34,612 nucleotides of DNA from Bacteroidaceae bacterium (lineage in GTDB: Bacteria; Bacteroidota; Bacteroidia; Bacteroidales; Bacteroidaceae). Position 1 is the stretch's first letter; each line of letters opens with the position of its first letter. Position numbers and translations under genes: made by a program. The stretch lies in NCBI GenBank assembly GCA_017541025.1, contig JAFXZY010000004.1:1-34612 (forward strand), written 5' to 3'. Below the pieces are notes generated by a model that made no database searches, was not told where the DNA came from, and saw only the letters and a program-made list of their open reading frames with translations. This document shows positions 1 through 34,612 of the stretch, in pieces.

Positions 1-1
1 A

Positions 2-430
2 CTGAATGAGGAATGTGCGGAGTTCTCGCGTCTCAGCCAGAGCCGCACGTATGAGAATTTCACCTTCCGCGCCAATGTAATCGCCTACCTGAAAGCCTGT
101 GTGCTGTTTGTAGCCAACGATTACAAGTGGGACAAGACGTGCGAGGATTTCATCCGCTGGAGCCTGAACTACGATCTGTGGTGCAAGATGCAGTTCTTCG
201 GCGATGCCATAGAACAGGCCAACAATGCATCAGAGCGCACAGGTACACGCGGGCCACGCAATCTGCTGGAACTATTACCCGACACATTCACGTTGGAGGA
301 TGCCAAGAAAGTGCGTCGTCAGCAGGGGATGGGTACAGACAAAACAGCGTCAATGCTAAGAAACTGGGTAAATAGAGGTTATGTTATTCAGTATTCAGTA
401 TTCAGTTTCCAAAAAAGAAAAAAAAAATAA
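2..430 (+). CDS. DUF3987-type island protein, C-terminal part (5' truncated by window)
   Basis: The reading frame is open from base 2, so the gene begins upstream of the window and only about 142 C-terminal residues are visible. The end resembles the C-terminus of DUF3987 (primase/helicase-like, VirE-associated) proteins of Bacteroidales genomic islands: a helical stretch, a segment around TFTLEDAKKVR, a Gly-Met-Gly-Thr-Asp loop and then LRNWVNRGYV, which looks like a winged-helix strand. These proteins are thought to act in replication or maintenance of mobile elements, but no catalytic motif lies in the visible part. The next gene starts 5 bp downstream and is also island-type. The last residues are unusual: three ATTCAGT heptamers and an A-rich run encode YSVFSF and a Lys-rich end, suggesting the native C-terminus was replaced by repeat DNA. 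Family assignment is from memory of the C-terminal signature. Confidence 0.6.
   Translation: MNEECAEFSRLSQSRTYENFTFRANVIAYLKACVLFVANDYKWDKTCEDFIRWSLNYDLWCKMQFFGDAIEQANNASERTGTRGPRNLLELLPDTFTLEDAKKVRRQQGMGTDKTASMLRNWVNRGYVIQYSVFSFQKRKKK
386..406 (+). repeat. Heptamer array ATTCAGT x3, in frame in the DUF3987-type gene
   Basis: Three perfect tandem copies of ATTCAGT lie at 386-392, 393-399 and 400-406. They are translated as part of the C-terminus of the upstream gene, and an A-rich run follows up to the stop codon. This is the first of many 7-bp-period arrays in the window. Confidence 0.85.
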
Positions 431-435
431 CCATT

Positions 436-900
436 ATGAACGAACCAAGAGGTATTAGGAATAATAATCCACTGAATATCAGATTATCAAGTGACAAGTG
501 GCAAGGACAAATAAACGGGAAAGGGGACATCGACGGAAACAGCTCCCTCTCCTCGGAGAGGGCGGGGGGAGAGGCTGTCTTTTGTGTGTTCTCGTCGATG
601 GAATATGGTTGGCGAGCTGCCTTTGTGATTCTCTGCCGAACATACTATGGGAAGTATGGGTTGAAGACCATCAGGGACATTGTGTCCCGATGGGCTCCAG
701 CCAAGGAGAACAACACGGAGGCATACATCCGCCACGTTTCGGACTACACGGGAATTGCTCCCAACAAGGTGTTAGGCTCTCCCCAAGAGAATCCCACCCT
801 ATGGCTACTGATAGGCTACGCCATGGCAGTAGTGGAGAACGGAAAGGCTCTCCCTGCGGTGCCGATGCTGAAGGGATTTGCCTTGGCAAATCAACCTTAA
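436..900 (+). CDS. P5-like phage structural / cell-wall-associated protein
   Basis: 154 aa, with no signal peptide. It begins with the hallmark RGIRNNNPLNIR and continues with W-x-G, then S-M-E-Y-G-W-R-A, a TI-x-D-I-V-x-R-W-A-P block and ENNT-x-x-Y. This is the pattern of small proteins annotated 'structural protein P5' in Bacteroidales islands and prophages, a family linked to phage spike/lysozyme-like proteins. In Bacteroidales islands the position after a DUF3987 gene often holds a cell-wall amidase, so this gene may fill the same slot; that is inference. Residues about 27-47 do not fit the family and coincide with a GC-rich palindrome at 543-577 read in frame. The C-terminal codons run into a CCCTAA-type array, and the stop codon TAA is itself part of that array. 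Enzymatic activity is unproven. Confidence 0.65.
   Translation: MNEPRGIRNNNPLNIRLSSDKWQGQINGKGDIDGNSSLSSERAGGEAVFCVFSSMEYGWRAAFVILCRTYYGKYGLKTIRDIVSRWAPAKENNTEAYIRHVSDYTGIAPNKVLGSPQENPTLWLLIGYAMAVVENGKALPAVPMLKGFALANQP
543..577 (+). repeat. GC-rich palindromic element inside the P5-like gene
   Basis: A perfect 8-bp inverted repeat, CCCTCTCC (545-552) / GGAGAGGG (555-562), with a 2-nt loop is followed by a G-rich tail ending in GAGAGGC. It matches the shape of elements at 6074, 18411, 20961 and 22905: palindrome plus one-sided G-rich tail. It is translated as roughly SSLSSERAGGE. Confidence 0.75.
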
Positions 901-1003
901 CCCTAACCCTAACCTTAACCAAAACAAAAACCGAAAACAAAGAAGGGAACGATAACCAGACTTCGTACGATAACCTTAACGCTAGCGTTAACCGTTCAAG
1001 AAG
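893..1003 (+). repeat. Mixed tandem repeats, telomere-like CCTAAC and CGTTAAC hexamers
   Basis: The end of the P5-like gene runs into CCTTAACCCTAACCCTAAC (hexamer period), then A-rich DNA, then ACGATAAC and CCTTAACGCTAGCGTTAACC followed by GTTCAAGAAGTT. The palindromic part TTAACGCTAGCGTTAA is perfect. The same ingredients (CCCTAA units, CGTTAAC units, GTTCAAGAAGTT) recur together at 26131-26240. The rest of 901-1294 holds only the terminator at 1047 and the promoter at 1247-1273; I see nothing else between them. Confidence 0.75.
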
Positions 1004-1046
1004 TTGACCTGCGGTCGAGCCTGCTCACGCTCGGGATAGCTTAGCG

Positions 1047-1081
1047 AAGGGGGCGTTTGCGAAAGCAGGCGCCCCTTTTTT
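1047..1081 (+). terminator. Rho-independent-type terminator after the P5-like gene
   Basis: The stem is GGGGCG ... CGCCCC with an inner TGC-GAAA-GCA hairpin, directly followed by six T residues. It sits about 150 bp after the P5-like stop and closes the left island module. Confidence 0.75.
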
Positions 1082-1246
1082 CAATCTTATCCATCCATTT
1101 TTATTCCCTATACCTACATTATATTGCTAATCTGGTGGAGGAATTTCACATTCCATTGCACAAAAACTTTTTCTAAGAAAACTATCACTACCTACTTTTG
1201 ATGATTTTGGGGGTGTTGTTTGTAGTCTGCTCATCATAAAAGGTGG

Positions 1247-1273
1247 TTGGTTCATAACTTTTCTGTAACTTTG
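1247..1273 (+). promoter_or_regulatory. Bacteroidetes-type promoter of the hemerythrin-LuxR gene
   Basis: TAACTTTG at 1266-1273 matches the -7 consensus TAnnTTTG, with a TTGG upstream at 1247-1250 as a weak -33 element. The box lies 21 bp before the ATG at 1295. This excludes the longer open frame beginning at 1247, whose start would lie upstream of transcription. Confidence 0.7.
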
Positions 1274-1294
1274 CAGCAGAAAAACAATAAAGCA

Positions 1295-2275
1295 ATGACA
1301 GAGAAATATCACGAACTGGATCCTATGAGCGATGTAATCAGCGATGATTACCGCATGCTACAGATGCTGGGCCGTTTTGGCATTACCTTGGGTTTCGGAA
1401 ACCAGACGGTTGGCGAAACCTGTAAGGCTGCGAGTGTGGATGTTACGACCTTCCTTACTGTGGTGAACTATGTGAAGGATGCTGCTCATGCACACATCAA
1501 CGAGATGGTAGAGCAGATAGACTTGCCCTGCCTGATGCGCTATCTGAAGAATTCTCACACGTATTTTGTGGACTTCCGTCTGCCTAATATCCGTCGTAAG
1601 TTGCTGGAGGCTATCGACTGTTCTTCGTCGAACCAGATTGCCATGCTGATACTTAAATTCTATGATGAGTATGCTGCGGAGGTAGCCCGTCACATGCAGT
1701 ACGAGGATTCTCATGTGCATCCCTTCGTGGAAAATCTGTTGAAGGGCAAGGTGGGAAACGAGACTTTCGATATGGTAGTCCGCCAGCATGAGGATAACCA
1801 CGCATCACTGGAAAAAAGCATTGCGGAACTGAAGAATATTATCATCAAGTATTATCCCAATGACAATGCTGCACAGTTGATGGGCGAAGTCCTGATGGAT
1901 ATCTTTATGACCGAGGAGGACCTGCTTACACATTGCCACATGGAGGATACCTTGTTTGCCGAGTGTGTACGCAGATTGGAATTCAAGGTACGTCAGGCTG
2001 GCGGCGCAGAGTCGGAGGGTGAGGATGATGACGACGGAGAGAAGAATGCTCCTTCTACTAACGACCTGAGCGAACGTGAGAAAGATATTGTGGTGCAAGT
2101 AGCCAAAGGGCTTTCCAACAAGGAGATTGCCGATGCGCTCTTTATCTCTGTGAATACGGTTATGACACATAGGCGCAATATCAGTCGTAAACTACAGATT
2201 CACAGCCCTGCCGCCCTTACCATTTACGCCCTTGTAAACGGGTTGGTTAATCTCGATGAAATCGCCCCTTTTTAA
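1295..2275 (+). CDS. Hemerythrin-like domain fused to LuxR-type HTH regulator
   Basis: 326 aa, cytoplasmic, no signal peptide. Residues about 75-230 form a helical, His/Glu-rich region typical of hemerythrin-like di-iron domains; candidate ligands are H88, H133 with E137, H165 with H169, and H213/H215 with E217. An acidic linker (residues 239-250, Asp/Glu-rich) leads to a LuxR/FixJ-type helix-turn-helix at 257-315 (LSEREKDIV, GLSNKEIADALFIS, VNTVMTHRRNISRKL). The N-terminal 60 residues look like a ScdA/RIC-type lead-in. The expected role is a transcription factor that senses oxygen, nitric oxide or iron through the di-iron site; that follows from the two families and is not shown here. The start at 1295 is chosen because a good promoter lies just upstream. 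It converges with the minus-strand kinase gene across a repeat-filled gap. Confidence 0.85.
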   Translation: MTEKYHELDPMSDVISDDYRMLQMLGRFGITLGFGNQTVGETCKAASVDVTTFLTVVNYVKDAAHAHINEMVEQIDLPCLMRYLKNSHTYFVDFRLPNIRRKLLEAIDCSSSNQIAMLILKFYDEYAAEVARHMQYEDSHVHPFVENLLKGKVGNETFDMVVRQHEDNHASLEKSIAELKNIIIKYYPNDNAAQLMGEVLMDIFMTEEDLLTHCHMEDTLFAECVRRLEFKVRQAGGAESEGEDDDDGEKNAPSTNDLSEREKDIVVQVAKGLSNKEIADALFISVNTVMTHRRNISRKLQIHSPAALTIYALVNGLVNLDEIAPF

Positions 2276-2292
2276 CTCCACTCGCGATTTTA

Positions 2293-2446
2293 GTTTAGAG
2301 TTTAGAGTTTAGAGTTGAGAGGCAGTTTAAAGGTTTAAAGGTTTAAAGTTGAAAGACAGTGGGCGGCGAGCATCTCGTAGAGAGACTTAAAGACTTTTGA
2401 ACTCTCAACTAATTAAACTGCCTCTAATCTCTAATCTCTCAACTAG
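2293..2446. repeat. Inverted pair of heptamer arrays between convergent genes
   Basis: The left part has GTTTAGA three times, then GTTGAGA, then GGCAGTTTAAA and further GTTTAAA/GTTGAAA units (2293-2352). The right part (2401-2446) is the inverse: AACTCTC, TTAAACTGCC, CTCTAATCT units and CTCTCAACT. The 13-bp stretch AGAGGCAGTTTAA and its complement face each other across about 80 bp. Being convergent, the pair could also serve as a bidirectional transcription end. Confidence 0.75.
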
Positions 2447-3363
2447 AAGAGGGGTTTAAACCCCTCGTTAACGTAGTTTTCCTTGCTTTGGCAGGCGTTG
2501 CCGGCAAACTGGCAGGCGATATTGATAAGTTTTTTCCATTGCTTCTCGGATAGGTTGGGGAGCATTTCTTTTGTAATCCCCATCCAGATGAGGGCACAGG
2601 AGAAACCGGCATTGAAACTGTCTCCTGCTCCAACTGTGCTTACCACATTTTCTATCTGGGGTGCCTGAAAATGGTAGTTCTTGCTGGGCGTACAAACTTC
2701 AATTTTCCCTGCTCCTGCCGTGCAGATAAAGATGGAGCAATGGGTTTGAATATGTTTTTGGTAAACCTCTTGTGCATAGCGTGTTCCATACATTATCTCG
2801 AAATCATCGGCACTGCCCCTGACTATACTGCTCTGACTGAAATTACTCAGTATGTTTGGCATCAGCGCTTCCAACTCATGGGCATGACTCCGGCGGAAGT
2901 TCAGGTCGTAATACACCATAGCTCCCACCTTGTCGGCTTCTTCCAACAGTTGGGTAATCATAGGCCTTGTCCCTTTGCATACGGCATAGTAGGAACTGAG
3001 CAACAGCACATCGTTGGCCTGAAGGTTTGGCGCGTTCCAACCTTCTGGCGTAAAAGGCGGCTGTTTGTAGAAGACATAGTTGGCATCGCCCTTGTCGTTC
3101 AGGAAAGCCAGACTTACGGCACTCTTTTCTTTCTCCAGTACCTTGAAATATTCGGTGGATACGCCATTTTTTTGCATAAATTCGATGGTCTGTTGCCCCA
3201 CGATATCAGCTCCTGTATAACCGACAAAGGCGCATGGAACACCTGCCCTGCCTACACTGATAATACTGTTAAAACTGCTGCCGCCAGGCACAGCTGCCAC
3301 CGGCTGATTGTTCTTAAAGAGAACATCCAAAATGGTTTCTCCAATACCTATTACTTTATTCAT
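2443..3363 (-). CDS. PfkB-family carbohydrate kinase (fructokinase-like)
   Basis: 306 aa, cytoplasmic. The N-terminus (GIGETILDV) and PGGSSFN at 26-32 form the sugar-binding signature of ribokinase/PfkB kinases. The second signature, STVGAGDSFNAGF at 242-254, carries the anion hole GAGD and the catalytic base D248. Length is normal for the family. Substrate cannot be read with certainty; fructose or another hexose is likely, as annotated for close Bacteroidales proteins. It lies 65 bp downstream of the patatin-like gene on the same strand, with no clear promoter in the gap, so the two are probably cotranscribed. The gap is filled by a heptamer array. The last codons border the inverted array pair shared with the convergent regulator gene. 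Confidence 0.9.
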   Translation of the reverse strand: MNKVIGIGETILDVLFKNNQPVAAVPGGSSFNSIISVGRAGVPCAFVGYTGADIVGQQTIEFMQKNGVSTEYFKVLEKEKSAVSLAFLNDKGDANYVFYKQPPFTPEGWNAPNLQANDVLLLSSYYAVCKGTRPMITQLLEEADKVGAMVYYDLNFRRSHAHELEALMPNILSNFSQSSIVRGSADDFEIMYGTRYAQEVYQKHIQTHCSIFICTAGAGKIEVCTPSKNYHFQAPQIENVVSTVGAGDSFNAGFSCALIWMGITKEMLPNLSEKQWKKLINIACQFAGNACQSKENYVNEGFKPLF

Positions 3364-3381
3364 AGCCCCATCTGTATACTT

Positions 3382-3427
3382 TAAACTCCAAAACTGACTC
3401 TAAACTCTAAACACTCAACTCTACACT
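3382..3427. repeat. ACTCTAA-type heptamer array between kinase and patatin genes
   Basis: Read on the plus strand the gap contains TTTAAACTCC, GACTCTAA, ACTCTAA, ACACTCA and ACTCTACACTTT. These are the same units found translated inside genes at 20995 and 24977. It fills nearly all of the 65-bp gap in this minus-strand operon. Confidence 0.7.
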
Positions 3428-3428
3428 T

Positions 3429-4277
3429 TTAAAATGAAAGAAAACCTTTGATTTTCAACAGCTGTTCCTCAGCAGCTTTCCTTCCCATTTGATAAACCTT
3501 CCGCATTTTTTCTTCGTTCAACTCGGTGCGGCCAATGGGAAGGGAATCTTCCGGGTAGATAAGTAGTATGTTGCCTTTCTTTTCCTCTTCTGCCAGATAC
3601 CGAAGCTGCTCGTTATACATCAAATGTCTTCTGCCCATAGCTTTTATGATGGCCGGGTATTTGCGCATAGTCAGGTGGAAGAGTGGCATCAGCTTGGTGC
3701 GTTTCTTGAAGAAGCCCTTCGGTTGGGTCAGCACCACAATGTTACGCTCATAGCCCAACTCCTGGAAATGCTTCAGCGGGATAGAATCGGCAATGCCTCC
3801 GTCCAGCAGTTTCCTTCCTTTCAGGGGAACTGGCTTTGATACAATAGGCATCGAGGCTGATGCGCGAACCCATTCAAGTCCCTCGTAATCCATGATGTCC
3901 AACTGCTTATAGACGGGTTCACCGGTTTCTGCATCCGTACAGACAATATGGAACTCCATAGGGTTCTGGCGGAAGGCTTCGTAGTCGAAAATATCCAGCT
4001 CTGTGGGCATGACATGATAACTGAATTCGGCACCCACTAAATCACCGGTCTTAAAGAACGAACGCCAACTGATATACCTGGGATCATCCTTCAGGGCAAT
4101 ATTGTAACGCAGTGCTCGGCCTATCTGTCCCGATTTGTAGTTACTGCCAAAGGTGGCTCCGGCAGAGACACCAATTATTCCGTCGAATGTTATCTGGTTC
4201 TCCATCATCACATCGATAACACCTGCGCTGAAAAGCGAGCGCAGGCCACCTCCTTCTAATACCAATCCTTTCTTCAT
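3429..4277 (-). CDS. Patatin-like phospholipase (YjjU/RssA-like)
   Basis: 282 aa. The N-terminal LEGGGLRSLFSAGV carries the glycine-rich oxyanion hole. GVSAG at 36-40 is the nucleophile elbow with catalytic S38, and LDGGIADS supplies the dyad aspartate D159. ASMP before it and the two-domain length agree with bacterial patatin-like acyl hydrolases, which release fatty acids from phospholipids. There is no signal peptide, so it is cytoplasmic or peripheral at the inner membrane. Substrate is unknown. It is the first gene of a likely two-gene minus-strand operon with the sugar kinase. A TAATTTTG box on the minus strand (4303-4310) lies about 25 bp before its start, and the promoter region is shared back to back with the helicase gene. 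Confidence 0.9.
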   Translation of the reverse strand: MKKGLVLEGGGLRSLFSAGVIDVMMENQITFDGIIGVSAGATFGSNYKSGQIGRALRYNIALKDDPRYISWRSFFKTGDLVGAEFSYHVMPTELDIFDYEAFRQNPMEFHIVCTDAETGEPVYKQLDIMDYEGLEWVRASASMPIVSKPVPLKGRKLLDGGIADSIPLKHFQELGYERNIVVLTQPKGFFKKRTKLMPLFHLTMRKYPAIIKAMGRRHLMYNEQLRYLAEEEKKGNILLIYPEDSLPIGRTELNEEKMRKVYQMGRKAAEEQLLKIKGFLSF

Positions 4278-4302
4278 GGATATTCTTCTTTTATATTCGA
4301 TA

Positions 4303-4310
4303 CAAAATTA
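4303..4310 (-). promoter_or_regulatory. -7 box of the patatin/kinase operon
   Basis: The minus strand reads TAATTTTG, a match to TAnnTTTG, 25 bp upstream of the patatin ATG. It is separated from the divergent helicase promoter by an AATGTTC heptamer array. Confidence 0.5.
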
Positions 4311-4315
4311 CAAAT

Positions 4316-4346
4316 AATGTTCAATGTTCAATGCTCAATGTTCAAT
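4316..4346 (+). repeat. AATGTTC heptamer array in the divergent promoter region
   Basis: Units at 4316 (AATGTTC), 4323 (AATGTTC), 4330 (AATGCTC) and 4337 (AATGTTC), with a partial fifth. It occupies the DNA between the two divergent -7 boxes, where the -33 element of the helicase promoter should lie. A change in unit number would alter that promoter. Confidence 0.85.
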
Positions 4347-4352
4347 TTTTTG

Positions 4353-4360
4353 TAACTTTG
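4353..4360 (+). promoter_or_regulatory. -7 box of the helicase gene, very close to the start codon
   Basis: TAACTTTG is a perfect TAnnTTTG box. It ends only 9 bp before the ATG at 4370, so the predicted 5' leader is about 6 nt. It also shows that the open frame beginning at 4331 cannot be used from its first codon. Confidence 0.7.
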
Positions 4361-4369
4361 CCCCCGAAT

Positions 4370-6313
4370 ATGAGTACATTTAACGAATTAGGGCTCAGAA
4401 CAGAGCTCTTACAAGCTATCGAAGAGCAGGGATACGAACATCCCATGCCAGTTCAGGAGGCGGTGATTCCATTCTTGTTGAACAAGGAGGAAACAGCCGA
4501 TTTAGTCGCCCTTGCCCAGACAGGAACGGGTAAGACGGCTGCTTACGGTCTGCCATTGTTGCATATCCTGTCAGATAAAAGCCTCCCCATAGAGGGCAAT
4601 CGCGGAATCGTAGCGATTGGGGAGCTATGCGACGGTGGGCAAAAGGTTCGGAGAGGATCTCCGTCTGTTGTTATCCTTTCTCCAACACGTGAATTATGCA
4701 TACAGATTTCCGATGATATGGCCGGTTTTAGCAAATATTTGCCAGACCTCACCATCCTTCCTGTATATGGAGGTGCCAATATAGAACCTCAGATTCGAGC
4801 CCTGAAGGCTGGGGTAGATATCATTGTGGCTACCCCTGGCCGCTTGGTGGATTTAATGAAGCGTGGTGCTGCCAGCCTGTCAAAGATTCGGTATGTGGTA
4901 TTGGATGAGGCAGACGAGATGCTTTCTATGGGTTTCCAGGAAGAGGTGGATGCCATCCTGGAAGGTGTTCCGGAAGAACACCGTACGCTTCTCTTCAGCG
5001 CTACCATGAGTCAGGAGATAGAGCGTATTGCCCAGAACTACCTGAAGGAAAAACGCGAGATTCAGGTGGGCAGCCGTAACGAAGGTGCTGAGCACGTTAA
5101 TCACATCTATTACATGGTTCATGCCAAGGATAAGTACTTGGCCTTGAAACGTTTGGTGGATTTCTATCCTCGTATCTATGCTATTGTTTTCTGTCGCACG
5201 CGTATGGAGACGCAGGAGGTGGCTGATAACCTGATTCGCGACGGCTATAATGCCGATGCTTTGCATGGCGACCTCTCCCAGCAGCAGCGCGATCTTACCA
5301 TGCAGAAGTTCCGTAAGCACAGAACACAGTTGCTGGTGGCTACGGATGTGGCAGCCCGCGGATTGGATGTGGACGACCTGACACACGTTATCAACTATGG
5401 AATGCCTGATGATGTGGAGAATTATACGCACAGAAGCGGTAGAACAGGTCGTGCCGGCAAGAAAGGTACCAGCCTCTGTATCATCAACCTGAGGGAGAAG
5501 AGTAAAATCCGTCTGGTAGAGAAGGTGATTCAGAAGCAGTTCGAGAAAGGTACATTGCCTGAGCCTCGCGAGATATGCAGCAAGCAACTTTATCATGTGA
5601 TTGATGATATAGAACGTGTTGAGGTGGACGAGGAGGAGATAGCTCCCTTTATGGAAGAGGTGCAGAAGCGCTGGGCGTGGCTGGATAAGGAAGATCTTAT
5701 AAAGCGTGTATTGAGTCGTGAGTTTGGCCGTTTCCTCCAATATTACGCCAATGCGCCGGAGATAGAGACCGTTTCCGGCTCTGAAAAGGGCGAAAAGAGT
5801 TCTCGCAGGAAAAGCGACCACACTCCCGAAGAGGGTTACACACGCCTTTTCCTGAATGTGGGCAAGATAGATAAAATGTACGCGCGTGAGATTATGGGCC
5901 TGATTAACACCAATGTCAAAGGCGACAAGGTGGAGATAGGCCGTATCGACCTTATGAAGAGCTTTGCCTTTGTGGAGGTGAAGAATGAGGATGCCGACCG
6001 CGTCATCAAGGCCATGAAACACGGCGTAACCATCAAGGGACGCAGTGTGGTTGTGGATAGAAGTGAAGCAAAAGCCTCCCCCGGCCCCTCCCAAGGAGGG
6101 GAGAAAAGAAGAAAATCCTCCCCCAACTCTTCCGAGAGAAGAAAGGCCTCTTCTAACCCCTCCGAAAAAAGGGAGAAGAAGAATAAGAAGCAAGCTTCCA
6201 AAAACTCCCCCGAGAGAGGAGGTAAGAGCACCAAGAAATTCGAGAAAGCCGACTGGATGCAGTTCCTCCACCCCGAAGAAGGATGGGCACGCCGTAGGCC
6301 AAAGAAAGTTTAG
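4370..6313 (+). CDS. DEAD-box ATP-dependent RNA helicase with DbpA-type RNA-binding domain
   Basis: 647 aa. Core motifs appear in order: Q motif region, AQTGTGKT (49-56, motif I), PTREL (105-109, Ia), TPGR (155-158), DEAD (179-182), SAT (210-212), CRTR near 275, TDVAARGLDV (325-334) and HRSGRTGR (354-361). Residues 488-565 form a DbpA-like RNA-binding domain (LFLNVGKIDK ... GRIDLMKSFAFVEV). The protein should unwind RNA duplexes, probably in ribosome assembly or cold adaptation, as in the DeaD/CshA group. Two parts are abnormal. About 30 extra residues (68-99) lie between motifs I and Ia and correspond to a palindromic DNA insert. The basic tail (567-622) is encoded by four degenerate copies of the GC-rich element. 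The stop codon TAG opens a heptamer array. The start at 4370 is set by the promoter at 4353. Confidence 0.92.
   Translation: MSTFNELGLRTELLQAIEEQGYEHPMPVQEAVIPFLLNKEETADLVALAQTGTGKTAAYGLPLLHILSDKSLPIEGNRGIVAIGELCDGGQKVRRGSPSVVILSPTRELCIQISDDMAGFSKYLPDLTILPVYGGANIEPQIRALKAGVDIIVATPGRLVDLMKRGAASLSKIRYVVLDEADEMLSMGFQEEVDAILEGVPEEHRTLLFSATMSQEIERIAQNYLKEKREIQVGSRNEGAEHVNHIYYMVHAKDKYLALKRLVDFYPRIYAIVFCRTRMETQEVADNLIRDGYNADALHGDLSQQQRDLTMQKFRKHRTQLLVATDVAARGLDVDDLTHVINYGMPDDVENYTHRSGRTGRAGKKGTSLCIINLREKSKIRLVEKVIQKQFEKGTLPEPREICSKQLYHVIDDIERVEVDEEEIAPFMEEVQKRWAWLDKEDLIKRVLSREFGRFLQYYANAPEIETVSGSEKGEKSSRRKSDHTPEEGYTRLFLNVGKIDKMYAREIMGLINTNVKGDKVEIGRIDLMKSFAFVEVKNEDADRVIKAMKHGVTIKGRSVVVDRSEAKASPGPSQGGEKRRKSSPNSSERRKASSNPSEKREKKNKKQASKNSPERGGKSTKKFEKADWMQFLHPEEGWARRRPKKV
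4575..4665 (+). repeat. Palindromic in-frame insert in the helicase core
   Basis: CTCCCC at 4583 and GGGGAG at 4619 pair, as do AATCGC and GCGATT inside them. A G-rich part (GACGGTGGGC, then GGAGAGGATCTCC) follows. The segment encodes residues about 69-98, which ordinary DEAD-box proteins lack. Its shape resembles the other GC-rich palindromes here, though the sequence is more diverged. Confidence 0.65.
6072..6226 (-). repeat. Four degenerate GC-rich palindromes forming the helicase tail
   Basis: On the plus strand four C-rich to G-rich units follow one another: about 6074-6105 (CCTCCCCCGG, CCCCTCC, GGAGGGG), 6117-6143 (CCTCCCCCAAC, TCTTCCGAGAGAAG), 6148-6177 (CCTCTTCTAACCCCTCC, AGGGAG) and 6196-6224 (ACTCCCCCGAGAGAGGAGG). 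They encode similar peptides, SPGPSQGGEKRR, SPNSSERRK, SNPSEKREK and KNSPERGGK, giving a basic Ser/Lys-rich tail. Confidence 0.65.
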
Positions 6314-6350
6314 AGTTGAGAATTGAGAATTGAGAATTGAGAGTTGAGAA
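6314..6350. repeat. Left inverted arm, TTGAGAA heptamers
   Basis: The array reads AGTTGAG, AATTGAG (three times), AGTTGAG, AATTATG. In this orientation every unit contains TGA, so the array has a stop codon in every reading frame. It starts directly at the helicase stop. Confidence 0.9.
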
Positions 6351-6352
6351 TT

Positions 6353-6712
6353 ATGGCAAATGTGATACAAGATAAGAGTCGCAATTTTGCGATACGGATT
6401 ATTAACTGTTGTAAATATTTGGTAGGACAGAAAAACGAACGAATTATGTCCAAACAGTTGTTACGCAGTGGAACAAGTATTGGGGCTAACACGCGTGAGA
6501 GCCGGAATGCTCAAAGCCGCTTGGATTTTTTGAATAAACTTAATATTGCTCTTAAAGAGGCAGACGAAACAGCATATTGGTTAGACTTGCTTCATGCAAC
6601 AGAATACATTGACGATAAGATGTATACCTCCCTTAATAGTGATTGTGATGAAATAATATCAATTCTAGTGAGGATAATAATAAACATAAAAGATAATCCA
6701 ACAAAAGATTAA
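6353..6712 (+). CDS. Four-helix-bundle protein (23S rRNA intervening-sequence / IVP family)
   Basis: 119 aa, all helical. The family signature is strong: an N-terminal FAIRIINCCKYL helix, then MSKQLLRSGTSIGANTRES, LDFLNKLNIALKEADETAYWLDLL, and a final long helix. This is the TIGR02436-type protein first known from intervening sequences in bacterial 23S rRNA and related in fold to the Avd accessory protein of diversity-generating retroelements. Its biochemical role is unknown; basic residues fit nucleic-acid binding. The start ATG at 6353 is preferred over the TTG at 6344, which lies inside the repeat array. The gene is flanked on both sides by inverted heptamer arrays and sits between a helicase and a peptidase with which it has no known functional link. 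It looks richer in A+T than the neighbouring helicase. Confidence 0.9.
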   Translation: MANVIQDKSRNFAIRIINCCKYLVGQKNERIMSKQLLRSGTSIGANTRESRNAQSRLDFLNKLNIALKEADETAYWLDLLHATEYIDDKMYTSLNSDCDEIISILVRIIINIKDNPTKD

Positions 6713-6730
6713 TTTAATTCTGTAAAGACA

Positions 6731-8929
6731 ATGAAAAAGAAAAATATTTGTTTGCGAGATAATTCTCAATTCTCAATTCTCAATTCTCAATTTGCCAAGA
6801 TTATTATAATCTTGCTGCTTTTGCCTGCAAAAGCAACTTCCGACGAAGGCATGTGGATGCTTAACAACATAGACACGAAGACTGCGGAAGCGATGAAGAA
6901 TCTGGGTCTGGAACTTACCCCGCGGGAACTCTATAATCCCGACGGCGTGAGCTTGAAAGATGCAGTTGTCGATTTCGGTGACTTCTGCTCGGGCGTCGTG
7001 GTAAGTCCCAATGGTCTGGTTTTCACCAATCACCACTGTGGTTACAGCTCTATCCAAAAGCTCTCAACCCCAGAGGATGACATCCTTAAGAATGGGTTTG
7101 TAGCCCGTTCTTATAAACAGGAGCGTCCCGTAGAAGGTCTCTTCGTACGTTTCCTGCAGCGGACAGAGGACTGTAGTGCCCGTGTCTTGTCTGCACTCGA
7201 CAGTATCTATCGTGCTAACCCTGATCAGGAGGAGCGTGTATTGCGAAACGACCACATAGACAGCATCTGCAACGCAGTAGAGAAAGAATACGAGGTAGCG
7301 AATCCCGGTTTGAACTGCCAACTGAAAGCCTTCTATGGCGGTAATGCTTTCTACGTTAGTATATATAAGGTATATAGAGACATCCGACTGGTCTTTACGG
7401 CAACGGAAACAATGGGTAAGTTCGGAGGCGATACGGACAACTGGATGTGGCCCCGTCAGACTTGCGACTTCAGTGTGTTCCGTATCTATGCCGATGATAA
7501 CGGAGAACCGGCAGAGTACAGTCCCAAGAACAAACCCTTGCATCCCAAGCGTTACGCCAAGGTAAGTCTTGACGGCTATCAGCCCGGTGACTACTGTATG
7601 ACCATAGGCTATCCTGGCAGCACCAGCCGTTACCTCAGTTCGTGGGGTATCGACGAGCGTGTGAATGCCAAAAATGTCAGTACCATTCAGGTCCGTGGCA
7701 AGAAACAGGAGGTTTGGAAGAAATTCATGGATACCGACCGTGCTGTGGCCATAAAGTATTCCAGCAAATGGGCCGGCAGTAGCAATTACTGGAAGAATTC
7801 CATCGGTATGAACAAGGCAATTGCCGACCTGAATGTAATTGCCCAGAAACAGCAGTTGGAACAGCAGGTTAAGGATTGGTATAACGGCAGAGAAGACCTG
7901 AAGGCTCGCTTTGGCAAGATGTTCGAGAGTCTGGAGAAGGCATACGCTGAGCGCAGGGATAATGTATATGCCCAGGGTTTCTTTAGCGAGACATTCAATC
8001 GTGGCATAGAGATTCTGCGTGTAGCCGATCAGTTGAACCGCATGCCTCAGGATGCCGATTCCGTTCAGGTGGCTGCTACACGCGAAAGCTTGCAGCGTTT
8101 CTTCAAGGATTATGATGCCGCCCTTGATGAGGCTACGGCTGCTGTTCTTTTGCAGAATTATCGCGAGCAGGTGACAGATAAAAAGTACTGGCCCGAGTTT
8201 TACAACTTGATAGATTCTCTATATCACGGCGACTGTGCTGCTGTGGCCCGTGACGTCTTTCGTTATACCATCTGCACGGATATCTCTTGCCTGGACCGCC
8301 TGTTGGCCGACAGTACATTGCGAGAAAGAGATCCCTTGTTGCAATATGCCGAGAAAGTACAGGACTTTTCGCAGTTCCTGTATGGCAGTCAGCGCGAGAA
8401 CAGTAACATTATAAAATATAACGAACGTTTGCTGACCCAGGCTCTGCTGGAGATGGAGCAGGAAACACCTCATTATAGCGATGCGAACTTTACCATGCGA
8501 CTCTCCTATGGTTTTATCCAGGACTATACAGCACAGGGGAAGCACTTCCAGTATTATACGGATGCACAAAGCTTGTTGGATAAGGCTGCCAAACAAAATG
8601 AGATAGAAGACTACCAGTTGGAGGCTGATATTGTACAATTAATGCAAAAAGGCAAGTGGGGCAAGTATGCCGATAAGAATACCGGTGATATGCACCTCTG
8701 CTTTATTTCCAACAACGATATCACAGGCGGAAACTCAGGCAGTCCGATGTTTAACGGCAAGGGCGAGCTGATAGGTTTGGCCTTCGATGGCAACTGGGAA
8801 GCAATGTCGGGCGACATCAGTTTCAATAGTTCCCTGCAGCGTTGCATAGGTGTGGACATCCGTTTTGTTCTCTTCATGATAGACAAATGGGGGAAAGGAA
8901 GAAACCTTATTAAGGAAATCAGGCCTTAG
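6731..8929 (+). CDS. S46 family dipeptidyl-peptidase, DPP7-like
   Basis: 732 aa, secreted (periplasm or outer surface). The mature part starts near DEGMWMLNN. The chymotrypsin-like catalytic residues are all present: His in TNHHCGY (101/102), Asp in GGDTDNW (234/236) and Ser669 in GGNSGSP. The residue 18 positions after the catalytic Ser is Gly687 (FDGNWE). In this family Gly at that place marks DPP7-like enzymes, which remove dipeptides after hydrophobic residues, whereas DPP11 (Asp/Glu specificity) has Arg. Such enzymes feed peptide catabolism in Bacteroidales. The signal peptide is abnormal: between MKKKNICLRD and the hydrophobic core AKIIIILLLLP lies NSQFSILNSQF, the translation of the right heptamer array. 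Without the repeat the N-terminus would be an ordinary signal peptide. The start at 6731 is the only ATG upstream of the core. Confidence 0.93.
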   Translation: MKKKNICLRDNSQFSILNSQFAKIIIILLLLPAKATSDEGMWMLNNIDTKTAEAMKNLGLELTPRELYNPDGVSLKDAVVDFGDFCSGVVVSPNGLVFTNHHCGYSSIQKLSTPEDDILKNGFVARSYKQERPVEGLFVRFLQRTEDCSARVLSALDSIYRANPDQEERVLRNDHIDSICNAVEKEYEVANPGLNCQLKAFYGGNAFYVSIYKVYRDIRLVFTATETMGKFGGDTDNWMWPRQTCDFSVFRIYADDNGEPAEYSPKNKPLHPKRYAKVSLDGYQPGDYCMTIGYPGSTSRYLSSWGIDERVNAKNVSTIQVRGKKQEVWKKFMDTDRAVAIKYSSKWAGSSNYWKNSIGMNKAIADLNVIAQKQQLEQQVKDWYNGREDLKARFGKMFESLEKAYAERRDNVYAQGFFSETFNRGIEILRVADQLNRMPQDADSVQVAATRESLQRFFKDYDAALDEATAAVLLQNYREQVTDKKYWPEFYNLIDSLYHGDCAAVARDVFRYTICTDISCLDRLLADSTLRERDPLLQYAEKVQDFSQFLYGSQRENSNIIKYNERLLTQALLEMEQETPHYSDANFTMRLSYGFIQDYTAQGKHFQYYTDAQSLLDKAAKQNEIEDYQLEADIVQLMQKGKWGKYADKNTGDMHLCFISNNDITGGNSGSPMFNGKGELIGLAFDGNWEAMSGDISFNSSLQRCIGVDIRFVLFMIDKWGKGRNLIKEIRP
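6758..6796. repeat. Right inverted arm, TTCTCAA heptamers read in the S46 signal peptide
   Basis: AATTCTC units repeat four times and end in AATTTGCC. This orientation lacks stop codons in all frames and is translated here as NSQFSILNSQF. It is the inverse of the array at 6314-6350. Confidence 0.9.
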
Positions 8930-8959
8930 ACTTTAGTAAAATAATGGTATTGATACAGG

Positions 8960-8983
8960 AAAAGCGCGTAATCGCGCTTTTTC
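8960..8983 (+). terminator. Terminator after the S46 peptidase gene
   Basis: AAAGCGCG - TAAT - CGCGCTTTTT forms a stem of about 8 bp followed by T residues, 31 bp after the stop codon. Confidence 0.85.
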
Positions 8984-9026
8984 TCTTAAAATCAGCCACA
9001 TAGAAAATAATTTTTGTCTCTTTTTA

Positions 9027-9056
9027 TTGCAAGTTCTTTCTGAAAACTTATCTTTG
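9027..9056 (+). promoter_or_regulatory. Promoter of the first giant discoidin-like gene
   Basis: TATCTTTG at 9049-9056 fits the -7 consensus, with TTGC at 9027-9030 as a possible -33. The 5' leader is about 70 nt. The same box, with an upstream TTGCAAG and the leader motif CAAACCTTAAA, is found before the paralogue at 13788, so the two promoters were duplicated with the genes. Confidence 0.75.
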
Positions 9057-9131
9057 CAGCGTAAACGGTAAACCGTTATGCTATAAACTATTATTAATAA
9101 CTATAATTGCAAACCTTAAATTTATTTCACA

Positions 9132-12100
9132 ATGGGAAATCGTTACTTGATTTTACTGACGTTGCTGTTCCCTTTAGCAACAATGTTCAGGTCGGGTGGG
9201 CTATATGCACAGACCGAAGAAGAGTATGACGCTGCAATGGCTGCTATCACAGATGGTGCCACCTATTACATCGCAACAGATGTGGACGGCCTAAGGTGTT
9301 ACTTGACTGCTGATGGCTTTCTGGCATACGATAAACTCGATGCAGGAATGTTCATTTTCAAAAAGACGTCAGGCGGAGAGTTCAAGACCTATGGTTGGTA
9401 TCTTGATGGTGGTACAGGTAATTACTTCAGCAATCCTGCAGCCAGCAATAGCATTGCTGATAAGAAGATCAACACCCATAGTATCTCAGGTTGTCGTACT
9501 ACATGGGAAGCTCAGGTATTCTTCCTGAATGAAAACGGGAAGTTTGCCGTGCGTGCTACCAATGCGGCTTCCACTACCAGTACAAGTGGCTGGAATTGGG
9601 TAGGTCAGTCTTTCTGGGCAATCAATGAAGGTCCTACTGTAGGTTATTCCTTCGATGTTAATTACATTTGGGAACTGGAGTTACCTTCTGACCAGAGCCA
9701 GATATGGACAGTCCTTAATTCAATCGTTGTAGATTATGAAGAACAAGTTTATGATGACGAGGATGGCTATTCCATGAATATAGGTACAGGGTTCGGCCAG
9801 CGTGCAGATGCTGAGACCTGGCTGAAATTCTGGAATCTGCTTCAGGAGGTATATCAGACGGCTCAAAAGCTTGTGGAAGAAGATTATGACATGGATAAAG
9901 ACCCCGATGCTCCTACTCTGGAATGGGCTAATCAGGCAAGAGTTGATGCAGATTCCATGTACCAGAAGATATTGGACAGCGAGCGTCCGTATATGATACC
10001 ACAGGATGGCTATTACCGTATTATTTCCAGATTACGTTATTCGAATCCAGATGTTGAATCGGGATATGTTGATAAGGCTTTAGCTGCCTCTATCAGCTCA
10101 GAACATGCCAACAAGGGTGTTTATGCCACTATCAAAAGGGATAGGGCCGACTTCCTTTGGAAGCTTACGCAGCATGGCGATAGCGTTGAAATTCAGAATG
10201 CCGGTATGGAAACCTATATCAGCTTCTCTTCTCCTTCGCAGAACAGGGTTATCATGACTACCAACGTGGATGATGCCAGCCACATGGTATTAGATTATGC
10301 AGGCTATGATATTGTTGAGACGGATGAAGATGCCTTCGAGAAAGACATCTTCTACATCCGACTTGCCAGCAAACCCAGGGGTGGCAGCAACTATTTCCAT
10401 CAGTTAGAACACAACAGTAAGACTGATGTGGCAACGGCTTCTGGTAATTCCGGTACAGACTCTGGTAAGGAAATGGAATTGAGTTTCTGGGCAGCAACCT
10501 TCAATAAGGAAGTGGACAGGGGTACCAGTGAATGGTATCTGGAGTATGTTCCAGATGAAGAGGCCAAGGAGATTATTGAGGCTTTTGCTTATATTCGTGA
10601 CCGTGATATTTTGATAGAAAAGAACAATGCCCTGCGTGCTGAGGTTGCTGAGGCGCTGACTGTTGCCAAGGATGTTATCAGAACGGAGCTTATTACGTCT
10701 GCCAGTCAGATGACGTCTCCTTTCAGCTATAATGAACTTACCGGTAAAACCGATGGTGGCAACCTTTCAGACGGTGTCCTCATCGATGGTGATAAGAGTA
10801 CATACTGGCACAGTGACTATAGTGGAGCTGCTCCTGAGGGTACTCATTATATCCAGCTCTCTGGTATGCAGGATATGGTAGGCGATTGTGAACTGTACCT
10901 CTGTCAGAGAGCTGCTACCAACGACCACCCGAAGGAGTTTATAGTTGTGGGTTCGAACGATCCTGAGGCTGCTGATGAGGATTGGGCAGAAATAGCGGTA
11001 ATTGAGATTCCCAATGTCCTCAGCGGCGAGGAGAATACAGTTCCCTTCGTTATAGAAACACCTTATGAGTACGTTCGTCTTTTGTGTACTCAACAGGCAC
11101 CCTCTACCCGTAATTTCTTTCATGCAGCAGAATTGCAGATATTAACGGTAAGGCCCAATCCCAACTCACAGTTTGTAGCCCTTGGCGAAATAGCTACCAA
11201 CTTGGAGAATATATACAACGAGAACTGTGCTGTAGATGATGATGACATCACCGTAGTGATGTATGAAGCATTGTTGGCAGCTTACCAGAGGTTCCTGAAT
11301 GGATTGGTTGATCCTACCGAGTTGCGTGAGGCTATGGCTAAGTATGCTAATGCCACCCGGGTTGTTGTGGAAGGTACAAATCCCGGCCAGTGGTCAAGCA
11401 CGGATATCGCTACAGCTTACGACAATCTGTATGCCGAGGTGGTAGCTTACAACAAGGCAGGTAAGTATACCGTTGAGAAGAACCACAAGTATGCTGTAAT
11501 GCTCGCAACTATGCAAAAGAGCCTTATGGAGCAGGCCAATGGGGTGAAGAAGGATACTTGGTATCGTATCATGTTCCCAACGGAGGAAATGTATGACAGA
11601 TACGGATTCGACAAATCTCCTGCTGATAAGACCAGCCTTCGTGAGGATCAGGCTACCATGTGGGGTACCTTTGTTACTGTAGCAAAGGAGGTATCAGAAG
11701 AGGTTCCTAATCCCACGGAAGAAGACCCAGACGCCACCACTAATGTTTCACACCTGGAGGCGTTTGAGAAGGCAGATGTACGTGAGACCAATCGTATGTT
11801 CTTCATGGCAGAGGATGAGATAACAGACAAGGATGTCAGCCTGTTCCGTTTCATTGAATGTCCTGTAAAGAATCCTGACTATTCAGGTGTGTTTACCGAG
11901 GCCAAGGGGGATATGGTTACAGCTGTTGACTTGAGCACTACTTATACCAGAGGCGAAGCACTGATTACGGATGCTTCCCAGTTCTCCAGTAACAATGATA
12001 TTGACTACGATGGTCAGAGACTCTCTTCCGGCTGTCTCATCGATGGCAATGCCTCTACTTACTGGCATACCGATTACAGACAGCAAGTTCTGGAGATTCC

Positions 12101-13583
12101 TTATCTGCAGGTAGCCCTCAACGAGCCCGTTTCTGGCTTTATCCAAGTGGATATCACTCGCAGAAACGCCGCTAACGGCCATGTTGTTCGTATGTATATC
12201 CAGGGTAGTACAGATGCAGAGAACTGGAAAAACGTAGGTTATCTGGAAACGCCTTTTGGCAGTGTTACCGAGACCGTTACCAGCCAGCCCGTCGATTTGG
12301 ATGGAACATACAACTATCTGCGCTTTATCCTGACCCAGAGATATGGAACTGACGGTGGTGGCAATATGGAATTTGATCCCTTCGCAGAAATAACAGGTGC
12401 AAGCGACTGGAATAAGAAATGGACATACTTCCATATGGCAGAGTTCCAGATTTATCCTATAACATTCAATCAGGAACTGAGCCCAACAGCTAAGACCATG
12501 CAACAGGCCTATACAACAGCCAACAAGGTTGTCCTGAAGGATGTTACAGCAGAGGATTTTGCAACAGTCAAGAAGGCTTACAAAGATTATCAGACAGAGT
12601 ACAATACATCTGTTGGCAAGGCTGTTCTTCCCAATGGAGTTGACGGTCCCGCTCCGTCTTATGCTCTCCAGAACAAGGCTACTGGTCTGTTCATAAAGGC
12701 TAAAGATGGCAGTACCAATGATGTTAACCTGAAGCTTATTCCCACATTCTTCAGCTATACGGCTCTTGGTTACGAGAGAAGTTTGCTGGGTGGTGTGAAT
12801 ATCAATGGCAATAGTTGTAATAACCTGCATGCAGGAGAGTCTAACCGCAGATTCTGCACATGGAGCTCGTCAGAAGCATACTCTAACTCTGGCCTCGTTA
12901 TCCGTGAGGAAGGTCCTGTGGAGCCTGCAGAGTTCTCCTTCTATAAGGATATTCAAACAGGTGAGATATACAATTTCTGCTCTACCGTATCAATCACCAA
13001 TAAGGGAGAAGGTGAAGCCTACGCGGGTATTGGCAAGTATACCGATGAGGACGGTGCCACCTTCCTTGCACTGAAGAAGATAGAAACGATAGAGGCTGGC
13101 GCACCTGCTTTCTACATCTTTGGCGATACAACCCAGTACGATGCAGAGGCTGAACCCGAAGCTGTTCTGTTCACAATGTCTGCTGAACCCGACTTCAAAC
13201 TGGTGGGCGATACCATCAACGGCTTTATTGCTTGCCTGGTTAACCATCCAATTGGCGTTAATGACATATTCTTCGATGAGAATTATGCTACCAGTCTTGG
13301 CAAGACCGGTATGAACCTGGTTGCTCCAGCAGTATTGGTGGTTCAGGAGCTCTGTCCCGATGTTGATCCTAATGCCGAATACGACTTCAGTATCTGTCTC
13401 AGCGGTGCAGATGTGGTAGATAATGTGAAGGATGTTGCTACCGTTGTTAAGCAGATTAGCCAGCCCGGTGATGTGTACAGTGTTGACGGAAAACTTCTTA
13501 AAACAGGTGCTACCCTTAATAGCTTGAAGTCTTTGGGCAAGGGAATGTATATCCTAAATGGGATAAAGGTCATGGTTAAGTAA
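9132..13583 (+). CDS. Giant secreted protein with two discoidin (F5/8C)-like domains, copy 1
   Basis: 1483 aa. The signal peptide is about residues 1-27 (RYLILLTLLFPLATMF ... LYAQ). An N-terminal beta-rich module (ATYYIATDVDGLRCYL) resembles ricin/lipocalin-like repeats. Two discoidin-like modules follow at about 518-675 (SASQMTSP, LIDGDKSTYWHSDY, FHAAELQI) and 940-1110 (DASQFSS, LIDGNASTYWHTDY, FHMAEFQIYP). A helical FIVAR-like segment lies between them. A further beta module near 1165-1260 ends in NLHAGESNRRFCTW. The last 40 residues (GDVYSVDGKLLKTG ... GKGMYILNGIKVMVK) are a C-terminal module common in Bacteroidetes secreted proteins, probably for surface sorting or T9SS. A glycan- or matrix-binding surface role is the best guess; no catalytic domain is recognised. 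It is paralogous over its whole length to the next gene and lies between its own promoter and terminator. Confidence 0.8.
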   Translation: MGNRYLILLTLLFPLATMFRSGGLYAQTEEEYDAAMAAITDGATYYIATDVDGLRCYLTADGFLAYDKLDAGMFIFKKTSGGEFKTYGWYLDGGTGNYFSNPAASNSIADKKINTHSISGCRTTWEAQVFFLNENGKFAVRATNAASTTSTSGWNWVGQSFWAINEGPTVGYSFDVNYIWELELPSDQSQIWTVLNSIVVDYEEQVYDDEDGYSMNIGTGFGQRADAETWLKFWNLLQEVYQTAQKLVEEDYDMDKDPDAPTLEWANQARVDADSMYQKILDSERPYMIPQDGYYRIISRLRYSNPDVESGYVDKALAASISSEHANKGVYATIKRDRADFLWKLTQHGDSVEIQNAGMETYISFSSPSQNRVIMTTNVDDASHMVLDYAGYDIVETDEDAFEKDIFYIRLASKPRGGSNYFHQLEHNSKTDVATASGNSGTDSGKEMELSFWAATFNKEVDRGTSEWYLEYVPDEEAKEIIEAFAYIRDRDILIEKNNALRAEVAEALTVAKDVIRTELITSASQMTSPFSYNELTGKTDGGNLSDGVLIDGDKSTYWHSDYSGAAPEGTHYIQLSGMQDMVGDCELYLCQRAATNDHPKEFIVVGSNDPEAADEDWAEIAVIEIPNVLSGEENTVPFVIETPYEYVRLLCTQQAPSTRNFFHAAELQILTVRPNPNSQFVALGEIATNLENIYNENCAVDDDDITVVMYEALLAAYQRFLNGLVDPTELREAMAKYANATRVVVEGTNPGQWSSTDIATAYDNLYAEVVAYNKAGKYTVEKNHKYAVMLATMQKSLMEQANGVKKDTWYRIMFPTEEMYDRYGFDKSPADKTSLREDQATMWGTFVTVAKEVSEEVPNPTEEDPDATTNVSHLEAFEKADVRETNRMFFMAEDEITDKDVSLFRFIECPVKNPDYSGVFTEAKGDMVTAVDLSTTYTRGEALITDASQFSSNNDIDYDGQRLSSGCLIDGNASTYWHTDYRQQVLEIPYLQVALNEPVSGFIQVDITRRNAANGHVVRMYIQGSTDAENWKNVGYLETPFGSVTETVTSQPVDLDGTYNYLRFILTQRYGTDGGGNMEFDPFAEITGASDWNKKWTYFHMAEFQIYPITFNQELSPTAKTMQQAYTTANKVVLKDVTAEDFATVKKAYKDYQTEYNTSVGKAVLPNGVDGPAPSYALQNKATGLFIKAKDGSTNDVNLKLIPTFFSYTALGYERSLLGGVNINGNSCNNLHAGESNRRFCTWSSSEAYSNSGLVIREEGPVEPAEFSFYKDIQTGEIYNFCSTVSITNKGEGEAYAGIGKYTDEDGATFLALKKIETIEAGAPAFYIFGDTTQYDAEAEPEAVLFTMSAEPDFKLVGDTINGFIACLVNHPIGVNDIFFDENYATSLGKTGMNLVAPAVLVVQELCPDVDPNAEYDFSICLSGADVVDNVKDVATVVKQISQPGDVYSVDGKLLKTGATLNSLKSLGKGMYILNGIKVMVK

Positions 13584-13605
13584 TTTAACCCTATATGTAT
13601 TATGT

Positions 13606-13629
13606 AAAAGGCGCCGAAAGGCGCTTTTT
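13606..13629 (+). terminator. Terminator between the two giant genes
   Basis: AAAAG-GCGCC-GAAA-GGCGC-TTTTT: a GC-rich stem closed by A/T pairs, 23 bp after the stop codon of copy 1. Confidence 0.85.
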
Positions 13630-13669
13630 ATGTTAAAAAACGTTTACAAGAGAAAAATATTGTATCATT

Positions 13670-13704
13670 TTTGCAAGAAAGTACAAATTTTCCGCTTATC
13701 TTTG
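13670..13704 (+). promoter_or_regulatory. Promoter of the second giant discoidin-like gene
   Basis: TATCTTTG at 13697-13704 matches the -7 consensus, with TTTGCAAG at 13670-13677 upstream. The leader is about 80 nt and ends in CAAACCTTAAA close to the start, as in the first copy. Confidence 0.75.
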
Positions 13705-13787
13705 CAAAATAAAGCGTGTAACCATACTAACTAAGGCAAACATAACTAACAAACAATATTTACAAACCTTAAAAACTTTTTAAAGCG

Positions 13788-16700
13788 ATGAGAAAACGTT
13801 ACTTATTTTTATTAATGTTGTTGTTCCCGTTGGCAACAATGTTTAAGTTGGGTAGTGCATTCGCAGCTGACCCACCAGAATCAGAGTATGAAGCAGCATT
13901 GGCTGCCATTACAGATGGTGCGTATTACATCACAACAGATGTAGACGGAACCAAGTTCTATGTAACTCAGGGAGGTAACCTGACAGACGACATAGAAGTT
14001 GCCTACATGTTTGGCATCTCAAAGGTTGATGCATCTGCTGCTGGTGATAAACTCTTTAACACTGCTTGGAAAATAGAGCCTAACAATGGATCTCATTTCT
14101 CTAACACTACTTTGACTAACGATAAGGCTAATTTGTTGTTTGCAGATGAAGTGTATCGTCAGGATAGTGGTAACGACCGTAATGACTGGGAAAGACAGAT
14201 TTTCTATCTGAATCCGGAAACAGGCAAATATGCCATCCGCTCTTGTAACACCAGCTATGCAGAAAGTAGCTGGAAAGATGCCGGTCGTGCTTTCTGGACT
14301 TGGTATGTTAAAGATACCGAAGCAGATTATGTAGTGCCCACTCCATGCTATAGCTATGATGCGGCCTATATCTGGTCTTTTGAGTTGCCCGAAGAGAAGG
14401 CTCAGATAAAGATGGCGCTTGAGGGAATATACAATACTTATGAGCAGCAGGCTGTTGACGATGTTGACGAGCCTACATCTGTGAATATGTATTCAGGAGA
14501 AGGCCCTGGCTACGGCACACTTGCAGACTGGGATACTTGGCGTAAGTTCAAGGCTGAGCTTGACAAAATTGATCCTCTTTTAATGAAGTTCTTTGATGAG
14601 GATTATAATCCCGCTACTGACCCGGATTGTCCCGATTTGGATGGCGCTAATGCTTTGAAGAATGAACTTGATTCTATGTGGAATGTCCTTTTGGCTTCTG
14701 AAATTTCTTATAAGATTCCTCAGGACGGTTACTACCGCATTATTACCCGTATGCGTTACTATACCGACACGGAGATTCGTGACGAAGAGTCTGGCGAACT
14801 GATTGACACAGAACGCTCATACGTAACAAAGGCTGCGTTGGCTTCTTACGACAAGAACTTCCCAGGCAATGTTATGTTCGGTACCCTCAGAAAGGATTTG
14901 GCTAACTACGTATGGAAACTTACTCAGGTAGGCGACAGCGTTCTGATGCAGAATGTCGGTATGGGTACTTATCCCAACAAAGAGAGTTCAAGCCGCTTCT
15001 TGCTTACCGATGATCCTACAAAGATCAGTCACGTAACATTCGACTATGCTGCCAGTGATATTGTTGACTTGGATGATGACGATCAGGATGAAAGAGACAT
15101 TTTCTACATCCGTTTGTCAAGCGATCCCCGTCATGTTGAAAGATACCTTCACCAGAATGGCCACAGCAGAGGTAAGGATTCTCACAAGGATCTGGACATG
15201 GGCTTCTGGAGAGGCACCTATGGCATGGGTGGTGAAGCTGGTATCTATGGTAGCGATGAGGGTACCAGTGAGTGGTATCTGGAGCCTGTTTCTGAGGATG
15301 AGGTTGCAGAACTTGTTGAGAAGTTCCAGCCTATTTTGCACCACGACGTACTGGTACAGGAGAACCAGGAACTTCGCGACGAGGTTGCTGCTGCTATCGA
15401 AGATTCTAAGGATATCATCAGAGAGGATATGATTACTGCTGCTGCTCAGCTGAGCAGTCCTAACAGTGACGAAGCAGAAGGAACTAACATCGGTAACTTG
15501 ATTGATAATGACGGTGGTACCTTCTGGCATACCAGTTGGCACGGCTCGAACCAAGAGCCCCAGATGGTTTACAACGAAGGTTCATACCATTATCTGCAGA
15601 TCGCCGGTATGGAGAAGATGGTTGGCAATGTCGATTTCTATTTCCGTCAGAGAAATGGTGCAGACCAAGACCATCCCGCTGAGGTTACACTCTTTGGTTC
15701 TGAAGATCCCGAGGCCGCAGATGCAGATTGGGTAGAATTTGCAAAATTGACTATTCCTAATGTTGGTAATGGTGCAGAAAACCATATTCCTTTCACTGTA
15801 GAAAATGCATATCCCTATGTACGTTTAATTGTTACGAAGGTTAAAAAGCAAGATGGCAGTGATATGGATCACCGTACTTATTGGCATGCTGCTGAGATTC
15901 AGTTCAGCACAGTTAAGGATAATCCAAGTTCTCGCTTCGTTGCTCTTGGTGAGATTGCTACAAATCTTGTTGATGCCTTTAACGAGAACCTGGCTATCGC
16001 TGATGCTGACATCGAGTTCAAAGATTACGAGAAGTTGCTTCAGGCTTACGAATTGTTCAAGGGCGGTTTGGTTGATCCTACCGAGTTGCGCAATGCACTG
16101 GCTAAGTATGCTAAGGTTACCGAGGGTGTTGTAGAAGGTACAGAACCCGGCCAGTGGGCAAGCACAGATGTTGCTAAGGCTTACGATAAGCTCTATGCCG
16201 AGGCTAAGGCTTACGAGGCAAGTGGTAAGTATACTCCCGAGCAGATTCATAAGTATGCTGCAATGCTGAAGGCTATGTCTAAGAGCGTAGCTGAGCAGGT
16301 TAACGGTGTTAAGACCGGTACTTGGTATCGCATTATGTTCCCAACAGAGGAAATGTATGATAAGTATGGATTCGACAAGTCTCCTGCAGACAAGACAAGC
16401 CTTCGCGAGGATCAGTCCATCATGATGGGTACCTTCGTTGCTCCTGCTTACGAGGTAACAGAAGAGGAAGCTGCTCCTACAGAAGAAGATCCCGAGGCAG
16501 TTGCTAACGTTACACATCTCGAGGCATACGAGAAAGATGCAGTCAGCGATGCTTCTCGCTTGTTCTTCATGGCTGACGAAGAGATTACAGATAAGGATCT
16601 CAGCGAGTTCCGCTTCATCGAGCGTCCTCAGGAGGAAGCTAATTATGTAGGTCTCTTCAGCGAGGTTATGGAAAACTCTGCTGTGGCTCTCGATCTGAGC

Positions 16701-18341
16701 ACAACCTATACCAGAGGTGATGCCCTGATTACAGATGCTAAGCAGCTCTCAAGTAATGCAAGTGATGAAGCTGAGGGTAAGAACCTTAATGACTTGATTG
16801 ATGGCAATCCCAGCACATTCTGGCACAGCGACTGGCACCAGAAAGCACGTGTTCAGCCTTATCTGCAGGTTGCACTGAATGAGCCTGTTTCTGGTCTTAT
16901 CCAGGTAGGTCTTGTACGTCGTGGCAATGACTTCGGTCATATCGTTCGTATGTATGTTCAGGGTAGTAACGATGCCGAGAGCTGGACTAACATCGGTCAC
17001 TTCACAACTCCTTACACTTCTCCCGGTGAGACAGTATTCAGTCCTGCTATTGATTTGGGCGGTTCTTACAGCTATCTGCGTTTCACTATTACTCGCAGAG
17101 CCGGTAATGATGTAGAATTTGATCCATTCCAGGAAATTACTTCAGCAAGTCCTTATGATAAGGATGGTGGTTGGACCTACTTCCACTCAGCTGAATTCCA
17201 GCTGTATCCTCTGACTGCCGACAAGGAACCTGTTGCAACAGCTAAGGAACTTCAGAATACTTATAATGATCTTAATAAGGTTGTTAATATCTATAAGAAT
17301 CCTACAGCAGAGAACTTCACAGCTGCTAAGCAGGCATATAGCGCTTATCAGAACGAGTTCAATACTTCTGTTGGCAAGGCTGTTCTGCCCAGCGGTGCAG
17401 AGAAGGCTGCTCCTCAGTATGCTATCCAGAACAAGGCTAACGGTATGTTCATCCATTCAACCGATGGTAACTCTAACGACCTCTTCCTGAAGCTTACTCC
17501 AACATTCTTCCGTTACTCATCTCCTGGCTATGAAAGAAGCTTGTTGGCTGGTACTAACCTCAATGGTTCTGCCACCAATAATCTGCATGCCGGAGAGACT
17601 AACCGCAGATTGTGCACATGGACTTCTGCAGAGCCTTATTCTAACTCTGCTCTCGTAATCCGCGAGGCAGAAGCTGTTGAGCCTGCTGACTTCAACTTCA
17701 ACCTGAGCATCAAGACCGGTGAGATTTACAACTTCACTTCTCCCGTTTCTATTACCAATAATGGCGACGGTGTTGCTTACGTAGGTCTTGGTCAGTATGC
17801 TGATACAGAAGGTGTAACCTATCTGGCTCTGAAGAAGGTTGAAACCATCGAGGCTGGTCAGCCTGCCTTCTACATCCTTGGCGATACTACTCAGTACGAC
17901 GCAGAGGAAGATCCCGAGCTTGTTAAGTTCGCTATGCCTGCAGAACCCGAGTTCAAGCTTGTAGGTGATACCATCAACGGTTTCGTTGCTTGCATGGTTA
18001 ACCAGCCTATTGGTGCTAACGACATCATCTTCGATGCTAACTTCGCTACCAGCCTTGGTAAGACCGGTATGAACCTGGTTGCTCCTGGTGTTCTGGTTAA
18101 CCAGGCACTCTGTCCTGAGGTTGATGCTACCGTTGAATATGACTTCGCAATTTGCCTGAATGATCAAGACGCTGTCGATGGCATTAAGGATGTTGCTACT
18201 GCTGTTAAGAATGTTAGCAAGCCTGGTGATGTTTACAGTGTTGACGGTAAGCTCTTGAAGACTGGTGCTACCCTCAATAACCTGAAGTCTTTGGGTAAGG
18301 GTATGTACATCCTCAATGGAATGAAGGTACTTGTAAAGTAA
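13788..18341 (+). CDS. Giant secreted protein with two discoidin (F5/8C)-like domains, copy 2
   Basis: 1517 aa with a signal peptide (RYLFLLMLLFPLATMF ... AFAA). It is collinear with the preceding gene: N-terminal beta module (AYYITTDVDGTKFYV), discoidin-like modules at about 547-710 (LIDNDGGTFWHTSW, WHAAEIQF) and 967-1142 (LIDGNPSTFWHSDW, FHSAEFQLYP), the NLHAGETNRRLCTW module, and an almost identical C-terminal module (GDVYSVDGKLLKTG). Long stretches such as MFPTEEMYDKYGFDKSPADK differ by one residue from copy 1. Codons in the second half look unusually uniform (many GCT, GTT, AAG, CTG), as expected for a highly expressed gene; this was judged by eye. Function is as uncertain as for copy 1; a matched pair of surface-binding proteins is plausible. 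It is closed by a strong terminator. Confidence 0.8.
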   Translation: MRKRYLFLLMLLFPLATMFKLGSAFAADPPESEYEAALAAITDGAYYITTDVDGTKFYVTQGGNLTDDIEVAYMFGISKVDASAAGDKLFNTAWKIEPNNGSHFSNTTLTNDKANLLFADEVYRQDSGNDRNDWERQIFYLNPETGKYAIRSCNTSYAESSWKDAGRAFWTWYVKDTEADYVVPTPCYSYDAAYIWSFELPEEKAQIKMALEGIYNTYEQQAVDDVDEPTSVNMYSGEGPGYGTLADWDTWRKFKAELDKIDPLLMKFFDEDYNPATDPDCPDLDGANALKNELDSMWNVLLASEISYKIPQDGYYRIITRMRYYTDTEIRDEESGELIDTERSYVTKAALASYDKNFPGNVMFGTLRKDLANYVWKLTQVGDSVLMQNVGMGTYPNKESSSRFLLTDDPTKISHVTFDYAASDIVDLDDDDQDERDIFYIRLSSDPRHVERYLHQNGHSRGKDSHKDLDMGFWRGTYGMGGEAGIYGSDEGTSEWYLEPVSEDEVAELVEKFQPILHHDVLVQENQELRDEVAAAIEDSKDIIREDMITAAAQLSSPNSDEAEGTNIGNLIDNDGGTFWHTSWHGSNQEPQMVYNEGSYHYLQIAGMEKMVGNVDFYFRQRNGADQDHPAEVTLFGSEDPEAADADWVEFAKLTIPNVGNGAENHIPFTVENAYPYVRLIVTKVKKQDGSDMDHRTYWHAAEIQFSTVKDNPSSRFVALGEIATNLVDAFNENLAIADADIEFKDYEKLLQAYELFKGGLVDPTELRNALAKYAKVTEGVVEGTEPGQWASTDVAKAYDKLYAEAKAYEASGKYTPEQIHKYAAMLKAMSKSVAEQVNGVKTGTWYRIMFPTEEMYDKYGFDKSPADKTSLREDQSIMMGTFVAPAYEVTEEEAAPTEEDPEAVANVTHLEAYEKDAVSDASRLFFMADEEITDKDLSEFRFIERPQEEANYVGLFSEVMENSAVALDLSTTYTRGDALITDAKQLSSNASDEAEGKNLNDLIDGNPSTFWHSDWHQKARVQPYLQVALNEPVSGLIQVGLVRRGNDFGHIVRMYVQGSNDAESWTNIGHFTTPYTSPGETVFSPAIDLGGSYSYLRFTITRRAGNDVEFDPFQEITSASPYDKDGGWTYFHSAEFQLYPLTADKEPVATAKELQNTYNDLNKVVNIYKNPTAENFTAAKQAYSAYQNEFNTSVGKAVLPSGAEKAAPQYAIQNKANGMFIHSTDGNSNDLFLKLTPTFFRYSSPGYERSLLAGTNLNGSATNNLHAGETNRRLCTWTSAEPYSNSALVIREAEAVEPADFNFNLSIKTGEIYNFTSPVSITNNGDGVAYVGLGQYADTEGVTYLALKKVETIEAGQPAFYILGDTTQYDAEEDPELVKFAMPAEPEFKLVGDTINGFVACMVNQPIGANDIIFDANFATSLGKTGMNLVAPGVLVNQALCPEVDATVEYDFAICLNDQDAVDGIKDVATAVKNVSKPGDVYSVDGKLLKTGATLNNLKSLGKGMYILNGMKVLVK

Positions 18342-18359
18342 TCGAATCCTAATCTAGAT

Positions 18360-18400
18360 AAAAGGGAGTTTTTGGGAATCATCCCAGAGGCTCCCTTTTT
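18360..18400 (+). terminator. Strong terminator after copy 2
   Basis: Outer stem AAAAGGGAG (18360-18368) / CTCCCTTTTT (18391-18400) and inner stem TGGGA-ATCA-TCCCA. It starts 18 bp after the stop codon. Confidence 0.9.
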
Positions 18401-18410
18401 ATTTACATAC

Positions 18411-18460
18411 CCCCCTCCATCTCCCCGAGGGGAGGGAATTCTCAACTTTCAACTCTCTTA
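18411..18460 (-). repeat. GC-rich palindrome joined to a heptamer array
   Basis: CCCCCTCCATCTCCCC-GA-GGGGAGGG (18411-18436, tail on the left, so minus orientation) is followed directly by AATTCTC, AACTTTC, AACTCTC units. It fills the gap before the C1 protease gene. The same joint arrangement occurs inside that gene at 20961-21044. Confidence 0.8.
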
Positions 18461-18473
18461 AATCTATTATTCA

Positions 18474-21400
18474 ATGAAAACCAAGAGTCTGATAATGCTG
18501 GCATGCGTGGCTTATACCATGAATGGTGTAGCCCAAATAGAAGACTATGTACTGCCAGATGGTAAGGTGGTAAAGATAGACCGCAGCGTCTTTCCTGACT
18601 TGAAATACGATGTAACCCCAAGGCCTCAGCCTGCCGACTATGTTGCCAGGCGTAAGGCTCGTAAGGCTAAGTCCCAACTGCCTCCGTTTGTCTATAACGG
18701 ACAGGATAAGTATTTCCCTCCCATCTTTAATCAGGATGGTGGTTCCTGTGGTTCTGCTGCGGGAGTAGGTTATCAGTTTACGCACGAGATAAACAGTTAT
18801 CGTGATGCGGATGCTTCCCTGCCCGAGAACCAGTACCCCTCACATTTCACCTGGCTGTTGGCTTACCAGACCAGTTCAACAGAGGGAATGGCAAAAGGAA
18901 ACGGAATCCCCAATGTGCCAACATACGGTGGAAGAACCTACAGCAGGCTCTTTGGTCCGCAGACGCATGACGACCCCGACTACGGTTGGATGCAGGGCTA
19001 CGACAAGTGGTTCAGTGCCATGTGGAATAGGTCGGCCTATGACTTTTCAATGGCCCCCACCAACACGCCAGAGGGAAGGCAGGAGCTCAAGGAATGGCTC
19101 TATAACCATTGTGGTGATGAGACCATGCACGGAGGCGGTGTGGCAGGCATAGGCGTAGCTGCATACGGAAATTGGGCAGCTATCCCTACCTCTGCCGCCA
19201 ATAAGGCTGCTGGGGTTGTGGGCATGAAGTACGTAAAGGCATGGGGCGATACCTTTAACCATGCACTTACCGTTTGTGGTTATGACGATCGTATAGAGTT
19301 CGACTTGGATGGTGACGGTAAGATAGGCGAGGTGGACGAGGATGAGGTAGGAGCCTGGATCATCGCCAATTCGTGGGGCGACGGTTGGGAGAACAAGGGT
19401 TTCATTTATTGTCCTTATAAATACTCCTATGCGGTAGGAACGGATACCTGGACCTGGACTCCAGGAGCCTTTGTTATCCGACAGGATTATCGTCCTCTGC
19501 GTACCATTAAGTTGCTGATGGATTACACGCATCGTAGTGAGTTGTTGCTCACTGCTGGTGTAGCAGAGAATCTGAATGCCACCAAGCCTGAAAAGACTAT
19601 TCCTTTTGAACATTTCCGGTATGCAGGCAATACCTTAGGAGCAGATCCTGCTCCGGAGGTTCCTATGCTGGGCCGTTGGGCAGATGGCATACACAATGAA
19701 CCTATGGAGTTTGGCTACGACCTTACAGACCTGACCTTCTCCGTAGATCGTACCAAACCTCTCAAGTATTTCTTTGTTGTCAAGACCAAGACGGGCGCTA
19801 TCGGAACCGGACATATTTATAATGCTTCCATTATCAATTATGAAGTAGAGAATGATGGTGTGGAAATACCCTTCGACCAACAGAATGTGGAAATCAAGAA
19901 TAAGGGCAGGGAAACCGTCATCAGTGTTATTGTACCGGGTGAACAGCTCTATCCTCCTACCAATCTTAGTGTGGAAGACGGGGTGCTGGTTTGGGAGGCT
20001 CCACAGACTTCCAGTCTTACCCTAACAGGTTACCATGTTTATGAGGGAGAAAAACTCGTGGCTCAGCTGCCAGCAGAGAAAACCTTCTACACGCCTGCAG
20101 ATGGGGCGACAGGCCCCTTTACCGTAAGAGCAGTATATCAGGCTGGTCAGTACGGACAGGAGTCAGCTTCATCTAATACCGCTCTTTTGCAGATTCCACA
20201 ACTGGGTTCAAATCAGATAGTCAACCTTACAGAGAGTGGAATCACCATACCCAATGCCATTTCAGAGATGCTGGGAAAGGCTACCATTGAGTTTTGGATG
20301 CGCAACGATAAGAACGTCAACTATTCCCATCAGGTAGGTCCCGGTTGGGGCAAGTTCCTCTTTCACAACAACAGCAACGGAAGCCTCTCCGTAGGGTGGG
20401 AGAGTAACAGTACCGACCGTCTGAATGTCTCCAACATTTTCACCACTACTAAGAAGTGGAACCACATAGCCATTGTCATAAACGGTAGTATGCTTTCGGT
20501 GTATGTCAATGGTACCAAGAAAGGTTCCATCACCTCTAAGACTTATTCGGGACTGTCAGCATTTGGCGACCTTCAGTTTGGCCATACAGATACCAATAAC
20601 TGGTGGTTGGGCGGACTGGATGAGATTAGGGTCTGGAAGACAGCCCGTACGCAGACAGAGATTAGGAACAATATGCGTGTTCGTATAGCGGCTCCAGCTT
20701 TGCAGCCCGATTTGTTGGTTTATCTGCCTATGGAGACTATCGAGGTGAACGGAAAGACCCTGTTGCGCGAATGTATAAGCGGAAAGCATGCCACCTTCCA
20801 TGTAGGTACCCATGAGGTCGTGGAGTCCGAAGCTCCCTTCACAGGTGCAGCACCTACTCCTACCCTCACCATTGTTGAGGATGAAGCCACCCACTTGGCT
20901 GGCATCCCCTTCCAGCTTACTGCCCAAACTACCCTCAATGCCATCAAATGGGAATGGAAAGCCCCCTCCATCTCCCCCTTTGGGGGAGTGAATAACTCTA
21001 CACTTTCCACTGACTCTAAACTCTACACTCTAAACTCTCAACTAGTTACATTAAATTTCCCGTCCCCGGGTACATTTAATGTTGCCTGCACCGTCAGTTT
21101 CCCCGATGGAAGCGAGCTGACAGAAAGCAAGGAAATAACTGTGCAGCAGGGTGAAGCTCCTGTAGCAGCCTTTGAGGTCCTCAATGATACGCTTCCTGCT
21201 GGTGATAGGTTCAGCTTTATCAACAAGACGGAGGCTACAGGCTGCACCTATCAGTGGAGCATGCCCGGAGCCGAGGTAGAGCGGTTAGGAGGTACCAACG
21301 CTACTGCCCTGTATCCCATCGTAGGAACCTTCCAGGTAACCCTTACGGCTACCAATCCATATGGTTCTAACAGTGTGACCAAGCAGGTAACGGTACGCGA

Positions 21401-23054
21401 GTCGGCTCCTGCAGCACGCTTTGACATCTCTCAGACGGCGATCATGTTGGGCGAAGGAGTCCAACTTATTGATGAGAGTCGTTATAGCCCTCTCTCCTGG
21501 CAGTGGGAGCTGAGTAATGGTTGTCGTTCCTTGACTACCAGTGAACAGTCGCCTTATGTGGTTCCTACCGCTCCTGGCGTTTATGATGTCAGTCTGCATG
21601 TCACCAACCAGTTGGGCGAGAATACCCTTTCTATGGGACGCTATCTGATAGTCAGCAATGATGATGCCAAATCTTGTCTCAACTTCACAGGCTCAGAGCA
21701 GTTGTTGGTTTCTTGTCCGTTTACCGAGGAGCAGAAGGCACTTACCCTCGACTGGTGGATGCGTCCGCAGCAATATCAGGGCAGTGTGAGTCTTGCTTCG
21801 GCACAGGGTAGTTTCTCAACCTCTGTTGATAGTAAGGGTGTACTGTCCGTCAAGTTAGGCAGCAAGACCGTTCCTTCCGATGAAGGCTATATCCTGACGA
21901 ATGAGTGGCACCATTATGCTGTTACTTACAGTACAGGAACGGTTAAGTTCTACCGTGATGGTTTACTCTTCTGTAGTCCAACCACCAAGTTGGCTACCCG
22001 TATGCCCGTTTTAGGTAGCATCACTATGGGGGCAGATGGTTTCAAAGGTCAGTTAGACGAAGTCCGACTGTGGGGCTCAGCACATACAGCCGATAAGGTA
22101 AAAGCATATAGCAATCAGCATATCAGTGATGTTCAGTCTGCCCAGGCAGAGGATAATCTGTTGTTGTATTATGATTTCAACCAGAATAGTGGTGATGTCT
22201 TAGACCGTACCTCCAATGCACAGCGTATAGGCTTTGGCCCTGATGGTGATGCATGGAACTCTGCTTTGGGAGTCTTCACCCTTGATACGGAAGCCCTGAT
22301 GCACGGTGATATTTCATCCCAATACCTTACAAATTATAAGAATCCGTTCATTACCGGCTCAGGTACGGTCAATAGCAATAATAGCAGTCGTTTCCTGAAG
22401 CTGGCAATGCGCACAGCCCGTTCTAAGTGGCAGGATGCCAATGCCATAGTCAGGAACGGAATCACCACGGGAGCACATATTGATACCAGCCACCACAGTG
22501 ATATCCAGTTCGAGACACAATGGAGCGGTTTTGCCACACCGTTATTGGATTATCGCCTATGGCAGGCAGTCACCCTCCCGGCAGGTCGTTATACCTTCAG
22601 TATCACGCATGGTGATGTGGATGACATGCAGACAAGCCGATTGGTAGTATGCGAAGGTAGCAAGATGATAAGCGATGCAGAGTGCGAGGAGAAAGCCATT
22701 GCATGGGCCAAACTTATCGATGGAATCGTTAATTTTACGCTTTCTGAAGAGACTGAAGTGTCTTTGGGAATCATTGTTAATCTTACCGGTCAGTCCAGTT
22801 TTGGTATCAATGCCTTCAAGTTGGAGGGTGTCACCATAGAGCCTCTTACTCCCTCAGATCCAACAGGCATAAAAGCCCCAACGTTCAATTCCCAATCATT
22901 ATATTCCCTCCCTACAAGGGAGGGCCAGGGTGGGTCGCTCAATTCTCAATTCATTTACGACCTGAGTGGCCGCAAAATAGTAAATGGTAAATGGCTAAAT
23001 GGTAAATTGCCAAAGGGTGTTTACATCCAGAACGGCAAGAAAGTGCTATATTAG
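18474..23054 (+). CDS. Secreted C1 (papain-like) peptidase with LamG and PKD domains
   Basis: 1526 aa, with a signal peptide of about 20 residues (SLIMLACVAYTMNGVA). The papain-fold catalytic residues are visible: Q87 and C92 in NQDGGSCGS, H263 in FNHALTVCGYDD and N299 in IANSWGDGW. DLDGDGKIGEVDED at 277-290 looks like a calcium-binding loop. A fibronectin-type segment follows (about 490-580), then a LamG-like domain (about 585-740), PKD-like domains between 820 and 1060 (PGTFNVACTVSF, VGTFQVTLTATNPYG, PGVYDVSLHVTNQ), a second LamG-like domain (about 1068-1245), a C-terminal jelly-roll-like region and a sorting-type end (YDLSGRKI ... LPKGVYIQNGKKVLY). It probably degrades extracellular protein while attached to the cell surface. 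Repeat DNA is translated in the first PKD domain (around residues 830-857) and again just before the C-terminal module. Confidence 0.85.
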   Translation: MKTKSLIMLACVAYTMNGVAQIEDYVLPDGKVVKIDRSVFPDLKYDVTPRPQPADYVARRKARKAKSQLPPFVYNGQDKYFPPIFNQDGGSCGSAAGVGYQFTHEINSYRDADASLPENQYPSHFTWLLAYQTSSTEGMAKGNGIPNVPTYGGRTYSRLFGPQTHDDPDYGWMQGYDKWFSAMWNRSAYDFSMAPTNTPEGRQELKEWLYNHCGDETMHGGGVAGIGVAAYGNWAAIPTSAANKAAGVVGMKYVKAWGDTFNHALTVCGYDDRIEFDLDGDGKIGEVDEDEVGAWIIANSWGDGWENKGFIYCPYKYSYAVGTDTWTWTPGAFVIRQDYRPLRTIKLLMDYTHRSELLLTAGVAENLNATKPEKTIPFEHFRYAGNTLGADPAPEVPMLGRWADGIHNEPMEFGYDLTDLTFSVDRTKPLKYFFVVKTKTGAIGTGHIYNASIINYEVENDGVEIPFDQQNVEIKNKGRETVISVIVPGEQLYPPTNLSVEDGVLVWEAPQTSSLTLTGYHVYEGEKLVAQLPAEKTFYTPADGATGPFTVRAVYQAGQYGQESASSNTALLQIPQLGSNQIVNLTESGITIPNAISEMLGKATIEFWMRNDKNVNYSHQVGPGWGKFLFHNNSNGSLSVGWESNSTDRLNVSNIFTTTKKWNHIAIVINGSMLSVYVNGTKKGSITSKTYSGLSAFGDLQFGHTDTNNWWLGGLDEIRVWKTARTQTEIRNNMRVRIAAPALQPDLLVYLPMETIEVNGKTLLRECISGKHATFHVGTHEVVESEAPFTGAAPTPTLTIVEDEATHLAGIPFQLTAQTTLNAIKWEWKAPSISPFGGVNNSTLSTDSKLYTLNSQLVTLNFPSPGTFNVACTVSFPDGSELTESKEITVQQGEAPVAAFEVLNDTLPAGDRFSFINKTEATGCTYQWSMPGAEVERLGGTNATALYPIVGTFQVTLTATNPYGSNSVTKQVTVRESAPAARFDISQTAIMLGEGVQLIDESRYSPLSWQWELSNGCRSLTTSEQSPYVVPTAPGVYDVSLHVTNQLGENTLSMGRYLIVSNDDAKSCLNFTGSEQLLVSCPFTEEQKALTLDWWMRPQQYQGSVSLASAQGSFSTSVDSKGVLSVKLGSKTVPSDEGYILTNEWHHYAVTYSTGTVKFYRDGLLFCSPTTKLATRMPVLGSITMGADGFKGQLDEVRLWGSAHTADKVKAYSNQHISDVQSAQAEDNLLLYYDFNQNSGDVLDRTSNAQRIGFGPDGDAWNSALGVFTLDTEALMHGDISSQYLTNYKNPFITGSGTVNSNNSSRFLKLAMRTARSKWQDANAIVRNGITTGAHIDTSHHSDIQFETQWSGFATPLLDYRLWQAVTLPAGRYTFSITHGDVDDMQTSRLVVCEGSKMISDAECEEKAIAWAKLIDGIVNFTLSEETEVSLGIIVNLTGQSSFGINAFKLEGVTIEPLTPSDPTGIKAPTFNSQSLYSLPTREGQGGSLNSQFIYDLSGRKIVNGKWLNGKLPKGVYIQNGKKVLY
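20961..21044 (-). repeat. GC-rich palindrome plus ACTCTAA heptamer array inside the C1 peptidase gene
   Basis: The palindrome CTCCCCC-TTT-GGGGGAG with the C-rich flank GCCCCCTCCAT (20961-20989) is followed by ACTCTAC, ACTTTCC, ACTGACTCTAA, ACTCTAC, ACTCTAA, ACTCTCA units. The frame stays open and yields SPFGGVNN then LSTDSKLYTLNSQL. It interrupts a PKD domain between KWEWKAP and LVTLNFPSPGTF. Confidence 0.85.
22883..23009 (+). repeat. Arrays and palindrome before the C-terminal module of the C1 peptidase
   Basis: Order: a short array GTTCAATTCCCAATC, the palindrome CCCTCCC-TACAA-GGGAGGG with tail CCAGGGTGGG (22907-22933), TCAATTC units (22939-22953), native sequence for YDLSGRK, then ATGGTAA, ATGGCTAA, ATGGTAA units (22983-23005). 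All are in frame, giving TFNSQSLYSLPTREGQGGS, LNSQF and VNGKWLNGKL. Confidence 0.8.
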
Positions 23055-23088
23055 TTTACTGTTTACTGTTTACCGTTTACTGTTTAAA
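23054..23088 (+). repeat. GTTTACT heptamer array starting at the C1 peptidase stop codon
   Basis: Units GTTTACT (23054), GTTTACT, GTTTACC, GTTTACT and GTTTAAA follow each other exactly every 7 bp. The first G is the last base of the TAG stop codon. Confidence 0.9.
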
Positions 23089-23152
23089 GATGAGTTAAAA
23101 TAAATATTTCAACTTTCGGATGTGATAGGTTATAACAAAAACCTCAAAAACC

Positions 23153-23282
23153 CTTTTTGTGTGGTTAAGGCTGTCGCCTTTTTTTTGCTAATGACATATC
23201 CTTTTTCTTGTGAGCAAGCTCACAGACAAAAGCCTATGCCATCATCATCATAGTCCCGATGGCACTTCAACCACACAAAAAG
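23153..23282 (+). other. Structured non-coding element closed by a 14-bp inverted repeat
   Basis: CTTTTTGTGTGGTT at 23153-23166 is perfectly complementary to AACCACACAAAAAG at 23269-23282. Inside are AAGGC-TGTC-GCCTT, the 16-bp palindrome TGTGAGCAAGCTCACA (23209-23224) and GCCATC ... GATGGC (about 23237-23262). No ORF fits. It could be a small RNA or a nested terminator structure. From 23283 to 23660 I see AT-rich DNA with a GCAAGT-TC-ACTTGC palindrome at 23413-23426 and no convincing gene. Confidence 0.45.
23167..23186 (+). terminator. Likely terminator of the C1 peptidase gene
   Basis: AAGGC-TGTC-GCCTT followed by six more T residues. The stem is short (5 bp) but the T run is clear. It is also part of the larger inverted-repeat element. 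Confidence 0.6.
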
Positions 23283-23661
23283 AAAAACCGAAAAAACATT
23301 CTGTTTCACAATATTATTGATTAATATTTATGTATACCAAATCCAGTTTTTGATGTTTTTCTTTTCTGGTGTTTAAGCCGCAAGGCTGTTTTCTATTTGG
23401 GCGCCAGAGAAGGCAAGTTCACTTGCATACGCTGATGGACAGATTGAAAACATGTGAGTGTAACTCATAAACAGCAGAAAAGGGTTTTCTTGGTTTTTTT
23501 CATTCACATAATAAACTCTCGAAACATAAATAGATTTCTCCCAGAGGAATTGATTCTTTTCTCTCTTATTGCTTTTTTTTATATTTACAAGGGAATCAAG
23601 GTAAATGTTGGTATTCTTGTTATTTTAACCTGTAAAATTTGTTTATAAGGAATATAATCTC

Positions 23662-23669
23662 TACTTTTG
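23662..23669 (+). promoter_or_regulatory. -7 box of the exopolysaccharide operon
   Basis: TACTTTTG fits TAnnTTTG. It lies about 260 bp before the NusG-like gene, implying a long untranslated leader that starts near 23673. Confidence 0.55.
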
Positions 23670-23694
23670 CATGGAAAATAGTAATTGCATGACT

Positions 23695-23715
23695 GCGCCC
23701 TTTAAAAAAGGGCGC
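23695..23715 (+). promoter_or_regulatory. Perfect leader hairpin of the exopolysaccharide operon
   Basis: GCGCCCTTT-AAA-AAAGGGCGC: a perfect 9-bp stem with a 3-nt loop about 20 nt into the predicted leader RNA. There is no T run after it, so it is not a standard terminator. It may stabilise the 5' end or act as a pause or recruitment signal for the NusG-like protein. Confidence 0.55.
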
Positions 23716-23881
23716 CCTGAATATGCAATGGCTATTATGTAAAAGACAGGAGAATCCAGTCGCCGTACTGAAGGTCTATTTCACAGACTCACAAGGGATT
23801 ACGCAATGGCTGGGTTAACCAATGGAAGATAATAATCGTTCTCTTTGGCATGCCGGAGGGGACAAGGAGAGGTTGTAACTT

Positions 23882-23921
23882 AGAGTGAAACGCTAACGTC
23901 AGGTGTAGCGTATACTCTTTT
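23882..23921 (+). terminator. Attenuator-like hairpin just before the NusG-like gene
   Basis: AGAGT-GAAA-CGCTA (23882-23895) pairs with TAGCG-TAT-ACTCT (23906-23918) around a 10-nt loop, and four T residues follow. The structure ends 10 bp before the ATG at 23931, too close to be an ordinary gene-end terminator. A regulatory role in the leader is likely. Confidence 0.5.
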
Positions 23922-23930
23922 AAAAGTAGA

Positions 23931-25172
23931 ATGATGGAAAATGAAAAGCGATGGTGTATCTTGCGCCATTCCGACTCTGACCTGATAGGAGAGATATTCA
24001 GTGGTAAGCGAAAGGTGTTCAATGCCTCTGAGGGAGATGTGCATCCCTTGCCGCCATTCGAGTATTTCATCCCCTTTGCCGATCTTAGGCAGAAGCCCGC
24101 TGATAGGCATTCGGATTCCGATGATGAGTATAAATCCTACGATGCGGTATTGGATGAAAGGGCTCTCCGTAACGACCTCCACCACTTTATCTTCATCTGC
24201 GCCACTAAGGAGCAGGTACTTTCCATTCTGGATGCCCCATGGATTAAGATGCTCCAGAATCGGCTCTATGCGTATCGCGACGAGAAGGGCGTACCCTTTG
24301 AAATCAGCAATTCCGATTTGGAGCGTTTCAAGACCATTCTCAAACGATTTGATTTCCAAATTATCAATGGTGATCCTTCCGAGGATGTGCAGACTGGTGA
24401 CGAGGTAATTGTTACCAGTGGTCCCATGGCAGGAAGCGAGGGAAAAGTGAAAGAGATTCACGAACGGGACGGACAGATTCTGCTTACCATAGAACTGCCC
24501 ATGTTCATGAACAGAATGCGTATAGCTGTTCCCGATATCAACATTGCCGATGTCCGGATTAAGGGCGAGAAGGCACAGCAGTTGTTGCAGGACCCAGTAA
24601 TTGGCCGGTTCGAGGATGAGCTCATTGAGCTGCTTTGTCATTTGCATGGCAAGAAAGGCTCCCGCCAGTTGAATCAGGAGGACCAGAAGCAGCTTCGCTT
24701 CCTTTACCAGTATTCCGATATTGTCTTTGAGGACAATCCCGTTGATCAGGCCAAGTTTGCCGCCCTCATGCTCATCTGTGTCTATCTGATGAACGACAAA
24801 GAAGAAGTGACACGTCGCACCAAAGAAGTCGAAGAACTTTTGATTCAGGGTTCAGGGTTCATGGTTCAGGGGTCAGAGAACGAGAAGTCTGAAGTAGGAG
24901 GGCTGAAGGCTGAGGTTGAAAAAGATTCTTCAAGAGTTCAAGAAGAAGGAAAAAAACTTTCAACTTTCAATTTTCAACTTTCAACTGACTCTAAACTCTA
25001 CACTCTAAGCTCTAAACTTAATGAGATAGCCGTCTATCTCATTATAGCATTGTTCATCGTAAAGCATGAAGTGCAGCTTCGCCAACAAGCCAAGGCTTGG
25101 TGCCAGAGTCATCCTGATTGTCCGTTGGTTATCCGTCGTTTCCTGTCTATAGCCAAGCAAATACGTTGCTAA
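23931..25172 (+). CDS. NusG/UpxY-like transcription antitermination protein with long C-terminal extension
   Basis: 413 aa, cytoplasmic. Residues 1-150 look like a NusG N-terminal (NGN) domain (RWCILRHSD ... HFIFICATKEQV ... GVPFEISNSDLERF). Residues 160-205 hold a KOW motif (TGDEVIVTSGPMAGSEGKVKEI). Proteins of this type, such as UpxY/LoaP, ride on RNA polymerase and let it pass terminators in long leaders of polysaccharide operons, and this gene heads one. It is much longer than UpxY (about 170-190 aa): residues 206-413 form a helical extension (RFEDELIELLCHL ... IVFEDNPVDQAKFAALMLICVYL), unknown to me as a domain. Residues about 304-362 are the translation of heptamer arrays (LIQGSGFMVQGS, LSTFNFQLSTDSKLYTLSSKL). 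ATG codons occur at 23931 and 23934; either may start. Confidence 0.8.
   Translation: MMENEKRWCILRHSDSDLIGEIFSGKRKVFNASEGDVHPLPPFEYFIPFADLRQKPADRHSDSDDEYKSYDAVLDERALRNDLHHFIFICATKEQVLSILDAPWIKMLQNRLYAYRDEKGVPFEISNSDLERFKTILKRFDFQIINGDPSEDVQTGDEVIVTSGPMAGSEGKVKEIHERDGQILLTIELPMFMNRMRIAVPDINIADVRIKGEKAQQLLQDPVIGRFEDELIELLCHLHGKKGSRQLNQEDQKQLRFLYQYSDIVFEDNPVDQAKFAALMLICVYLMNDKEEVTRRTKEVEELLIQGSGFMVQGSENEKSEVGGLKAEVEKDSSRVQEEGKKLSTFNFQLSTDSKLYTLSSKLNEIAVYLIIALFIVKHEVQLRQQAKAWCQSHPDCPLVIRRFLSIAKQIRC
24845..25018 (+). repeat. Heptamer arrays inside the NusG-like gene
   Basis: First block 24845-24878: TTCAGGG, TTCAGGG, TTCATGG, TTCAGGGG. Second block about 24955-25018: CAACTTT, CAATTTT, CAACTTT, CAACTG, ACTCTAA, ACTCTAC, ACTCTAA, GCTCTAA. 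The second block shares about 36 nearly identical bases and the same reading frame with the array at 20999-21044 in the C1 peptidase gene. Confidence 0.85.
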
Positions 25173-25231
25173 TTGACCTTACTGATACCATATTTTGTTG
25201 TAATTTTTTTTATTAACAATTAAAGCGAAAT

Positions 25232-26095
25232 ATGAGTATGAAAAAGAAAACAATGATTATTTGTGGTCTTTTGGCCACATTGTTCACAAGTTGTGAATCT
25301 CCCGTTATCACAGATGACGAGGAAACAGAAGACCCTCAGGGCAACCTGAAGGTTAGTATTTACCAGATAGAGCAGACTCCCTTTTCTGCTCTTACGCGTG
25401 CAGAATCAGGTATCGTCTGCTCTCGATTGAATTTTGCCGTTTATGATGAAGGAGGGGCGCGCGTAAAGCAAGTCAACCAACTTTCTTCCGAGACTAATTT
25501 CGGTACAGCCACATTTCAATTGCCTGAGGGCGACTATCAGCTGGTAGTTGTGGGCCATAGTAGTAGTGGCAATCCTACAATGACTGATTTGAAGAAGATA
25601 GCATTCTCAAACAAATTAGGATTTACAGATACCTTTCTCTATAGTAAGAAGATCACGGTTACAGACGAGCCGAATGACCTGAAAGTTGAGCTTAAGCGTA
25701 TCGTGTCGTTGTGTCGGTTTGTCATAACAGACGATTATCCTGATGATATAGCAAGGATGCGGTTCTATTACACAGGTGGTAGTGGCGCATTTGACGCATC
25801 AACGGGCTTTGGTAGTGTTGCCAGCAAACAAGAGGTGTTTTTCGATGTTGATCCGGATCAAAAGCGATATGACTTATACACTTTTTTGCATGATACAGAG
25901 GGAACAGTCCACCTGACGGTAACAGCATTGGATAGCGGTGATAATGTGATATGCGAGCGCCCGTTCGATATCCCCATGATACAAAACCAGATAACATGGC
26001 TGACCGGAGCATTTTTCACCGGAGGTGCAGGCTCCACTGGTGTCACCATCACTATCAATGCTGATTGGGCAGGAGAATCCCATATCTCCTTCTAG
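25232..26095 (+). CDS. FimB/Mfa2-like lipoprotein, first of two
   Basis: 287 aa. A lipoprotein signal peptide (MKKKTMIICGLLATLFTSC) gives an acylated Cys21 and outer-membrane or surface anchoring. The body is beta-rich with the pattern of FimB/Mfa2-type proteins: PLEGDYQLVVVG-like strand (PEGDYQLVVVGHS), a Leu/Lys alternating strand followed by RIVSLCRFVITD, and a late strand ending in the TITINADW motif. In fimbrial loci such proteins anchor or regulate fimbriae; here the gene sits inside an exopolysaccharide export operon, so its role may be different. It lies 59 bp after the NusG-like gene and is followed by a second gene of the same kind. Confidence 0.75.
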   Translation: MSMKKKTMIICGLLATLFTSCESPVITDDEETEDPQGNLKVSIYQIEQTPFSALTRAESGIVCSRLNFAVYDEGGARVKQVNQLSSETNFGTATFQLPEGDYQLVVVGHSSSGNPTMTDLKKIAFSNKLGFTDTFLYSKKITVTDEPNDLKVELKRIVSLCRFVITDDYPDDIARMRFYYTGGSGAFDASTGFGSVASKQEVFFDVDPDQKRYDLYTFLHDTEGTVHLTVTALDSGDNVICERPFDIPMIQNQITWLTGAFFTGGAGSTGVTITINADWAGESHISF

Positions 26096-26130
26096 CTTTG
26101 GCTGTTAGCCCTTGGCTTCTAAAACGTTAA

Positions 26131-26318
26131 CCTTAACCCTAACCCTAACTGTTTATGAGTTTAAGGGTTCAAGAGTTCAAGGAGTTCAAGGAGTTCAAGA
26201 AGTTCAAGAATTGTTATCGTTATCGTTAACGTTATCGTTGAGCCCTTGGCCTTTGGCTACGATATCCAATAACCTATTAAGCCACTAAGCTATTAAGCTA
26301 TTAAACCATTATCAATAA
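26131..26318 (+). repeat. Mixed short tandem arrays (6, 8 and 9 bp periods) between the two lipoprotein genes
   Basis: In order: TTAACC and CCTAAC hexamers (26131-26147), a 9-bp array GAGTTCAAG with about four units (26172-26210), TTATCG hexamers (26212-26238), the flanking word GCCCTTGGC (also at 26107), and 8-bp units CTATTAAG (26271-26309). CCCTAA and CGTTAAC units together with GTTCAAGAAGTT also occur at 893-1003. Confidence 0.85.
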
Positions 26319-26339
26319 ACAAAAGTTTAAGTTAAAAAG

Positions 26340-27218
26340 ATGAAAAGATTGATTTTTACAGCAGCCGTTGCGCTGCTCGCTGCCTCATGCAGCAACGAAA
26401 ATGAAGAGTTAGAAACAGAAACACTGGTTCCTGTGACCGTCCAAGTAAATGACTTCTCCGTAACGCTCGATGAATCAAATACCCGAGCCGAAGATGATGT
26501 CGCAAACTACTCAGGAGTAAAAGCCATTACCTTGGCATTCTACACCTCAGGTGGCGAAGAAGTCTACAAGGTCACCCAGCAAAAATCTGATAACACAACA
26601 TATACCACCTTTGGGCAGTTCAAGCTCAATCTGTACAAAGGTTCCTATACTATGGTAGTTTTGGGCTACGGTCAGGGTGAGGGTGATGTGTTCACGCTCA
26701 CCAGTCCCACAGAGGCTGCATATACCGGAGCTCATGCCCGTGAGACTTTCTCTGCCACTCAGGCAGTGAATATCACCAGCACCAATGCGGTGAATCTCAG
26801 TGCTACCCTTAATCGTATTGTATCCAAACTGGTAGTCCTGTCAACCGACAATCGTACGGAGGATGCTGCGAATATACAGGTCACCTTCGCAAAGGGCGGT
26901 AAGAGTTTTAACCCCACTACAGGTTTGGCCCTTTCTGATGAAGGACTCACCAATACGGTATCCATTTCAGCAGCGGTAGGAAGCAGTTCCACATCAGCCA
27001 GCTATCTCTTCTTGGCTTTTGATGAAGAGAGTATGGATATCACCATCGATGTGTTGGACAACCAGGGCACCTCCATCTCCCATAAGGTGGTTAATAATGT
27101 GCCTTTTAAGCGTAATCGTTCAACAAAGCTTACGGGTCCCATCTATAGTGCCTCTACCACCGCCACCTTTAAGGTTGAGACCGCATGGGAAACAGAGACC
27201 ACCGTCCCCTTTAACTAA
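26340..27218 (+). CDS. FimB/Mfa2-like lipoprotein, second of two
   Basis: 292 aa. The signal peptide MKRLIFTAAVALLAASC has a clear lipobox with Cys17, followed by an acidic Asn/Glu-rich tether (SNENEELETETL). The fold pattern repeats that of the gene before it: YKGSYTMVVLGYG, then VNLSATLNRIVSKLVVLSTDN, then a final strand (ATFKVETAWETETTVPFN). The two genes are therefore distant tandem paralogues. It is probably exposed on or anchored to the outer membrane. The next gene, the polysaccharide exporter, starts 65 bp later, suggesting one operon. The specific function is unknown; a role in attaching or organising the exported polymer is a guess. Confidence 0.72.
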   Translation: MKRLIFTAAVALLAASCSNENEELETETLVPVTVQVNDFSVTLDESNTRAEDDVANYSGVKAITLAFYTSGGEEVYKVTQQKSDNTTYTTFGQFKLNLYKGSYTMVVLGYGQGEGDVFTLTSPTEAAYTGAHARETFSATQAVNITSTNAVNLSATLNRIVSKLVVLSTDNRTEDAANIQVTFAKGGKSFNPTTGLALSDEGLTNTVSISAAVGSSSTSASYLFLAFDEESMDITIDVLDNQGTSISHKVVNNVPFKRNRSTKLTGPIYSASTTATFKVETAWETETTVPFN

Positions 27219-27283
27219 AAGGGGATTGGGTTTGGCCTCACTTTCTAAGAGAACAATAAACAAATAGCATAATAACGAACCAA

Positions 27284-29752
27284 ATGAAAAGAATTCTTTT
27301 AGCGTTTCTATGTCTGACGATGCTCTCCAGTGTCGTCATGGCTCAGGGCATGTCTGATCGACAGGTCCTGCAGTTTATCGCCAGTGAGGCCAAAGCTGGT
27401 ACAAGCCAGACACAGATTGTCACCAAGTTGATGCAGAAAGGCGTGAATATTGATCAGATTCGTCGTCTGCGCAACCAGTATGACAAGCAGATTTCCAGCA
27501 AAGGAATGTCAGGGGCTGCTGATGGCGCTGTGGGCATGGCAGCCTCTCGTATGAAGGCTAATAACGATGGCACCAAAACTCAGGAACTCACCACAGGCCG
27601 TGTTGGTTCTACTGGTGTTCTTGAGGGCAATTCTGCAGATGATGTTGAGGTTGTGGAACAAGACGTGAAAGCCGTACAGGGTACTGCGCCCGATGCCAAT
27701 GGCAAGCAGGTCTTCGGACGTAGCATCTTCAGCCAGGCCAACCCCAGTTTCCAGCCCAATGCCAACACGCCAGTCCCTGACACATACGTGTTGGGTCCTG
27801 GTGATCAGGTGGTGGTAGATATCTATGGAGCTTCCCAGCAGACGCTGATTCATACTATTTCACCAGAGGGAACCATCACCGTTGAAGGATATGGTCCTAT
27901 TCACCTCAGTGGTCTTACTGTAGCTGGTGCGCAGTCCAAATTGCGTAGCACCTTGGGATCGCGCTATCAGACAAGCAATCTTAAGGTATCGGTTGGTAAC
28001 ACCCGTACCATTCAGGTGAACATCATGGGCGAGGTGAAAGCGCCCGGAACTTACCATCTGTCTTCTTTTGCCAATATCTTCTATGCCCTTTATAGGGCTG
28101 GAGGTCCCAGCAATTTGGGTACGCTGCGTAATATTCAGGTCTTCCGCAATGGCCGTTTGGTCACCGTGGTTGACCTTTATGAGTATATCCTCAATGGCCG
28201 TTTGGCAGGAAATATAATTCTGCAGGACAACGATGTCATTCAGGTGCCTACCTACGAGTGCCTGGTGGGCATCACCGGTAATGTTAAGCGTCCCATGTTC
28301 TATGAGATGCGAAAGACAGAGAGTGTTGCCACCTTGTTAAAATATGCCGGTGGGTTCACGGGCGATGCAAATAAAAAGAGTGTTCGTTTGGTGCGTCAGA
28401 GTGGCGAGCGTTATCAAGTGTATAATGTCGAGGAGTTTGATATGGCCAACTTCAATCTCGAAGATGGAGATGCGGTTACTGTAGATGGCATGATAAACCG
28501 CTTCGAGAATATGGTAGAGGTCAAGGGTGCCGTATTCCGTCCCGGTCAATTCCATTTGGATGCAAACATCTTCAGTGTCAGAAGCTTAATCGAAGCAGCT
28601 GAGGGCCTGACTGAGGATGCTTATACCGAACATGCTGTACTGCACCGTCTGAAGGAAGACCGTTCTTTGGAAGTTGTACCGGTAGATGTGAAAGGCATCA
28701 TGGAAGGTACGGTAGCTGATATTCCTTTGAAAAACGAGGATGTGTTGTTCATCATGACACAGGAGGACCTTCGTCAGCTGCGTACAGTTACCATCTCAGG
28801 CGAGGTGATGAGCCCCGGCACTTATCAGTATGCGGATAATACCACTATTGAGGACCTCATCGTTATGGCAGGAGGTCTTACTGATCAAGCCTCGCTCATG
28901 AGAGTAGAAGTCAGCCGTGTGTTGCGTGACCCGTTGGCTACAAAGAAGAGCGACCAATATACCAAGAAGTACCACTTTGACCTGAAGAATGGTCTGGTGA
29001 TTGACAACGAACGCAATTTTTTGCTGGAACCATACGATCATATCACCGTCTATTCCAGCCCGGTATATTCTCAGGCTCGAGTGATTACCGTGAGTGGTGA
29101 AGTGAATTGGGAAGGTACTGTGGCGATGGAGCAACGAAATACTCGTTTGAGTGATGTTATTTCCATGGTAGGTGGTGCCACACCACATGCCTACTTGAAA
29201 GGGGCAACACTGCTGCGTCGCATGACGGATGATGAGCGCAGGCGTATGTCTGCCACCATGTCAGCTATACGCGATATTCTCACGGAGAATGGCGATTCGG
29301 TCTCTTATGCAAAGCTGGATTTGGACAATAACTATCCCGTTTATATAGATTTGGATAAGGCCATGAAGAATCCCGGCGGAGAGGCAGATATCCTCATGCG
29401 CGATAGCGACCAGCTCTTTGTGCCGGAGTATGATCCTGTAGTCCGAGTCTCGGGTGATGTTATGTTCCCCAATACCCTTTACTATGAGGCAGGTAAGAAG
29501 TATAAGTATTATGTGGAGGAGTGTGGCGGTTTTGGCCATCGAGCCAAGAAGTCCAAGACGTTCATTGTATATCAGAACGGTAAGGCTGGTCTTGTAAAGA
29601 AAGGTGCGATGCCTGAACCTGGTTGTGAAATCGTAGTGGTGAGCAAGAAGAAAAAGTCCGGTTGGAATATTGCTATGTTTACCAGTGCACTCACAGGAAT
29701 CAGCAGTCTTGCCTCCATGATTACTGCTATTAGTGTATTGACAAGGAAGTAG
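27284..29752 (+). CDS. Wza-like outer-membrane polysaccharide exporter with multiple SLBB domains
   Basis: 822 aa. A type I signal peptide (ILLAFLCLTMLSSVVMAQ) lacks a lipobox. Residues 20-70 are helical. The polysaccharide-export domain starts at about 163 (VPDTYVLGPGDQVVVDIYG). Six SLBB-type repeats follow, each with a G-x-V-x-x-P/E-G core, at about 242, 325, 408, 499, 598 and 718. The last 28 residues are hydrophobic (SALTGISSLASMITAISVL) and may form the membrane-spanning helix. Such proteins form the outer-membrane exit pore for capsule or exopolysaccharide. The length and repeat number are those of the long Bacteroidetes form rather than E. coli Wza. It is cotranscribed with the Wzz-like gene, 26 bp downstream. 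Confidence 0.92.
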   Translation: MKRILLAFLCLTMLSSVVMAQGMSDRQVLQFIASEAKAGTSQTQIVTKLMQKGVNIDQIRRLRNQYDKQISSKGMSGAADGAVGMAASRMKANNDGTKTQELTTGRVGSTGVLEGNSADDVEVVEQDVKAVQGTAPDANGKQVFGRSIFSQANPSFQPNANTPVPDTYVLGPGDQVVVDIYGASQQTLIHTISPEGTITVEGYGPIHLSGLTVAGAQSKLRSTLGSRYQTSNLKVSVGNTRTIQVNIMGEVKAPGTYHLSSFANIFYALYRAGGPSNLGTLRNIQVFRNGRLVTVVDLYEYILNGRLAGNIILQDNDVIQVPTYECLVGITGNVKRPMFYEMRKTESVATLLKYAGGFTGDANKKSVRLVRQSGERYQVYNVEEFDMANFNLEDGDAVTVDGMINRFENMVEVKGAVFRPGQFHLDANIFSVRSLIEAAEGLTEDAYTEHAVLHRLKEDRSLEVVPVDVKGIMEGTVADIPLKNEDVLFIMTQEDLRQLRTVTISGEVMSPGTYQYADNTTIEDLIVMAGGLTDQASLMRVEVSRVLRDPLATKKSDQYTKKYHFDLKNGLVIDNERNFLLEPYDHITVYSSPVYSQARVITVSGEVNWEGTVAMEQRNTRLSDVISMVGGATPHAYLKGATLLRRMTDDERRRMSATMSAIRDILTENGDSVSYAKLDLDNNYPVYIDLDKAMKNPGGEADILMRDSDQLFVPEYDPVVRVSGDVMFPNTLYYEAGKKYKYYVEECGGFGHRAKKSKTFIVYQNGKAGLVKKGAMPEPGCEIVVVSKKKKSGWNIAMFTSALTGISSLASMITAISVLTRK

Positions 29753-29778
29753 TTTAACAACTTGAAATAGGAAGTAAT

Positions 29779-31023
29779 ATGTCTGCAGAGAATCATTATA
29801 ACGATCAGCAGGTCGAGAACAGAAATAACGAACAGCTCCAGAAGGAGGCATCACCTGTTGGTTTCATGAAGATATACAAGGATCTTCTCAAGCACAGGAG
29901 ACTTTATTATAAGGTGCTACCCGTTACCTTCATTTTAGCTGTTATCTATACGCTGTCTTTGCCTAATTATTATTGTTGTACCGTAAAGCTTTCTCCGGAA
30001 ATGTCCAGTTCCAGGGCAAGTTCCGGGTTAATGTCGCTGGCCAGTAGTTTTGGTTTTAATATGAGTAAGGGAACTGGCGGTATGGGTACAGAGGCATTGT
30101 TCCCAACTTTATATCCCGACTTGGTCAACTCCACAGACTTTAAGGTTAGCTTGTTCCCTGTACCGGTGACTATTGAGGGTAACAAAGAGAAGGGTATCAA
30201 GGATCGTACCATGCCTTATTATGATTATCTTGTTAATGAGCAGAAAAAGCCGTGGTTCTCTGTTATCCTTGGTGCTCCTAGAAAACTGATTGGCTTGGCT
30301 TTGTCATTGTTCAAAAGTCAGTCCTCAGACGGTAGCCTTCAGAAAGAGACGATAGACCCTTTTCGATTGACTAAAAAACAGGCCATGGTAGTCAAGGCCA
30401 TTAACAAGAAAATTACCTGTGATGTCGATAAAAAGATGATGGTCATCACCATTAAAGTAACTGACCAAAATCCTGTGATTGCCGCCACCATGGCAGATAC
30501 CGTTAAGACTCGTTTGCAGAAATCTATCACAGATTATCGAACGAGCAAGGTACGCGTGGATATGGAGTATTATGAGAAGATTAATGCGGAAGCGAAGATT
30601 CGTTATGAGGAAGCACGACAGAAATATTCTGAGTTTGTGGACGCTAACCAGTACATCATCCTTCAGACCGTTCGTCAGAAGCAGGTTGACTTGGAGAATG
30701 AGATGCAGCTTCAGTACAATGCGTATATGCAGACAGCTCAACAACTCTTGGCTGCAGAGGCTAAGGTACAGGAGGAAACGCCCGCTTTCACCACACTTCA
30801 GAGCGCCACGGTGCCTGTCAGGAAAGCTGGTCCTGCCAGATCTAAGATGTGTTTGATGTTCCTCTTTTTGGCATTTATCGGAACATCTGTCTGGATTCTC
30901 CACAAAGAAGGTGATCTTCTATCTCTTTTCACCTCAAATGATGAAGAAGAGCCTGACACATCAGACACCACTCAACAAACTGCTCTCATCCAAACTCTTC
31001 TCAGCCTAAATGCTAAAAAGTAA
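29779..31023 (+). CDS. Wzz-like polysaccharide chain-length determinant / co-polymerase
   Basis: 414 aa, inner membrane. One transmembrane helix at about 45-62 (VLPVTFILAVIYTLSLP) and a second at about 356-374 (MCLMFLFLAFIGTSVWIL) bracket a periplasmic region with a long coiled coil (about 255-330, KVRVDMEYYEKI ... QLLAAEAKVQEE). A Pro/Ala-rich segment (VRKAGPARSK) precedes the second helix. This is the architecture of Wzz/PCP proteins, which set polymer length and couple to the Wza pore encoded just upstream. There is no C-terminal tyrosine-kinase domain. The C-terminal 40 residues are acidic and Thr/Gln-rich. The operon should continue downstream, but the next gene is broken 228 bp later. 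Confidence 0.9.
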   Translation: MSAENHYNDQQVENRNNEQLQKEASPVGFMKIYKDLLKHRRLYYKVLPVTFILAVIYTLSLPNYYCCTVKLSPEMSSSRASSGLMSLASSFGFNMSKGTGGMGTEALFPTLYPDLVNSTDFKVSLFPVPVTIEGNKEKGIKDRTMPYYDYLVNEQKKPWFSVILGAPRKLIGLALSLFKSQSSDGSLQKETIDPFRLTKKQAMVVKAINKKITCDVDKKMMVITIKVTDQNPVIAATMADTVKTRLQKSITDYRTSKVRVDMEYYEKINAEAKIRYEEARQKYSEFVDANQYIILQTVRQKQVDLENEMQLQYNAYMQTAQQLLAAEAKVQEETPAFTTLQSATVPVRKAGPARSKMCLMFLFLAFIGTSVWILHKEGDLLSLFTSNDEEEPDTSDTTQQTALIQTLLSLNAKK

Positions 31024-31128
31024 GAAGACTATTTACCTTAACCTGAGTTCGAGGAAATATAATTGTCTATAAATAGCCTGACACACTGTTTTTTACACTC
31101 TTCATACCCGGCAGTCAGGACCTTTTCA

Positions 31129-31190
31129 ACCCCGATTTTTGGAATCGGACTTACATCGGAGGTACATCGGAGGTACTCCGGGGTATCTTT
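31129..31190 (+). other. Structured intergenic segment with nested inverted repeats
   Basis: ACCCCG and CGGGGT form an outer stem, CCGATT-TTTGG-AATCGG (31132-31148) an inner one, and two direct 11-bp units ACATCGGAGGT (31152-31173) lie between. A T run follows (ATCTTTTTG). It may act as a partial terminator or attenuator before the broken dehydrogenase gene. Confidence 0.4.
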
Positions 31191-31250
31191 TTGTTGCTCA
31201 GTTACTCATAAATAAAGTTAAACTCAAGTGCTGCTGAATTTAGAAAAAAA

Positions 31251-31322
31251 ATGATTAACGTTGGAATTATTGGATGCGGCTTCGTTGGTGGAGCTAACTT
31301 CTTACATCATCCACTCCTCTAA
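31251..31322 (+). pseudogene. Truncated nucleotide-sugar (UDP-glucose/GDP-mannose type) dehydrogenase N-terminus
   Basis: The frame starts MINVGIIGCGFVGGA and stops after 23 codons. VGIIGCGFVGGA is the GxGxxG Rossmann strand-turn at the N-terminus of UDP-glucose 6-dehydrogenase-type enzymes, which make precursors for exopolysaccharide and would be expected next in this operon. The frame is lost right after GGA GCT, where DNA reading ACTTCTTACATCATCCACTCC takes over. CTTACATCATCCA also occurs in the repeat arrays at 34456-34480. The gene is therefore cut by accessory DNA. A deliberate short peptide is unlikely. Confidence 0.6.
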
Positions 31323-31396
31323 AAACTGGTTTTCAATGTTTTTCTTTTCTTTCGATGTTTAAAAATAATTCCTCAACAAGATAAAAACAGAGAATT

Positions 31397-31633
31397 ATGA
31401 ACCTACAGTACATACTGATTTTTGTAGCATCGTGTGTGGAAGCCGCAGCCCGCAAAGTGGGGTGTAGCACCAGCGAGATGTACCGCCGCATGAAGCGGGT
31501 GGGACTCATCCACGGGTTCATCATCCCGGGATATGAGGCGCTACACAGCCAGTGTCGCGAGCACGTGACCGAGGACGTGCTGGGTGCCCTCAGCATCTGG
31601 GAGCAGAAGCAAGGCATTGTGCCGGCACAGTAG
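31397..31633 (+). CDS. DUF3791-like small protein
   Basis: 78 aa. A helical protein with the pattern ILIFVASCVEAAARKVGCSTSEMYRRMKRVGLIHGFIIPGYEALHSQ, closely resembling DUF3791-type proteins of Bacteroidales (helix, then Tyr-Arg helix, then a x-x-Y-E-x-L-H-T/S-Q end). These genes commonly accompany DUF3990 genes, whose products resemble ADP-ribosyltransferase toxins, so the cluster may be a toxin-antitoxin-like unit; that link is from memory and the toxin gene is missing here. Base composition is more GC-rich than the neighbouring DNA, fitting a separate origin. The start is preceded by an A-rich stretch. Confidence 0.6.
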   Translation: MNLQYILIFVASCVEAAARKVGCSTSEMYRRMKRVGLIHGFIIPGYEALHSQCREHVTEDVLGALSIWEQKQGIVPAQ

Positions 31634-31738
31634 TAATCAAGCAGAAACGTAAGACAGATATGTATCACGAAGCAGGAGGTGGTAGACCGCTACCTGCACT
31701 TCACCGACAGTTATAAAGTCAAGGCTTATGTTGAGTGA
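31634..31738 (+). pseudogene. Remnant reading frame between the two DUF3791-type genes
   Basis: In the same frame as the preceding gene, after its tandem TAG-TAA stops, the DNA reads open to TGA at 31736 and encodes ITKQEVVDRYLHFTDSYKVK then AYVE. No ATG or GTG start precedes it. The end overlaps the start of the next gene (ATG 31728), as is typical for translationally coupled genes, so this looks like the surviving 3' end of a deleted middle gene. Its family is not certain. Confidence 0.4.
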
Positions 31739-31979
31739 TTTGTTGATGTGGAACAAGATAGGACGCATTGTGACGCTCCTCTCCCAGCGGCTCGATGTCA
31801 GTGGCGAGCGCGCACTGGACATCTTCTATACCTCGCGCACCAACGAACGCCTGCACGATGAGCATACAGGCCTCTACCTGATGAGCGACCTCTATTTAGT
31901 AGATGAAATCATTATGGAATTAAGGGAGCATAGAAGATGTAAAAAGATAAATGAGGATTTAGAAAAGAATGCAAAGTAG
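31728..31979 (+). CDS. DUF3791-like small protein, second
   Basis: 83 aa. The core LLMWNKIGRIVTLLSQRLDVSGERALDIFYTSRTNERLHDEHTGLYLMSDLYLVDEIIMEL is a helical pattern often found beside DUF3791/DUF3990 genes in Bacteroidales genomes. An ATG also occurs at 31746, but 31728 overlaps the remnant frame's stop and fits coupling. It is likely part of the same small accessory module as the gene at 31397. The Lys/Glu-rich tail (residues 70-83) shifts toward A-rich codons, as if the original end had been altered. Function is unknown. Confidence 0.6.
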   Translation: MLSDLLMWNKIGRIVTLLSQRLDVSGERALDIFYTSRTNERLHDEHTGLYLMSDLYLVDEIIMELREHRRCKKINEDLEKNAK

Positions 31980-32009
31980 TTAAATGAGATAGAAAGGAAA
32001 AGTTAATTT

Positions 32010-32072
32010 GTCTGACATCTGACATCTTCCCTCGGAATCCTCTTCCTTCATCCCTCAGCCATCAGACATCTA
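32010..32072 (+). repeat. CATC-type heptamer repeats
   Basis: Units TCTGACA, TCTGACA, TCTTCCC, then CATCCCTCAGC, CATCAGA, CATCTAA. The family is the same as at 31299, 34140-34204 and 34367-34486. Apart from this and the 11-bp array, the 306 bp before the next gene hold no gene that I can see. Confidence 0.7.
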
Positions 32073-32097
32073 ATTGCACTGTCCCTTGTCACCTCAA

Positions 32098-32284
32098 TTG
32101 GAGAGTAGTTGGAGAGTAGTTGGAGAGTAACTGGAGAGTAGTTGGAGAGTAGTTGGAGAGTAACTGGAGAGTAGTTGGAGAGTAGTTGGAGAGTAGTTGG
32201 AGAGTAGTTGGAGAGTAGTTGGAGAGTAACTGGAGTGTAACTGGAAAGTAATTGGAGAGTAACTGGAAAGTAATTGTCGAGTAA
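32098..32284 (+). repeat. 11-bp tandem array (TTGGAGAGTAG), 17 units, abutting a start codon
   Basis: Sixteen units of TTGGAGAGTAG, or its variants CTGGAGAGTAG and TTGGAGAGTAA, run every 11 bp from 32098. A degenerate 17th (TTGTCGAGTAA) ends one base before the ATG at 32286. Variant units concentrate at the gene-proximal end. Both the promoter region and the ribosome-binding region of the next gene lie within or before the array. Confidence 0.95.
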
Positions 32285-32285
32285 A

Positions 32286-33764
32286 ATGAAGATAATACAA
32301 TCAACATATCAGCCGTTTCTGACCCTTGACTATATCGTTAATGAGTCAGAGAATAAACTGTTTGACAGAAAGTCATCGAGAATAAAGCCTAGCGACTTAG
32401 CTCCTATAATTTCTGCATTTGCTAATGCGGAAGGGGGAACTGTAGTAATTGGTATTGATGACAAGACGAAGGCAATAGAAGGTCTAAATGCTTTAAGTTC
32501 TGACCAAGTTAATGATTTGGTCTCAGCTCCCAAGGATACCTGTATTCCTATGCCACAGTATCATGAGGAGTTTCTAACTGTAACCAACAAAAGTGGAAAG
32601 ACAGATAAACTATTACTTCTACATATTGAAGCAAGTCATGAACAAGTAATCAGAACTATTAATGGGTCTACCTATCTTCGTGTGGCAGACAGAACGAAGG
32701 AACTAAAGGGCGATGATTTGCGAAATCTGGAATATAGTAAGAATGTTCGTCGTTTTGAAGATGAATGTAATCCTGATGCTACAATAGATGATTTGGATAC
32801 AGATCTACTTGATTCCTATATGAATATTCTGAATGCAAAGAATATGACTTATGAACAACTGCTAAATGCACGTGGCTTCATGAGAAAACAAAATGGAAAG
32901 GCAAAACTTACCAATGCTGCTGTGTTGCTCTTTGCAAAGAATATAATCCAGTTTTATCCAAACTGTCGTATTCGATTCATTCGATATGATGGAACAAAGG
33001 CGAGAACTGGCGAGGATCTTAATATTACTAGAGACTATAATATGGAAAGACCGATATTGGGAATTATTCAAGAGGCAAAAGATTTCATATCTAGTCAATT
33101 ACGTGAATTCGTAGCACTCAATCCTTCTACAGGTAAATTTCAATCAGTTCCTGAATATCCTGAATTTGCTTGGCTAGAGGGCATTGTAAATGCCGTTACT
33201 CATAGAGAGTATGCTCTTGCAGGACGTTATATCCTTGTTAGTATGTATGATGACCGTTTGGAGATAGAAAGTCCTGGTAAACTACCCAGTATAGTAACCT
33301 TGGATAATATAAAAGAAACAAGATATTCTCGGAATCCTCGAATAGCACGAATATTAACGGATTTCGGTTGGGTAAGAGAACTGAATGAGGGAGTAAAACG
33401 TATTTACTCTGATATGGAAAAATACTTCCTTGATGATCCTGTTTATAGTGAACCTGGTCAATCTGTTCGATTAGTGCTTAAAAATAATATTGTGATGCGT
33501 AATCTCCGCAGGAAAGGACGCGCTTTGGAATTTATAGGCGAGGATTTGTGGGCGAAGTTAGATGATGTGGACCATGAGATACTTGCATATTTAGCGAGCA
33601 ATATTAAGGTTCGAAAAAGCGAGTTAGTAGGCCATACGAGGAAGTCTAACAGTACAATTAGTTCACATTTAAAAACATTGGTAGATAATGGTTTTGTAAA
33701 GCCAAATGGAGGCCTACACGACCCAGGAAGAACCTATTCAATTATAACAAAAGACTATGAATAG
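32286..33764 (+). CDS. Schlafen AlbA_2-domain ATP-binding protein (RecG-like regulator type)
   Basis: 492 aa. The N-terminal AlbA_2/Schlafen-type domain (about 10-145) shows E-x-x-x-x-D-R-K then FANAEGGTVVIGIDD and STYLRVADRTKEL. A GHKL-like ATP-binding C-terminal region follows (AWLEGIVNAVTHREYALAGRYILVSMYDDRLEIESPGKLPSIV, about 300-345, and SRNPRIARILTDFGWVRELNEGVKRI). The end is a winged helix (about 425-490). Proteins with this layout are common accessory regulators and appear in some defence islands; the exact function is unknown. The ATG at 32286 is chosen over the TTG at 32274, which is inside the 11-bp array. Codons are A/T-rich compared with most of the window, suggesting a separate origin. 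The stop TAG is followed in frame by an HTH-coding remnant. Confidence 0.85.
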   Translation: MKIIQSTYQPFLTLDYIVNESENKLFDRKSSRIKPSDLAPIISAFANAEGGTVVIGIDDKTKAIEGLNALSSDQVNDLVSAPKDTCIPMPQYHEEFLTVTNKSGKTDKLLLLHIEASHEQVIRTINGSTYLRVADRTKELKGDDLRNLEYSKNVRRFEDECNPDATIDDLDTDLLDSYMNILNAKNMTYEQLLNARGFMRKQNGKAKLTNAAVLLFAKNIIQFYPNCRIRFIRYDGTKARTGEDLNITRDYNMERPILGIIQEAKDFISSQLREFVALNPSTGKFQSVPEYPEFAWLEGIVNAVTHREYALAGRYILVSMYDDRLEIESPGKLPSIVTLDNIKETRYSRNPRIARILTDFGWVRELNEGVKRIYSDMEKYFLDDPVYSEPGQSVRLVLKNNIVMRNLRRKGRALEFIGEDLWAKLDDVDHEILAYLASNIKVRKSELVGHTRKSNSTISSHLKTLVDNGFVKPNGGLHDPGRTYSIITKDYE

Positions 33765-33866
33765 GGTGATGGCGAAACATTAAGAACATTATTAGAGACA
33801 GGTGCCTCAGTTCGCCAGTTACAACGGCTGACGGGCTTGGGACGAGGGATTATACAACGCGTCTAA
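33765..33866 (+). pseudogene. HTH-coding remnant in frame after the amber stop
   Basis: Directly after TAG at 33762 the same frame stays open for 33 codons and encodes TLRTLLETGASVRQLQRLTG then LGRGIIQRV, a clear helix-turn-helix of the resolvase/transposase type. There is no start codon of its own. It is either the 3' end of another gene joined here by deletion, or a stop-codon readthrough extension of the AlbA_2 protein; the first is more likely. Confidence 0.45.
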
Positions 33867-33920
33867 AACGTGACACGAACCTGTCCCCTCTGTCCTGATA
33901 AGCAAAAGCAGGCTTCCAAG

Positions 33921-34067
33921 ATGAAACACTTTGGCGAAGTCCTCTCCGACATTGTCATGCCTGACTTGCAAACTCAGGAGACCGAGTCTTCTTTGGAGAT
34001 AAACTTCTTCATTGGCAAACTAAAGCATACCGTAAAGCGAGTGCGCAAGGAAAAAGGAAACAACTAG
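33921..34067 (+). CDS. Small hypothetical protein
   Basis: 48 aa from the ATG at 33921 (a GTG at 33870 would add 17 residues, including a CPLC pair). MKHFGEVLSDIVMPDLQTQE is followed by SLEINFFIGKLKHTVKRVRK and a Lys/Asn-rich end. It resembles no family I know. The frame is open and the composition protein-like, but it may be a fragment of a longer gene. Confidence 0.35.
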   Translation: MKHFGEVLSDIVMPDLQTQETESSLEINFFIGKLKHTVKRVRKEKGNN

Positions 34068-34139
34068 GATTGGTGTAAAGCTGAGAATTATTTGAGTTAG
34101 CTCAAGGAGGGAGATGATAGTAAACGTCTTCAGTGGGAC

Positions 34140-34204
34140 ATCCGACCTCAGACATTCGACATCATCCCTCAGCCATCAGCCATCTTACATCAGACATCTT
34201 TAGC
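34140..34204 (+). repeat. CATC-type heptamer array before the small duplicated ORF
   Basis: CATTCGACATCATCCCT, then CAGCCAT, CAGCCAT, CTTACAT, CAGACAT, CTTTAGC. The period is 7 bp over most of its length. Confidence 0.75.
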
Positions 34205-34249
34205 AATTAACAGTTAACAAATTAACATTGCGATTCACCAGTTGAGAGC

Positions 34250-34366
34250 ATGAAGGGTACGGAAGTTATTTCAAAACCCCAACTCACCTCCATGATCCAC
34301 TTCCTTGAGGAACGTGATGAGGCGAGTAAAAAGTTAGACGAGCAATTGAAGGTAAAGAAGAAATAA
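34250..34366 (+). CDS. Small duplicated ORF, 38 aa, copy 1
   Basis: The ATG at 34250 opens MKGTEVISKPQLTSMIHFLE, then ERDEASKKLDEQLKVKKK and TAA. The sequence predicts one amphipathic helix with a charged Lys-rich end. TAACATTG at 34223-34230 is close to the TAnnTTTG promoter box, about 20 bp before the start. Exact duplication together with its upstream DNA suggests that promoter and ORF move as a unit. Function is unknown. Confidence 0.45.
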   Translation: MKGTEVISKPQLTSMIHFLEERDEASKKLDEQLKVKKK

Positions 34367-34486
34367 CATCATCCATCATCCATCAAACATCATCCATCTT
34401 ATACACATCTTACATCTCGAAGCACATCTGCCATCAGCCATCTGCTATCAGCCATCTTACATCATCCATCTTACATCATCCATCTT
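34367..34486 (+). repeat. Long CATC-type heptamer array between the duplicated units
   Basis: About 17 units, mainly CATCATC, CATCTTA, CATCAGC, CATCTGC and CATCTTT, with two interruptions (TACACATC, TCGAAGCA). It separates the two copies of the 38-codon ORF. Confidence 0.85.
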
Positions 34487-34535
34487 TAACAATTAACAGT
34501 TAACAAATTAACATTGCGATTCACCAGTTGAGAGC

Positions 34536-34612
34536 ATGAAGGGTACGGAAGTTATTTCAAAACCCCAACTCACCTCCATGATCCACTTCCTTGAGGAACG
34601 TGATGAGGCGAG
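34536..34612 (+). CDS. Small duplicated ORF, copy 2 (cut by window end)
   Basis: The ATG at 34536 begins the same reading frame as copy 1, with identical codons through Glu-Ala at the window edge. Whether it ends at the same stop cannot be seen. Confidence 0.4.
   Translation, partial: MKGTEVISKPQLTSMIHFLEERDEA

Follow-up and report, generated by a model that had tools for sequence, protein, structure and literature searches.

The DNA analysed here, referred to as the window, is a stretch of 34,612 nt (contig C52) from the genome of a Bacteroidaceae bacterium (G000, 84% complete). On its forward strand, the ORF list, profiles and comparison with relatives identified a gene for a DEAD-box helicase with a DbpA-type RNA-binding domain (4331–6313), followed by a gene encoding a Dpp7-like S46 peptidase (6731–8929), and a cassette at 6312–6792 lies at their junction. 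The cassette begins with a left arm (6312–6354, forward strand), delimited by TRF and arm alignment, which consists of (TTGAGAA)n and then GAATTAT, the final two bases being the AT of the start codon of the next ORF. This ORF (6353–6712, forward strand) encodes a four-helix-bundle protein of 119 aa belonging to the IVP (S23p, TIGR02436) family, as assigned by profiles, AlphaFold and Foldseek, and scored 87.7 bits against PF05635 and 106.4 bits against TIGR02436, above the curated cut-off. It is followed by a spacer (6713–6758, forward strand; ORF list) that includes the S46 ATG at 6731, and by the right arm (6759–6792, forward strand; TRF and translation), in which the array is inverted, (TTCTCAA)n. 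Besides the IVP gene, no ORF of at least 80 aa and no transposase were found fully between the arms. The ORF itself matched IVP-type families only and no tyrosine (HUH) transposase, and a scan of eleven window ORFs revealed no reverse transcriptase.

The two arms align over 34 nt each (6321–6354 and 6759–6792), are complementary at 33 of 34 positions (97%) and are separated by 404 nt. TRF counted 5.9 copies with 91% matches in the left arm and 4.6 copies, all perfect, in the right one. An inverted-repeat score (match +1, mismatch −2; threshold at least 14) reached 31 at this site, while only 6 of 478 other genes (naive ORFs of at least 100 aa from sampled stretches of G000 and Prevotella communis) attained 14; therefore, the arms of the window are not due to chance, and the bracketing of the IVP gene by inverted heptamer arrays given in the preliminary description was upheld. 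The same description had placed the left arm at the stop region of the helicase gene and the right arm within the translated beginning of the S46 gene, and both placements were found to be correct. The helicase stop codon TAG (6311–6313) directly adjoins the left array, and the final helicase codons and stop are unlike those of two relatives with an empty site (G104 and G101). On the other side, the called S46 start codon falls within the cassette, which supplies the N-terminus of the peptidase, and the right arm is read as NSQFSILNSQF close to that end. In addition, folding of 6311–6796 as RNA predicted a terminal stem of about 35 bp enclosing the ORF (z = −6.75, none of 100 shuffles being equally stable), in agreement with the earlier suggestion that the arms could pair as a long stem.

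Three further arrays were identified in the window. A solo ACTCTAA array without assigned strand (3397–3427; TRF) marks a place, here called slot A, at which the relatives G071 and G101 have a related IVP cassette in reverse orientation. Two solo arrays of the TTGA type were detected on the reverse strand by TRF and pattern search: one at 4316–4346, with four heptads and then ACATTAT, the make-up of an IVP arm, and another of four heptads at 24955–24986.

The AlphaFold model of the window IVP consisted of four helices with a pLDDT of 95.4. To our knowledge, no catalytic motif is known in the protein, and the analysis revealed no enzyme that could be its partner. Foldseek matched the model to 2rld (five chains; TM 0.88–0.90) and also to 2gsc (five chains). 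Lower-ranked matches were the Avd protein of diversity-generating retroelements (DGR; 4dwl) and DGR reverse-transcriptase complexes (8ub7 and 8ube), with TM values of 0.67–0.76 and E values of 0.15–0.41; the best Avd chains gave 0.76 (8ub7) and 0.74 (4dwl). An IVP-type protein of Xanthomonas is described as a homopentamer in a passage of PMC4990558. The agreement between five chains per crystal entry and about five heptad sites is a matter of arithmetic and suggestive only.

The association of IVP genes with inverted arms was studied in other genomes. Seven TIGR02436 matches were found in G000 at six loci, two of the six copies being broken, and all six loci had inverted arms of short units (GGTTATG, the 6-mers AACGTC/AACGAT, GGTTAGA, TTGAGAA, TTTACCA and CGGTTAG, with GGTTA common to three). 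An IVP match was present in 126 of 139 congeneric genomes, and 31 of 35 scored congeneric loci reached the threshold with flanks of 250 nt. With flanks of 200 nt it was reached by 69 of 80 named loci of the window's subfamily, whose titles are mostly of gut and rumen Bacteroidales; one of the 11 failures is cut by a contig end. The P. communis locus L100 scored only 9 with 200-nt flanks, its right array lying just beyond that limit. The rule was weaker at this threshold in a phylum-wide sample, where only 10 of the best 30 loci passed. Merging of 166 loci (near-full-length ORF plus flanks) by shared flanks or by protein identity of at least 90% gave 65 non-redundant Bacteroidota sites, 38 of which scored at least 14 and 27 below. 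Misjudged start codons depressed the score of some of these sites, and two of them (L121 and L122), low in this set, were clear among the 80 named loci. When arms were swapped between loci whose IVPs were less than 40% identical, the threshold was reached in 3 of 926 cases (out of 1500 random swaps).

The same was seen on plasmids. Among 22 loci hand-picked for spread from 54 hits, 19 passed, against 14 of 462 with swapped arms, and the passing loci belonged to five of the seven phyla represented (Cyanobacteriota, Bacteroidota, Gemmatimonadota, Pseudomonadota and Chloroflexota). The failing ones were a Spirochaetota locus (L319), whose score of 13 exceeded the best of 60 shuffles by one, the sole Bacillota locus, which scored 10 and rose to 18 once the flanks were shifted (L321), and a cyanobacterial locus with 13 (L337). 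Shifted flanks gave 51 armed sites out of 77 (the 65 sites plus the first 12 plasmid loci), and the best period at these 51 was 7 at 45, 8 at four and 12 at two. These results showed that inverted heptad arms commonly accompany IVP genes and seldom other genes. Thus many homologues are flanked by inverted 7-bp arrays, and neither of the two observations regarded beforehand as contrary to the cassette, namely the same gene standing at the same place without arrays in most relatives or homologues elsewhere that never have them, was made.

The repeat unit proved to be specific to the IVP lineage and to co-vary between the two arms. At 41 armed sites arm similarity followed protein identity (Mantel rho 0.44, equalled in 0 of 5000 permutations), and pairing was kept in 71 of 224 swaps between different sites with IVPs at least 55% identical. 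Mapping of the unit label (AATTGA, CATTGA or AGTTGA) on a quick IVP tree of 65 rows required 5 changes versus 25.6 after shuffling, a result aided by near-copies, as the 30 CATTGA rows represent only four site clusters. Within the subfamily, the arms of a site fitted each other better than swapped ones (17 sites, one per cluster; p = 1e-4), which indicates that both arms co-vary. Arm size was also recurrent. In the 77 of 80 named loci with enough flank, four TTGA heptads were present in 39 left and 52 right arms, and the same number was found in 79 of 125 solo TTGA arrays (three heptads in 16); these have no detected IVP within 700 nt and are distinct by sequence, the related genomes that carry them not being independent. 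In 37 of 65 left arms ATTAT came directly after the last heptad, the AT being in the window that of the start codon; in the 125 solo arrays ATTA came next in 40 and ATTAT in 18, and 85 lacked ATTA. Hence, the module found most often in the window's subfamily consists of four heptads and a degenerate fifth one.

Comparison with relatives revealed gain and loss of the cassettes. At the window site, the IVP gene and left arm were absent from G104 and G101, with S46 peptidases 97 and 95% identical, respectively, so that the empty site looked for in related genomes exists. Both keep one array in the S46 N-terminus (TTCTCAA in G104, TTTCAAC in G101), while relatives with S46 identities of 81–86% have no array there and some have other arrays in the gap. 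The L002 cassette was present in G000, G104 and G021 and absent from G101, G071 and G033; L006 was present in G000 and G104 and absent from five relatives; L005 was present in the same two and absent from three, its slot being occupied by a four-heptad TTGA module in G021 and by a 12-nt spacer in G089 and G050. Hence, all five sites checked of the six G000 loci (the window site, L001, L002, L005 and L006) were polymorphic between relatives, L001 being treated below. By eye, no consistent target-site duplication was seen at the junctions of L002, L001, L006 and L005, and at the L005 slot the short spacer of the relatives was replaced. All these data show turnover, between related species, of both cassettes and arm-like solo arrays at shared intergenic slots, and support the earlier proposal of a related, apparently mobile element living between protein genes. 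The reading that we regard as probable is that 6312–6792 forms a small mobile element, the heptad arms of which are recognised by its own Avd-like IVP protein, in a way resembling REP/RAYT systems and with no known transposase.

The possible alternatives were considered. First, the cassette could be an element acting at the RNA level, in which RNase III would cut the arm stem and free the IVP ORF from the host mRNA, as in 23S rRNA intervening sequences (IVS); insertion between co-transcribed genes would thus be harmless and mobility secondary. The predicted stem and the co-variation of the arms are consistent with this, and so is the excision by RNase III of the Coxiella IVS, with its 28-bp stem, reported in a part of PMC4990558 that also recalls older ideas of mobility. 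Orientation is likewise in its favour. At the 55 of 65 sites where the strands of the upstream and downstream neighbours relative to the IVP gene could be called, the arrangement was (+,+) at 39, (+,−) at 12, (−,−) at four and (−,+) at none; that is, cassettes mostly sit 3' of a gene on the same strand. Moreover, armed cassettes were found on plasmids inside gene pairs such as cas10|cmr3 and nrdB|nrdA, as well as cas2|cas1, cas6|cas4 and helicase|methylase, those in cas2|cas1 and in the nrd pair being on the strand opposite to their neighbours. IVP genes found close to CRISPR genes could be there as cassettes that inserted among cas genes (L322, L325 and L335). However, an RNA-level element leaves the heptad periodicity, the size mode, the lineage-specific units and the dispersed solo arrays unexplained, and we hold this explanation to be possible rather than probable.

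Secondly, cassettes might not transpose at all and might move only through recombination between inverted arrays, by inversions and deletions, together with vertical loss. In this respect, the congeneric IVPs nearest to that of the window (76–78% identical) were those at slot A of G071 and G101, about 2.9 kb away and in opposite orientation, with AGTTGAA/AATTGAA arms. In addition, the segment corresponding to 3433–6306 is inverted in G021, with breakpoints at both array slots and CATTGAA-type arrays at its ends; the interpretation of the G021 upstream gene as an unrelated one was discarded in favour of this inversion of the segment between the slots. Because of this inverted segment and the related IVP in slot A, recombination may take place at arrays, and an array-mediated inversion may have brought the copy of the window to its present place. 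However, the L001 cassette occurs in G000 only: eight of eight relatives keep the flanking genes but lack the cassette, and in six of them the slot holds (by eye) another array or pair of arrays. Different IVP lineages also adjoin S46 in G000 and G021. Both facts argue against recombination as the only means of movement, which we judge unlikely.

Thirdly, the arrays could be ordinary slippage microsatellites in which IVP genes happen to land, with gene conversion between the inverted arms maintaining their likeness. Polymerase slippage is proposed for heptamers in passages of PMC4692102 and PMC4679880, units turn over at single slots, and arrays are common away from IVP genes. In 314 kb of G000 there were 80 arrays, 46 of period 7 (or 47, depending on how ties are broken), and in 400 kb of P. 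communis E15-14 there were 63, 41 of period 7; none was left after shuffling, and these densities may be high, since the G000 stretches and half of those of P. communis were picked around IVP loci. The intergenic share of arrays was near background, with 40 of 129 inside naive ORF calls. Thirteen complementary inverted array pairs no more than 1.2 kb apart were detected, eight (at four loci) with an IVP gene inside and five with none, the latter including L215 (gap of 200), L237 (97) and L224 (94); these IVP-free pairs look like REPIN-style doublets.

The number of arrays was related to the IVP content of the genomes. Among the 139 congeneric genomes, the median of TTGA hits was 0 (range 0–2) in the 13 with no IVP match and 23 in the 117 with a strong match. 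IVP number and all pattern hits had a rank correlation of 0.54, which was 0.45 after accounting for size and completeness (p = 2e-8, kinship uncorrected). There were exceptions: eight strong-IVP genomes gave zero pattern hits, one of which (G065) has arrays of other units, and five genomes with weak matches only gave more than 10 and up to 212. The arrays were also recounted regardless of their unit, using for G067, G135, G065 and G103 the first 20 kb of contigs 1–10 and leaving aside 16 period-4 rows of G065 that consist of N or A only. In 400 kb of two zero-IVP genomes, arrays of period 6–8 were absent and six of other periods were present, while the density of period-7 arrays in four genomes with IVP was 5.5–15 per 100 kb. 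The dependence on the type of IVP was less clear. In the 117 strong-IVP genomes the median of TTGA hits was 26.5 in the 106 with a window-type IVP versus 3 in the 11 others (p 0.08); the reversed-pattern control, which also counts other heptamer arrays and is not neutral, differed too (21.5 versus 14, p 0.04).

In favour of slippage, a window-type IVP was not found at E ≤ 1e-15 in G125, the genome richest in TTGA hits (314). Against it, array size peaks sharply at four heptads, instead of falling off from three, the fewest that could be detected; similar IVPs at different sites have similar units, the zero-IVP genomes lack period 6–8 arrays (kinship uncorrected) and heptamer arms occur at IVP genes of five phyla. 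Chance and plain microsatellites were set aside on the first and third of these points together with the rarity of arms at other genes, and the slippage explanation appears improbable. Finally, the idea that IVP is a host regulator and the arrays are its binding sites beside genes, with no mobile element involved, recalls the translational regulation by TAACTGA heptamers beside start codons that MacGregor proposed (in a portion of PMC4679880) and is also improbable, as gain and loss affect the IVP gene too, two of the six G000 copies are broken and the slots turn over between species.

Returning to the proposed mobile cassette, its working could be envisaged as follows. The unit would be the IVP gene between two inverted copies of a heptad array of about 33 nt. 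The protein, an Avd-type four-helix bundle, would recognise its own array as RNA or DNA, single-stranded or paired, perhaps with one heptad per subunit, so that each arm would offer four heptads and a fifth half-site. The paired arms would mark the ends of the element, movement would be carried out by a host enzyme or another trans-acting one, and read-through from the upstream in-line gene could transcribe the cassette. Solo arrays would be non-autonomous copies or one-armed relics, and arrays may double as recombination sites. An RNA intermediate would fit both the in-line bias and the Avd fold.

A broader version, which we put forward only tentatively and which has the balance of probability against it, would see these cassettes as selfish elements of a general type: an Avd-like protein would form pentamers, each subunit would read a single heptad of the array, and every IVP lineage would have a heptad code of its own. 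The dispersed arrays of Bacteroidota, cyanobacteria and others would then be non-autonomous copies that a borrowed polymerase moves by way of an RNA or single-strand intermediate, and the 23S rRNA IVS would be copies landed in rRNA. The function of IVP/S23p is not known according to the part of PMC4990558 that deals with it, and IVP/S23p crystal structures date from 2006–2007. Likewise, the portions available of PMC4679880 and PMC4692102 give no agreed origin for the heptamer arrays of cyanobacteria and other bacteria. The data presented here tie IVP proteins and heptamer arrays together through a lineage-specific code and add to the 23S IVS relatives that live outside rRNA and are apparently mobile; IVP cassettes may explain the puzzling 7-letter repeats of many bacteria. 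A link between IVP genes and heptamer arrays was not found in the titles and abstracts listed by searches of the open-licence PMC literature (preprints excluded), and a legend of PMC10910872 includes the 23S rRNA IVP domain among its abbreviations.

The cassette was compared with known systems. It shares with the 23S rRNA IVS that have an IVP/S23p ORF the protein family and the general plan, with complementary ends that could pair as a long stem and the ORF in the loop, and its size is similar (481 nt, versus 428–444 nt in Coxiella). However, it lies between protein genes, its arms are heptad arrays with lineage-specific units, and arm-like solo arrays are dispersed in the genome. The location outside rRNA, between the helicase and S46 genes, had been recognised in the preliminary description, and the cassette is hence no IVS as defined. 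With regard to DGR, the likeness is in the Avd fold and in relatives with five chains per crystal entry, whereas the sequence identity to Avd is about 10–13% and the window ORFs scanned hold no reverse transcriptase.

Heptamer repeats of cyanobacteria (STRR), of Beggiatoaceae (TAACTGA) and of Xanthomonas and Nostoc (GGGNATC) are, like those described here, intergenic tandem heptamers in few copies that vary between relatives. TAACTGA arrays are reported near start codons in Beggiatoaceae, cyanobacteria and five Bacteroidetes, their mechanism of spread not being evident, in a section of PMC4679880, and a section of PMC4692102 describes the heptamers of Xanthomonas and Nostoc as generally without association with mobile elements. 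The portions available of both papers name no IVP partner, the terms S23, intervening and four helix being absent from PMC4679880 and S23 and 23S from PMC4692102, whereas in the plasmids studied here, from cyanobacteria and four other phyla, heptamer arrays flank IVP genes on both sides. REPINs were defined and tied to RAYTs in a part of PMC3116915. As in REP/REPIN-RAYT (TnpA-REP) systems, a gene has inverted short-repeat copies on each side, the repeat type tracks the protein lineage, many similar repeats, though less clearly tied to the cognate protein at the genome level, are dispersed in the genome and inverted doublets occur without the gene. In contrast to them, the protein is an Avd-like four-helix bundle and no tyrosine transposase, the repeats are tandem heptads and no palindromes, and there are several cassettes per genome, which are gained and lost. 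In summary, IVS, RAYT, IS and plain microsatellites each fail a defining feature that was tested, and in its behaviour the cassette seems to be most like REP/RAYT.

Heptamer arrays of the TTGA unit type seen in the window occurred in genomes where no IVP gene resembling the window's own was detected. The congeneric genomes G125 and G123 gave 314 and 126 array hits, respectively, and neither contained a window-type IVP at E <= 1e-15. Inverted array pairs without an IVP were found at 6849-7108 of stretch L215 (gap of 200 nt), 16156-16317 of L237 (97 nt) and 548-695 of L224 (94 nt), and these pairs are possibly non-autonomous doublets. Other tandem arrays were present in the window. A TTGGAGAGTAG array of 16 copies (period 11/33; 32098-32283) lies at the start of an AlbA_2/HATPase_c_4 ORF (32274-33764), and a single intergenic gap (26128-26311) holds stacked 6-, 8- and 9-mer arrays of differing units.

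Sequence comparison of positions 3433-6306 of the window with the relative G021 (locus L343) revealed an inversion of about 2.9 kb whose breakpoints lie at two array slots. Elsewhere in the window, three successive ORFs of about 1500 aa each occupy 9132-23054, two of them with F5/8 type C domains and the remaining one with Laminin_G_3, PKD and DUF5013 domains.

Two of the six IVP copies in the window's genome (L005 and L006/L007) were broken, by an in-frame stop and a frameshift, and the relative G104 carries intact copies at the same sites. Finally, IVP cassettes on plasmids were located among cas genes, between cas2 and cas1 (L322), cas6 and cas4 (L325), and cas10 and cmr3 (L335), which may be the reason why IVP genes have been noted as CRISPR-linked.
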